Of a stretch of 64,000 nucleotides of DNA, positions 1 through 64,000 are shown in pieces. Where the stretch lies: contig JAGTXO010000009.1 in assembly GCA_019448385.1 (NCBI GenBank), positions 806,001 through 870,000 on the forward strand, in the 5' to 3' direction. Under the pieces are notes generated by a model. That model ran no database searches, had not been told where the DNA came from, and saw only the letters and a program-made list of their open reading frames with translations. This DNA comes from Diacronema lutheri (lineage: Eukaryota; Haptophyta; Pavlovophyceae; Pavlovales; Pavlovaceae). The position numbers and the translations under genes were made by a program. Within the stretch, counting starts at the first letter, position 1; every line of letters starts with the position of its first letter.

Positions 1-66
1 CCCGTCCGCCTCGGGTCGCTCATGGAAGAGCGCGTTTTCAAAGCATCGACCCGGCCAGAGCGCGAG

Positions 67-1611
67 ATGAAGGCCATCGTCGGGCTCGCGCTCGCGGCGT
101 GCTTCCTCGCGCAGGCGTCTGGCGCCGCTGCGGCGGCGGGCGCGCGGCTGGGCGCGGTGCGACCGCGCGCAGCACCGCTGCGGCCGCGCCTTGCGCGCGC
201 CGCCTCGCTCGCCGCGAGCGGCGCGGCCGCGGCGGCCGGTGGCGCGCGCGGCTCGGCGGACGACGACGCGCGGCTCGCGCAGACGGTCGACGAGCTCAAG
301 GACGCGCGGCGGACGGTGGGCTCAGTGCTGCTACTCGGCGCACTCAACGCCGGCCTCGCTCGCGCGCTCGGCGCCCTCGGCCTCGCCTCCTTCCCGCCAT
401 CGCTCCTCGGCATGGCGCTTGTGTTTGGCGCGCTCTCCGTCGCCGAGCGTGCGTCCGCCGACGTCGAGGCGGCGGTCGTCGGCGCGCTCCGGCCGGGCGT
501 GACTTGGCTGACACGTTGGATGCCCGTCTTCTTCGCGCCCGCGCTCGTTTCGCTTCCACTGGCGCTCGCGCCCCTGCCCGCCGCCGAGCTCGCGCGACTT
601 CCCGTCATCCTCGTGTGCGGTTACCTACTCACGCTGATCGCCACCGCGAAAGCCGTCGGCGCGCTGCCGCCGGGCGAGGCGGCACCGGCGGCACCGGCGG
701 CACCGGCGCCGCCGCGCCGTTTCACCCGCCCATTCGTCGTGCCGCTTCTCACGGGCACATGGCTGACGACAGGCGCCGCCATTGCTCTATTCTGCGTTTG
801 CGGCGCTCCGCCGGCCGCCGCGAGCCGCCTCGTGCAGGCGCACTGCCTCGCGCTGCTGTGCTGCGCGTACGCGGCGGCGGAGAAGCTGCCGGCCAACGTG
901 CGCGGCGTCGCGCACCCCACGCTCCTCGCCGCCGCCGCCACGTGGGCTGCGCTCCGTCTCGGCGCCGGCGCGCTCGCCTGCCCCGCCGCGCCGGCCGCCG
1001 ACGCGGCCGCCGCCGCATCGGCGGCGGCGGGCGCGGCGAGCGCGCGTCTCATCACCGCGTTCAACGCGCGCGTCGGCGGCGGCGGCGGCGCGCTGCTCGG
1101 CATGCTCCCGCTCACTGTCCTCGGCTTTGGCCTTCAGCTCCACGATCGACGTGCGCAGCTCCGCGCCGCCGCGCCGCGCATCGGCGCGGCGGTCGCGGTC
1201 GGCGGCGTGACGGGCGTCGTGTGCACGGCGCTCGGCGCGCGCGCGCTCGGCCTCTCCGCGCCGCTCGCGCGCGCGCTCGTCACGCGCACCATCACGGCGC
1301 CGCTCGCGCAGCTCGCGGCGGGCGAGCTCGGGGCGTCCGCGTCGCTCGCCGTCGCCGCGACGGTCCTCTCGGGCGTCATGGGCGCCAACTTTGGGCGCAA
1401 GTTGCTCAAGGCGCTGGGCGTGGTCGACCCGGTCGTCGTCGGCCTCGCGATGGGCACGAGCGCGCACGGCCTCGGCACCGCCGCCCTCGCCGACTGGCCC
1501 GAGGCGCTCGCCTTCTCAGCGCTCGCGCTCGCGCTGAACGGGCTCGTGATCGCCGCGCTGCTCGTCTCGCCTGCCGGCGCGGCGCTCGCGCGGGCGCTGC
1601 TTGGCGCGTGA
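67..1611 (+). CDS. PLGG1: Plastidal glycolate/glycerate translocator (PLGG1, LrgA-LrgB fusion)
   Basis: A 514-residue multi-spanning membrane protein. The N-terminal half resembles LrgA/CidA (hydrophobic helices around residues 85-210). The C-terminal half resembles LrgB and ends with the family signature GLAMGTSAHGLGTAAL near residue 475. In plants this fusion exchanges glycolate and glycerate across the plastid inner envelope for photorespiration. The start at 67 was preferred over the upstream in-frame ATG at 22, because residues 1-20 then form a clean signal peptide (KAIVGLALAACFLAQASG). A basic Ala/Arg/Pro segment follows, as expected for a bipartite secondary-plastid presequence. An Ala/Pro-rich linker at about residues 205-215 joins the halves. 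No intron is needed. Function is inferred from the family; plastid location from the presequence. Confidence 0.85.
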   Translation: MKAIVGLALAACFLAQASGAAAAAGARLGAVRPRAAPLRPRLARAASLAASGAAAAAGGARGSADDDARLAQTVDELKDARRTVGSVLLLGALNAGLARALGALGLASFPPSLLGMALVFGALSVAERASADVEAAVVGALRPGVTWLTRWMPVFFAPALVSLPLALAPLPAAELARLPVILVCGYLLTLIATAKAVGALPPGEAAPAAPAAPAPPRRFTRPFVVPLLTGTWLTTGAAIALFCVCGAPPAAASRLVQAHCLALLCCAYAAAEKLPANVRGVAHPTLLAAAATWAALRLGAGALACPAAPAADAAAAASAAAGAASARLITAFNARVGGGGGALLGMLPLTVLGFGLQLHDRRAQLRAAAPRIGAAVAVGGVTGVVCTALGARALGLSAPLARALVTRTITAPLAQLAAGELGASASLAVAATVLSGVMGANFGRKLLKALGVVDPVVVGLAMGTSAHGLGTAALADWPEALAFSALALALNGLVIAALLVSPAGAALARALLGA

Positions 1612-2023
1612 GCGGCGGGCGGGTGGTGCGAGCTGCGCGGTGGGCGTCACACTGCACACGCACACTCGACGAATGGCGGCGCGGCGAGCGTGTTCTTTTG
1701 CTCGCACCGTCTCGGCTCTGGGCTCTGGTTGCCGGCTTGCCGCCCTGCCAGTGTGAGCGCGGCGGCACTCGGCACACACACACATCCGCCGAGCGCGGCC
1801 ACCGCGCATACTGGGAGACAGGGTGAGGCCGTGCCGACACTCAGTGTGGGTGACGCAGCTCACACTGACGTCGCCGACGGGCGAAATGATCCCCACCACG
1901 CGCGTCCTGTGACTCCTGTCAGATGACCTCCGCGGGACCGCCAATAATAAGTCTTTTGACTTTTGACTTTTCCAGAGTGAGTTTTCCTCAAACTCGCCCC
2001 CCAGAGTTTCGGCGCGCCGCACG
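1612..2023. other. Intergenic region, no gene seen
   Basis: About 410 bases between two same-strand genes. It holds short AC-rich stretches (around 1660 and 1773-1790) and a less GC-rich stretch at about 1945-1995 just upstream of the next start, which is a reasonable promoter position. I see no RNA gene or conserved ORF. Confidence 0.4.
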
Positions 2024-2725
2024 ATGAAGTCTATCGCGCTCCGGACGCTCACGGCGGCCGCATGCTTGGTAGGGATGAGTGAGGCGCTGTTGGGCAACGG
2101 CATGGCGCGCCTCGCGCCCCGCTCTCCGCGTTCGGCGTTCGCAGTACGCGCGCTCAAGAAGAAGGCGGACGAGGGCGTGCAGGGGACGGGGCTCGAGCCA
2201 GTCACGCTCGACGCGATCCCGGGCTACTGGGAGCTCGAGGAGGACGAGAACGACTCATCGATGCACACGCTCGTGCACCTACTGCCCGACGGCGACGTCG
2301 AGTTCGGCCGGACCGACGGCCCGCTGCCAGCGTCCGTTCAGGCCCGCTGGCGCGTGACGGACGAGGCGACGTGGGCGTTTGAGCTGAGCGTCAAGCGCCA
2401 TTTCTCCGAAGAGGTGAACGTCAAATTCCCGTACGACGTCGAACGGGTGTACCGCGGATACATCGAGGACGACAAGGGGTTGCGCACCGTCTCGGGCGCC
2501 ATCGTGATCCCGGAACCCGGTGCCGTCCCCTCCCAGCGCCCCTCCTTCCTCACGCGCGCTGCGCGCGCCTGGCCCGCTGCCGTGCCCGTCGCACGCGCGC
2601 GTGCTGACGCGCATCCGGTTGCCGCCGCTGCGCGTCATGCGCGCGCCACGCCAGGTCGTGACGACATCAACCCCGGCTTCTTCATGCTCACAAATGTGCC
2701 GGAATTCCCCGAGGACACGGAGTGA
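2024..2725 (+). CDS. Small presequence-bearing protein of unknown function (one intron)
   Basis: The ORF is open throughout, but residues encoded by 2520-2654 are an Arg/Ala-rich run unlike the rest. That segment begins G|GTGCCG, ends CCAG|G and is 135 nt (a multiple of three without a stop), so I read it as an intron. The spliced protein is 188 residues. The N terminus (SIALRTLTAAACLVGMSEALL) looks like a signal peptide followed by a basic, Ser/Arg-rich transit-like stretch, suggesting plastid import. The mature part contains GYWELEEDENDSSMHTLVHL and VERVYRGYIEDDKGLRTVSG and ends in an acidic PEFPEDTE tail. I do not recognise the family. The fold looks like a small beta-rich domain, by inference only. 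Confidence 0.6.
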   Translation: MKSIALRTLTAAACLVGMSEALLGNGMARLAPRSPRSAFAVRALKKKADEGVQGTGLEPVTLDAIPGYWELEEDENDSSMHTLVHLLPDGDVEFGRTDGPLPASVQARWRVTDEATWAFELSVKRHFSEEVNVKFPYDVERVYRGYIEDDKGLRTVSGAIVIPEPGAVPSQRPSFLTRAARAWPAAVPVARARADAHPVAAAARHARATPGRDDINPGFFMLTNVPEFPEDTE

Positions 2726-2833
2726 GATCTCGCCGAAAGAGCGCGCGCGGCGCAGGTCGGAGACGAGGTTGAGGCCCATGTCAGACTGAGGCTTCGTCCG
2801 CTGTGACATCGACACACGTAGCGTCGGCACGTC

Positions 2834-3151
2834 GTGAGTCCCCGGGCGAGGCTATATACCGTCGTCAACGGCCTAGGCCGATCGCCCCCACATGTTGTTC
2901 GTCGTGTTGGACACGCTGCCGGAGGGGGTCGGCGCCTCTGCGCTTGTGCTGCTCCAACGCACGCTCCGAGTCGTGGTCGTTGGGGACGACAGCTGCTCCA
3001 ACGCACGCTCCGAGTCGTGGTCGTTGGGGACGACAGGTACATAACGCCCGTGCTCGAAAGCCCGCAGACCGAAGCCCGCGGCGGGCAGGATGATGCCGTG
3101 CGCTCTTTGGAAGAGGAGAACCGGACGCTGGCCCGGCGGGTGATGATGTGA
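2834..3151 (+). pseudogene. Small ORF broken by a 44-bp tandem duplication
   Basis: Reading from the ATG at 2891 gives MLFVVLDTLPEGVGASALVL and continues into the first repeat copy. The second 44-nt copy shifts the frame, after which reading resumes as RYITPVLESPQTEARG and ends in SLEEENRTLARRVMM and a TGA at 3149-3151. The 44-nt unit is not a multiple of three, so the duplication disrupts what would otherwise be one open frame. The C-terminal part looks like the start of a coiled coil. The product is not recognised. A real but very short gene, or a chance ORF, cannot be excluded. Confidence 0.3.
2948..3035. repeat. Perfect 44-bp tandem duplication
   Basis: Positions 2948-2991 and 2992-3035 are identical. 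Each begins GCTGCTCCAACGCACG and ends GGGGACGACA. The lack of any mismatch indicates a recent event or an assembly artefact. Confidence 0.95.
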
Positions 3152-3260
3152 CCACTCCCGCCAGACTGCTCACGGGGCATCAGCAGGCCGACAAAACGGC
3201 AGAGGAGAGATGGACCCTGCGCGCGCGAGCGCGCAGCGCCGCTTCGTGTGGTGGCTGCTC

Positions 3261-3357
3261 GCCGCCAGATGCGCAGCCGAGCCGTCGAGCGTGCGCAGGA
3301 TGAAGGCCCCGGGCCGACACCGCGCTCGCTCGACGGCTCGGCCGCCCATCTGGCGGC
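3261..3357. repeat. Imperfect inverted repeat / long hairpin
   Basis: Arms 3261-3296 and 3322-3357 are each 36 nt and are reverse complements at 33 positions. The loop is 25 nt. The left arm begins GCCGCCAGATG and contains GCCGAGCCGTCGAGCG; the right arm mirrors these. A transcript would fold into a nearly perfect stem, as expected for a small MITE-like element or a small-RNA precursor. No coding role is evident. Confidence 0.8.
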
Positions 3358-4022
3358 CGTCGTGGACAGGCCGGCCGCCGACGCGCGCTTGGAGAGGTCT
3401 GTTCGCCGTCCTGCGCCGGTCGGTGCCAAGCTGCCCAGCGCGCGAAAGAGGCGGCAGGTCGGCGGACGCACGGCGGCGCGACGGCGTGCGCGCGTCAGGT
3501 CGGTCGCGGTGCGTGAGCGCGGGCGCGCGCGCCTGCGGCAGGGCCGACCTGCTCGACTAGGGCATCGTGGGCCTTGAGCAGCGCGCCGACGTGTGCGCGC
3601 GCAACACCCTGCATCGCTCGTCGCCGATCGGCCCGGTCTCAAGGCGGTAGGAGGGGCCAGACGACCACGACGGGCAAGTTGGGCAGTCGGCGGCGGGAGA
3701 GGAGGAGGGGGAGGGGGGGGGGGGTGGGCGCGATCAGCGGCGGCGCGGGGCCGGCGCATCTTGCACATGCGGTCGGCGCGCTCGCACGCGCGCTCCCCAC
3801 CTCGCCGGACAAAGTCCTCGACTCCGCCCGCGACGCCGCACGCCCGTCAGTCCATGGCCATCAGTCCGCGACGGGGCTCGAAAGCCGCCTGATGATGTGA
3901 CGTCCTCCGTCCGTCTTCCCGAAAAAGCACACCCAATCACCCTCCCATCTTCGTGTCCTCCCGAAAAAGAACACCCAAATCAAGAGTCCTCTCCCGTCCG
4001 TCCACGAGTCCTCCCGAGAGTC

Positions 4023-5267
4023 ATGGTCAAGCGTGGCCGGGAGGGGCCGGGTCGCATGGAGGCGCTTGTCGCGCCGCTGCTTTTCTGGATGGTCGGCGTC
4101 GACCCGGGAAAGGACTACGACTTCGCCTTTTCCGAGCAAGGCGGCGAGAAGATCACGTGGAAGCTTTCGCGCGCGGACCGCGCGCGCCTCGAGCCAAAGT
4201 GCGCCCGTGGCACCAACGGTGAGACGGGCCCTTGCCAGCCCGGTCCCATGGCGGACCCGGCCCCCTTCGGCACAGCCTCGGCGTGCGTGCGGTCGCGGGT
4301 CGCGGTCCACGCCCCCCCCCCCCCCCCCCCGCCCCCCCCCCCCCCCCCCGCGCGCGCACCTCGGCCGCGACGGGCGCGCGCCATGGCGCGCGGCCACCGC
4401 CGCGCGTCACTCGACCGCCGTCACCTCGCCGCGCAGCCGAACCCCCAGAACTTCTCCGAGCTGATGCCCGACGAGATCTTCGGCGACGACCTGCCCCTCA
4501 TCGACCGTCGTCAACCGCGTGCGCATCCTGCGGCGCATCGCCCGCCGCCGCGATGCGGCCGACGCCAACGTTTGGCTCGACGGCAGGCCCGCCGACTCGG
4601 TCGTCGGCGCGTACATGTGCGGCCGGGTCTACGCGCTCGAGTGCGTGGGTCGGCTCGTGCGCGGCGCCCGGATCGTCGCGCTGCTGCGCGAGAATGTCGC
4701 GCTCGGCACGTGCCGCGCGCACCTCGTGAGTCACGTGCTTTAGCGCATCGTCGGCAACGGCGGCGTCGCGCGGCTGCTGCGGCTGGTTGCAGCTCGTTTG
4801 CGCGGATCACGACACGCTCAACGCCGAGCACTTGGAAGCACCGCATGGCACCGGCCAAATCATGCGACGGCGTGTGCGCGCGCGCCGATGCGCTCTCCAA
4901 GGAACACGCACGGGCGCACGAGCACGCTCACAAGCTCGATGGCTACCTGGTGTGGTGCAGCGAGCGCCTCCGTGAGAGGGACTCTTTCAACGGAGCGCTC
5001 AAGAACCTGATCACGCGGCGCAGCATGAGATCGGCTGGCTCCACGCCGAGATGTCGTCGCTCGTTGCGAGTTCGCCCGAGGCTTACGCAAACGACAGCGA
5101 GGCCACCGACTTCAAGGACCACGGCGTGTGCGTCGAGTTCGATGTCTTCAACCGCGACGGGGTCGAGGGCGCGCCCGTGCCCGCGACCGCGCCCACGACG
5201 GCAGAGCCGGGCATCGAGTCCGAGTGCATCGCGCCCGCACAGGCAGAGCCGGGCAGCGAGTCCGAAG

Positions 5268-5300
<33 letters not shown>

Positions 5301-5620
5301 GGCAGAGCCGCGCACCGAGCCCAAGTGAGCCAACGTGCCGCCGAACTCGCCCAAGCTCTCGTCGGTCGACAGCCAGACCACCGAGTACAAGACCTCCAAC
5401 GCGAACTCACGTGCTCGCCACCTGCAACGCCTCGAGTTCACGCACGCGTTCGAGTCTGTGCAGGCCGAGGTCGCTTAGTCCAAGCGCGCCAAGGTTCCGG
5501 CCACCGGCGCATCGAGGCGCTGGCTGCGCAACACGGCCGTGCGCAACACCCGCAGCTCGGCCAAGGGCAAGTAGCGCGCCGGCGCAGCGCACGGTATGCC
5601 GCGGCTAGCTCAGTCGCGAA
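4023..5620 (+). pseudogene. Frame-broken gene remnant of unknown family
   Basis: Several stretches have protein-like composition but lie in different frames. 4023-4200 encodes LLFWMVGVDPGKDYDFAF followed by GGEKITWKLSRADRARLEPK. 4452-4505 encodes NFSELMPDEIFGDDLPLID. 4506-4740 encodes VWLDGRPADSVVGAYMCGRV, then LRENVALGT. 4912-5010 encodes HAHKLDGYLVWCSERLRERD. 5020-5170 encodes HEIGWLHAEMSSLVASS and FKDHGVCVEFDVFNRDG. GC...AG introns could join some pieces, but the 4500 and 5020 junctions show no obvious splice sites, so decay or sequence error is likelier. I recognise no domain. A multi-exon functional gene is the main alternative. Confidence 0.3.
4312..4349. repeat. Poly-C tract
   Basis: Nineteen C, one G, then eighteen C. 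Tracts of this kind recur in this window inside introns or between genes. Confidence 0.95.
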
Positions 5621-5629
5621 GAGTGTCCG

Positions 5630-6168
5630 ACTGGCCGCGCCCTCCACGGGGTGCACGCACACTCGGCGCGGTCCGGTCAGTCAGAGCGCCTCAGCTTGCG
5701 CGATGCCAGTTGCGACCTCCCCGGAATCCGCCATTCTATTCTACTATGTGTCAATCACTCGAGCCCTTCCGGTCGCCCGCATTCCGGGGTCGGACCCTCC
5801 GTCGGCCCGGCTCGGGCCATCCGTCCGCCGCGCCCGCTCGACCCCGAATTCTACTCAAAATCGGCCGGTCAGGAGGGGGGTCCCGGTCCTGGACTCGTCC
5901 TGGACCTCGCTGCGGCCCCTCGAGCGCTCATTGGCTGGCCTTGATTGCTTGATTTTACGACCCAGGTCGTACTCTCAACACCCTACTGGCCGGACCAGCC
6001 CGGACCGCGCCGTATATACTGGAGCAGAGTCTCACGCTCACTTTTCCTTCCCCAGCCACGCGCGCGCCCGTTCTGTGAGCGGTGCTGCAGCGCGCAGAAG
6101 CGCGAGCGCGTGCGGCGCGGTGGGGCCAAACGGCGCGCGGGTGCGCGCGTTTGTGCGTGCGCGTGTGT
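5630..6168. other. Region without an identifiable gene
   Basis: About 540 bases downstream of the remnant and beyond the 3' end of the CaMKII association-domain gene. It contains a moderately AT-richer patch (5735-5755) and CGTATATACTGG around 6011, but no credible downstream ORF to go with that TATA-like string. Confidence 0.35.
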
Positions 6169-6615
6169 TCAGCTGACGGGAGAGCGGTGGAAGTGAAGGC
6201 AGATCCACTCGCCGTTCGCGCCTTCGCGTCCGAAGACACGCGTCTCATTTGTTGCATTCTCGTGCGGCACGCCGTCGGCGCCAACGCGCTGCGAGAGGCG
6301 CGTGTACGCGACGAGGGCGTGATTCTCGCCGAGCAGCTGGAACCTGGGCGATGCAATCGTCGACTGAGCGCAGAACGTAGGCGATCGTGAGTCTCTTGCC
6401 GCGCACGAGAGGTACAGCTTGTGAAACGTCAACCCCTCAACTAGCGCGCCGTGCGCCTCCGGCTCGAATGCGGTCAGCGCCGCATCGTTGAGCTCGCAGT
6501 ACGTGTCGTAGTCGCCGTGGTCAATAGCGGTGAGCAACCTGCGCAGTGTGCTCATCACGATCTCCTCCTCCTCCTTCTCCGTATGGTGCTTGCGCGGCGT
6601 CGGCGCGTTTGACAT
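6169..6615 (-). CDS. Stand-alone CaMKII association-domain protein
   Basis: A 148-residue protein from the ATG at 6615, consisting almost entirely of the oligomerisation (association) domain of Ca2+/calmodulin-dependent kinase II. Landmarks are LLTAIDHGDYDTYCELNDAA, LTAFEPEAHGALVEGLTFH, then AYTRLSQ and ETRVFGREG, ending in WICLHFHRS. These match the animal domain's LTAFEPEALGNLVEG and the terminal HFHRS in order and spacing. No kinase domain lies upstream: an in-frame extension to 6762 is basic and low-complexity. The domain forms dodecameric or tetradecameric rings in animals and is also found alone in bacteria and algae as a SnoaL/NTF2-like fold. A Glu-rich segment (EKEEEEI) precedes the domain. 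Confidence 0.85.
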   Translation of the reverse strand: MSNAPTPRKHHTEKEEEEIVMSTLRRLLTAIDHGDYDTYCELNDAALTAFEPEAHGALVEGLTFHKLYLSCAARDSRSPTFCAQSTIASPRFQLLGENHALVAYTRLSQRVGADGVPHENATNETRVFGREGANGEWICLHFHRSPVS

Positions 6616-6817
6616 CGCTCGACGGGCTCGGCCGCGGCGGGCTGGCGACGGCAGGCGGGCGACGCCGGGCTCTCGGCCGCAAGCTAGGTCGCGCACTCGC
6701 TGGAGAGGAGAGGAAAATCGGAAGACGTTTGAAAATGGCCGCCAACAGACCAGGGTGTGCACTGTGCTGCAGCTGTGCGGCCGATGCAGAGTGTGCGGAG
6801 CTACGGCGCGCGCCCCA

Positions 6818-9800
6818 TCACAATGTGCCCTCGGCGAAGAGCGCGCTCATGTCCGACTTTGCGCGCCGGTCCACGTACAGGCCCTTGCGGCGCGGCGGCG
6901 CGGCCGCCGAGCAGACGGCCGCAACATCGGCAGGCGCGTTGGCGCCCGCGCCCGCACCGGGCTTCGTCCCGCCCTTTGGCAGCGCGCCGAGGCCCGCGCC
7001 GGGCGCATTGACGCTCGCGCGATTTGTGATCGTGCCGAGAGGCGTGCGCTTGGGCGCGAGCGTGCCCGGACGCACGGCTGCCTCCTCCGCCAACGACGAC
7101 ACGCCGGCAGCGAAGCCGTCGTTCCCATCGGCCGCGACGTGAGCCGCGGCAGCCGGCCGCGCCGCGTCGGCCTCCGGTTGGACGACGACTATATCAACGT
7201 GCGCATTGCCCAGCGGCGTCGCGGCGCCCGCCCCGCTTCGTGCGCCCTCCGCATTGGCCGCGAGCGGCGCCAGCGTCGGGCCGAGGGCATGCGGCACCGG
7301 CATCGTCGATGTTGCGCGGCGGCGCGTGCTCACGCGCGGCTGCGCAGCCGTGTTCGCGCCGTCGAGCCCAGAAGGCGAGCCGGCGCCAAGCGCGGCACGC
7401 GCCTCAGCCTCGCTCGTCGGCGAGCCGACCGCCGTGCGCTTGTCGGATGCCGGGCTGAAATGCTGCACGTCTTTGCGACGCGCCCCAACGCGCAGCGTCC
7501 TCGAGATGACGCTCTTCGCCTCCTCCGTCTCGATCCAGTCCACGTCGCTGCCTTCGTCCTCCTCAGCCTGCTCGTCGTCGTCCGTCTCGTCGTCCGTCTC
7601 GTCGTCCGTGTCGTCGTCGTCGTCGCGCTGGCTGGCCCTGGCGCCTTCGCTGCTGCCAATGCCAGCCGGCGCGCGCGGCGCGACCGGCTCAGCGGCCACC
7701 GCCGCGCCCGCGCACTGGTCCTCGTCGTCGCTCGCGACCACGCGCGCGGTGCGGCGCTGCGCGACCGTCGCCGCCTCGCTTGCGCGCGGGTGCGCCGGCG
7801 CGCGGGCGCGCACGGCACCAACACCCCTCCGCACAGCAGGTGCGCGCGCGCGCGCGAGCTCGGCTTCGAGCTCGAGTATGCGGGCGCGCAAGCGGCCCGC
7901 CTCCGCCTCCGTATCAGCGTCACCGCGCCGAGCGCGCGCGCCGTCGGGCCCCGCGCGCGCGGGCGGTGCGCTGGCAATTCCAGCGGCGGTCGCGTCAACG
8001 ACCGCGCGCAGCGCCTCCTGGTGCGCGCCCTCCCCGTCGAGGAGCGCGCGCGCGTGCTCGGCGCGCGAGCGCTCGAGTTGCGCGCCGAGGCCATCGGCCA
8101 GATCGACAGCGTCGCGCAGCGAAGCCTGCGCCTCGGCGACGCGCAGCGTGCTCGCCTCCTCGGCGGCACGCGCGTCGACGGCGAGCCGAAATGCGAGCGC
8201 GAGGGCCGGCGTCGCGCGCTGCGGCGCGCACGCGTGCGCGGCGAGGCGCGCGTCGTGCGCGGCGCGCTCCTTGTCGAGCGCGACGATTTGCTGCTGCAGC
8301 GTCGACACCTTGTCCGAGCGGTAGCTGAGTTCCGCGCGCAGCGCGTCGCGCCGCGCGTCCACGTCGACGTCCGCGCGCTCGCCCGCGCCGGGCTCGGCGC
8401 CCGCCGACTCGCGCGCGGGCGCGGCGAGGAGGTCGAGCTCGTCGAGCTCGCGCTTCGCCTGCCGGCGCGCGCCCACGTGCCCGGCGAGCTGCGCGCGCGC
8501 GCGCTCGAGCGAAACGGCCACGTCCGCCGCGCGTGCCAGCCACAATGGCGACGCGCCGTCGTCGGCCGCGCCGGCGCCGGCCGTCGCCGGTCGGCCGGGC
8601 AGCGGCGGCTTGAGCTGCGCGTGGATCCTGTGCTGCCGTGCTGCCGCCGCCGCCGCCGCTGCCACCTCCTTGTCGCGCAGCTTCGCGTGCGCGATGGAGA
8701 GGTCGGCCGTGCGCTGCTTGAGGACCGTCGCCTGCCGCTCGGCGGCGCCCGCCACCTTGCAGAGCTGCGCGGCCATCCGCTGCTCCGCGCGCCGCGCGTG
8801 CAGCAGCTCGAGCTCTCGCGCGCGCCGGTGGCTCGCGTGCTCGGTCGCGGCCGCGCGCATCCGCTTGACGAGCGCGACGCGCGCGCCACGCATCTCGCGG
8901 ATCTCTGACTGCATATGGCCAAGCCGCGCCTCGCTCGACGCGCGCGCGCGGAGGAGCGCCTCGGCGGCCGACAGCTTCTTGCGCGCCTGTTCGAGCGAAG
9001 CTTCGAGCGCGCACAGCCGCTCGCGCGCCGCGCCCGCCGCCGGCCCTTCGCCGCCGCGCTCGGCCGCGGCGCCGCCCGCCAGCGCCGGCGCGGCCGCGGC
9101 CGCGGCCGCCGTAGCGGCCTGCTCGTCGCTCAGCGCGGCGAGCGCGCCGAGCAGCGCGTCGCGCTCCGCACGCATCGCCTCGACCACGTGCGCGAGGCGT
9201 GCCACCTCCGCCTCCGCATCGGCCGCGTCCGGCGCGCCCACCGCCGCGCGCGCGTTGCGCTCTGCCGCACCGCCAACGCCCAACTCGGCGCAGCCACCGT
9301 CACCGTCACCTTTATCGTTACCGTCACCGGCGGCCATCGGCCGTCGGCTGAGCACGTCGAAGCGCGCGGCGATCTGCTCCTTGGCGGCGAGCGACTCGGA
9401 GAGCGCGTCAAGCTGCGCTGCCATTCGTCGCTGTCGCTCGGCGAAGGCCACGTCGGCCTCAACGAGCTCGGGCTCCGATGCGACGAGCAGCGCGTCTTCA
9501 CCGCCGTCCGCACGCTCGTCCGCGTCGGCGGGCGGCCGCGCCGCGCCGTCGGCGAGCATGACGCCGTCGCCGAGCTCCGCGCCGAGCGCGCGCGCGTGTA
9601 GCCGGCCGATCTCGGCGCCGGCCTTTGCGAGCTGCGCGCGCAACGTCGCCGCCTGCGCCTCGAGCTGCGCGCACCGGCGAGCGAGCGCGCCGGCGTCGGC
9701 CGAGCCGCCGTCGGTGGCCGGCCCGCGCGGCACGGCGCCTGCCGCAGCAGCCGTGGCGAGCTGCGCCTGGAGTGAGCGCACCTGCAGCCGCAGCTGCGCC

Positions 9801-11162
9801 GAGTCGGCGCGCTCGAGGTCGACGTTGACGACGGGCCGGTTGTGGATGTGGCGCGCGCGCTGCGCATACTTGAGCGTGTTGAGCGTCTCCTCGAGGTCTG
9901 CGTCGCACGGCGAGACGCACGCGAGCATCAGCGTCTGCGAGTTGCCGCCGAGCGAGTCTTGCAGCAACCTGCCGGCGCGGCGCGGCGCGGCGCGGCGCGG
10001 TGCGGCCATCGTGCGCGCGGCGCGGTGTGAGACCATGCGCGCGCGCGGCGCAGGCGGCCGGCCCGGCCCGCCCTGCTACGCCCCACCCCGCCGCGCACCG
10101 GGTGAGCTTCGAGTCGCGGTACGGCACGTGCACGTGCGCGCCCGGCTTGCGCTCGGCGGTGAGCGCGCAGATCACGTTGCCGAGCGCGAGCAGGCCGCGG
10201 TTGATCTGCACGCCCTCGAGGAACCGCTCGCCCTCCGCCTTGGTGCGCTTGGCGCGCTCAGAGCCGGCGAGGTCAACGAAGTGGAGCTTAGCGGAGAGCG
10301 CGCGCGGCCGCGCGCCCGCGTGCGCCGCCGCGGTCGGCAGGTCCGCGTCGACGGTCACGGTGAGGACGGCGTGCGAGCGCGACGAAGACGCGTTCATTGC
10401 CGTCGACGCGGTCGCGCGGGAGAGCGCGCCGTGCTGCACGCAGCGCAGCGCGTCGGCGGCGGAGCGGAGCTCGCGCTGTCGCGCACCCGCGAGCGAGATC
10501 GCGCCCGACGCGTCCTCGCGGATCGTCACGCCGCCGCCGGCCGCCGGCGCGCCGCTAACGCCTGCCGCCGGCGCGGTCGCCGGCCGGCCGCCGGGCACGA
10601 GCTCGTCGGCGGGCGCGCCGAGAGTGGCGTGCACGCCGCGCTCGAGAGAGCCGGAGGCGTGAAGCAGGTCGCGCACCTCCTCGCGGTGGATCTCGATGAA
10701 CGTTGCGCTCACGCGCACCGCGAGCGCGTCATGCGCGTCGACGCGCTCGCGGATCGCGCCAAACAGCTCGCGCATCGCGCGCGGCAGGATGCCGGCCGCG
10801 TCATCGGCGCCGTGGTCAAGGTCGATGCTCGCAGTGCCCATCGTGTGCGTCTTGCCCGAACCCGTCTGCCCGTACGCGAACACCGTGCCGTTGAGCCCGT
10901 CGAGCGCACCGCGCACGAGCGCGCCCGCACGGATCTCGCCGTACACGTCCGCCTGCGCCGTGCCCGTGCCGAAGACGTGGTCGAACGTGAAGGCTCGGTC
11001 GGAGCCGAGGAAGACCACCGGCTCACCCGGCGTCGTGAACACGCACTCGCTCGCACCGTCGGCCAGGTCGGTCGGAAGCATGGGCCGCACGCGCAGCGCG
11101 ACGCGCACTGCGCGGTCGGCAGCGGCGCGGCGCACACCCGGGCGCGCGCGTGCGTCGCGCAT
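6818..11162 (-). CDS. Kinesin-4 family motor protein
   Basis: Two exons, 11162-10099 and 9968-6818, joined across an intron at 9969-10098 (CG|GTGCGC...CAG|G, phase 2). The junction restores [15 protein letters not shown], an invariant motor motif. The spliced protein is about 1,404 residues. The motor domain is N-terminal: VRVALRVRP at 20-28, P-loop GQTGSGKT at 99-106, switch I NASSSRSH at 257-264, switch II DLAGSE at 297-302, then [19 protein letters not shown] as neck. A long coiled coil follows, with the kinesin-4-like [17 protein letters not shown] and [16 protein letters not shown] segments, an acidic Asp/Thr-rich patch ([12 protein letters not shown]) and a basic tail. Kinesin-4 members work in spindle midzones or cilia. 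Assignment to this subfamily rests on the neck and the coiled-coil motifs. An Ala-rich insertion sits inside the motor near residues 185-210. Confidence 0.88.
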
Positions 11163-11343
11163 GAGCGCGGCGGCTGCGCGCGCGCGCGCCGCGACCGATG
11201 CTCGCGCGCACCCGTGCTCTCCTCCGTGCGCGCCGCGGTCGGCGGCTCGGCGTCGCCGCCCTCCTCGGCCCTCGCGTGCTCCATTGGCTTGGTCGAGTTC
11301 AAATCGCAGGTGGGCGCGACGCGGATTTTCAAAAAGGCCCTGT

Positions 11344-13221
11344 CTACGACTCTAGGCAGGGCCCGCAGGCTGCGGGCGCGGCCTCGCCGTCTGGTGGCCG
11401 GCGGACCGCGATTGTCATCTCGCACTCGCGGCCCGCGCGCGCGCCCTCGCGGACGAGCCGCAGCGCGACCACGAGCGCGTTGGGCGGGCACGCGCCGACG
11501 AGGGCCTCCACGTCGGCGGCTGAGAGTGCGCCCGCGCACCACGTGAACGTGCGCGGCCCGCCGTCCGCGTCAGCGAGCGCGGCGCCGCCGTGCCCGTCCG
11601 CGCCGACGGCGCGCGCGGAGCTCGCGATGCTCTCGAGGTGCGCCCGCGCCCGCTCGGCCGCGCTCGGCGCCGGCGCGCGCGCCGGTGGCGCGTCGGCGCG
11701 CGTCCGTGCGTTGTCGTCGTCGAATTCGGCGCAGAGCAGCGCAGGAGCCGACGGTGCGCAAACGCGCGTCGAGAGCAGAAGCTGCGGAAGCGTGCCGAAG
11801 CGGCGGCGCTTGCGCACGCCGAAGCTCTCGTCCGCCAGCCGCGCGCGCACGAGCCGCATGCACACGCTCGCGTCCTCGACCGAGTCGTGGCCAGCGCCGG
11901 CGCGCAGCCCGCCGTCGGCTGCCACCGGCTCGCTGCCGCGCGTGCCGTCGGCCGCTTCGTCGCCGGCGCCGTCCACCGCGGCGGCGGAAGCACCGCCACA
12001 AGCCGCGCTGTGCGCGCGTGCGTGTGCGCCATCCTGAATCCGCTCGCCGAGCAGCTCGGCCGCGAGGTGCGCGAGCTTTCGCTTCCGCCCACCGCCGAGC
12101 GGATGAGGGAAGAGCGCGGCCGTGTCGATGCAGCGCGCGTGCGCCATGCGCAACGCGCGCAGGTCGTTCTCGAGCGAGTGGCCGATGAGCACGTCCGACG
12201 GCCGAACGAGCGCGCGCACCGCCGCGCGAGCGTCGCACGCGCGCAGCCGCGCGCGCGCGAGCGCCAGCGCGGTCAGTCCGGACGACGAGGTCCGGTAGTC
12301 CGTGACGCGCGCGGCGGGTCGGACGAGCTCGTCGAGGCACACACGCTCGCGCTCGTCGACGAGAGAGACGCGCGCGAGCGCGCTCGCGCCGCCCTCCACC
12401 TCCACCATCTCGCAGTCGAGCGCAAACAGCGCGCGCGGCCGCTCCGGGGACGCGCGCGCGCCGCGCGTCGCCGGCGTGGGCGGCTCGTCGGCGCCGCGCG
12501 GAGCGCCTGCGAGCGGCGGGACGTCGACCATGTCGTCCCGGTCGCCCCTTTTCTCCTTATCCTCCTCCTCCTCCTCTTCCTCCTCCTCCTCCTCCCCCTC
12601 CTGCGGGTAGCCCGCCTCGCGCATCGCCTCGGCGCTCATGAGCAGCGCGTCGACTCGCGCGCGCGAAGTCGGGCGCGCGCGCGGCGACGCGGCGCGCTCG
12701 CCTTGGCCGTCCTCGCCCTCGTCGGCGTCGGCGTCGCTGTCGCCGTCAACGCCCCCCTTGATGTAGAAGAGCGAGCGCACGCCGCCCGGTCGCTCGCCGT
12801 ACGCCTCCGCCAGGCGCACGCGCGCCTCGATTGGCGTGGCAAGCGCATCGCCGCGTGCGCGCGCGAGCGCTTCCGAAACGGCCACGGTGTCGGGCCCGTC
12901 GCACGCGAGCACGAGGACATGCCGGACGAGCGCGGCGTGGCGAAGGGCGAGGAAGGGAGGGCGCTGGTGCGCGAGCAGCACGTGCCTCAGCACCGCGACC
13001 ACGTCCGAATGCTTGAGCGCGCTTTGCCCAGCCTGCAGGTGCGCCGCGAGCCGGCTCTCGAGCGACGCGCACGCCGACGCGCCGAGGACTTGGCGGATCT
13101 CAGCGGCGGTACCACCACCGGCGGCCACGCGCTTTCGAGCCTTCTTGGCCGCGCCGGCCGCGGGCCGCACCGGCCCCGCCGCGTCCGACGGGGCCACGTC
13201 GTCGACACGCGGGTCGGCCAT
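11344..13221 (-). CDS. REX-type 3'-5' RNA exonuclease (DEDDh)
   Basis: A 625-residue single ORF starting at the ATG at 13221. The exonuclease domain holds ALDCEMVE (DxE, near residue 269), IGHSLENDLRALRMAH with CIDTAALFPH (second Asp), and GHDSVEDASVCM (His and last Asp). This is the REXO1/Rex1-Rex3/Rex4 pattern used in rRNA, 5S and tRNA 3'-end trimming in the nucleus or nucleolus. About 50 low-complexity residues (Ala/Gly/Asp-rich) are inserted between the second and third motifs, with no splice sites, so they appear to be translated. An acidic run of about a dozen Glu lies upstream of the catalytic domain. The N-terminal 190 residues contain a helical region (SLESRLAAHLQAGQSALKHS) like the N-terminal segment of yeast Rex1. 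The start is head-to-head with the next gene. Confidence 0.85.
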   Translation of the reverse strand: MADPRVDDVAPSDAAGPVRPAAGAAKKARKRVAAGGGTAAEIRQVLGASACASLESRLAAHLQAGQSALKHSDVVAVLRHVLLAHQRPPFLALRHAALVRHVLVLACDGPDTVAVSEALARARGDALATPIEARVRLAEAYGERPGGVRSLFYIKGGVDGDSDADADEGEDGQGERAASPRARPTSRARVDALLMSAEAMREAGYPQEGEEEEEEEEEEEDKEKRGDRDDMVDVPPLAGAPRGADEPPTPATRGARASPERPRALFALDCEMVEVEGGASALARVSLVDERERVCLDELVRPAARVTDYRTSSSGLTALALARARLRACDARAAVRALVRPSDVLIGHSLENDLRALRMAHARCIDTAALFPHPLGGGRKRKLAHLAAELLGERIQDGAHARAHSAACGGASAAAVDGAGDEAADGTRGSEPVAADGGLRAGAGHDSVEDASVCMRLVRARLADESFGVRKRRRFGTLPQLLLSTRVCAPSAPALLCAEFDDDNARTRADAPPARAPAPSAAERARAHLESIASSARAVGADGHGGAALADADGGPRTFTWCAGALSAADVEALVGACPPNALVVALRLVREGARAGRECEMTIAVRRPPDGEAAPAACGPCLES

Positions 13222-13288
13222 GATTGCCAGCGGTGCGCCCACAGAGGGCGCCCCGGTCACCCCGTCACTCGAGTCCGCGGACGCGAGC
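13222..13288. promoter_or_regulatory. 67-bp divergent intergenic region
   Basis: The REX-type exonuclease starts leftward at 13221 and the sulfotransferase/aminotransferase fusion starts rightward at 13289. If the upstream in-frame ATG at 13220 is used instead for the rightward gene, the two coding regions would overlap. Either way both promoters must lie in this gap or inside the opposing gene. No TATA-like string is visible. Confidence 0.4.
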
Positions 13289-15076
13289 ATGTCGACGGCG
13301 CCGCACGCGATCCACCAGTGGTCGGGGCCGCGCTCGATGTCGACGGCGAGCATGTACTCGTGGGATGCGCGCGCTGACTGCACGTGCGTCGACGAGCCGC
13401 TCTACGCGCACTACCTGCGCGAGTGCCCGGCCGTCTACCGGCCGTACCGCGCCGAGCTGCTCGCCGCGAACCCGTCGGACGGCGCGTCGGTAGTGCGCGA
13501 CGTGCTGCTCGCGCGGCGCGAGACGCCCCTCGTCTTCTTCAAGCACATCGTCAAGCAAGCGCTCAACCTTGACATGAGCTGGGCCGGCGCGCCCGGGCTG
13601 CGCCACGTCATCCTCGTCCGCCACCCGCTCCGAATGCTCGTGAGCTTCGGCACATCGACCGACTGGCTGCCGCCCGAGAAGGCGACGCTCGACGAGCTCT
13701 CGCTACCGCAGCTCGCGGCGATGCACGCCAAGCTCTCCGAGCTCTGCGAGCGCCCGCCTGTCGTCGTCGACGCCGACGACCTCGCGAGCAATCCAGAGGG
13801 CACGCTGCGCGCGCTGTGCCGCGCGCTCGATGTGCCCTACTCGCCGGCGATGCTCGCGTGGCAGGCGGGGCCCAAGGCGTGCGACGGGATGTGGGCGCCG
13901 CACTGGTACGAGTCGGTCCGCCGCTCGACCGGCTGGAGCGGCCAGGCCACCACCAAGGCGTACCGCACGCTCGCGCCGCCGAGCTTTGCGGTGCTCCGCG
14001 CGGCGCTCCCATTTTTCGACTATCTCCGATCGTTCGCGCTCGCGCCCCTCGACGCGGCGGCGGGCGGCGGCAGGAGCAGCGGCGATGGCGGCGGCGGCGA
14101 CGGGACGGTCGTCGATCACGGCGTGCCGCGGCCGATCGCGCCCGAGCCGCGCAACCTCGACCTGCTCGTGTGGGTGGGCGCACCGGGCAAAGGCGGGCTC
14201 GTGCCACGCGAGCTCGCAAAGGTGTCCGTCTTCGACTCGGCCGTGCAGGGCGGCGACGCGGTGTGGGAGGGGCTGCGCGTGTACCGCGGCAAGGTGTTCA
14301 AGTTCGAGCGCCACCTGCGCCGGCTCTACGACTCGGCCAAGGCGCTCAACTTTCAAAACGTTCACTCGCCCGCGCAGGTGCGCGAGGCCGTGCTGCAGAC
14401 CCTCGCCGCCAACGGCATGCGCGACGGCGCGCACATCCGCCTGACGCTCACGCGCGGCGTCAAGACGACGTCGTCCATGAACCCGCTCTTCAACGCGTAC
14501 GGCTGCACGCTGATCGTCCTCGCCGAGTGGAAGCCCGTCGTCGGCGTCGCGACCTACGACAACGCCGCGGGCGTCTCGCTCGTCACCGCGGCCAACCGGC
14601 GCAACCCGCCGTCGTGTATCGACTCGAAGATCCACCACAACAACCTGATCAACAACATTCTGCCCAAGATCCAGGCCAACCTCGCCGGCGCCGCCGACGC
14701 GCTGATGCTCGACCTCGACGGCTTCGTCGCTGAGACAAACGCGACCAACGTCTTCGTCGTCAAGGACGGGAGATTGCTCACGCCATCCGCCGACGCGTGC
14801 CTGCCCGGCGTGACGCGCGAGGCGGTGATGGCGCTCGGCCGCGACGTGCTCGGCGTCGAGGTGATCGAGCGGCGCGTCTCCCTCGCAGAGTTCCACACCG
14901 CCGACGAGGTCTTCACCACCGGCACCATGGGCGAGCTCACGCCGGTTGTTCTCATCGACGGCCGGAAGATTGGCGACGGCGCGCCGGGCGCGCTCACGCG
15001 CCGGCTGCAGGCGGCGTTTGCGAAGCTGACCGACGAGGACAGCCCGGAGCACGCGCCGCTGCCCGATTTCGAGTGA
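13289..15076 (+). CDS. Sulfotransferase-like / class-IV aminotransferase fusion (BCAT-like protein)
   Basis: A 595-residue protein. The N-terminal domain is a P-loop sulfotransferase-like fold: HQWSGPRSMSTASMYSWDAR, then CVDEPLYAHYL, then HVILVRHPLRML. The C-terminal domain is a fold-type-IV PLP enzyme: FDSAVQGGDAVWEGLRVYRG, VFKFERHLRRLYDSAK, and the presumed catalytic Lys447 in IDSKIHHNNLINN, with FVAETNATNVFVV and TGTMGELTPV. A Gly/Ser-rich linker around residues 255-275 joins them. This arrangement is the one of the plant branched-chain-aminotransferase-like proteins, whose substrate is not settled. The start at 13289 puts the P-loop motif about ten residues from the N terminus, as in plant homologues; the ATG at 13220 would add 23 residues. 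No intron is apparent. Confidence 0.88.
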   Translation: MSTAPHAIHQWSGPRSMSTASMYSWDARADCTCVDEPLYAHYLRECPAVYRPYRAELLAANPSDGASVVRDVLLARRETPLVFFKHIVKQALNLDMSWAGAPGLRHVILVRHPLRMLVSFGTSTDWLPPEKATLDELSLPQLAAMHAKLSELCERPPVVVDADDLASNPEGTLRALCRALDVPYSPAMLAWQAGPKACDGMWAPHWYESVRRSTGWSGQATTKAYRTLAPPSFAVLRAALPFFDYLRSFALAPLDAAAGGGRSSGDGGGGDGTVVDHGVPRPIAPEPRNLDLLVWVGAPGKGGLVPRELAKVSVFDSAVQGGDAVWEGLRVYRGKVFKFERHLRRLYDSAKALNFQNVHSPAQVREAVLQTLAANGMRDGAHIRLTLTRGVKTTSSMNPLFNAYGCTLIVLAEWKPVVGVATYDNAAGVSLVTAANRRNPPSCIDSKIHHNNLINNILPKIQANLAGAADALMLDLDGFVAETNATNVFVVKDGRLLTPSADACLPGVTREAVMALGRDVLGVEVIERRVSLAEFHTADEVFTTGTMGELTPVVLIDGRKIGDGAPGALTRRLQAAFAKLTDEDSPEHAPLPDFE

Positions 15077-15534
15077 GCGAGACCCGAGCAGGGGCCCGAG
15101 TGAGGGCGCCATGGCCCAAGCCGTCAAGTTGCGTCCACGTGCACCGCCGGGTTGGCCGTGGGGAGGCGGTCGCGCATGCGCTTGTCCGAGCCACAACTCG
15201 CCGCGCCGGGAATTCTGCGCGCGCAGCGCGCTCGCGGCGCGCTTGACGCACTGAAGAACGCGACCGTCGGCGAGCGCTAATTTGAATTTTCATTACAGTG
15301 AAATCGAATTTGAAATCGATTTTGTTCGATGGGGTCTCTTAAATTTTAGGCGGCTCATCGGACGCTATAAAACAAACGTCAAACTACGACCCCTTGTCGC
15401 CCGGCAGTCGCCCGGCGGTCGTACCGGTCGCCGCCGTGCTCCTCCGTGGCTGAGGGAACCGCTGTCGCCCGGTTCGACGCGCTGTCGCCCGGTTCGACGT
15501 CGCGCGCATCACACGGCGCGCGTCGCACGGCGCA
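15077..15534. promoter_or_regulatory. AT-rich island and putative promoter upstream of the methyltransferase
   Basis: Against a background above 70% GC, 15278-15380 is strikingly AT-rich. It contains GAATTTTCATTACAG, AATTTGAAATCGATTTTG and GCTATAAAAC at about 15363-15372, a convincing TATA box about 165 bases before the next ATG. Between them and the start, CGCTGTCGCCCGGTTCGACG occurs twice in tandem (about 15468-15507). Confidence 0.5.
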
Positions 15535-16419
15535 ATGGTGGCGGCGGCGCCCATCGCCACCCTTTTCTTCGCCCTCCCGCTCGAGCCGCTCGCCGACGGC
15601 TGAGCACGAGTGTACGTCGACGTCGGCACCAACCGCGGCGTGCAGCTGCGCAAGCTGTTTGAGCCGGAGCTGTACCCCCGCGCGCCGGTCGTGCGCATCT
15701 TCGACCGGCTCTTTGGCCGTGCGCGCGCCACCGACCGCTCGCTCTGCGCATTCGGCTTCGAACCGAACCCGCCGCTCGAGGGCCGGCTCGTTGCGCTCGA
15801 GCAGGCGTATGCAAAGCGCGGCTGGTCACTGCGCATCTTCACGCGGACGGCGGCGAGCACGCGCGATGGCGACATCGCCTTCCATTATTACGACGACCTC
15901 GACCTCAACGTGGGCTCGTCAATTCGCCCTCGGCCCAACCGCTCGCGCGCCGAGGTCGGCGACGGACGGCAGCTGCGTACGACCGTCCGATCAATCGACC
16001 TCGCGCGCTTCCTGGTGGAGCACGTGCACGCGCGCCGCATCCCGTTCGGCGCGACGTCGACGGTCGTGGTCAAGCTTGACGTCGAAGGGCACGAGTACGT
16101 GCTGTTGCCGCACCTGATCGCGTCGGGCGCGCTCTGCCGCGTCAACCTCCTCTTCTATGAGTTCCATTCGGGCACGCGATTCGTCAAGAACGAGACCGAT
16201 CGCGCGGCCAAGCAGGACGCAGAAGCGACTATGCTGCGGCAGATCGACGGTCCAAAGCACCTGTGGGGCCTGCGGGGGTGCGTGACCCGCGCCACGCCGA
16301 TGGATGACGAGACGTACCAGCGCGACGACGGGCAGTGGCGCATGCCGCCGGTGAAGCAGCAGCTGGCGGACAAGGCCCTCCGCAGACCGCCGCCGCCACT
16401 GACGCCAATCCCATGGTGA
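15535..16419 (+). CDS. FkbM-type methyltransferase with an in-frame TGA
   Basis: The methyltransferase domain begins VYVDVGTNRGVQLRKL (motif I for S-adenosylmethionine binding), continues with CAFGFEPNP, and has VVVKLDVEGHEYVLLPHLI and LLFYEFHSG, which are typical FkbM landmarks. This part is open from 15604. The nearest ATG, at 15535, is in the same frame and starts MVAAAPIATLFFALPLEPLADG, a good signal peptide. One TGA (15601-15603) separates it from the domain. So the gene reads as signal peptide, TGA, enzyme: 294 codons plus a stop at 16417. The TGA could be a nonsense mutation, a sequence error (TGG or CGA to TGA), an unrecognised upstream exon, or recoding. I found no SECIS-like hairpin downstream. 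FkbM enzymes usually methylate sugar or glycolipid hydroxyls; the substrate here is unknown. Confidence 0.7.
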
Positions 16420-16532
16420 GGGAGGCGTCGCACAGGCGTCATCCACTCATCCTGTAAATGATCTTCGCGTTTCCGGCTTGGGCCCTCACGGATCGCCGCG
16501 CCTGCAAGCCGCGTTTAAAGAGGCCTGCACCG

Positions 16533-18346
16533 TCAGGCGTCGCAATCTCCCACGCGCGCTCGGGGGTCAGGCGCCGTTGGCGGCCGCGTCGGCACGGCAG
16601 GACTTGTTGCCGCTCGTCCGCGCTCGTGGTGCCCCACCTTGGCCCCCGCCGCCGCTGCTGGCGCCGCGACTTTCGCATGCTCCGGGCCATCGCCCCCCCC
16701 CAAAAGTTCCTCGTCCGCAAACCGTCGATATGTACCGCCACAAGACGCGCTCGTCGACGCCGTTCCGCGCGGCGGCGCGCGCGCTGCTTCTCGCCCTACA
16801 TGCGCACCCTGTGCGGGCGCCTTTGCCCAACCGTCGCTCCGCGCCTCATCCACGGAACGGCGCATGCACAGCACGAACGGCTCTTCCGTCGCCACACCCA
16901 GGACGGATCGCTCGCGCGCATGCGTGCGACTGCCCAGCTCGAGCTCGCGCGCACGCTGCAGCGCGGTGGGAAGCGCGAGCAGCCACAGGGCGGTCATGCA
17001 CAGCGTGGTGGCGATCATGAAGCGCGCGACGCGTGAGCCGAGGTCGAACGTGCCGTTATACCTGCGACGGCACCGTGCCGCGCTCGCGCCGTGCGGAGAG
17101 GGCGTCGGGCGACTTCGTTGCGCAGAGGGGAGCAAACGGGGCTGGCCGAATCGCAGGTGCGCGTGCAGGCGGCCGCGCCGCACGCGCACGCGCGCGCGCA
17201 CCGCACGGCGACAACGATGGGCGAGGCGGCAAGGGAAAGGAGGCGTATGGGCAGGTACGCACGGTACGGCAGAAGAGTCGGCGCGCACGTGCCGTCGACG
17301 CCGGCGGGCGGCGTGAGCGGCGCGACCCGCGCGAAGAGGAAGAAGGCCGACGTCACGCACCCCTGCGCCGCTGCGCTCGCGAGCGCCGCGCGTCGCCCGC
17401 CGCCGCCGTGCGCGCCGCGCGCCACGTACGCCGCGAGCCCCACCCACTCCGCCACGACGAGCGCGCCGAGGGCCCAGCCGTCTGTCGCGGCGCCAACGAG
17501 CGCGAGCGCGAGCACGCGCGCGCCCACCTCGCCAAGCCGCGCGGCGAAGAGCACGAGCCGGTACGGCAAGGCGCGCTCTGTGCGCTCCTCTGGCGAGCGC
17601 ACTCCGCCCTCTGCCTTCGACGCGGCCGCCTCGCCTTCTTCCGCGCCCGTGCGCGCGACGAAGAACCGCACATTCGACTCAGCCTCGAACTCGACGAGCG
17701 CCCACGCGCATGTTGCGATCGACGAGCCGAGAGACAGGTAGAGCAGGCGCGCGGAGTGCGCATCGGCGCCGGCCGCTGTGGAGCCGTCGACGAGCGCGAC
17801 AAACGCTTGGAGCAGCGCCTGCGGGAGCGCCTCCGTCGTGGCCTCGAGCAGGCGGGAGTAGGCAAAGGCGCGCAGCCGCTCGCCGACGATCAGGCATTCC
17901 ACGGCATGCAGCACGACGTTCACGCCGGGCACGAGCGCGAAGAGCCGCGCGCCCTTGAGCCAGCGAGGCAGGAGACGGTTGGGCCAGTCGTCGCGCGTGC
18001 TGCCGCGTACCATACCAAAGTCGACGTTGGACGCCGCCCACGTCGCGAGCGACTGATGCACGCGCCGTCGATCGAGTGCGCGCGGGCAAGCGCGCACGGG
18101 CGCGCGCCGTGGCGTGAGGGTCGCGGCGCGCTCACACGCGGGCGCGGCGCGTGCGGCGTCCGCGAGGCTGTGCACCGTGAGCACGATCGCTCCGAGCGCG
18201 ATGCCGAAATACTTCCATTGATGGTCGCGTGCAAAATTGTGAAGCACGAGCACGTCGAGGAATACGTCGACCATCGCGAGACTCGCGCCGAGGAGCAGCT
18301 TTGCTCGCGCTCCCGAGGTGGCGTAGGCCGCCTGCTCACCGCTCAT
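16533..18346 (-). CDS. XK-related-like multi-pass membrane protein
   Basis: Exons 18346-17202 and 17061-16533 are joined across a 140-nt intron, 17062-17201 (CG|GTGCGC...CAG|G, phase 2). The junction reads VVAVRYNGTFDLGSRVARF and adds a final membrane helix (MIATTLCMTALWLLALPTA). A further in-frame intron is possible around 18055-18100, where an Arg-rich stretch (PRRAPVRACPRALDRRR) interrupts the protein. The total is about 557 residues. Several hydrophobic helices are visible, including LLLGASLAMVDVFLDVLVLH and FGIALGAIVLTVHSLADA. A loop motif, LLEATTEALPQALLQAFVAL, resembles the (E/G)xPQxxLQ element of XK-related scramblase-like proteins. The C-terminal 150 residues are soluble and low-complexity. 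Assignment to the XK family rests on that motif and the helix layout, so it is moderate. Confidence 0.6.
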
Positions 18347-18433
18347 CGCGGACCAAAACCTGAATTTTTGGGAAAGATCAAAGTATTGAGTATTCCTGTG
18401 CAACCTCTCTCATCACTTCAACGTTTTGGGGGC
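18347..18433. promoter_or_regulatory. 87-bp AT-richer divergent promoter region
   Basis: This lies between the leftward XK-like gene (start 18346) and the rightward esterase (start 18434). It contains AAAACCTGAATTTTTGGG, AAAGATCAAAGTATTGAG and TTCAACGTTTTGGG, far less GC-rich than the genes. It is probably a shared bidirectional promoter. Confidence 0.5.
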
Positions 18434-19906
18434 ATGACCAACGGTGCGGTGTTGGTCGGGCTGGTCGCCGTGCTCGCTCGCGCGCCGGTGCCGCTGCCGG
18501 CGTCGGCGCCAGGCGCGTACGTCGCGCTTGGCGGTTCGAACACGTGTGGCCATGGCGTGCCGCCGCACGCGACCTTCCAGTACCTTCTCGCCTCCGAGCT
18601 GCGCAGGCGTCAGCTCATCTCGCGGCACGACGACCGCTGCGTGCCCGCCGCGGGCCCGGCGTTTGCGGCAACGTGCATCTCGCACTTCATCCCACGCGAG
18701 ACGGCGTTCGCGACCATCGAATACCTGCCGAACATGTATTCCAATTCGGCCGACCGAAACCTCGTCCACTTTGGCGCGCTGGCCCAGATGCTCGCGCACG
18801 CCGGGGCGCTCGCCGTCGTCGTGCAGGTGATGGAAGGCGTGCCGGGCGGATCGGGCGGACCGCCGCACGTCTACGCGTACCCGCGCAAGACGATCGAGAA
18901 CGTGCACGCGCGCATGGCTGAACGTGCGCGCTCGCTCCGCTTCCGCACCCTGCTCGTCGACGGCGCGGCCAACGAGAGCGCGCCGCTCTTCATGGCCGAC
19001 CGTCGCCACCTGAACGAGGCCGGGCACCGGCACGTGGCGCGCCGTGCGCTCGAGCTGCTTGACGAGCTCGCGGCCGCGCGCGCGCACGGCTCGGGCGCGC
19101 CGCGCGATGCGGTCGCCGCCGAGAGCGCGCTTGCCGCCGCCGAGAGCGCGCGCGCGCGCACGCGCTGCATGCTCGGCGAGGCGCTCGCGCCGGCGGTGCT
19201 CGACGCGCTCAAATTTAATCGGTCGGTGCTCGGCGAAGGCAAGGTGGGCTGGGAGGCGACTGAGCCGGGCGCGGCGCTCACGCTCTGCGCGAGCCGCCAG
19301 CCGCTCCGCGAACGCACCGAGGTGCGCCTTGGGCTCGGACACGGGCATTCGGCGCTGCAGCTCGGTCTCGTCCGAATCTTCTTCTCGCGGGGCTGCGGCC
19401 TCGCGTCGCCGCGCCTCGTGGGCAAGCGGCCGCCTTCGCACAATGGCGAGTGCGCGCCAAGCAGCTGCTCGTACGACCCGCGGCCCGCGCGCAACATCCG
19501 CTCGCGCGCGCTGCAGGTCGATTTTGTCGGCTATATTCTCCGTCCGACAGCGCCGCCCGGTGCCGCCGTGCGCGCCGAGCCGTCGGTGAGCGCGGCGGTC
19601 GAGCGCGCGCACGAGGTCGCGGCGCGCGCGCGCTGCAGCTGCGCGGTGAGTGTCACCAACAGCCCGCTCGCGACGCCGCGCGTGCCGGGCCACCGCGTGA
19701 TCGTGCGCGCGCTCGTGATCGCACCGGCCGTCGAGCGCGCGTACTTGTGGGCCAACGAGTGGCACTTCTCTCAGCGCGTCGTGCCAGCCGGTTTAGGCGT
19801 CCGCCTCCGGCTTCGGCGCGTCCGGCGGCGCCTCCTCCGGCTCCGCTCGGTCGGGTCAGGAGGACAGCGTCGCCCCCCTCCTACAACCACGAGGGACGGC
19901 ATCTAG
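18434..19906 (+). CDS. SGNH/GDSL-type hydrolase, secreted
   Basis: A 490-residue protein. Residues 1-25 form a signal peptide (TNGAVLVGLVAVLARAPVPL). Block I is VALGGSNTCGHGV, with the candidate nucleophile Ser35. Block V is MADRRHLNEAGHRHV, supplying Asp and His near residue 195. Between them AFAATCISHFIP and NLVHFGALAQML fit the other blocks loosely. These features fit the SGNH esterase superfamily (carbohydrate or lipid esterases) acting in the secretory pathway or outside the cell. The C-terminal 280 residues look beta-rich (ALTLCASRQPLRERTEVRLG, VPGHRVIVRALVIAPAVERA) and have no name I can give. The last 30 residues are Arg-rich and may be an unremoved 3' intron. The stop is TAG at 19904. 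Confidence 0.7.
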   Translation: MTNGAVLVGLVAVLARAPVPLPASAPGAYVALGGSNTCGHGVPPHATFQYLLASELRRRQLISRHDDRCVPAAGPAFAATCISHFIPRETAFATIEYLPNMYSNSADRNLVHFGALAQMLAHAGALAVVVQVMEGVPGGSGGPPHVYAYPRKTIENVHARMAERARSLRFRTLLVDGAANESAPLFMADRRHLNEAGHRHVARRALELLDELAAARAHGSGAPRDAVAAESALAAAESARARTRCMLGEALAPAVLDALKFNRSVLGEGKVGWEATEPGAALTLCASRQPLRERTEVRLGLGHGHSALQLGLVRIFFSRGCGLASPRLVGKRPPSHNGECAPSSCSYDPRPARNIRSRALQVDFVGYILRPTAPPGAAVRAEPSVSAAVERAHEVAARARCSCAVSVTNSPLATPRVPGHRVIVRALVIAPAVERAYLWANEWHFSQRVVPAGLGVRLRLRRVRRRLLRLRSVGSGGQRRPPPTTTRDGI

Positions 19907-19974
19907 CAAGGTCAGAAGGCAACGTCTGACAGGGGCAAGTGTCGGTCGACTCGTCTGATTGGGGCAAGTGTCGG

Positions 19975-20535
19975 CTAGGAGGAGGAGGGGGAGAGGCGGT
20001 GCGACACGTAGGAGAGGTATCCACCCCAGCCGACAGAGCACGTCGACATGAAGAAGATCCGAAGGGAGATCGGCGCGAACGCAAAGTTGCACGCGTGCGC
20101 GAATGGCCAGAAGGCGCACGAAGTGGCGAGGAGCGTTGGCAGCTCAGCGCGCAGGTGCGCCTCCGTCTGCGCGCGCACCGCGAGCCAGTCGACGCGCTCG
20201 CCCCCGCGCGCGCCGGTCGCGGCGGCGCCGATGAGCTTGGACCACGAGATGAAGCACAGCGAGTTGAAGGGCGTGATGACAATTTGGTTGACGAGCACTT
20301 TGCGCACGACCGCGCCCGCGGTACGGCCGGGCCACCACGCGTCGAGCTTGCCCCACCACACGTGCATGACCGGCGCGTAGACCAGCCCGTTGTACGTCGA
20401 CGAGACGGCCACGCGCTGCGCGTCGATCGCGCCGTCGAGGCCGACCTGCACGGCCCCGTCGCCGACGGCCATCACGGCGAAGCCCGTCGCTGCGCTCGTC
20501 GCGAGCGGGAGGCGCGCCCGCCAGCGCAGCGCCAT
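19975..20535 (-). CDS. Mpv17/PMP22-family membrane protein
   Basis: A 186-residue protein from the ATG at 20535. Family landmarks appear in order: AVMAVGDGAVQ, YAPVMHVWWGKLD, KVLVNQIVITPFNSLCFISW, and the C-terminal signature WPFAHACNFAFAPISLRIFF followed by GWGGYLSYVSHR. Four hydrophobic segments are expected for this family, which resides in inner mitochondrial, peroxisomal or plastid membranes and may form channels. The ORF extends upstream to 20709, but the extra residues are low quality. The gene ends 68 bp from the convergent esterase stop. Confidence 0.88.
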   Translation of the reverse strand: MALRWRARLPLATSAATGFAVMAVGDGAVQVGLDGAIDAQRVAVSSTYNGLVYAPVMHVWWGKLDAWWPGRTAGAVVRKVLVNQIVITPFNSLCFISWSKLIGAAATGARGGERVDWLAVRAQTEAHLRAELPTLLATSCAFWPFAHACNFAFAPISLRIFFMSTCSVGWGGYLSYVSHRLSPSSS

Positions 20536-20719
20536 GTTGTCGGCCTTCCCTACGGTTTCGCGCCTTCCCTCAGGGAAGTGGCAAGTATGCGATGGAGCTG
20601 GGAGCATGCTGCATGCTCTGACCAGCTGGCTTGACTGAGTCTCGTTGACGCCGTTCCGGCGACCGCCCTCACACGCACGCTCATCATGGTTGGCGGTGTC
20701 CCGCACCACGTGGTGCGGG

Positions 20720-21289
20720 TCAACGGCGTTTCAGCGCGCCGGCCGCCTCAAGCATCGGGCGCAGCTCGCCTTTCTTGTCCAGCGTGACGACGCCGCCCAA
20801 GCCACCGTCGTTGCAGCCGCCGACAAATTGCCCGCCGATGAAGATCGCCGGAACCGACGTGCGGCCTGTGCGCTCGGCGAGCACGGCGCGCATCGCGTAG
20901 CCTCCGGTGAAGGCGTTCTGGTCGAGCTGCACGACCTTGTACGTTGCGCCCATCTCGTCGAGCAGCTGCTGCGCCTTGATGCAGAACGGGCACGTGGTGA
21001 ACGAGAACATGGTGACCGCGTTGCTCGCGATCAGCTCGTCCACCCGCGCGCGCGTCGCGCCCTCGTCGTACGAGCCGGCCTGCAGCTTGGCGAGGCCGAC
21101 CTTGAACTTGGAGACGGGCGACTCGTTGATCGCCACGGTGAACGCGTTGATCGCCTGCACGAACGGGTTGGCGGTCGGGTCGTCGGCCATCCGCACAGCG
21201 CAGGCGCGCGAGCGCAGCGCGGCGCCCGTCGGCGCGAACGCGGAGGTGGCGCGCACGAACAACACGAGCATCGCTGCCATCGTGCGCAT
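20720..21289 (-). CDS. Plastid-targeted glutaredoxin
   Basis: A 189-residue protein starting at the ATG at 21289. Residues 1-20 (RTMAAMLVLFVRATSAFAPT) are a signal peptide ending in an SAFAP cleavage motif. This is the hallmark of bipartite presequences in algae with red secondary plastids. An Arg/Ala-rich transit part follows. The glutaredoxin domain has the dithiol active site C100-P-F-C103 (SFTTCPFCIKAQQLLDE), TSVPAIFIGG (cis-Pro and glutathione-binding loop) and GGCNDGG. It would reduce protein disulfides or deglutathionylate proteins in the plastid using glutathione. About 60 residues between presequence and domain (NPFVQAINAFTVAINESPVS) form a helical extension I do not recognise. Confidence 0.92.
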   Translation of the reverse strand: MRTMAAMLVLFVRATSAFAPTGAALRSRACAVRMADDPTANPFVQAINAFTVAINESPVSKFKVGLAKLQAGSYDEGATRARVDELIASNAVTMFSFTTCPFCIKAQQLLDEMGATYKVVQLDQNAFTGGYAMRAVLAERTGRTSVPAIFIGGQFVGGCNDGGLGGVVTLDKKGELRPMLEAAGALKRR

Positions 21290-21329
21290 CGTGCGACCGT
21301 TCTCAGTCACAGGCCAGGAAATGGAGTCA

Positions 21330-22340
21330 TCACTCGATGACCGCGTCGAACGGCACGGGCTTGCCGAGCATGCGCATCCCGCCGTGCGGCCCGGCGCTCG
21401 CGGGCAGCGCGACGAGCCGGTCGAGCACCGCCAGGCTCTCCGCGCCGTCCAGTGAGCCCCAGACCGTGTGGCTCGCGCCAAACCCGCCGACGCGCACGTG
21501 CGTGATGAAAAAGTCCGGGCCGGCAAAGCCGCCCGCCCACGCGACGTCGCCGCGCTCCATCGCGACGGCGAGGCCGCGGCGCGTCGTGTCGTTGTTCGCC
21601 GGGATCACCGCGTGCAGCGCGCCCTGGAGCAGGAAATTGGGCTCGGCGCGGTAGAAATGGCAGCGCGCCGTGCAGAGGTCGTGCCGCGCGACCCTCCGCG
21701 CGTACACGACGGAGCCGAGCGACCACTCGGGGTGCAGCCGGATGCGCAGCTTGCCCTCGGCCGTCTTGAGCGTGATCGCCTCCGCCTCACCCGGCTCGTA
21801 CGGGTTCGAGCTGTCGGCAAAGTCTTTGGCGTGCACGCCCGAGGTCCACGGCGTGCCCGGCGACGCGGCGTGCGTCACGATCTTGGTCGGATCAAGCTGC
21901 CACTTGAGCCAGCATTGGCGGCCACACGCGCGCTCGTCGGAGCACGACACCCACGCGTTGCACCCGCGCGTGCGCGCGCACGCCTCGCAGCACTCGCCGG
22001 CCGTCGGCGCGACGACGGCGCCCGGCCCCGTACCAGGCGCGACCACGTCGCCCCAGAGCTCCGTGTGCTCCATCGGCGAGGTGCACGTGAGCGCGGCGCG
22101 AGCGAGCCGCGGCGCGGGCGTGGGCTCGCTGCCGGAGGGCGCGGACGTGCTCGCCTGGCGTGGCTCTGCCTCCGCCGCGGCGCTGGCATGCACTTCGGCC
22201 GGCGGCGCATGTGGCACGCGGTCGACTTGCGCCCACCGCCCAGCCAGCGCGAGCACGACGAGCAGCGCCGAGAGGAGCAGGCACGCGCGGCGCACCGCGA
22301 GCAACTTAACGCGCGCTTTGGACGCCGCCTCGCCCGACAT
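21330..22340 (-). CDS. Membrane-anchored PAN/Apple-cyclophilin-like protein
   Basis: A 336-residue type II membrane protein. A signal anchor spans about residues 15-34 (VRRACLLLSALLVVLALAGR). A Cys-rich module follows (ECCEACARTRGCNAWVSCSD, CGRQCWLKWQLDP), which resembles PAN/Apple lectin-like domains. The C-terminal 170 residues form a cyclophilin-type beta barrel: ITLKTAEGKLRIRLHPEWS, NFLLQGALHAVIP, DFFITHV, and ASHTVWGSLDGAESLAVLD. The last corresponds to the family's HTVFGxVxxG. Key catalytic Arg and Phe positions of peptidyl-prolyl isomerases are not clearly present, so activity is uncertain. Similar lumenal cyclophilin-like proteins are common in marine algae. The gene is divergent from DDB1. 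Confidence 0.75.
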   Translation of the reverse strand: MSGEAASKARVKLLAVRRACLLLSALLVVLALAGRWAQVDRVPHAPPAEVHASAAAEAEPRQASTSAPSGSEPTPAPRLARAALTCTSPMEHTELWGDVVAPGTGPGAVVAPTAGECCEACARTRGCNAWVSCSDERACGRQCWLKWQLDPTKIVTHAASPGTPWTSGVHAKDFADSSNPYEPGEAEAITLKTAEGKLRIRLHPEWSLGSVVYARRVARHDLCTARCHFYRAEPNFLLQGALHAVIPANNDTTRRGLAVAMERGDVAWAGGFAGPDFFITHVRVGGFGASHTVWGSLDGAESLAVLDRLVALPASAGPHGGMRMLGKPVPFDAVIE

Positions 22341-22474
22341 GGCGGCAACTCACGCGCCCAAATCCGCCATGCTTCTCGGCCCCTCGGCACGACAGGACGT
22401 GCGTACAGAGGCGTCGGCCTCGAGGGCGTCGCCGACGTGCAGCGCCCGCGGGCCGCGTGCGCGCGGCGGTGGCG
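22341..22474. promoter_or_regulatory. 134-bp divergent intergenic region
   Basis: Separates the starts of the cyclophilin-like gene (leftward, 22340) and DDB1 (rightward, 22475). It is GC-rich without a TATA-like element and presumably carries both promoters. Confidence 0.35.
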
Positions 22475-25400
22475 ATGAGTTACAACTACGTGGTGAGCGC
22501 TCACAAGCCGACGAGCGTGACGCACGCCCTCGTCGGCAGCTTCACCTCGCGCACCGAACTCAACCTCATCATCTGGTGCGTGCGCGCGTACGCGCGCGCA
22601 GCCGGCCCGCGCGGCGCGAGCGCTCGCGACGCGCCAATGAGCGTGGCCGTGCGCGCGCGCGGGTCGCGATGGCCCTGCGCGCGTTCCACGCGTGTGCGCT
22701 CGGTGGATTGCGTCCAGCGCTTGATGCGCCGCGCGATCCGCTGCCGAGCCTCGCACGCGCGCGCGCTCACCAACTGGCCGCGCCGCGCGCGCCGCCGCCC
22801 GACCCCGCGCGCGCAGCAAGTCGACACGGCTTGAGGCGCACACGGTGAGCAACGATTCGCTCCGTCCCGTCTTTGACGTGCCCATTTACGGCCGCGTCGC
22901 GACGCTGCAGCTCTGGCGTCCGGCGGGCGAGCCGCTTGACCTACTCTTCCTTACGACCGAGCGCCATCAATTCTGCGTGCTCGCATACGACGAGCGGTCG
23001 GGCGAGATCGTGACGCGCGCAAACGGCGAGCTGGGAGAGCGCGTTGGCCGCCCCGCCGAGCACGGCCAGATCGCCATCATTGACCCGGCGTGCAGGCTGA
23101 TCGCGCTGCGCCTTTTTGACGGGCTCCTAAAGATTCTGCCCGTTGGCCCGGCGGCGTCCGGCTCGGCGGCGGGCTCATCGGCAGCAGCGGCGGGCTCGGC
23201 GGGCAGCGCATCGAGCGCGTTGCGCGAGGCCTTCAACGTCCGCCTCGACGAGCTCACCGTCATCGACCTCTGCTTCCTGCACGGCGGCAGCAAGCCGGCG
23301 ATCGCGATCTTGTACCAGGACGCCAAGGAGGCGCGCAACGTGAAAACGTGCGCCGGCCGCGCGGATGCGCCGGCCGGCGCGCGGTGCTGCCGTGCCTCGG
23401 CGTGCCCATCGCGCCCGCGCTCGTGCGCGCCCGGGCGCTGCACCGGTCGGCCAAGGCGCATGCGCGGCCTCACGCTGTGCGCCGCCGCCGCGCCCGCCCG
23501 CCGCGCCCGCCCGCCGCGTCCGCTCGCCGCGTCCGCTCGCCGCGTCCGCTCGCCGCGTCCGCCCGCCGCGCGCCCGGCGATGCGCGCCGATTCTCCTCCG
23601 GGCAGGTACGAGGTGCTCCTGCGCGACAAGGACCTGGCGGAGGGCCCGTGGGAGGAGAAGCACGTCGAGGGCGGCGCGTCGATCCTCATCCCCGTGCCGC
23701 TCCCGTATGGCGGCGTTTTAATTGTGGGCGAGAAATCCGTAACGTACCATTCCGGCGCGTCGTTTGTCGCCGTCCCGATGCGCACCGCGCTCGTGCGCGC
23801 GTACGCGAAGATTGACGAGGACGGGAGGCGCTGGCTGCTCGGTGACGACCGCGGCGAGCTTTCTCTGCTCGTGCTGCACGCGCACGCCGGCGCGGGCGCG
23901 GGCGCGGGCGCGGCGGGCTCAAGCGCGGGCGCGGCGGGGCCAAGCTGGGCGGGGGCCGGTGCGACCGTTACAGGCCTGCAGGTGACGCATCTGGGCACGA
24001 CGTCGGCGCCATCGGCGATTTGCTACCTGGACGCGGGCCTCGTCTTCATCGGCAGCTGCTTCGGCGATTCGCAGCTCCTGCGGTTGCGCCAGCGCGGCGG
24101 CGCGGCTGGCGCGGCAGAGGCGCACGGCTCGGGCGCGGTGGCCATGGAGGTGATCGGCGCATCGGCTGGCGTGCCGGTCGATAGCGACAAGCGCTTCGAC
24201 GTGCTCGAGACGATGCCCAACCTCGGGCCGATTGTCGACTTTTGCGTCGTCGACCTTGAGCGGCAAGGGCAGGGCCAGGCGAGCGCGAGCGCGCGCCCAT
24301 CCGCCGCTCGGCGCGCGCGCCCACGACAAGCGGCCGGGTCCGACAAGCGGCCCGGTCCGACAAGCGGCCCGGTCCGACAATCGGCGCTCTGCGCGGCGGC
24401 GGCGGCGGCGCGCGCGCGCTGCTGCCGTCGCGCGCCCACGCGTCGGCGACGGGGCCTGACCGCGCGCCGCGCGCCGGCCGCCGGCCGCCCCCTTCGCCCC
24501 CTCGCCCTATTGCTGCGCTGCGCCGCGTGCGTGGCAGGTCGTGTGCTGCTCGGGCGCGTACAAAGACGGCTCGTTACGCGTGATGCGTAACGGCATCGGG
24601 ATTGACGAGCACGCGTCCGTTGAGCTGGCGGGGATTAAGGGCGTGTGGGCGCTGCGGCACGGGTCGAGCGCGCCGCACGATTCTCTCCTCGTCCTCGCGT
24701 TCATGCACGAGACGCGCGTGCTCTCGCTCGCCGGCGAGGCCCTGGAGGAGGCGGCGCTTCCCGGCTTCGATGCGTGCAGCAAGACGGTGCTGTGCGCCAA
24801 CCTCGCGGACGACCTGATCGTGCAGGTGTGCGCGGGTGGCGTGAACCTCATCTCGTGCGACGGCCCGTGCCTGCGCGCAACGTGGGCGTCGCCGCCGGGC
24901 CGTCCGATCTCCATCGCGGCTGCGGACGGCGCCGATATCGTGCTTGCGCTCTCCAGCCCGCCCGAGCTCATCCTCCTGCGCGCGAGCGGCGCGGATGGGC
25001 TCGTGCGCGTTGCGGCATGCGCGCTCTCGAACGAGGCGTCGTGCGTTGCGATCTCGGCGCCGACGTACGGCCGGCCGGGCGTCGCCGACGGCGCGGCACC
25101 GGGCGAGGCGCGAGTTGTCGCGGTTGGCTTGTGGTCGCGCATGGATGTGATGGTGCTCGAGCTGCCCACGCTGCGCGAGCTAGCCGCCGAGCCGCTGCAG
25201 GGCGAGGTGATGCCGCGCTCGCTCCTCTTCGTCACGCTCGCCGCGTCCGCCTACCTGCTGTGCGGCATGGGCGACGGGCACGTCATCTCCTTCCAGTATG
25301 ACGCGCCAATACGAGCGGCCGGCGCGGCCGGCGCGGCCGGCGCGGCCGGCGCGGCCGGCGCGGCCGACGCGGCTGCGCCGTTGCTGCGCGGGCGCAAGAG

Positions 25401-27800
25401 CGTGCCGCTTGGCACGCAGCCGGTGCACCTCACGCCGTTCACGTGTAACGGGATGCGGCATGTCTTCTGCGGCTCCGATCGGCCGACGGTCATCTCGGCG
25501 TCGGCGTACAAGCTGCTGTACGCCAATGTGACCCTCGGCGAGACCGCGTGCATGTCGCCTTTCTCCTCCGACGCCTTCCCCGACGCGCTCGCGCTCGCGA
25601 CCGACGTGGGCCTCTCGATCGGCAACATCGACAGCGTACAGAAGCTGCACGTCCGCACCGTCGAGCTGCACGAGCACCCGCGCAGGATCGCGCACGACGA
25701 GGAGAGCCGTACGTACGCGGTGTGTACGATCAAGCAGCTGCTCGACAACGCCGACGGCGCCGGCGCGGGCGGCGCCGGCGACGGCGCCAGCGGCGGCGGC
25801 TCAGCGGCACACGCGCACGCGCTCGACGAGGCGGGCCTGGAGGTGAATTACGTGCGATTGGTCGACGACACCACATTTGAAATCGTCGACAGTTTGACGC
25901 TCCACGCGGGCGAGTGCGCATGGGCGGTGCGCGCGCTCACGCTCGCCTCGCCCGACAGCGGCGCGCGCGTGCGCGCCTTCGTCGTCGGCACGGCGTACGT
26001 CGATCCGGACGAGCCCGAGCCGACCGCCGGACGCCTTCTCGTCCTGGCCGTTACGGACGGGCGCATGAGCCTCGTCGCGGAGGCGCAGACCAAGGGCGCG
26101 GTCTATTCGCTCTGCGAGCTGCGCGGGCGCGTTGTCGCGGGCGTGAACAACCGGATCGAGGTTTATGTGTGGGAGGATGGCAGTGCAAGCGCCGTTGGTG
26201 GTCTTGCCGGCCAGCTCCATCTTGAGCGTGGCCACCACGGGCACATCCTCGCGCTCTTCGTCGAGGCGCGCGGCGACTTCATCCTTGTGGGCGACTTGAT
26301 GAAGAGCGTCTCGCTCCACCGCTACTCAGCCGACGAGGGCACCATTGTCGACCTCGCGCGCGACTACAACTCGAATTGGGTGCAGGTGCGGCGCGTCGCG
26401 GTGCGGTGCGGCGCCGTGCGCTGCGGCCGCAACGTCACGTCACGCCACGTGACGCTGCGTCACGTCACGTCACGTCACGTCACGTCACGCCACGCTCCAT
26501 TGCGCGCGCGCGGTGCTGCGCTGCCGCCCGAGCGCTCAACGGCTCCACGGCGCTTCCGCTCGCCGCCGTGCGGCGCGTGCATGCGACGCGCGCCCACGCC
26601 GCGCGGCTGCGCGCGGCGCAGGCGATCGCGATGCTCGACGACGACACGTTCCTCGGCGCTGAGTCGGATTCAAATTTGTTCGTCGTTCGGAAGAATGGCG
26701 GCGCTACGACGGACGAGGAGCGGCAGCGGTTGGAGGTGGTTGCAGAGTTCCATTTGGGCGAGCTGGTGAACCGGTTTCAGCATGGCTCCCTCACGATGCA
26801 GCTGATGGACGGTGATGCCGCGCCGCTGCCCACGCTGCTGTACGGCACGGTCAACGGCGTGATCGGCGTGATCGCCACGATCCCGGAGGAGGTGCGCGCG
26901 CGGGCAAGGACTTGGGTGGAAGGGGGTGGTGAGTTGGTATGGCTGGGGCGACGAGGGTGGTTCTGCATTCGCGATTGTCACCGCCGGGAGCTGCCATGTG
27001 CCTGTGCGTGCCGCTCTGGCGGCGTTGCCGTGTGCCTGTGCGTGCCTGCATTTCAGCTCTGTGCGCGTGCCACCGCGAGCGGCGCTGCCGTGCGCCCGTG
27101 CTGTGCCACGCCGCAGGCCCCCGCGCGCCGCTGCCGCCCTTTGCGCGCGGGCTATGATTAGACAAACAAATCTTGACGATTGCGATGGCCACGCCAAGGA
27201 TGGGTGTGGCCGCTCGTGAGCATTCTCAAGGCTGTGGATTCACTGAGCCCCCGCGCGGCCGCGCGCGCGTGCACGCACGAGCTGGGACATGCGCGCGCGC
27301 GCCGCGGCGATCGCTGCTGCCCTGCACAGCCCTGCACACCAGCCTTCGACACGTGCGCGCGCCGCGTGCCCCGTGCCCCGTGCCCCGTGCCCCGTGCCCC
27401 GTGCCGCGCCAGCTCTTCGCGCTCCTGAGTGAGCTCCAGTCATGCATGGCCAAGCTTGTGCCCGGTATCGGCGGCCTGCAGCACTCGGTGTGGAGATCTT
27501 TTCACAATGATCGCAAGACGGTACGCGTAGCGGCGCGCGCTGACGCGACGCGACGCGAGAATCCGGCCAGAGCGTGCAATCCGTGCCGCACCGCGCTGAG
27601 GCGAGCGCGCGAGCACCACGGCACGCGCCGGTCGTCTGCGCTCGCGCACACAGGCGGACGCGACCAACTTCATCGACGGCGACCTGGTCGAGTCGTTCCT
27701 CGAGCTCAAGCGGCCGCTGCAGGATGAGATTTGCGCGCGCGTGCAGATGAAGCACGAGGACCTGTGCAAGCGCATTGATGAGTTGACGAGGCTACACTGA
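22475..27800 (+). CDS. DDB1: DNA damage-binding protein 1 (DDB1)
   Basis: Complete gene with seven exons: 22475-22575, 22817-23347, 23606-24278, 24538-26385, 26622-26891, 27413-27520 and 27654-27800. It encodes about 1,225 residues (animal DDB1 has 1,140). Every junction restores animal/plant DDB1 text, for example LNLIICKSTRLE, NVKTYEVLLRD, DLERQGQGQVVCCSGAY and NWVQAIAMLDDDTFLGAE. The protein starts MSYNYVVSAHKP and ends FIDGDLVESFLELK...LTRLH. DDB1 has three seven-bladed beta-propellers and links CUL4-RBX1 to substrate receptors, acting in DNA repair and protein turnover. Donors are GTGCG-like except exon 3, which ends CAG|GCGAGC (a GC donor). The 258-nt second intron is a multiple of three without stops. 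An Ala/Gly repeat insert lies in exon 4. Introns carry low-complexity repeats. Confidence 0.95.
25318..25371 (+). repeat. Coding Gly-Ala-Ala microsatellite in DDB1
   Basis: About five tandem copies of GGCGCGGCC encode (Gly-Ala-Ala)n in an inter-blade loop of the DDB1 propeller, just before APLLRGRKSVPLGTQP. It is absent from animal DDB1 as I know it. Confidence 0.8.
26432..26495 (+). repeat. CACGT-rich tandem repeat inside a DDB1 intron
   Basis: Within the 236-nt intron 26386-26621, CACGTCACGT-type units repeat about ten times, including one CACGTG palindrome. It is low-complexity intron content, like other introns of this genome. Confidence 0.7.
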
Positions 27801-28173
27801 CTTTGACTGAATCAGTGACACTGGCCGAAAGTGTCGAGGCAAGACGTCCCCAAAATTGGCCGTGCTTTGTCGTCGCCCGCTCACGGTCGGATCTCACGCA
27901 GCTGTCCGTGTGTCAATTCAGCAGGCGTTCGCTCCATGCGCGCGCGCGGCTGGCGGAGGCTCTGGGGTGGGGGCGGTCACGGCCGCACGCCGCATCCTCA
28001 GCCGGTCTTTCGCAGCAGCCGGTCGCAGCAATGGCGACGCCACAAGTGCCGGGGGAAGCGCGCCGAGTGCAGGTGGCGCGGGGGCCGACGAAGGAAGCAA
28101 ACGGGCAGCTCCGACGGCCCGGGCGACGATGACCCGCGCTGCGCCCTCGCGATCGGCACACGGCGCACCGCTT
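27801..28173. other. Convergent intergenic region, nothing recognised
   Basis: This separates the DDB1 stop (TGA, 27798) from the metalloprotease stop (28174, opposite strand). It contains ACTGACTTTGACTGAATCAGTGACAC around 27797-27822, with a short inverted element, and otherwise GC-rich sequence. No gene is seen. Confidence 0.4.
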
Positions 28174-30477
28174 TCAAATCTCGGCAAGTGGCGGTGAGAG
28201 CATGGCGTTGCCCGCGAGCCCTTTCTGCCTCGCATTGGCGGCGGCGGCGTCCGCCTCGTCGCGCTTCGAGCTTGCGTTCGACATGCGCCTGCCAATCGTG
28301 CCAGCGCGCGAGAGGCCTCGCGAGATGCTCTTATTAAAAATGCCGCGCGCAAAGTCCTCCTCCTCGGTCTGCCTGCGCCGGCGGCTCTCCTGCACGGCGG
28401 AGAGGCCGCCAAGCTTCCACCGGTTGCGCGTCTGCTCCTTGTTCTCATAGTAGAGCGCGAGGTGCACGAGGCAGAAGACGCAAATGGACGCGATCACAAA
28501 TGGTGGCACTGTCGCCGTTACAAAGCGCACCCACCCAATGTTACGCTGCGACTTGACGCAGAGCGGCTCGTTTGACTCGCGGATCGAATCGGCCGCGCAC
28601 ACGGGGTAGTGGAAGAGCAGGCCCTGGAAGTCGTTTTGCGACAGGCACGCCCTGCGCGCCGCGCGCGCCGCGCAGGGGTGGTAGGGGGGGAGGGGGGGGG
28701 GCACGACACGCGCAACGACAGGGGGCGCGGCGGTGAGCGGCCGCAGGACGGGGCGCGGGTGCGACGGCGCGGCGCGGAGCTTTGCCGCGCCCTGAGCGTC
28801 GGCGTCGGCGCGGCGCGCACTTTGACTTTTTGGTCGTAAGGTGGAACATGATGGAGTCCTCAATGCCCGCAAATTCGGCGTCAATACCAACAACCGATCC
28901 GCTCTTGTCGGGGACGCCCTGCGAGTAGGCGCAGACGTCGGCGGAGAAGCGCTCGGTCTCGACGCGGTTGTTCTCCGGGAAGCTGTCGGTGTGCGTGAAG
29001 CCGAGCACGTGCCCGAGCTCGTGCGCGGCGGTCGCCTCAAAGTCGTAACACGTGAGGCATGGTATGAAGATTTTAAACCAGATGATTGGAGGCGAGATGA
29101 GGAAGAAGACGAGTACGTACGTGTAGAGCATGTCGCGCGCCTGCGCCTGCACCGCCCTGCGCAGCCCCACCTTGTACCCGAAGCGGAAGACGTAGAAGAA
29201 GATCTGCGCGACGCGCATGAAGAGGGTGAGGAACGAGACCGACCACACGCCCCACACGATAAACTGCATCAGCAACGTCGCGTCGATCGACTCGTTGAGC
29301 AGGCGGAACTGCGCGCAGAACGTGTTGTCCAGGTACCTACGCGCGCGCGTCGCACGCATGCACGCGTTGGTCGACGGCGCGCGGCATGGCCCGCTCGGCG
29401 CGCGCGCGCGCGCGGCGCACAGGCGGAACAGGCCGCGCGGCATAGCCCACTCGACGGGGCGTGGCCCGCCAAGCGCCCTCCCCTCGACGCGTCGAGCGGG
29501 CCACGCCGCGCGCACGGCGTGGCCCGCTCCGGTCGGCGCACTGGCGCCCGGTCGGCCGGGCAGAGCGACCGGCCGGAGAGGAGAGGGCGCTTAGCGGGCG
29601 GAAGACAGAGGCGGCTAGCCGCTGGGAGGCGGCGCCGCTGGGTGCGCACCAGCAGATATGGTTGTGGAACGTCAGCGTCGCAAATTTGATCTGCCAGTCG
29701 TTGCCGATCACTTCGCCGGACGGCGCGCGCACGCCGGTCTTCCACTGCGTCGAGTACGTGCGCACGTCGTCTGGGTTGTGCAGCACGAAGGCGGCGACCT
29801 CCTCGTCGCCAACGTCGGGGCTCTTCGCGCCGATGTACAGCTCGGCGAGCGTGCACGTGACCGTCCGCCCCTCCGCCGCGCATTCGTCGGTGACGTTGTA
29901 AAAATTGATGTACGGGTGGTTCGCGGACCACGTCGCCATCGCGCGCGCGATCGCGTCGTTCACGTCGGCGCACGTGACGAAGTCGAAGACAGAGAAATCG
30001 GCGCTGTCGTCCTCCTGGAACTGCCCGAGTAGCTGCGTGCAAAAGTCGGGCGCGATCGTGTACGTGATGCCGCCACCAAGGCCCGCATCGTCCTGCGCGC
30101 GAAAACGTCGCGCGCGCGCGCGCGCGCGGCCGGCGAGCGCGGCGTGCGTGCGGGCGCAGGGTCGGCCGACGGCGCGCGCGGGCCGCACGGCACAAGCTTT
30201 GGGCCTTCACGCCAAGCCGAGGCGCGCGGCGACGCGCGCCTGGATCAGCCGGCGCGCGGCGCGCTCCGGCCCGTCCGCGACGCGCGAGCGCGCTTGGCGC
30301 GGCGTGCGCGCCGTGCCAAGCGCGCACGAGCGGATCCTCGGGCGAGGGCCACATGATCTTCCTCTCCAAGATTTTGCCGCCCTCGTCATCTGTCGGCAGT
30401 GTCACCCAGCTGCACACGTGCGGCAGTGTGGCCAGCCAGAGGGCTGCCAGCCACCGGGCTGCCAACCATCGCAGCAT
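28174..30477 (-). CDS. Membrane matrixin-type metalloprotease, copy A
   Basis: Four exons: 30477-30328, 30092-29650, 29336-28821, 28651-28174 (about 528 residues). Junctions were set by matching the intronless paralogue at 31013-32533, for example HICWYLDNTFCAQF and TTKKSKACLSQNDFQGL. A signal peptide (LRWLAARWLAALWLATLPHV) is followed by DVNDAIARAMATWSANHPYI, as in matrixins. Then come two membrane helices (MQFIVWGVWSVSFLTLFMRV and YVLVFFLISPPIIWFKIF), the zinc site HELGHVLGFTH, the Met-turn EDSIMFHLTT, a third membrane helix and a basic coiled tail. Two zinc-binding His, the Glu and the third His are all present, so activity is plausible. Substrate unknown. Introns are 235, 313 and 169 nt. 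It stands head-to-head with copy B, 535 bp apart. Confidence 0.82.
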
Positions 30478-31012
30478 GCCCCCCCCCACCTCCGTATGGG
30501 TACTGTTGTCCGTGCCAAGAAATGGACCAGAAACGGAAACGCCCATGCCGCTATGCGCTTCCCCAAACCGTCGGCGGAAAGTGGAAGACACTGAGGTCGC
30601 AAGGCGCGAATGCGAGCGGGCGTGCAATGCAACGTGCGGGCGGCAAAGCGGCTGCGCCTTGCTGCACAGGCATGGCCTGCAGCACGCTCGCAGCCCTTCC
30701 GCGGAGGGCGATTCATCGGGAAGCGGCCGTCACTTACCGTGTAGATTTGGCGGCGCGAGCGGCGGCTTGCACGCTCTCTTGGCGTGTCTTCCCGCCAGCA
30801 TCGACCACTCCCTCTTTTCAAGCCTGCGAGCTGCGGACTCACCTAGCCCTCGGTGGCGCGCCGACGCGCTCGAACGATCGGCGCGGCCCCGCAAGCGTGA
30901 GGGAAGAGCCGGAGAGGGGCGATTGGCGAAGGGTTCGTGTTCTGCGAAATTTCCCCGAGAGCTTCCCTTCCCGAGGGGTGATCCCTCGCCGAGGGCGGGG
31001 GCGCGGCAGGCG
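30478..31012. promoter_or_regulatory. 535-bp region between the divergent metalloprotease genes
   Basis: Must carry both promoters. An in-frame ATG at 30546 could extend copy A by 23 residues, and the copy B frame is open leftward to 30353, but neither extension looks like protein. It contains two ATG-poor, mixed-composition stretches around 30590-30760 and nothing else recognised. Confidence 0.35.
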
Positions 31013-32533
31013 ATGGCGCTCGCGCTCGCGCTGCTTGCGGCGGCGGGCTGGGTGAACATGCCGTTCACCAATCGCGAAGAGCTGCGCAGCATTCGCTGGT
31101 CGATGCCCGAGAACTCGACGTCGCTCGCCGGGCTCGGCGGCGGCATCACATTTGCGATCTCCGACGACTTTTGCAGCCTGATGGTGGCGCGCTTCTCGGA
31201 GAACTACCTGCTGCGGCGCGTGCCCAACCCGCTGCAGTTTGTTTCGTGTGAAGACATCAACGACTCGATTAAGCGCGCGATGAACACGTGGTCTGACAAC
31301 TCGGCGTTCATCAAATTTGTGACGACCGCGTGCGACACGTCGCGCTCCGACCGGCGCAAGTGCACACCCGAGCTGCTGATCAGTACGTCGCCGCGCACGA
31401 GCGCAATCGGGGAGCGCGTTGCCGCGTTTGTGCTGCATCAACCTGAGGGCGGCATGTACGGCAGGCAACCGATCACGACCGCGGGCGTCGTCGCGCGGGA
31501 CGAGCTCGAGATCACGCAGGCCGAGCTCACGTTCGTGCTCGACGTGTGCTGGTTCATGGACCCGACCTTTTGCTCGCAGTTCCACCTGGCGCTGGTCGAC
31601 TTTGCCTCGACGACCACCGTCGTGCGCATGATTCTCCTCCTCTCGTGGATCATCGCTGCGGTTGTGTTCGCCTTCCGCGTGGGAAAATATTTGACCGCGT
31701 ATGCGCACGGCGGGTGGGACGGGATCTCGGTCGAGATGGACCGGACCGAGGCGAAGCTGTGGCACTCACTGTTCATGATCTTCTTCCTGATTACGCCGCC
31801 CGCCTTCTACTTCTTCGTCTACCTCCCGTGCATCGAGTGCTACGACTTCGAGTCGGCGATGACGCATGAGCTGGGCCACGTGCTCGGGTTCGCGCACCCG
31901 GACGAGTTTCCGGACGTGGATCGGATGGCGCTCAAGCCGCTCTCGCTGCGCACGTGCAAACTCAATGGGCCGGCCGACTGGCTCGCCAGCAAAGCTGTCG
32001 GTTACATCGCCGACCAGGACGACGATGTGCTCCCGAGCCGCCCGTCCGATTCGGCAGACAGCGTCATGTACTCACTTACGACGTTCCGGTCGCGCTCCTG
32101 CCTGACAGACAACGACCTGGACGGCTTGAACTACCTGTACCCGTCGTGCGACAAGACGGTCGTGCGCCAACCGCCCTCGCTCTGCGTCAAGGCGCAGCGC
32201 AACATCGGGTGGCTGCGTCTCGCGGCGACGATCGCGATCCCGTTCGTCGCCGCGGTCGCGTCGACGATAGCCACCTCGCAGCTCCTCAACCGTCGGCTGC
32301 GTCGCCGAGCCTCGTCGCTCCGGCTGCAGGAGGCGGTCGTGCGCACGCTCGCGCAGCGCCGGATCTGGGACATGGAGCGCAACGAGCGCCAGCTGCTCAG
32401 CCAGAACAAGCTGCTCAAGGAGCGGCGAGCGGCGAGCGGCGCGTCGGCCGTAGACAGCGACGCGGGCACTGGGCTGGTGATGGCGACGCGCGACTTCACG
32501 CAGGTCGAGCTGAGCCAGCTGCTGCGCACGTGA
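31013..32533 (+). CDS. Membrane matrixin-type metalloprotease, copy B
   Basis: A 506-residue intronless paralogue of copy A. Signal peptide at residues 1-13 (ALALALLAAAGWVN). The first half of the catalytic domain holds GLGGGITFAISDDFCS and DINDSIKRAMNTWSDNSAF. Membrane helices fall near 203-223 and 251-271. The zinc motif HELGHVLGFAH is at 285-295, the Met-turn SADSVMYSLTTF has Met352, and CLTDNDLDGLNYLYP matches the end of matrixin domains. A third helix near 396-425 precedes a charged, Arg/Leu-rich cytosolic tail. With a signal peptide plus two helices, both halves of the protease domain end up on the same (lumenal) side, which is compatible with folding. Metzincin membership is well supported; the biological role is unknown. 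Confidence 0.85.
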   Translation: MALALALLAAAGWVNMPFTNREELRSIRWSMPENSTSLAGLGGGITFAISDDFCSLMVARFSENYLLRRVPNPLQFVSCEDINDSIKRAMNTWSDNSAFIKFVTTACDTSRSDRRKCTPELLISTSPRTSAIGERVAAFVLHQPEGGMYGRQPITTAGVVARDELEITQAELTFVLDVCWFMDPTFCSQFHLALVDFASTTTVVRMILLLSWIIAAVVFAFRVGKYLTAYAHGGWDGISVEMDRTEAKLWHSLFMIFFLITPPAFYFFVYLPCIECYDFESAMTHELGHVLGFAHPDEFPDVDRMALKPLSLRTCKLNGPADWLASKAVGYIADQDDDVLPSRPSDSADSVMYSLTTFRSRSCLTDNDLDGLNYLYPSCDKTVVRQPPSLCVKAQRNIGWLRLAATIAIPFVAAVASTIATSQLLNRRLRRRASSLRLQEAVVRTLAQRRIWDMERNERQLLSQNKLLKERRAASGASAVDSDAGTGLVMATRDFTQVELSQLLRT

Positions 32534-32579
32534 GCTGTAGGGATATAGCTTGGGTGCAAAAGATGTTCCTTCCTAGACT

Positions 32580-32599
32580 CCCCCCCCCCCCCCCCCCCC
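32580..32599. repeat. C20 homopolymer between convergent genes
   Basis: Twenty C in a row in the 76-bp gap between the copy B stop (32531) and the phosphorylase-like stop (32610, opposite strand). Confidence 0.95.
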
Positions 32600-32609
32600 A
32601 CAACCAAAG

Positions 32610-34724
32610 CTATCGCCGCCTATCCGCGGCAAGATCGGCGCCGCGATCAGACGCCGCCCAGTCGCGCGCGCCGAACGGCTTGCTGCGCGCGTCGAAGAGC
32701 CGCAGCAGCACGCGCGCCGCCGCCTCCGACGCGCGCGCTTTGGCAAGCACCTCGTACGTTCCGCGCTCGTCCTCTCGCAACCAGTCCGGCGACTCGCGCC
32801 ACGTGTTGTACTCGCGCACCAAGTGCACGGGCTCGTGCGTGTACCCGGCGTTTGCTCTGATGTTGACGAACGGGATCGGGCGATCGAGGTAACGTTCGCG
32901 CACGGCGAGCACGGACATCCAACCTGCGCCTTCCATCGCGGACACGGCGACGGGCGGCGCTTTTGGCCTCGCCTCGCCCTTGGCGGCGTACGCGTTGCCG
33001 ATCGCGTCCTGCACCGCGCGCCGCGCCGTCTCGTCATACGGCGCGCCGCGCCTGTGCGCGCACGCGCGCACGCGCGGGCGCGGGCGCGGCGCGGCGTGAG
33101 CGGTTTTCACGGTGCGCCGATCTTTGCGCGGCGTGCGCGGCCTGCGCGCGCGGCCTGCACGTGCATGCCCGGTGCACGCCCGTGCACGAGCGTGCGCGCG
33201 TGCGCGCTTGCGCGCGTACCAGTGCGTCTCGCTCGATGCCTCCGCGCACTCGTCGTTTCCCAAGATGAGCGGCGTGTCGCGCAGCACGGCAAGGTAGTCC
33301 TGGCCCGTGCCGTCGGACATGGCCTTCCAATACCTGCCGACGAGCTCCTTGAGCTCGCCGCCGAGGCGCTCGGGCGGCGAGTCGGAGAGCGCGCTCGCGT
33401 GCGTCAGCTCGACGAGGGAATCCCATTGCGACCAGTACTCGCAATTAGCGGCGTCGGTACCCGGCAGAATGAGCGGCGTAACCGCCGGCGGCACGAACGC
33501 CTCGGGCGGCGTGACCTGCGGCGGTAGACGGTCGCGCGAGCCGATCTCGACGGCGCCCGCCCCGCTGCCCGCGTCGGGCGACGGCTCGTCGTCGTCGCCG
33601 TCCGCGTCCACACGCGCCGTCGGCGCGCCGGGCTTCGCACCGCCGCCATCGTTGTCGTCGTTCTCGTCCGCGCCCGCGGCGGGCGCGAGCGCACGAGCCG
33701 CGGCCCCAGGCGCGAGCGGTGGCGCGGCGGGCGCCGCGCCGGCGTCGGCGGGCGCTGGCTCGCCGAGCCGGGGCGAGCGTTGCGTCGATCCGAAGCTGCG
33801 CGCGCTCGCCACGTCTGCGACCGCCGGCGGCCAGCGGAGGCGGGAAAGCGGCGACTGCGCGCCGGCGACGCGCGAGGCACGCACCTCGCAGTGCAGCTTG
33901 CGGCACGCCGACCACCACGGCGTCGAGTCGGGCAAGAAGGAGGCGCGGTCGTCGTCGTCGGCGCACCGTTGGCAGTCCCAGGAGGCCGCAACCGCCGAGA
34001 CGCAAATGTCGCCGATCAGCGTGAGCTTGACGGCGGGTCCGGCGTCCGGGAAGGGCTCGAGGGCGGGCGCGGCCTTGGAGCAATTGTTCGTCGAGTCAAT
34101 CACACCGCCCGCGCGCGGCGAGAAGCGCGCCGTGCCCACGTAGATCACCTCGAGGATGAGCCGTCCATACAGCCGCAAAAGGTCGGACATGCACACCGCC
34201 GCGCGGTCGCGGCCGGGCGAGGTGAGGACGAGGAGGACCTTGTGCCCGCGGAGCGTGCCGTGCACCACACGGTCGCAGAACACCTGGTGCACCTCGGGCG
34301 ATGTGGAGCGCATCTCCGCCTCGATGAGCGCGGCGTCGCGGCTGTCGAGCCGCGCGAGCACGACCGAGAGGCTCGGCCGCGCGCCTGAGTCGTTCGGGCA
34401 GTCGGTGCCGAGCGTGCACACGTACCCCCACTCGGAGCTCGAAATGTTCCAATTCCACAGGCACGGGAACGAGCCGTAAATGCACGGCACGAAGCGGCCG
34501 GTGGCGTATGGGTCGGAGCCGGTCGGCGTCACGCCGATCCCGTACTCGTTGTAGTTTTTCAAGAGGAGTGCGACGACGGAGACGACGAGCGCGATGGCGA
34601 GCGACGCGATGGCAAAAAGCACGATCGCCACGGCCGTGCGCGACAGCTCGAACCAGCAGCACTGCCCCTGCGTCGAGTTGTCGAGGAGCAGCGGCTCCGA
34701 GTCGGGCGTTCGACGTGGCGCCAT
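32610..34724 (-). CDS. Membrane-anchored nucleoside-phosphorylase-superfamily protein
   Basis: Exons 34724-33220 and 33051-32610 are joined across a 168-nt intron (TG|GTACGC...CAG|G, phase 2) that gives ETHWRGAPYDETARRAV. The product is about 648 residues. A single membrane helix at about 30-56 (TAVAIVLFAIASLAIALVVS) makes it type II. The lumenal part resembles purine-nucleoside permease/phosphorylase proteins: HKVLLVLTSPGRDRAAVCM, VIYVGTARFSPRAGGVI, LTLIGDICVS, then DTPLILGNDECAEASSETHW and VSAMEGAGWMSVLA with PFVNIRANAGYTHEP. The MEGxGW and NxRxxxxY elements match the C-terminal part of that superfamily. A 150-residue Pro/Ala/Asp-rich insertion splits the fold. Ligand and activity are not predictable. 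Confidence 0.65.
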   Translation of the reverse strand: MAPRRTPDSEPLLLDNSTQGQCCWFELSRTAVAIVLFAIASLAIALVVSVVALLLKNYNEYGIGVTPTGSDPYATGRFVPCIYGSFPCLWNWNISSSEWGYVCTLGTDCPNDSGARPSLSVVLARLDSRDAALIEAEMRSTSPEVHQVFCDRVVHGTLRGHKVLLVLTSPGRDRAAVCMSDLLRLYGRLILEVIYVGTARFSPRAGGVIDSTNNCSKAAPALEPFPDAGPAVKLTLIGDICVSAVAASWDCQRCADDDDRASFLPDSTPWWSACRKLHCEVRASRVAGAQSPLSRLRWPPAVADVASARSFGSTQRSPRLGEPAPADAGAAPAAPPLAPGAAARALAPAAGADENDDNDGGGAKPGAPTARVDADGDDDEPSPDAGSGAGAVEIGSRDRLPPQVTPPEAFVPPAVTPLILPGTDAANCEYWSQWDSLVELTHASALSDSPPERLGGELKELVGRYWKAMSDGTGQDYLAVLRDTPLILGNDECAEASSETHWYARKRARAHARARACTGHARAGRARRPRTPRKDRRTVKTAHAAPRPRPRVRACAHRRGAPYDETARRAVQDAIGNAYAAKGEARPKAPPVAVSAMEGAGWMSVLAVRERYLDRPIPFVNIRANAGYTHEPVHLVREYNTWRESPDWLREDERGTYEVLAKARASEAAARVLLRLFDARSKPFGARDWAASDRGADLAADRRR

Positions 34725-35048
34725 GGCGGCTTTTGATGACCGGCAAAACCTTCCCAGTTCCCACTTCCGCCCTCATCAAACCGAGGGCCAACCTGTCAAG
34801 CGGGCGGGCGGTTTGGACGTTCGGAGCAGGTTGAGGCAGGCGCGTTCCGAAACAAGCCCCTCGCGTCGGTGTCGCAGCTCCCGCACGTGGCCGCCCAAAG
34901 CCAGCGCGAAGGCGCCCGTTCGGTCCGCGGCGGAGCAAGGGCTGTCTGTCCAAGCCCGAGAGGGAGTCGGTGACCAAAGTCGGGACAGCGCTTTCCCAGA
35001 CTTTCCGGTTCCATCGTCCACCGACCGCCTCCCGCCTCGTCGATCAAC
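34725..35048. promoter_or_regulatory. Divergent intergenic region
   Basis: 324 bases between the phosphorylase-like start (leftward) and the candidate selenoprotein start (rightward). An ATG at 34724-34730 opens short rightward frames of Arg/Ser-rich composition that I do not accept as genes. No TATA-like sequence is obvious. Confidence 0.35.
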
Positions 35049-35333
35049 ATGGCGCAGAAGGCCGCGAGCACGTTCATCGTCACCTTCGGCTCGAGCTGAG
35101 ACGGCGGGCTGCAGGAGCGGGATGCAGCGATACGGTTCATTCGCGAGATCCTCCCCGACGCCGAGGTTCAAGCCAAGCTCGCGCACACGTCGTCCGTCAC
35201 GATCACGTCGGGTACCGGCGTGACGGTCTGGTCGGGCGCGCAGCGCTCGCTGTACCGCAAGTACGGCTGGCCTGCGCAAAAGGACATCCAGGCGCGCCTC
35301 GAGATGTACAAGGAGGACGTCCTCGGCATGTAG
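35049..35333 (+). CDS. Candidate small selenoprotein (TGA at codon 17)
   Basis: From ATG 35049 the frame reads MAQKAASTFIVTFGSS, TGA (35097-35099), then DGGLQERDAAIRFIREILPD, EVQAKLAHTSSVTITSG, TGVTVWSGAQRSLYRKYG and WPAQKDIQARLEMYKEDVLG, stopping at TAG 35331. The product would be 94 residues with selenocysteine 17. The frame after the TGA keeps the strong GC3 codon bias of real genes and has no other stop. A beta strand, the Sec after a Gly-Ser-Ser loop, a helix and a strand pair resemble the Rdx/SelW topology, but the usual Cys three residues before Sec is Gly here. A SECIS-like hairpin lies 92 nt after the stop. Alternatives are a pseudogene, or a sequence error changing a Cys/Trp codon. 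Confidence 0.6.
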
Positions 35334-35871
35334 GCGCGCGCGCGCGCGCGCCGCGGCTCGTCCGCCACCGCTGCTTGTGCGGCTGCAAAACGAGTGAGGG
35401 CCAAGGCCATCCGCGGGGACAGACATGACGGCGCGCTGCGCAGGCCCTCACCGGGGCAGCAGCGCGCCCGACCTAGCCTGTGCGTCATGCGCTGCCGCCG
35501 ACTTAGCCCCCCGCTCGGGCGGGGTCGAGGCGCGCATGGTCGCGTCAGGCCGTTCCCTGCGTGGATGCGCCGCGGCGCTCGCGTGCGGTCGCCGACCACC
35601 GGCGGGCCGCGGCAGCGAAGCCCGGGGCCGAAACTCGGGTGCCCGAGCTCGGGGGCGAGGGGGGGGGGGGGTCTCGGCCGTGAGCTCGGCACGCAAAGAC
35701 GTTGTCGACGTGATTGATACTAAAGGTATTATTCGCCATATGTATTATTCGCCATCAGCCCCATTCCCTCCGTGTAAAAATTAGAAAAAGTCGCGAACAA
35801 AAAGTGGCTGCAAAGGGAAGTTCGGGAACAGCTGGCCGTGTCGGTTACGCGTCGTGCGTGGGGACGGCCGC
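35334..35871. other. 3' region of the candidate selenoprotein and AT-rich promoter of the next gene
   Basis: Contains the SECIS-like hairpin, a G-run at 35658-35670 and, from 35702, a clearly AT-richer stretch. That stretch has TATTATTCGCCAT twice in near tandem (35727-35752) and GTAAAAATTAGAAAAAGTCG before the start at 35872, probably the promoter of the ciliary-type gene. Confidence 0.45.
35425..35472 (+). promoter_or_regulatory. SECIS-like element
   Basis: ATGA at 35425-35428 and CGAC at 35469-35472 can form the non-Watson-Crick quartet (tandem G-A pairs). Immediately inside are GGCGCGCTGC (35430-35439) and GCAGCGCGCC (35459-35468), a perfect 10-bp helix. A 19-nt apical region follows in which GCCC and GGGC could form a short mini-stem. 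The weak point is that the usual unpaired AA (or CC) of the apical loop is not clear. A flanking ACAG/CTGT could continue helix I. Confidence 0.5.
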
Positions 35872-36375
35872 ATGGCGTCCGTTGCGTGGGGCGCGCTGTT
35901 CAAGATCAACCGCGATGACGCACACATCGCCGAACGAATCAAAGCGTTCGACCGTCCGCAGCGCCGGGGACCGCAGCCGCAGATCCCCGGGCCCATCTAC
36001 GCGCAGGTCGTCCACGGGCGCGCGCCAGCACCCGCGGAATACCCGACGCTCGCAAAGCCATACCCGTGGGTGAGCACAGCGGCGGAGGACAGGCAGCGGC
36101 TTGCGGACCCCATCGTCGGCTACATTGGCCACCGTCCGCGAAAGCGCGAGGCCTTCTCGCAGAGCACCTTCCTCCCGATTAACCAGAACGCGTCGATCGT
36201 CACAAACCCGTGGCGCTCGACAGCCTCCGTCAACTTCACCGGCCACAAGGAGGAAGTCACACGCCTCGCGCACGGCAGGTCGCAAAGCCAGTCCGCCCGG
36301 TGGGATACGATGCGCACCTTCAGCGCTTCACGGGCTTCGGTCGGCGCACTGCCGACGCTTTCGGGGAGGGTATAG
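35872..36375 (+). CDS. Probable ciliary microtubule-associated small protein
   Basis: A 167-residue protein from the ATG at 35872 (ASVAWGALFKINRDDAHIAE). It contains PIVGYIGHRPRKREAF and INQNASIVTNPWRST, then VNFTGHKEEVTRLAHGRS. The short GYxGHxP motif and the Pro/Arg/Tyr-rich, poorly structured composition resemble ciliary microtubule inner proteins (CIMIP2/FAM166-like). That resemblance is by motif only. No membrane segment or signal peptide. The promoter side is AT-rich. The TAG stop at 36373 is only 16 bp from the stop of the convergent Fanzor-fusion gene. Confidence 0.45.
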   Translation: MASVAWGALFKINRDDAHIAERIKAFDRPQRRGPQPQIPGPIYAQVVHGRAPAPAEYPTLAKPYPWVSTAAEDRQRLADPIVGYIGHRPRKREAFSQSTFLPINQNASIVTNPWRSTASVNFTGHKEEVTRLAHGRSQSQSARWDTMRTFSASRASVGALPTLSGRV

Positions 36376-36391
36376 AGGGTTCTTCCGAACC

Positions 36392-39300
36392 CTACGCAGC
36401 CCCCGTGGGAGCTTGAGCCAGCGTGTTCCGGAACGTGTTTTGCGTCGATACGGGCTGCAGCCGCGCCGCCTGCGCGCGAGCTGTGAGTGCGAGGATGGGC
36501 GCTCGGGGCGCCGGGTGTCGCGGGGGTGCCGCACATGGCGGCCCAAAGCGGCCGCCTGTCGCGGCGAGCGATCGCGGGTCGTGCACGTTGTGCCGACTGT
36601 CGGCGCAGGCGACGCCGCCCGCGGTCGCATCGAGCGACGCGTCGCCCAGCGCGCCTCGCGCCGCGGGCCAGCTGGCCGTCGGCGGCGTCGCGCTGGGCCT
36701 TGGCGGCTGCACGTGGGTGGCTGTGGGCGCCTCGTCGGGTCCGCCTGGCCGGCAAGCCGCGCCGTCGCACGTCGGCGAGAGCGCGTCGTCCGTTGCACCT
36801 CTGCCGCTCCGACCCCGACCGCGCCCGCCACTCGCCGCGCCGCGCGCGGCAGCCGCACCGCGCCCACCGCGCGCGCCACCTCCACTGCGCGCGCCGCGCG
36901 CAGCGCCGCTGCCGCCGCTGCCGCCCTGGCTGCCGCGGCCGCCGTCGCCGCCGTCGTCGCCGCCTTCGTCGTCGTCTTCGTCACCGTCGTCGCCGCCGCC
37001 AGCATCGCCGCCGCCGGCGTCCGCCGCTCCGTGGCGCACGTCGTGCGTGCGCTCCTGCTCGTAGGCCACGCCCCACAGCCGCGCGACCTTGGCGAAGCGC
37101 GTGCGCTCGGACGTGATCTCGTCGCACCACTGCTCGCCGGCGGCATGGTACGCGACCATGTCCAGGACGTCGTAGTAGATGTTGCGCGCCGCCGTGAAGT
37201 CGCGCTGCAAGAAGGCGTTGCACCCGGAGCAGAAGGCGATGCGGCGGACGTCGCGCTGCCCGCCGGTCGGACGTGCCACGCGCACCTTTGCGTGGTCGAG
37301 CTGCGCGCAGCAGCGCTCGCGCCTGCGCCCGCCGGCGGCGCCGGCATCGGCGCCAGCGGCGGGCGCCGCGGCGGCCGGCGGTCCGGCCGCAGCGGCGTTC
37401 CCCTCGCCGCTCGCAGCGCAGCCACCGCACGTCGCGTCGCGCGGCGCGGCGGGGCCGGCGGCGCGCGCCTTGGCGCGGAAGACCGAGCAGCACTTGCTCG
37501 ACAGCGGCTCGGGCACAAACGTCGTCGCGACGCCGAGCTTGCGCAACGCGCGCAGCAGCCCGACGCCGAGCGCAGGCGCGGCGCCGCGCGCAAAGCCGCC
37601 GCCGCGCGAGCGGTGGAGGAAGTCGCCGCAGGCGACGAGCAGCTGGTCCGGACGCAGCCCGACGTCGGTCGCGTGCGCCTTGACAATCCGCGCCGCCGCC
37701 GCCGCCGCCACCGCGCGCCCGCACATGGCCGAGCGCGCGTTCGAGCGCAGCTGCGCCGGCGTCGCGTACACGGGCGCGGTCTCGGCGCGCATGCGCGCGC
37801 GCGCATTGTTGTAACCGAGCAGCTGGTTCGCCTCGGTCGCCGTGTGTCCGACGTGCGCCGCGCGCAGCGCTGCCTCGAGCGACGCCGCCGTCGGCCCCGC
37901 GCCGGCGCCGCCGGCCGGTGGCACGCCGAGCGGCGCGTGGCGCCTGCGCTCAAGCGCCGCGCGCGCGCGCGCGTGGCCGGCGCGGTGCGCGCGCGCCGCC
38001 TGCGAGATGGTCACCGAGATGGGCGCGAGGCCTTGCCCGCCCGGCTCGTACGTCACCTGCGCGCGCGCGCCCGGGTCGATGACGACGAGCTTGAGCTTGT
38101 GCTCCTTGAGCGCCTCGCTCAGCTCGGCGGTCGTCGCGAGGTCAAGCGGCCCGTTCGGGTCGCGCCACCGGTCGAGGCAGGTGCGATCGCGCAGCGGTGC
38201 GGGCTCGAACACGCGAGCGACGAGGTTCACCTTCTGCCCGTCGCACAGCGCGTACAGCACGGGCTGCCGGCCGGCCGCCGCCTGCGCGGGCAGGGGCTCC
38301 GAAGCGACGTACGTCTCGCGCTCCGCCGCGGTGAGCGTGTTTGGCGGCAGCTCCTCGAGGGCGTAGCGGAAGGCGCGGATGGACACCTTGAAGAAGCGTG
38401 CAAAGGCGCGCATGCTCACGCGCGGGTCGCCCCACGGCCATTCTCTCGAGTCATCCGGCCGCAAGCGCTCGCCCTCGGCGGTCACCAACGTGGCGAGCTC
38501 GGCGTCCAGCGCGTGCCGCTCGTCGGGGGTGAGGAGACGGTAGAGATCGTGCGCGTGGAACGCGACGCAGCGCGGCACCTGGTCGCTTCGCCGCGGGCAG
38601 ATGGCGTGCGGCGGCGGCCTGCCACGGATGCGCGTGTAGAAGAGCGCGAGGCGCGCGACAAGAGCGACGCTCTCCGCTGCGTGCTTGTCCTGCGGGCCGC
38701 CGTGCGCGCCGCGCGACACGGGGTTCGGCCGCCATGCGCGCCGCGCGCGCATCGCCCGTCGCGCGCCCGTCGCCCGGCCACACGGCCGACCGCTCGCGCG
38801 CCGCGGCGCGCACCTTGTGGAAGAAGTAGCCGGTCTTGTACCGCAACGTGCGGGTCGCGCCCTTGCCGTCGGTCTCCTCGTACGTGTACTGGACGTCCTT
38901 GAGCACGAATTGGCCGAGGTGCTCGCGGAGGGCGAGAGGAAACCGATCCCTCTGCGCAATATCGCCCTCCCACACAGAGTGGGCGAGCTCGCGCGCGCGC
39001 CTCTCGCGCTTCTTGGCGCTGCCGCCGCTGCCGCCGTCGATCGCGTGCTGCCCGTCGAGCGCGGCGCGGATGAGCTTGCGCAGCAGTAGCCACGCGACGC
39101 GGCGCGGCTGCTCTTGGAACGCCGTCGCCATCTGCGTCGCCTCGTGATCCCTCGCGTAAGTGAGCGAGTTGCCTTGTTGCGACGGCGGCGTGTGCCCCTC
39201 GAAGACGCGCCGGGCCGACGGCGCGAGCGACGCGCGCGCGGCTTGCGTGGCCTCGACTGGCGGGCGACCGCCGTGCCTCGGGTTGGGCGGCGAGACGACG

Positions 39301-39969
39301 TGCAGGGCGGCCGTGCACAGCGTCTCGCCCACGGCCAAAAGTCGCGCGGGCAGGCCGCCCTCGGCCGGCATGCCCAGGAGCACGCGGTCGGCGAGCGTGT
39401 CGTACGCCTTGATCACGTCCTCGTGCATCTTGCGCGCGGCGTCAGAGAGGCGCGCGCGCTTCTCGGCGCTGATGAAGGCGTGCGGCCCGAGCGGGATCGC
39501 CCTGACGATCTCGCGCAGGTGCGGCGGGCGCTGCAGGACGGAGGTCTTGGCGCCACGGCGAAGGCTGTCGACGGGGACGCCGGCCGCGGCGGCGGCGGAG
39601 CTGGCGGCGCCCGAGCCGACGCCGCCCGCCCCGCCCGCGCCCGGCGCGCGCGCAGCATGCTCGGCGCTGCGCGCGCGCGCGGGCGCCTTGCCACCGCGCG
39701 TGCGCTTGGCCTGGCCAGGCGGCGCGTCGTCCTGCTCGGCGCGCGCCCGCCTCGTGCCGCCGCCCGCGCCCGCGCCCGCCCCGCCGCCGCCGCCGCGCCC
39801 GGCGCCGCCGCCGCGCGCGCCGCCGCCACGCCCACGCCCTTGCCCACGCCCTCGCTTTGCGCCCGGCGCGCCCGCCTGCCCTGCCGGCCGCTTGCCCGGC
39901 GCGCCCCCGCCGGTGCGGCCGCCGCGGCTCGCAGACCCGCCGCCGCCGCCTCTGGCCCTATCATCGTCA

Positions 39970-40000
<31 letters not shown>

Positions 40001-42851
40001 TGTCGTCGCCGTCGTCGTCGCCGTCGCCAGCGCCGCCGGCGGCGCCGGCCGTGTTGCTCCGCTCGCGCGCGTCGCGCTGCTGCCGCACGACCCGCACGCC
40101 GGCCGCGCACACGTCGCGCGCGCTCGGCCGCAGCCAGCCGAGGTTGACCAGCAGCGCGCTGCGCGCCGCGCACAGCGCGCGCTGCGCGTACGCGAGCGCG
40201 CGCAGGTGCGCCGTGCCCTCGTCGCCCTCCTCCCTCCGCCAGTGCTCGACGGTCGGCACATCGCCCGCGTGGTAGCCGAGCGCGCCCGCGTACGCGCGCG
40301 CGAATTCGGTCGCCCAGCCGGACGCGAGCGCGCTCGCGCCGCCCGCCGCGCTCGACCCCGCCGACGGCCCGGCCGCGCCGGTCGCGACCGCCACCGGCAC
40401 GCTCGACGGCGCGACGAAGGTGACGACGAGGAAGCGCCGCGCCGACTGGGCGTCCGCCGCCGGTAGCACGAGCAGCAGCTCGGGCGGGCGTCCAACGCCC
40501 GGCGCGTGCGCGACGACGAGGAGCTCGGTCGCGTTTGTGAGGTGCTGCGCCGCGAGGTCCTTTTGCGCGCGCGCATCCGCCGCGAGCATCTGCGAGGCGA
40601 CGGCCGTGCCGAGCGCGACTCGCTTCTGGCGCGCGCGATCGGGCAGCGTGACGAGCACCGCGTTGAAGGCGGCCTCGGGCACGCTGCCGCGCGTGCCGTT
40701 GGACTGCTCAAGCTTGGCCTCCCACGCGGGCAGGCCGCGCGTGGCCGCTGCGCCGGCCGCCGCCGCCGCGGGCGCCACGCCGCGCGCGCCGCCCGCGGGC
40801 GCCGTCGGCTGCGGCGGATCGGACGCGGCCCGTGGGACGAGGGCGCCGTGGGCGGCGGTGTCGCGCACCAGCTGCGCGTACATCTCCGCGCGCACCTGCC
40901 GCAGCCGCAGCGCGCGCCGCGGGTCGCGCGCGAGGGCGGCGACGGCGCGCTCGAGATCGAGCGGCGCGTCCGCGGCGGCGAGCGCGCGCTCGACGCACTC
41001 CGACGCAATGACGAGCGCCCCGGTGCGCGAGTCGGCGAGACGATCGACGCGGAACCGGCCCGCGTCCTCGCACGGCCCGCCGACGGCGGCGCGGTGCTCG
41101 ACTTGCAGCACCGCCGCCAGGTAAGCGACGAGCTCGCTCGCCTTCTTCTCCACCTCCGTCGCGCGAAGGCTCGGCCGCGTCGGGTTGGCGAGCTGCGCGT
41201 AGCCCGCGCGCGCGCCGTCGCGCGGCACGACGACGACGACCGCCGCGCCGACGCGCCTTGACCAGCACGTGACGAGCAGCACGACGCCGCGCGCGCCACC
41301 GTCGCCCCGTTGCTTTTCCCGCGCGTCGCGCAGCGCCGCCTCCGCGTCAGCGCGCGCGCGCCCCGACGGCGCGGCGCGCATCGCCTGCGCGGCGTCGGCG
41401 AGCGCGTCGACGGCCTTGACGCCCAGCACGCGCGCGCCGCGGTCCAGCGCGCGCGCGTCGAGCGTGCGAAGCTCCGCTTCGAGCATGGTCTCGGGCAGCT
41501 CGCACATGTGGCCGACGAGCGCGCCCACGTCGCGCGCGCTCACGACCGCGCCGCGGTAGCGCCACTGCAGGCGCTCGAAGCACCGCGCCGCATCGGCCAC
41601 GCGCGCAAGCGCCTCGGCGTACGCACGGCCCGCCTCGCCCTCGCGCGCGCGCGGCACGGCGGCGAGGTGCGCGCACCCGCGCAGCCGCGGACCCGCCCCG
41701 GGCGGCTGCGCCAGCTGCTCGGCGCGCCGCGCGTCGCTCGCGGCGTCGGGCGGCGGCGGCGGCGCCGCCGCCGCCGCCGCGCGCGCGCGCCGACCGCCAT
41801 GCCCCGCACGGTGCTGCGGCGCGTGCGCGGCCGGCGCATCTGGCGCGCGCGCGTCGAGGTTGGCGTCGCGATCCGGCCCGTGCGCGCCGCAGTCCACCGC
41901 CTCCTCCTCCGCATCGACGCGCGCGTAGACCAGCAGCTCGACCGTGCTCGCCGACACCTTCACGTCCGTGAACCGCCGCACCGTCGCCTGCGCGACCTGC
42001 ACCCAGCCGCGCGCGCGCCCGGCGCCGTCCATGGCGAGCGCGAAGCCGGCCCGCGCGTCCGCACCGCCGCGCGCGTCGGGCGCGACGGCCGCGCGCAGCC
42101 GGTACGACGCGCGCGCCGCCGCGCCGGCCGCCGCGCCGGCCGCCGCGCCCTCGCGCGCGGCGACGCGCAGCTCGAGCGGCGCGCGCGGCAGCCGCGCGCC
42201 CGCGCGCACGGCGCGCACGACGAGGAGCGGAGGCGGTGGCCGTGTCCCGAGCGCATCGCGCACCCTCTCCGCCAAGTCGGCCTCGCCGGCCGCGCCCGCG
42301 ACGTCGACCTGCACGAAGCACGCCTCCACCTCGGCGCGCGGCTCGCGCGGCCGAGTCGCTGCGGCGGGCGGCGCGAGGCCCAGCAGCGCGGCGAGCTGCG
42401 CGCCATCGTCCGCGCCGCCAGGAGCGGCGGCGCGCCGTGGCTCGGTGCGCAGCGTGCCGAGCAGCGCGCCGAGCAGCGCGCCGAGCAGCGCGCCAGCGTC
42501 CGCCGACCGGCCGCCCCCCTCGCCCGCATAGCCCGTCAGGGCGCGCGCGAGCTCGGCGATGCGCACCGGCCGTGTGCTGCGCGCGAGCTCGCTCAGCGTG
42601 CGCGCGAGCGCCGCGCACAGCGCGCGCGCGGCGGTGGGCGACGCGTCGGCGGCGTGCGACGCGCCGCCCGCGCCGCCCGCGACGATGGCTGCGGGCGCGC
42701 CGCGCGTCGCGTCGGCCGCGGCGAACGCCGCGCGCCGGATGCACGGCAGGTGCGACAGCGCGCAGACGAGCGCCGCGAGCACCGGCGCCGCGCCGGCGTC
42801 GCGCACGCCGACGCATCGCGCCGCGCCGTCAGCGCACCGCGCCGCTCTCAT
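36392..42851 (-). CDS. USP7-like pseudoprotease - Fanzor (TnpB-like) RuvC nuclease fusion
   Basis: Exons 42851-38814 and 38689-36392 are joined across a 124-nt intron (AAG|GTGCGC...CAG|G, phase 0), giving YFFHKDKHAAESVAL and about 2,111 residues. Residues 1-300 follow the USP7 catalytic fold (CVGVRDAGAAPVLAALVCAL, ELARSTRPVRIAELARALTG, GWVQVAQATVRRFTDVK), but the catalytic Cys is missing. Residues about 420-940 hold alpha/beta segments possibly related to Ulp1-type folds. An Asp run and a Gly/Arg-rich linker follow (about 960-1130). The C-terminal part matches Fanzor: RuvC-I LKLVVIDPGARAQVTY (Asp1551), RuvC-II ATTFVPEPLSSKCCSVF (Glu1740), a Cys-rich zinc site (TCGGC, FCSGC) and RuvC-III LQRDFTAARNIYYDVL (Asp1843). 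All three acidic residues are present, so RNA-guided DNA cleavage is plausible. An in-frame upstream extension runs to the TAA at 42927. One ORF covers USP-like part, linker and Fanzor N terminus. Confidence 0.82.
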
Positions 42852-42926
42852 CGCCTTGCGGCGCACGCACCGCTGCCACGCCGGGTGCCGCAGGTAGGCG
42901 CGCGCGTCCGCCGCGCCTAGCGTGCG

Positions 42927-47319
<4,393 letters not shown>

Positions 47320-47676
47320 CGCGCGTGCCCTGCCGGCGAGGTGGGCGCGCGGAAGGGGCGTATGGTTTGGAGAAAGGAGGCGCGCAGGTCAGCGCGGGGA
47401 TGCGTGGGATGAGCACGCGCCGGCCGCATGGCGAGATAACGCGCCCGCGCGCGGACGCGAGCCGCGCGTCGCACCGGCGCCGGGTCCACACACCTCGTTG
47501 GAGCGTCAGGGGCCAGAAGAGCGTCTCGTGGGTGCAGGGGAAGGCGCTTGAGGGCGGGCACGCGTAGCGTGGAGGCAGTGGCGGTCTGAGGGGGAGCGCG
47601 CGCACGGCGGTCGCGCCGCGGTCGGTCCGACGGCGCGAGCTGCGGCGTGATCGCGGACGGTGGTGGCGCGCGTCGG
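47320..47676. other. Spacer between the unknown gene and the USP-YqaJ gene
   Basis: 357 bases between two same-strand genes, about 75% GC. No ORF with protein-like composition, no AT-rich promoter patch and no repeat were seen. Confidence 0.35.
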
Positions 47677-49771
47677 CTAGCATCCCTCGGGAAGCGCGAG
47701 CTGGCCGGCAAGCGGGCCGGAGGCGGCGGCGGCGTTCGCAACGTTGGCGGCGACGGGCTCGGCGTGGGCGAGGACGCGATACACGCGCTTGGAGTTGTTG
47801 AAGTAAGCGAGGGCCTGGTCGCCGTTGGTGTAGCTCCAGCGCTTGAGAACGGGGATCCAGCGTGGGTTGCACGTTGCGGCGAGGTCGATCTTGGCGTTTT
47901 GCAGGGCGTGGTAGCCGCCGACAGAGCTCACCTCGATGCGGTTGTCGGAGAATTTGGTGTACGTGAGTGTGCAGAAGTGCGTCTCCGTAGCGGCGACGAA
48001 GGCGTCGGCGAGGCCGGCGATGTCAGTGGCGCCGGCGCACGACAAGTCGGAGAGGTCGGCGTTGCCATCGACCATCTGGTGGAACGCGCGCGTGAGCATG
48101 ATCGCCTCGAGGGGGATGCGCGGCGCGGAGAAGAAGATGGTGACGCCATTGGCGTTGTAGTATTTGATCTCCGCGTGGAAGTAGTCGACGGCGCGCGCGC
48201 GGGCGAGGACGAAGAGGAGGTACGCGTGGACTTGCTCGCACTGTTCGGCGGTGAGCTGGAGCGCGAAGGTGGCCGCGATCCTCTTGCCCGTGACTTCGCC
48301 GGCGCGGTTCGTTGTCGGCGAGACGCTGAGGCTCACGCGCATGCCCTTTGCCGCGTTGGGCGGCACGCTCGACGGCGGTGTGGCGGCGAGCGCGACGTGT
48401 GCGGCGTGCGCGGCGACGGGCGCGGCGTTCGCGGGGGCGGCGGCGTCGGCGGCAGCAGTCGGTTCGGCCGGTAGCGGTGGCGCGCGTAGCGCGGGCGGCG
48501 AGGCGGAGGCGACGTGCCCGGGCGGCTTAAGCGGCACGTCGCCGTCGGACTCGCCATCGGAAACGCCACAGGACGCACCGTGTGGGTGATCTGCGGCAGA
48601 GAGGTCGGCGACGACCGGCGGATGCGAGCGCGAGAGCGTGCGTTAGGGCGTCGTCGAGCTCGCGAGCACCACAAATGGAGCCTTCGGTGGCGGCGTCGCG
48701 CACGCGCATGACCACGGCCTGCACCGCGCGTTGCGCGTTGTCCAAGCGGCCAACGTACGGTCGCAGCGCAGGCAAGCCGCCCATACCCTCGCCGTACGCG
48801 AGGCGCAAGTCCAGCAAGTGCAGGCGAATGGCGGTCTGGTTGTGCGAATGGCGCAGGCTGGAGAGGCATGCGCGCAGAGTCGCGTACTGCGCTTGGCCGA
48901 GGGCACGCTCGAGTCGACCGGCGGCATCGGCGGCGGGAGCACGTCCTGCGGTGAGGGAGGTGCTCGCGCCGGCGTGCGTGGTGCCAGGTGCGGCGCTGCC
49001 GGTCGTGTCTGTCGCGTCGTCTTCCGTGCCCAGAGTGCGCGCGCCGCCGCCGCGTGCAGCCACGTGCGCACTGGTCGGTGCCAGGCGTTGGCGCACGGCA
49101 CGGCCACCCGTGCCGGCGGATGCGGCGGGAGCGTCCGCCGCGGAGCGGCTAATGCCGGTGGCGGCGACGGTTGCGTTAAGCGTTGCGCCGTCCGTCGTGT
49201 AACGGGCGCCGCCGAGCGCGAGCAGGTCACCGCCGGCGTGCGCGTTGAGAATCGGGTGGCTCGCCGGACGAACAGGACGCACGAGTCCGAGAGAATCAGC
49301 GAGGTCGGCGACGGCCAATGCTCCTTTGACCGCAGCGCCGTCGGTCGTGTCGCGTGCGGCGCCGAGCGGGCGGACGCCGCCGCAAGCGTGCGCGTGCGCG
49401 GCAGTCGACGCGAGGCGCGGGCGCACGTCACGGCGACCGGGGCCTCCGGAGGGCGAGTGCGTGCGCGGATTGCGACCGCCACCGCGCGGCGGCTCGGTCT
49501 TGGCGGCGCGCGCCAGCGCTGGCTGGGCGGCGGCGCGCGGCGGCGACGGCAGCGACGGCGACGGCGGTGGCGAAACGCACGGGTCGTCCGGGGGAGCGGG
49601 CGAGGGTAGCACGCAGCACTCGGTGGCAGGGAATGCCGCAATTCCTTCGCGCGCCATCTCGGACGAGCGCGGCCGCCCAGCGGCCTGAGGAAGAGAGGCT
49701 CCCACCCAGCGTGCTGAGGAGGAGAGGCTCTCGCTTGGTTGAGGCTGGTCATCTACCAAAAAGTGCGCCAT
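47677..49771 (-). CDS. Unknown protein upstream of the USP/Fanzor genes
   Basis: Inferred exons 49771-48670 and 48590-47677 (about 671 residues). The 79-nt intron (TGTG|GTGCTC...GCAG|AT, with CTAAC as possible branch site) connects the two frames. The start is the ATG at 49771 (AHFLVDDQPQPSESLSSSAR). The first half has two or three degenerate internal repeats: RPLGAARDTTDGAAVKGALA resembles LLALGGARYTTDGATLNATV. A helical part follows (QYATLRACLSSLRHSHNQTA, LDNAQRAVQAVVMRVRD). The second half has a globular domain with ATFALQLTAEQCEQVHAYLL, VDYFHAEIKYYNANGVTIFF and LAATCNPRWIPVLKRWSYTN. I recognise no family. Same orientation as the USP and Fanzor genes, 358 bp upstream of them, so it may belong to the same unit. 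Confidence 0.55.
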
Positions 49772-49828
49772 GTCCGACCGTTTTCCCGTTGGCCGGTTCA
49801 AAATGACAAACGCGTCGGACAAAAGTTT

Positions 49829-49925
49829 CGATTGGCCAATTCAATTCGATTGGCGGGTTCAACAATGCCAAATCGGACTGCAAAACCTCGGATTGGCCAG
49901 GCTAATTCGATTGGCTGGTCATATA
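49829..49925. promoter_or_regulatory. Cluster of CCAAT/ATTGG boxes with a palindrome
   Basis: An AT-richer stretch upstream of the start at 49771. It has the perfect palindrome ATTGGCCAAT (49831-49840) and further ATTGG at 49849, 49892 and 49910, in two related blocks of about 30 nt (GATTGGCCAATTCAATTCGA and GATTGGCCAGGCTAATTCGA). CCAAT boxes bind NF-Y in other eukaryotes. It is likely the promoter of the leftward gene. Confidence 0.5.
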
Positions 49926-50092
49926 CCAAAATGACGAACCCGTCTGAGCAAAATCGTTCGGATTAATATTATAGCATCCCAGGGCTCGGTGTCCACCTCA
50001 GCTCTGTTTTAAAAAGCTGAGGGGTCTCCAGGATTTGTCCCGGACTTCTCCAGGGCCGCGCGACAGCGCGAAAAGGGCGCGGGCCGGGCGCG

Positions 50093-50544
50093 ATGTCTGG
50101 CGTTGGCCACGCGGGCGATCCGCGCGCCGATGACGACGACGTGGCCGAGATCCCTGGCCAGCTGGACACGCGACGCACGCTATGGTGCCGCTTGACACAC
50201 GACGAGCGGACGTACGCCGCCTCTGGCGACGACGGCACGCCGGCGCCGCGCGCGCGGCCGGACCGCGACGAGGTCAAGCGGCGCTTCAATGCGATCCGAC
50301 CGCGGCAGTTCAATACCGTGTCCAGGATGGGCCGCGCCGCGTTTGCCGAGCTCTGCGGGGCGCTGGAGGCGCTTCGGTCGCAGTGACACTCCGCTACCTC
50401 GCCGGCGGCTCGCACCACGACATCGGTTTCAGCAGTGCGCCCGGCACCCTTTACCGCATGGTGGACGACGTGCTCGACGCCGTGAATGCGTGCGCCCGGC
50501 TCGACGCAGCCACACTCCGATCTCCTCGAGAACGCGGACGGTAG
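50093..50544 (+). mobile_element. PIF/Harbinger-like transposase remnant
   Basis: Two reading frames together resemble the N-terminal half of HARBI1/PIF transposases. 50093-50386 ends FNTVSRMGRAAFAELCGALE, and the next frame gives VTLRYLAGGSHHDIG and TLYRMVDDVLDAVNACARLD. This corresponds to the family pattern of helix, LxxLATGxxxxxIA, and VxxVVxxVxxAI. A stop at 50384 and the frame change make it non-functional. No DDE catalytic region and no inverted repeats were found. Confidence 0.5.
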
Positions 50545-50559
50545 CTGGGAGTGGGACGT

Positions 50560-50880
50560 GCCTGCTCTCCTCTGCTGGGAGTGGGGAGTGTGCGACTCTC
50601 GCAGGCGCTTCATGAGCATCGAGGACGGCCGCCCGGACTCACTCGCCTTCCAGGGGGGGGGGCAGGCGCTCGAGTGCGCGGGCGTGTGGCTCGCCGATCC
50701 GCGCTTCACGCACGGCCGGCTGTACGTCGCCGCCTTGCGCACGGACCGTTCGTCGCGCATCCGCTCTGCGCTCAACACGGACGGCATCATCGGGTACCGC
50801 GAGGTGCTGAGCTACGCCGCCGGCGAGGAGGCGGTGGCCGTGGCGCGCGACGCCGCCAGTGCGCGACTCCCCTTGGTGGC
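50560..50880 (+). mobile_element. Pif1/Helitron-type helicase C-terminal fragment
   Basis: The frame starting at 50486 encodes FQGGGQALECAGVWLADPRF, then THGRLYVAALRTDRSSRIRS and IIGYREVLSY. This resembles the end of Pif1-like helicases (KSQGQTLxxVGVxL, FxHGQLYVALSRxxxxxxI), as found in Helitrons. The helicase motif residues are degenerate (QGQT to GGQA, SR to LR). No earlier helicase motif precedes it, only the Harbinger remnant, so this is a fragment. Confidence 0.5.
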
Positions 50881-51021
50881 CGCAACTAGTGGGGCACCGA
50901 GGGACGTGCGTGCGTTGCCGCTGGCGCGGACTTCGACGGACGCGCCGCTCGGGGAGGCATTACTGACAAGGGGCCGCGCCGTGGCACTTGTCGCTGGGTT
51001 CCTCCCACGTGCTGCGCTAGA

Positions 51022-52005
51022 TTATCGCCCCCAGCCAGGCGACGTCCATGGGCGGGGGATCGTTCGTTGCTCCTCGGCAGACATGTCGAAGGGCGCGAGC
51101 ACGGAGATGTTCGCAGTCACGGCCTCCACGTGGTGCCACCAGCAGGGTGGGATGTACAGCACGTCGCCGGCGTCGAGCACGCACGTGAACGCAGTCGTGT
51201 GCGCGACGTTTGCGTGAGCGGCGCGCTCGGTGGCGTCCGCGCTCAGCCATGCGCCCAGGTCGACGCGGCTGACGCGCGGCGCGCCCTCAGCCACGGCGAA
51301 CGGGTAGAGGTACGCAGAATCGTCCGGCGAGAACAAGTGCACCCGCTTCCGCCCAACGACTTGCGCAATGACCGAGTGGCAGAGGTCAAAGTGTAGCGAC
51401 GTCACTGAGTCCGTTGGAGCGCGACACAACCGGGGCGGCAGGCGCACGAGGACCGGGGAGGCCGCCACGGTGAGCACAACGCGTGCGCAGATGTTGAGTG
51501 CGGCGCGAACCAATGGGAGCGCCGCACCGTTGCCTGGCGCGCCAAGCCAGAACCGTGTCTCGGCTGCATGCGGCACGCTGGCGACCATGCTGAGAGGCAT
51601 CGCGGCCACGTCAGCGTGGAGTGCGGGCGAGAGCGGCAGCTTGCAGAAGAGGTGAGCGCGGCTTTGTGAGTCAGTCGCATCGCACGCTCGGGGATTACTG
51701 CTTGCAGCAGCAAACAGCGTTGCGTCCAGCAGCTCAGCGACACGCATATTCACATGGCGCAGCCCTCGCCGAGCTGGGTCGAACTTGCCCGTCGCGCTCG
51801 CCTCGCACGCAACCATTGCGCGCTCGCCTCCAAGACGGTCTGCGAGAGTGGACCGATCGAGCCAATGTACGCACGCCGGCCAGTCGTGCACACCATCGAG
51901 CACTTTGAAGGGCCGACGAAAGCGAAAGGCCTCGATAAAGTGCTCTGCGCTCACATCGCCGACCTCCGCTTCCGTGACCGGCATCGCCGTCCTCGCGGCC
52001 GACAT
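51022..52005 (-). CDS. JmjC (cupin-8) domain oxygenase
   Basis: Exons 52005-51528 and 51404-51022 are joined across a 123-nt intron (AACG|GTGCGG...CTCAG|TG, phase 1), giving WLGAPGNVTSLHFDLCHSVI; about 286 residues. The intron is a multiple of three and stop-free, so the unspliced frame also stays open. The cupin-8 core has HFD (first His and Asp iron ligands), QVVGRKRVHLFSP, and AGDVLYIPPCWWHHVEA (distal His). The family includes JMJD5/FIH-type 2-oxoglutarate-dependent hydroxylases and histone or ribosomal-protein modifiers; the substrate is unknown. The start is the ATG at 52005; the leftward frame extends through the G-tract as polyproline to 52116, which I reject as coding. Divergent from the APMAP-like gene. 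Confidence 0.85.
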   Translation of the reverse strand: MSAARTAMPVTEAEVGDVSAEHFIEAFRFRRPFKVLDGVHDWPACVHWLDRSTLADRLGGERAMVACEASATGKFDPARRGLRHVNMRVAELLDATLFAAASSNPRACDATDSQSRAHLFCKLPLSPALHADVAAMPLSMVASVPHAAETRFWLGAPGNGAALPLVRAALNICARVVLTVAASPVLVRLPPRLCRAPTDSVTSLHFDLCHSVIAQVVGRKRVHLFSPDDSAYLYPFAVAEGAPRVSRVDLGAWLSADATERAAHANVAHTTAFTCVLDAGDVLYIPPCWWHHVEAVTANISVLAPFDMSAEEQRTIPRPWTSPGWGR

Positions 52006-52068
52006 CACAAGGCCTTTGGGTTCGGAGTTTTTATTTTTTTGGCGCCTTGTGGGGAGCTGGGAAGGCGG

Positions 52069-52069
<1 letters not shown>

Positions 52070-52113
<44 letters not shown>
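52070..52113. repeat. G44 homopolymer in a divergent promoter region
   Basis: 44 consecutive G lie between the JmjC start (52005, leftward) and the APMAP-like start (52119, rightward), ending six bases before the latter. It may form a G-quadruplex; its exact length is liable to sequencing error. Confidence 0.95.
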
Positions 52114-52115
<2 letters not shown>

Positions 52116-52118
52116 TGC

Positions 52119-53471
52119 ATGGCCCCTTCCGAGAGCTCGGACGTCCACGAGGTGGACGCGCACGAGGCGAACGAGGCGGACGCTTGCGAGATGGACTCGC
52201 CCGCCACGCACGTGTCGGACATGGCGATGGCGTTGCGCGCGCCGCGCCGATGGCCTCCGTCGGCGCGCGCCGTCGCCGCGGCGCTGCTCTGCCATTCCGT
52301 GGGCGTGGTGCTCGTTGGCGCGTTTTGCGGCGCGCGCGCGCTCAGCATGCCGGACGGCACGGGCCCGGTGCTGCACATCGCGCCCGAGCGCGTCGCGCTG
52401 CTCGTATCCGGAGCGGGCAAGCTTGCAACGGTCCTCGCGCGCGACCCATCCGAGCGTTTGCGCGCGTGCGTTCACTGGCACCGCGGCCAGATTGTCGGTC
52501 CAGAGTCGATCGTCGCGTCCGCGAACGGATCGCTCTTCGCGCTCGACCGCGTCGGCTGGCTCCACCGCGCCGACCCATCGGCGGACGGCGCGTACAAGCT
52601 CGCGCCGGCGATCGCGTACGTCGGCCCCGGCCGGCCGCTCGGCGCCGAGCTCGACGCTGACCGTCTACGCATCGCTGACTCGCTCAAGGGGCTCACCGAG
52701 CTCGAGCTGCCCTCCGGACGGCTCGCTGTGCTCTCAAACGGCGCGGCATACGTCAACGACCTCGCCACCGACGCGTCAGGCCGCGTCTACTTCACCTCGT
52801 CGACGCGCGAGCCGGTCGAACTCACGCGCGTGCCGGCCGGCCAAAAACCCTTCTACGACACCATGGGGGCCTACCTGCGCACGATGGCCCGTGGCGACGC
52901 GACCGGCCGGCTGCTGCGGTACAATCCGGAGACGTTCCAAACCGACGAACTGCTCGGTGGGCTGTGGTTCGCCAACGGCGTCGCGCTCGCGGCGGGCGGC
53001 GAGTTTGCGCTCGTTGTGGAGACGCTGGGGCTGCGCGTTCTACGACTCTGGTTGACGGGTCCAAAGGCCGGCGCGGTCGAGAGCTTCGCTGCGGCTTTAC
53101 CCGGCCTACCGGACGGCATCTCGCGCTCCGCGGACGGCGAGACGTTTTGGCTCGCGATCATCGCGCCATGGACGCCGCTTCTCAAGCTGTTGAAATTTCG
53201 CATGCTCCGCGGCCTGCTCGCGCGCGTCCTGCCTGTCGTGCTCCGTTTCGTCAAGCCGATTGGCCTCGTGCTTCGGCTGCGCGCATCGGACGGCGCGCTC
53301 GTCGACGTGCTCGCCGACGCGAGCGGGAGCCATGTGTCGTCGGTCTCCGCCGTCACGGAGGCGGCCGACGGGCGGCTGCTGCTCGGCCAGCTGATGGGCG
53401 ACTCGCTCGTTGTCTGCCCTCGCGTGGACGAGCCGGCGGCGTGCCGGTCAGAGAGCGCAGAAGTCGCGTGA
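52119..53471 (+). CDS. Strictosidine-synthase-like / APMAP-type membrane protein
   Basis: A 450-residue protein from the ATG at 52119; the ATG four bases upstream is out of frame. An acidic N-terminal tail is followed by a signal anchor at about residues 45-70 (AVAAALLCHSVGVVLVGAFC). The rest is a six-bladed propeller of the strictosidine-synthase-like/APMAP type: RLRIADSLKGLTELELPSGR, YVNDLATDASGRVYFTSST, GRLLRYNPETFQTDELLGGL with FANGVALAAGGEF, then LPGLPDGISRSADGETFWLA and RFVKPIGLVLRLRASDGALV. In animals and plants these are ER or cell-surface arylesterase-like proteins, not strictosidine synthases. No intron is apparent. It ends 167 bp before the convergent RNF213-like gene. Confidence 0.85.
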   Translation: MAPSESSDVHEVDAHEANEADACEMDSPATHVSDMAMALRAPRRWPPSARAVAAALLCHSVGVVLVGAFCGARALSMPDGTGPVLHIAPERVALLVSGAGKLATVLARDPSERLRACVHWHRGQIVGPESIVASANGSLFALDRVGWLHRADPSADGAYKLAPAIAYVGPGRPLGAELDADRLRIADSLKGLTELELPSGRLAVLSNGAAYVNDLATDASGRVYFTSSTREPVELTRVPAGQKPFYDTMGAYLRTMARGDATGRLLRYNPETFQTDELLGGLWFANGVALAAGGEFALVVETLGLRVLRLWLTGPKAGAVESFAAALPGLPDGISRSADGETFWLAIIAPWTPLLKLLKFRMLRGLLARVLPVVLRFVKPIGLVLRLRASDGALVDVLADASGSHVSSVSAVTEAADGRLLLGQLMGDSLVVCPRVDEPAACRSESAEVA

Positions 53472-53637
53472 TGGGTGCACCACAAATGACACCGAGCATT
53501 GTTTGGAATTGCGCGAGGTGCAGACCGTCGCGCGGGTGAAGGCGGCAGAGAACTCGCGAGGCGCGCACCGGCGGCCCATGGAGGGCCCCACCCGACAACT
53601 GCGGCCCCACCCGACAGCTGCACAAGCGCACCGGCGG

Positions 53638-55313
53638 TCAGCTGGCCGACGCGAGCAAGCGGTACGCCTCGAGCGCGTGCGCGAGCTGCAGCGCGTCCGG
53701 CAGAAGCGCCCACCACGGCTCGTCCTCAAGCTCGCGCTCGCTCGAGTAGGCAAGGTACGCCTTGAGCGGCGCGCGCGCGTCCCACGCGTCGGACGAGAGC
53801 TGCTCGGCGATCAGGTCGCGCAGTGCGGGGACAAGTGCGCCGAGGTCGAGGCGTGGCGCCGCGTCGGCGAGCTCGGCGCGCAGCTCGTGTGGGAGCGGCT
53901 GCTGGTACTTCTGGCAGACGGCGAGCGCGAGCGACGAGCCGCCGCGCCCGTGCTCGAGCGCAAGGAAGAGCGCGCCGAGGTGGCACAGCCGCACGTGCGT
54001 GCGCACCGCGGGCGTCGAGACGGCGGCCCACGTGGCAGGGTCCATGCGCAAGCCCTCGAGCGCGAATGCGTCGAGGAGCGTGTCGGCGCGCGCGTCCGCG
54101 CCGCCGCCGACCGCGCTCGCGAAGCGCGCGGCCTCCTCGACGAGGTTCATGAGCCGCGCGGCGTGCCGGTCGGTGTCGAGCTCGGCCCACAGCGCGTCGA
54201 GCACCGGCGGCGGCAGGGGCTGCTGCGGCAGCCGCGCGCGCAGCCTTCCGAGCAGCCCCGTGCGGTGCAGCTCGCCCGCGTACGCGTAGTGCTCGATGTG
54301 GAGCTCGATCGGCGTGGCCGTCGCGAGCAGGCGCGCGCGGAGCGCGCGCTCGGCCGCGCGGAACGCGCGCGCGCCCAGCGCGCCGCCCGCGTGGTGCGTG
54401 TGCAGCGCTTCGAGGAGCATCTCCCGCCGGAAGTGGACGAGCGCGCGGCGCGCGGCGGCGGGCGGCGTGCGGTGCGTGAAGCGCGGCAGCGCGCCGTCGG
54501 CGGCGAGGCGCGCGGCGTCGACGCCCAGGAGGGCAAGGAGCGCGTTGTGCGCGTTCGCGAGCGTCGCGAGCAGCTGGATCGTGCACAGGCCGTTCGCCTC
54601 GACGCCGCCGCCGGCTCCGCCATCGTGCACGGCGGGCAGCGAAAAGGAGACAGCGATGGAGGCACTCATCTGCACGTCGCCTACGCCCGAGCCCGACAGG
54701 TCGACGGCGCCCGCGCGGTTGAGGAATGGGTTGGCCTGGCACTCGTGCAGCTGCGCGACGAGCGGGAACGAGCGGTTGAACGCGTCGCAGTAGCGCGCAA
54801 GGCACGCGCGCGCAGCGCGCCGGCGCGAGCGCGGCAGCCTGCGGATCGCGTCGTCGTTGGTCAGCTCCGTCGCCTGCTCGCGCCGGATGGGCGGCGAAGC
54901 GAGCGCCTCGAAGAGGAACGCGTGCCACTCGAGCACGTCCGCAATCGCGCCCACCGCGCACGCGCGCCGCTCGTCGCGCAGCAGCTCGGCGATGAGCGGG
55001 CACGCGCGCGCGCGCTCCGCGGAGAGCGCGAATGCGCGCCGCGCGGCCGCGTACGACAGGGGCTCGGCGGCGTGCCACACGGTGGGCGGCTCGGGCGAGC
55101 GCGGGCGCGCGCCCGCGCGCGCGACGGCGCGCGCGCGCGTGTCGGAGGTGAGGACCAAGCTGCCCGCCGTGTCGGAGGTGAGGACCGAGCTGCCCGCCGT
55201 GTCGGAGGTGAGGACCGAGCTGCCCGCCGTGTCGGAGGTGAGGACCGAGCTGCCCGCCGTGTCGGAGGTGAGGACCGAGCTGCCCGCCGTCGCAGCCCGC
55301 GGCGCGTCGGCGC

Positions 55314-55357
<44 letters not shown>

Positions 55358-57035
55358 TCCGCGCCGTCCGCGCCGTCCGCGCCGTGCTGGTGGATCTGCT
55401 CCCACAGCTCGTCACCATACGCTGCGCGCGCCGCCGCCTCTCCCGAGCCGTTGTCCATCTGCGCCTTCATCGCCGCGAGCACGCCGCGCATCGCCGTGTG
55501 CGACGCGAACACGGGCGCGACGACCGCCCGCTGGAATGCGATTTCAAAATCGGAGCGCTGGCGCGCGCTCTCAAACGTTGCGCGCCCAGCGGCCGTATGC
55601 GAGGGCGCGAGCTCCGCCAGCCGGTCAAGCACCTGCGTGCGCACGCATGCGCGCGACACACACACACACACACATACACACACACACGCACACACGCACA
55701 CACACACAAACACGGCGCAAAGGGCGGGGGAGGAGGGTGGGGGGGGGGGGGGGGGGGGTCAAAGATCAAAGAGTGTGCGTGCGGCGCGTGCGTGTGGCCT
55801 CGCCCAACTCGAGCGCGCAGGCAACGGCGATCGGCGCGAGCCTTTGCGAGCGCGGGTCCAAGCACAGCCGCCCGCGCATCACGTTGCGTGCCAATGTGCC
55901 GCGCACGCGCACGCCCGGAGCGTCACACGGCCCGGACGCGGCGGGGCCCGGGACGCGCGCACATCGCGCGCGCGTGCGCGCAACGTGCTGCGCGCGCGCG
56001 CGCACCGCGTGCAAGCAGATGGCGAGGTCCGCGTCGGAAAGCTCGGTGCGCTGCGCGAGAGCGAGCCAATCGGCGTCGACCGTGTGCTGCAGAAATGCAC
56101 TCGCCCATGCGCGCTGATCGGGCCGCTTGAGCAGTCGTAACACAGCCTCGTTGGACCGAGACGCGTGTAGGCCGCTCGTGCTCTCGCCGACGGCTGTCGC
56201 GACGCGCTGCGGCGCGGGCGGCGCGGGCGGCGCGGGCGCGGCGTCCTTGCCGCGCGCGCCAGCGCCGCCGCGGGCGCGCGCCGCGCCGCTTCCGCCGCCG
56301 CTCCCGCCTGCCGAGCGCGCGCCGCCGCCATTGTTTCCGCCATCGTGTCCGCCATCGTGTCCGCCATCGTGTCCGCCATCGTTGAGGTTTTCAATGCCCG
56401 GCACGCCCGCAACGCCCGCGTCGTGGAGGCACGCGCCGACGGCCATGCGCGCGAGCAGCGCCAAGTTGAGCAAGATACGGAGCACGAGGTTGCTCGTCGG
56501 GTCCGCGCGCGGCAGCATATCGACCGGCAGCTCGGGCGCGCGCATCGACGGCACGTCGTAGCCGACGACGACGCCCGCCGCCTCCTCGGACGCGCCGCGC
56601 TGGTTCGCGGCGGCGTCGGTCGCTCCGTGCAACTTTGAAACCCACGCGCGCGTCGTGCGCTCGTTGCTCGCGCCGAGCGCCTGCACGAGCGCGTCGACCG
56701 CGTCCCTGTCCTTGCGCGCCGCGCGCGCGACGAGCTCCTCCGTCGTGCCGAGCCGCACGACGCCTGCGACGGCGTTGTGCTGCTCGCCGCCTATTTTGGC
56801 GCCGCATGCCGGGCAGGTGGCGATCTGCGCACGATGGGGCAGGCGCGCGGAGGGCCGTTTCAAAATGGGCGGGAGGGGCGCGCCCACCGCGAGAAGAAGG
56901 CCGCCCTTCGCGGTGCCCGCCCTTCGCGGTGCCCGCCCTTCGCGGCGCCCGCCCTTCGCGGCGCCCGCCCTTCGCGGTGCCGGCCCTTCGCGGTGCCCGC
57001 CCTTCACAGTGCCCGCCCTTGGCAGCGCCCCCCCC

Positions 57036-57096
<61 letters not shown>

Positions 57097-57129
57097 CAGC
57101 CGCACGCACGCACCTGCATGCCCTTCGCG

Positions 57130-57185
<56 letters not shown>

Positions 57186-57454
57186 CAGCCGCACGCACGC
57201 ACCTGCATGGGCATCGTGCACCCGCCGATAGAGTAGAGGTGGCCGTTGGGGCAGCGGTACCTGCGCGCGCACGCCAAGCAGCGCGCCACGTGTGGCCGGT
57301 GGCAGCACGAAACGGTAAGCGTCAAGGTAACGGCCGACACCCCCCCCCCCTCCCCCCTCCCCACCTGCCCCGCCCGCCCGAGCAGCCGGCCCGCGCGCGC
57401 AAAGCAACCGACGACCCAGCCCCCTGCCAATCCCCCTCCCCTCCCCCTCCCACC

Positions 57455-57485
<31 letters not shown>

Positions 57486-60400
57486 ACCCCCTCCAGGCCC
57501 GCGCGCGCATACCAACCGACGTAGCCCAGCGCCTGCAGCAGCCTCTCGGCCTCGGTGCCGCCGTCCATCGCGGGCATGTACGAGCGCGCCTGCGACGCGG
57601 GGTCAAGCAGCACCGCGTGCAGCCAGCCGCCGGCCATCCCCGCCGCCGCGCGCAGGCAGACGGCGACGCCCACTTGTCGCACGAGCGCGTGCCGCGCGGC
57701 GCTCGGCGCCGCGCGGCCCGCCGCCGTGCCGCGCGCGAGCGCCGCGTCGTGGAAGGCGCCCGGCGCGAGGCCGAGCGCGCCGATCGCGACCGCCGCCGTG
57801 CGCAGCGGCGAGGGCGCAAGCGCGGACCGTAAAACGGACGCGAAGAGTGACGAAACGCGCAGCCGGTGGGGTGCGTCCACGTCCGGCCGCGCGCGCCACG
57901 CGGCGTCGAGCACGGGGTCGGTCGTCGCGCACATTGCCACGGTGAGCGTGAGCACGGAGCCCACGTCGGCGGAGAGCGCGCGCACCGCCGCATCGGCGGC
58001 GAGCGCGCGCTGCGCCGCCGCCTCGCCACCGGACGCCTCCCACGCGGTCGGCAGCCTCGCCCTCCGAGCCCACGCGTCCGCGCGCTCGAGCGCGTGCCGA
58101 CTGCGTGCGAGGAGCGCGAGGGTAAGCAGCGGCGGCGCGGCGGCGCGCATGACCGCCGCGCCGCCGCCGCGGCGCACAGGCAGCCACGGCACGTCGCGCG
58201 GCGCCTCGGACAGCAGCGCGAGCAGCGCCTCGCACCCGCCGTCGCGCGCGACCAGCCGGAGCGCGAGCAGCGCCGCGTCGCGCGATTCGCCGAGCGCGGC
58301 CGCCGCGCGCGCGTGCCGCGCGAGCAGCGCGCCCACGCCACCGCCGCCCGCGAGCGCGCCCGGCACGCCCGGCGCGCCGTCGTCTGCCCGCGCGCTGAGC
58401 TGCACGTGGCGCACGAGGTCCTTGACGTAGGCGCGCACGTCGTGCTTGGCCCACGCGACCGCCTCGAGTTGCCGGACTGTCCGGCGCAGGCCGCCATGGC
58501 AGTTCAGTGCGGCGGCCAAGTCAACCGGCGCGACCGGCTCGGCCAGAGCGCCACCGGCGTCGCCGCGAGCGCGGCGAGCGCCGCCACCGCGCGCCGCCGC
58601 CGCGTCGCCGCCCGCGCCGCCGCGCGCGCCGCCGCGCGCGCCGCCGCGCGCGCCGTCCGCGGCGCCGATGCACAGCTCGATGTAGCGCACGAACTCGACA
58701 ACCGCGGCGCCACCATGCTGGCACAGCGCGTCGAGCGCGCGCGCGGCGCGCACGCTCACCGCCGACTCCGCCGGCCGGCGCGCGGCACGCACGAGCTGCA
58801 TGAGCAGGCTTCGCCGGACTGAAACGGTTACGCTTCCCGGCGCGAGCGCGGCGGCGAGGCCGCGCGCGGCCGCGATGGCGGACGGCGGCGCGGATGGCCC
58901 GCCGAGCCCGCCGACGATCGCGGCGAGCGCGGCGAGGACCGTCTCGCTCGGCCCGGTGGCTTCGCGCGCGGTCGATGCAGCCGCGCCTCGTCGCGGCCGC
59001 CGCGCGCCGTCAGCCGCGCCGTCCGCGCCGTCCGGACTGTCCGGGCGGTCCACTTCGGGCCCAGTCAAAATGTCTGCGGCGAGGCCATCGATCAAGTCAC
59101 CGACGAGGCTCGCCGGGCGTGGCGCCATTGCGATTGCCGCACCGACGATCCGCTCGAGCGCGACGAGCGAGCCGGACATCGCCTGCGCCGACGCGCATGC
59201 ATCGCTCATCTCGCAGAGCGCGCGCGCGCCGCCCGCCGCGCCAAACGCGCGCGCGCCGCCTGCCGCGAGCGCGGGCACGCAGACGCGCGCGACGAACGTG
59301 CGGAGCGCCTTGGCATGCGCCCACGCGCCGCGCGCGCCGGCGAGCGCGCGCGCCACGCCCGCCTCGAGGCGCGCCACGCCCGCCTCGTCGTCGCGCGCAT
59401 CGGCGGTGCCGTCCGCACGCGCGCCGACGGGCGCGCCGCTCGGGCCCGGCGCCGCGTAGCTGAGGAGTGCGCTCGCGTGCATGTCGACGGCCCAAAGCGC
59501 GCTCTCCCATCTGCACAGCCAGCCGCCGAGCTCGGCGCCGTCAAGCGCCGTCCGCGCGACGGCGTCAAAGCCGTTGAGGAACGCCGTGCACACGGCGGTG
59601 ACCGCCGCGCAGTCGACGGCGCGCACGCCCCCGCCCGAGTCCGCCGCGGCGATCACGGCGCCGAGCGCGGACGCGGCGATGGCCGTCGCAACGGTCGGCG
59701 GCGCGCGCGCGAGCGCCGTCGAGATGAGCGCGCGCAGGTGGAGCAGGCGCGGGCCGTGCAGCGCCAGCGCGAGGTGCACGGCGGCGGGCGACTGCAGCGC
59801 CAGGCGGCCCGGCGCGGCCGCGCGCAGCACGGCGGCGTGCAGACCGATCGACTGGTCGGCGGTAAGGTGCGGCACGGGCCAGCTGCTCATCAGCGTCACG
59901 TCGTGCACGTAACGGTCCATCGCGCCGACCAGCAATGGCGGCCGCCGCACGCTCGGGCCCACCTCGTCAAGCCCGGCACCGTACAGTTGGCGGCCAAGCG
60001 CCGACGCGCGCTCGAGCGCGTGCTCGAGGCGCGCGCGCGCGGCGGCGCGATGCGCGGCGTCGTCGTCCGCGCCGTCGCTCTCGCTGCCGCCCGGACCGCC
60101 GTCCTCGCCGCCGCTCGAGTCGCGCTGACCCTCGCCCTCATCGTCGCCGTCGCCATCGCCGTCGCCTGCGGCGATCTGCTGCGCGCGCGCGGGCGCGCGC
60201 CCGTCGATCAGTCGGACGAGCGCGCGCAGCTCCTCCGCGACGGCGGGCGATGCGAGTCTCGCGGCGATGCGATGCGAGAACGGGAAGCGCGCGTACATCG
60301 GCCCATAACGGCCCGAGTTGGCGCAGTGCACGGGCGCGGACGCGTCCGCGCCGCCGATCGCGGCGGCAAATGCCTCGAGCGACGCCGAGCCGCCGCCGTC

Positions 60401-63400
60401 CGCGCCGCCGCCGTCCGCGCCGCCGCCGTCCGCGCCGCCGCCGGGGGGGCTGGGCGCCGCGGGCAACTCGAACGTTACGCGCGCCATTTCAAACCAGAGC
60501 GTTTCGTCCGCGCTGCCCTCGCCAGCACGCGCGAGCGCGCCGAGGCCGCCGTTCGCGTCAAGCGCGCGCACCGTCGCCGCGGCCGCGCGCACGACGAGCT
60601 CGCTGAGCGCCGAACGAAGCGCCTGCCGAAGCGAGCCACCGTGCACGTCGGCGAGCGCTAGCGCGACGTGCGCGTGCACGCCGTTCGCGCCGCGCGCGCG
60701 CTCGGCGGCCGTGAGCACGGCCGCAATGCCGCGCTCGAGCAAGGCGGCCAGCTTCGGCTTTGCGCGCAGAAGCGCGCGCACGACTTGAATGCGCGCGCCG
60801 CCGTGCGCGCGCGCGCGCGGAACACCAGCAACGCCGCCATGCTCAAAGCTGCGTGCGTCGCCACCACCGCCATTGCCCTGCCCGCCCTCTGCGCCAATTG
60901 GCGGGAGCGCGAGCGCCAGAATCGACTGGAGTCTCGCGCGCACGAGCCGTGCGAGCGCGCGCGCGCCAAGGGCGTTCACGAGCTCGAGCGTCGAGCTGTC
61001 GAGCATGCGCGCTGTGCTCAGCACGTGGCCACTTGCGCGCGCGCCTCCACCGCCACTCGCGGGCGCACTTTCGACCACCACGTCGGCGGGCGCGTCGGCA
61101 AGCGCGGCTTGGTCGGCGTCTACGGAGGCGACGTCGTCGTCGTCGTCGACGCCCTCCGGCCGCACGTCGTCCAGCGCGAGCGCGAGCCACGGCCGCACAA
61201 GGTCGAGCGAGAAAGCGCGCTGCGCGCAGCGGTGGCCGGGCGGCAGGTGCACGGCGAGCATCACCGAGGGCAGCACAGCGCACCGCATGTGCGTGCCCGC
61301 GACCACGCTGCCGGCGGCGCGGCGGCGCGCGTCGGCGCGCTCGAGCGCCATCGCGCGCTCGCGCTGAAGTGTGTGCAGGGTGAGGGGCAGAAGCTGGCTG
61401 GCGCGCGCGGCGACGGGGTCAATCTGCAGCACGAGCAGCGGTCGGCCGCCCGCGCCCGCGCTTCCGCCGCCGCCGCGACCGCCGCCGCTGCCGCCGCCGC
61501 GACCGCCGCCGCTGCCGCCGCCGCTGCCGCCGCCGCTGCCGCCGCCGCTGCCGCCGCCTTCACTCCCGCTCTCGGCGCACGCGCCCGCCTCGTCGTCTCC
61601 AGCAGCGCCCTCCGCGTGCTCGTCATAATAGCCGCGCACGATGGCGCAAAGGCCTTCCTCCGAAGGCACGGCGGCGAGCGACACAAGCGTAACGGCGCGC
61701 TCGGCGGCGATGCCCGCGCGCAGCGCGAGCTCGGACAGATGCGACGCTGGCGAGCGCGTGAGCAGCAGCAAAAGTCGCGCGCCGTTGTCACCGCCGACGC
61801 CGTCGCTGGCTCCACCACTGATCCCGCCACCGAGCCCACCGCCGCCACCGCCACGACCGTGGCCACCACCACCACCGCGCGCTGCATCAGCGTGCACGAC
61901 ATCGCCGCGCACGCCGGCGCCGTACGCGCGCACGAGCGCGCGCGCGTCTGCGGCAGGGCTGTCGACGCCATCGTCGTCGTCCTCTCGGCCGCCCCCGCCC
62001 CCGCCCCCGGCCCCGCCCTCGCCACCGCCCCTGTCGCCGTCCGCGGCCGCATTGGCCGGCGGCGCAATTGGGTGCGGGTCGTACGCGCGCAAGATGGAGG
62101 CGAGATCAGCATGGCGGGCGAAGTAGAGCGCGGCAAACGCCGAACTCGCCGCCGCGTCGCCGGGCGCCGCGGCGCGCGCGCCGATGGGCAGGAGCGTGCG
62201 TGCGAGCACTGCGCACACGTGCGCGCGCAGCCGGCGCCACGCCGCCGTCGCCGGCTCGGGCAGCTCGAGCTCGTCGGCGTCGATGCGGTCGGTGGCGCGG
62301 CGCCCGCCGCGGCAGCCCGTCACCGCCATCACTGCTGAGGCGACCGTGCCGTCGTGGAAGCCGCAAAAGGTCGCCTGTTGCGATGGTGCGTTCGACGCTT
62401 CGCACACCGCCGCGCACCACGCGGCGACCTGCGCGCAGAGCAGGCGCTGCGCGGCCGTGAGCATGTCGGCCGCGGTGAGCAGTTGCTTCTCGAAGCGGTT
62501 GAGGAGGGGCAGGTCGAGCGAGGTGAGCGCATGCGACGCCTCGACGACGACGACGAGCTTGAAGCCGGAGACGACGGCGCAGAGCTGCGAGCGCGCGCCG
62601 ATCGCAATCCGGAGTAACCGCTGCCCTGCTCGTAGCACGTATCTAACGGTCGGAATAGACGCCGCGACAAGATTGGACGGAGCGGGCGGCGGCGGGGTGA
62701 GGGGGTGCACAGACGACGGCAGTCGCGCACGCGCGCGATGGATGATGGCGGGCAGCGCGTCGCGCACGCTGAGAGTGCTGCGTGCGCGCAGGCGTTTGGG
62801 CGCACGCAGCAGCCGCAGCGCGCGCGCTCTGCGCTCGTGCGCGCGCTCTGCGCGGCTCGTGCAGGCGCGCTGCGCGAGCGCGCACCGCTGGTTGAGCACG
62901 TCGTACAGCGCCTCGTACAAGTTGTCGTGGTTGACGAGCACGACGGTGCGACCGCGCGCCATTGCCGTCTTGACGGAGTTGATCTGACGAATCAGCGTCA
63001 GCTCGGAAATGTCCTCGCTGAATTGGGACGCGAAGAGAACGTCCGTGCGCGCGTCGTCGAGCAAGCCGCTCGCGCGCAGCAGGCCGACGGCGGCCGCATT
63101 GCGCGTGCAGAGCATCAAATGGCGCGTGGTGAGCGACTCGGCCTCAAGGTTGGCGGCGACGAGCTCGAGGACGGGCGGCAGCTCGATGTCAGCGAAGGGC
63201 GATGCGCTGGCCCCGCCGCCATTGCTCGCCGGGCGCTCGGCTGATGCGGCGGCGCGTGTGACGGCGGCGGTCGGCCCGGCGGCGGGCAGCGCGGTGTGCT
63301 GCGCGAAGCACTTGTCGAGGAACGTGCCGAGCACGTGCCGCGTGAGGCGCGGCTGGCCGCCAAAGTTTCGGCAGAGCGCATACGCGAGGAGCGCCTGCGT

Positions 63401-64000
63401 GAGCTCCTTGCTCGGCTGCTTGACCAGCTCGTACCGCAGCAGCTTGACGAGTGCAAAGTAGTCGCGCGAGCCGATCCACTCGCGCCCGCCTTCCGACAGC
63501 GATGCCTGCCGCAGGTAGATGTCGTGGTAGGCTTGGGAGAGCGGACGCAGCCATGGCAGCAGCCGGCGCAGGCCTGAGCTCTGCCGGCGAGCGGCGAGCG
63601 GCGCGCCCGGCGGAGGCGTCCACGATGGCTGGCGCGCGGCGGCGTGCCGAGGAATGCCGCCGCTCGCGCCGACGGCCGCGCTCGCGCTGACGTCCGTCGC
63701 GTTTTCCGACTCAGGCGGCAGAGGCGCGCCTGCGCCGGGCGCGCTGGTGGGCGCACCCGCGGCGGGCGAGAGTGCCGCGCCCGAGAGGATCGAGATGGTC
63801 GTCAGCTCGAGGTCGGTCGAGCTCGGCTCGGTGCGGCGCAGGCAGACCGAGCGGTTCATCTTGGCAGGGTCGAGGGCCTGATGAGAGAACGGGGCGCGCG
63901 GCGGGGGCGTGTAAACTTACGGGACGTGGGGGCACGTGGGCCACAACCGTGCGGTCGATGTGATCGCGCGCGACGCCGGTCGACGCGGATCCAAGTGAGC
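53638..64000 (-). CDS. RNF213-like (mysterin-type) E3 ligase, C-terminal part; runs off the window
   Basis: Exons, 5' to 3': beyond 64000-63921, 63877-62886, 62642-57513, 57260-57203, 56824-56006, 55632-53638. The first shown exon reads ALDPAKMNRSVCLRR, typical of the RNF213 AAA region; then VVLVNHDNLYEALYDVLNQR joined to YVLRAGQRLLRIAIGA, and KLVVVVEASHALTSLDLPLL with NRFEKQLL. The RZ finger is rebuilt by splicing: YRCPNGHLYSIGGCTMPMQ joined to IATCPACGAKIGGEQH. RNF213 is a giant AAA ATPase and E3 that ubiquitinates lipids and proteins at lipid droplets and intracellular bacteria, and its RZ finger is needed for the latter. I see no RING finger between the AAA and RZ regions. Long Gly-rich and Asp/Gly linkers are inserted, and the last exon has a ten-residue repeat. 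The N terminus lies outside the window. Confidence 0.85.
55139..55290 (-). repeat. 30-bp coding minisatellite in the RNF213-like gene
   Basis: Five tandem copies of a 30-nt unit (plus-strand text GTGTCGGAGGTGAGGACCGA, then GCTGCCCGCC) encode TAGSSVLTSD repeats. The copies are nearly identical; one has a single change giving Leu. Confidence 0.95.
55658..55758. repeat. (CA)n microsatellite followed by a G20 tract in an intron
   Basis: ACACAC-type repeats from about 55658 to 55711 and a G run at 55739-55758, both inside the inferred RNF213-like intron 55633-56005. Confidence 0.9.
56903..57030. repeat. 16-bp minisatellite in an RNF213-like intron
   Basis: Eight tandem copies of GCCCTTCGCGGTGCCC or close variants, inside the 378-nt intron 56825-57202. 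Confidence 0.9.
57038..57209 (-). repeat. Duplicated splice-donor cassette with C57 and C54 tracts
   Basis: The 26-nt sequence GGCAGCCGCACGCACGCACC followed by TGCATG occurs identically at 57095-57120 and 57184-57209. Each copy is adjoined on the left by a homopolymer (57 C and 54 C). On the coding strand each unit reads exon end ATGCAG, donor GTGCGTGCG, then a long G run. The right-hand copy is the functional donor of the RZ-finger exon. Confidence 0.9.
57457..57485. repeat. Poly-C tract in an RNF213-like intron
   Basis: A run of about 29 C inside the inferred intron 57261-57512, with a shorter C-run at 57341-57350. Confidence 0.85.

Follow-up and report, generated by a model that had tools for sequence, protein, structure and literature searches.

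A giant protein that joins a USP deubiquitinase, a RecE/lambda-type exonuclease, conserved middle modules and a Fanzor nuclease is probably encoded by a mobile element of the haptophyte Diacronema lutheri, and its composition suggests a mechanism in which a guided cut is followed by resection. The parts recur in the same order in divergent families, an intron interrupts the coding region, and the element ends in a structured, conserved 3' terminus. The DNA analyzed, here called the window, is a stretch of 64,000 nt (C36:806001-870000) of an assembly of 43,492,796 bases in 103 contigs. Judged from its sequence, the window locus is one of many copies of a mobile element, and a damaged one. A genome search with the Fanzor core gave at least 119 matches (79 of 622 candidates scored). 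By identity and extent, these include at least 5 places of family W (window type, 74-100%), at least 5 of K (46-48%), at least 27 of D (47-53%) and at least 40 of M (37-38%); the remaining 42 of the 119 matches are second pieces of the same places. Other copies are referred to by C numbers, and z-scores given for pairs of copies are against 100 shuffles each. The window features are listed here.

36370..46896 (-), identified part of the W-family element copy; its 3' end is at 36370 and its 5' end lies upstream of 46896
36370..36393 (-), 3'-terminal hairpin with a 7-bp stem and GGAA loop, then CTATAC
36392..38689 (-), last exon, with the Fanzor RuvC/zinc ribbon at 37035-38689 followed by a low-complexity tail
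37199..38077 (-), Fanzor catalytic residues, invariant in four families of the D. lutheri genome: RuvC-I Asp 38077-38075, Glu 37510-37508, RuvC-III Asp 37201-37199; CxxC 37231-37220
38690..38813 (-), GT-AG intron of 124 nt, junction kept in W, D and K copies
38814..39554 (-), N-terminal region of the Fanzor, sharing one reading frame with the modules before it
40050..41890 (-), conserved middle modules (z 22 for window-C28, 6.7 for C28-C9)
41916..42818 (-), module C, the segment once read as USP7-like; USP nature unsupported
42927..42929 (-), in-frame stop that cuts the giant frame; the frame is identical on either side and C42 is open here
42936..43532 (-), RecE/lambda-exonuclease-like domain, YqaJ-type PD-(D/E)XK, PHROG 434; Asp 43265-43263, Glu 43220-43218 and Lys 43214-43212, with D, E and K invariant in a three-family alignment
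44634..44635 (-), frameshift relative to the C42 copy, which is open at the site
44654..45427 (-), module B, which has a motif resembling a His box; hhalign gives 0.85% against the true USP, and a USP nature is unproven
45466..45689 (-), (GGC)n/(GAC)n linker of tandem repeats, coding for Gly/Ser and Asp runs
46103..46257 (-), probable GT-AG intron within the USP domain, phase 0, from sequence reading
46258..46896 (-), genuine USP (C19) domain; its Cys box is KTCYLNALLQALF and its His box HNGHF
50660..50809 (+), decayed PIF1-helicase fragment, 57% identical over 53 aa to the C28 PIF1

The PIF1 fragment is on the opposite strand to the window element and its membership in the element is unproven.

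The C-terminal part of the giant protein is, on its motifs and profile matches, a Fanzor-like nuclease. An earlier sequence-only reading of the window had assigned VVIDPG, FVPEPLSSK, Cys pairs and QRDFTAARNI to such a nuclease, and VVIDPG, FVPEPLSSK, CSGC and QRDFTAARNI were found in place. In a four-family alignment that includes the canonical Fanzor L002, residues D205, E394, C401, C460, C487, C490 and R496-D497 are invariant, i.e., the RuvC Asp-Glu-Asp and the zinc-ribbon cysteines before the last RD are present as in Fanzor/TnpB. The window protein reached 17.1 bits against PF07282 (cut-off 26.3) and had no NCBIfam match; L002 and the C9 copies exceed the Pfam TNB cut-off (39.9 bits vs 26.3 for L002). 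When the family profile was compared with PDB, Guillardia theta Fanzor1 (GtFz1) came out on top with an E value of 0.0032 over profile positions 204-407, followed by weak matches including Cas12f and TnpB; L002 alone found no Fanzor in PDB. An AlphaFold model of the Fanzor core, built from one sequence only, has a pLDDT of 41, too low to be informative. The N-terminal region of the window Fanzor matched C69 (E 4.9e-16) and C76 (E 6.1e-13) by tblastn, with shuffle z-scores of 20.5 (window-C28), 17.3 (window-C9) and 21 (C28-C9). The corresponding values for the C-terminal region are 98, 60 and 53.

Both halves of the gene model first drawn could be traced: a stop-free frame of 1,346 codons is present at 42851-38814 (-), and a second exon at 38689-36392 (-) is reached via the GT-AG intron 38813-38690, which is backed by comparison between families. 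The junction GTGCGC...CGCAG occupies an identical protein position in copies from three families. The intron length is 124 nt in the window and C42, 309 in C28, 325 in C69 and ~401 in C76, with a difference of 16 nt between two D copies; in the C9 family the same position is read through in one frame, without an intron. Frame length says little in itself, since open frames are cheap in GC-rich DNA (65 ORFs of at least 150 aa overlap 20 kb of the window), and it is homology that carries the case for a fusion. In C28 the exonuclease, middle region and Fanzor lie in one 2,372-codon stop-free frame, intron included; for the D family, the evidence of a single coding unit covers the stretch from exonuclease to Fanzor. 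C69 has a 2,675-codon frame and, past the intron, a 900-codon Fanzor frame. A C9 copy (L041/L042), for which the figures come from 20 kb of a ~27-kb element, has a 4,513-codon stop-free frame with exonuclease, chromodomain (E 3.3e-12) and Fanzor N region; its RuvC part then follows in another frame and scores over the Pfam cut-off. Elsewhere in the genome, matches to the exonuclease-module C query sit in frames of up to 6,136 codons.

The ATG at 42851, which had been taken as the start, is not the beginning of the frame, which carries on upstream into the exonuclease and then the USP at 46258-46896. Residues 33-298 of the C28 protein align to window 43532-42732 straight through the stop at 42929-42927 (E 1.6e-25); since C42 is also open there, the ATG is internal to a longer and now broken frame, and it resembles a start because of the in-frame stop just upstream. 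The window from 36370 to 45719 is 97.8% identical to C42:119684-128990, with flanks that diverge past 36370. C42 has its own stop further down, and both W copies read through this region are thus interrupted. With a stop and a frameshift in the copy, the 2,100-residue protein proposed earlier is probably not produced from the window locus. On the 5' side of the frameshift, the coding frame crosses the Asp and Gly linkers and enters the end of the USP domain. At the counterpart of the window intron 46103..46257, the C28 USP continues in a different frame, where its end SDALAWASGASMLVYSRLDAEP matches. Arithmetic on the exons, with the probable intron 46257-46103 included, gives an unbroken window protein of at least about 3,400 residues. 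The upstream exonuclease and real USP, the stop at 42929-42927, the frameshift near 44634 and the presence of the element in many copies had all been overlooked in the first reading.

The exonuclease was recognized by its match to PHROG 434 (RecE-like recombination exonuclease), with E values of 2.8e-6 for the window and 1.5e-16 for C9; the C28 segment had no match in PHROGs. The C9 exonuclease also matched NCBIfam TIGR03033 (lambda-exonuclease family, E 6.2e-7) and Pfam YqaJ (0.017), both under the curated cut-offs. Nothing significant was found with the exonuclease profile in PDB (best E 0.11). The shuffle z-scores are 46 for window-C28, 6.0 for window-C9 and 1.5 (no score) for C28-C9. With both a profile match and the D...E-x-K pattern, the segment has the features of a RecE/lambda exonuclease.

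The deubiquitinase of the element is the segment 46258-46896. Pfam UCH matched it with 47.4 bits (cut-off 23.9), covering the part downstream of the Cys box, and in PDB its profile found USP12/46 with the His part and USP7 with the Cys part (best E 5.3e-12). The Cys and His boxes of this UCH domain are kept in the window and C28. This USP is the N-terminal end of what reads as one coding unit with the Fanzor. The segment for which a USP7-like pseudoprotease lacking the catalytic Cys had been claimed is module C, and here the claim found no statistical support: module C has no Pfam match at E<=1, its hhalign value to the true USP is 1.3%, and its eight weak matches in PDB include no USP. Its z-score is 7.1 for window-C28, and the values for window-C9 (1.3) and C28-C9 (1.4) are not significant. 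Module C is conserved between two families and is not demonstrably USP-like. A USP identity of modules B and C was not adopted, as Pfam, hhalign and PHROGs gave nothing significant for either of them and PDB likewise for module C, with profiles so thin that the hhalign and profile comparisons are weak evidence of absence. From the original observation, the ORF, second exon, intron and nuclease motifs are retained and the USP7-type fold at the ORF N-terminus is dropped; a Fanzor-type nuclease does sit within a much larger protein, with an exonuclease and a true USP in place of the partner named. The middle modules (40050..41890) have no PHROG match and no Pfam match inside. By-eye patterns of H, D, Q and C might make them degenerate Ulp1/C48-like domains, which is unproven, and the same kind of pattern offers a lead to Ulp1/C48 in the N-terminal part of the C69 and C9 giant frames; none of the pieces run against Pfam and PHROGs had a match.

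Next, we consider how the parts are placed across the genome. The same module order was found in the divergent families represented by window/C42, C69/C28 and C9 (~27 kb), with Fanzor parts that are 38-49% identical; for C92 and C33 the match to the window is confined to the Fanzor end. A 19.4-kb element is common to C69 and C28 at 97.6% identity, with different flanks, and the upstream frames of C28 code for a PIF1 helicase (E 3.3e-24) and UCH. An exonuclease-module C match lies 4.3-5.2 kb upstream of 22 of the 27 D Fanzor places (all 89 exonuclease matches used). With 35 of 150 USP matches used, a USP was located 11.9-12.9 kb upstream of at least 10 of the 27 D Fanzors and 21.2-22.5 kb upstream of at least 12 of the 40 M Fanzors, and the D-type exonuclease and USP queries were found near none of the five W and none of the five K Fanzors. 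Starting from the USP instead, a third USP type is followed by a Fanzor 13.5-14.6 kb downstream at 19 of its 30 places, and 41 of 42 hand-picked M-type USP matches have one 22.3-22.9 kb downstream; these counts used most of the genome Fanzor matches from E 6.5e-6 on and two Fanzor-core matches. Controls on the wrong strand or in the wrong direction gave 0 of 30 for the third USP type and 0 in the M-type set.

The 3' terminus is shared as well. W, K and D families all terminate in an 18-nt hairpin followed by (C/A)TATAC, and the window hairpin (36370..36393) is a candidate for either the 3' end of an omega-RNA or a transposon-end hairpin. Among four distinct rows, 26 of 28 cells are paired and three of the seven pairs are changed on both sides; slid controls are 28.6-57.1% paired. 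The covariation score and the percentage paired are attained by 16 of 500 shuffles. The number of doubly changed pairs is attained by 181 of 500, i.e., for this last measure the observed value is not above the shuffles. Folds of the terminal 120 nt are no stabler than shuffles (z -0.8, -0.7 and 0.2), and Rfam gave no match at the gathering score in window 36000-52000. Of at least 71 matches to the D terminus (40 of 82 candidates scored), those at 27 or more places align over 193-200 of 200 bases and are 93-100% identical, and the DNA outside the termini varies from copy to copy.

Recent copies look neutral: no purifying selection was seen, which fits young transposon copies. The dN/dS by segment is 0.72-2.2 for window-C42 and 1.1-2.0 for C69-C28 where defined and in frame (two of nine rows with stops inside were out of frame and excluded), with few substitutions in both comparisons. 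Protein alignments between families suggest an older constraint. Third codon positions are barely more variable than other positions between families, so no rate test backs this constraint.

It has been known that Fanzor/TnpB proteins use an RNA from the 3' end of their element and cleave matching sites, and that RecE/lambda exonucleases resect 5' ends for recombination. A tentative reading of the element is therefore an RNA-guided homing machine, in which Fanzor cutting, in-cis RecE resection and deubiquitination would let it spread by recombination, without a classical transposase, to many copies in one alga. The 3' terminus would be transcribed as an omega-RNA with the DNA just outside the element as guide, and the Fanzor would cut the matching empty site; the attached exonuclease and the helicase could then resect the ends so that homologous recombination copies in or keeps the element. 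The USP may stabilize the giant protein or remove ubiquitin from chromatin or from the site of the break. It may also shield the machinery from ubiquitin-dependent removal, a role that PMC9741609 proposes for Helitron deubiquitinases. The chromodomain in one family would add chromatin reading. The coupling of RNA-guided cleavage to ubiquitin recognition that had been suggested would be better put as RNA-guided cutting, end resection and deubiquitination combined in a multi-copy mobile element. No transposase was identified for the element, and no target-site duplication was seen by eye when both ends of C69 and C28 were read.

Other explanations differ in what moves the element or in whether the parts act together. 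The long frame might be a polyprotein, or several transcription units, from which the USP-exonuclease and the Fanzor act separately through processing or separate promoters; the Gly/Asp-rich repeat linkers between modules and the protease domain within the same unit speak for it. We consider it rather unlikely, since no break separates the Fanzor N region from the modules before it in W, D and M families, and in W and D the RuvC part is reached across a single intron. Unlikely, too, is a Helitron-like rolling-circle element that acquired a Fanzor and a deubiquitinase, is moved by a PIF1-type helicase and a Rep, and carries the fused nucleases as accessories. The PIF1 helicase of C28, the 3'-terminal hairpin and the lack of a duplication by eye in two copies are consistent with such an element, and Fanzor1 (available part of PMC3627910) and OTU/VTD deubiquitinases (available part of PMC9741609) are known in Helitrons. 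However, no Helitron N-terminal or Rep Pfam family was found in 10 plus-strand C28 frames at E<=0.1, a search that a divergent Rep, or one encoded elsewhere, could escape; none of the 11 H-x-H strings in the plus-strand C28 frames was judged a Rep motif, the 3' end differs from CTRR, and the less certain 5' end has no initial TC. A canonical Helitron was set aside, as no HUH Rep-helicase was found on the plus strand of the C28 element and no TC...CTRR ends were seen. A chance fusion in a dead locus, i.e., a decayed Fanzor transposon beside unrelated genes with few stops in GC-rich DNA, would account for the stop and frameshift of the window copy and for long frames, which are common here; it is very improbable, being largely contradicted by the module order kept across families with Fanzor parts this divergent and by the linked placement in many copies. 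The favored reading remains the four-part giant protein of a mobile element. In the same 10 plus-strand C28 frames, Pfam at E<=0.1 gave PIF1, AAA_30, UCH and TNB only, and a Polinton-like virus or Maverick was rejected, as no capsid, packaging ATPase, integrase or PolB was found in them.

The Fanzors known so far stand alone and are about 500-900 aa long. The element resembles those of Fanzor1 (SpuFz1, GtFz1) in the RuvC Asp/Glu/Asp, the zinc ribbon, carriage by a mobile element and a structured element 3' end adjoining the nuclease; unlike them, its nuclease forms the C-terminal end of a frame that runs to ~3,000 or more codons and includes exonuclease and USP. With phage RecE/lambda/YqaJ exonucleases it shares the PHROG 434 match and the conserved Asp...Glu-x-Lys, whereas here the exonuclease is in cis with an RNA-guided-type nuclease and no annealing protein was noticed. 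Helitrons/Helentrons with OTU/VTD deubiquitinases, as described in the available part of PMC9741609, also combine helicase, nuclease and deubiquitinase in a mobile element; in ours, the deubiquitinase is a USP (C19) and not OTU/VTD, and a RecE-like exonuclease and a Fanzor replace the HUH Rep and AP endonuclease. A guided nuclease and an exonuclease are likewise joined in one polypeptide in the Cas-exonuclease fusions engineered to improve editing (available part of PMC11471210); those are man-made, whereas the window fusion is apparently natural and old enough for its families to have diverged. The claim that no example had been described holds for the literature searched, which covered few subscription papers: such a fusion was not found among the Fanzor, TnpB and YqaJ-PIF1 transposon papers listed, including the available parts of PMC10432273, PMC10711439 and PMC3627910. 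If the reading is correct, a natural and long-conserved combination of RNA-guided-type nuclease, recombination exonuclease and deubiquitinase would show how mobile elements steer eukaryotic repair, the role of Fanzor for its own element would become testable, and a source of ready-made large effectors would be at hand. The homing reading, if true, would define a new class of eukaryotic mobile element.

No external protein homologue of the Fanzor core or of P0002 residues 1-960 was found among 8,000 candidates scored for each query, and of 53 pattern stretches in IMG/VR none was confirmed. The family profile search returned one annotated Diacronema protein (KFE25_001828) and a 262-aa protein on a 1,765-base contig.

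Across the whole genome, at least 18 contigs, counted among the USP matches listed, open with an M-type element (about 27 kb, the type found on contig C9) in the same orientation and at a near-equal offset (for example C1, C5, C6, C10, C12, C26, C29, C80, C83, and C90-C92), with the USP 21.4-23.4 kb from base 1. The Fanzor zinc ribbon is found at base 849-862 in at least five contigs opening with this element, among the matches listed. The Fanzor-side termini of these contigs may be true chromosome ends, or the assembly may break systematically there.

The following features were located on L035, L041, and L042, stretches taken from the assembly:

L042:778-4812 and L041, apparently chimeric 27-kb element
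L041, residues 2180-2230 of frame 1-8013, chromodomain
L035:6301-6488, 188-bp repeat at the 5' end of the 19.4-kb (C69/C28) element, present in at least 40 places

The 27-kb element looks chimeric: from its 5' end as far as module C, the segment 3' of the exonuclease domain, it resembles the C69/C28 element, and a different giant gene is found thereafter. Since one frame (L041 frame 1-8013) holds the chromodomain together with the exonuclease and the Fanzor N-terminal region, chromatin targeting is suggested. The 188-bp repeat is also present approximately 27 kb from M-type Fanzors, and the GTGTAGG repeats inside it look telomere-like.

Other features were observed in the window:

55766-63859, minus strand, large host gene, RNF213-like by eye, with finger motif YRCPNGHLYSIGGCT
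30353-32533, plus strand, matrixin-like metalloprotease (Pfam M10, 23.9 bits, narrowly below the cut-off of 24)
29337-30188, minus strand, neighbor resembling the metalloprotease by eye
4441-6018, repeat with 90-94% identity in C42, C69, and C89

By eye, the RNF213-like gene looks like a candidate E3 ligase adjoining the deubiquitinase-bearing element. The C42 instance of the 4441-6018 repeat lies near the W copy (window family) there.
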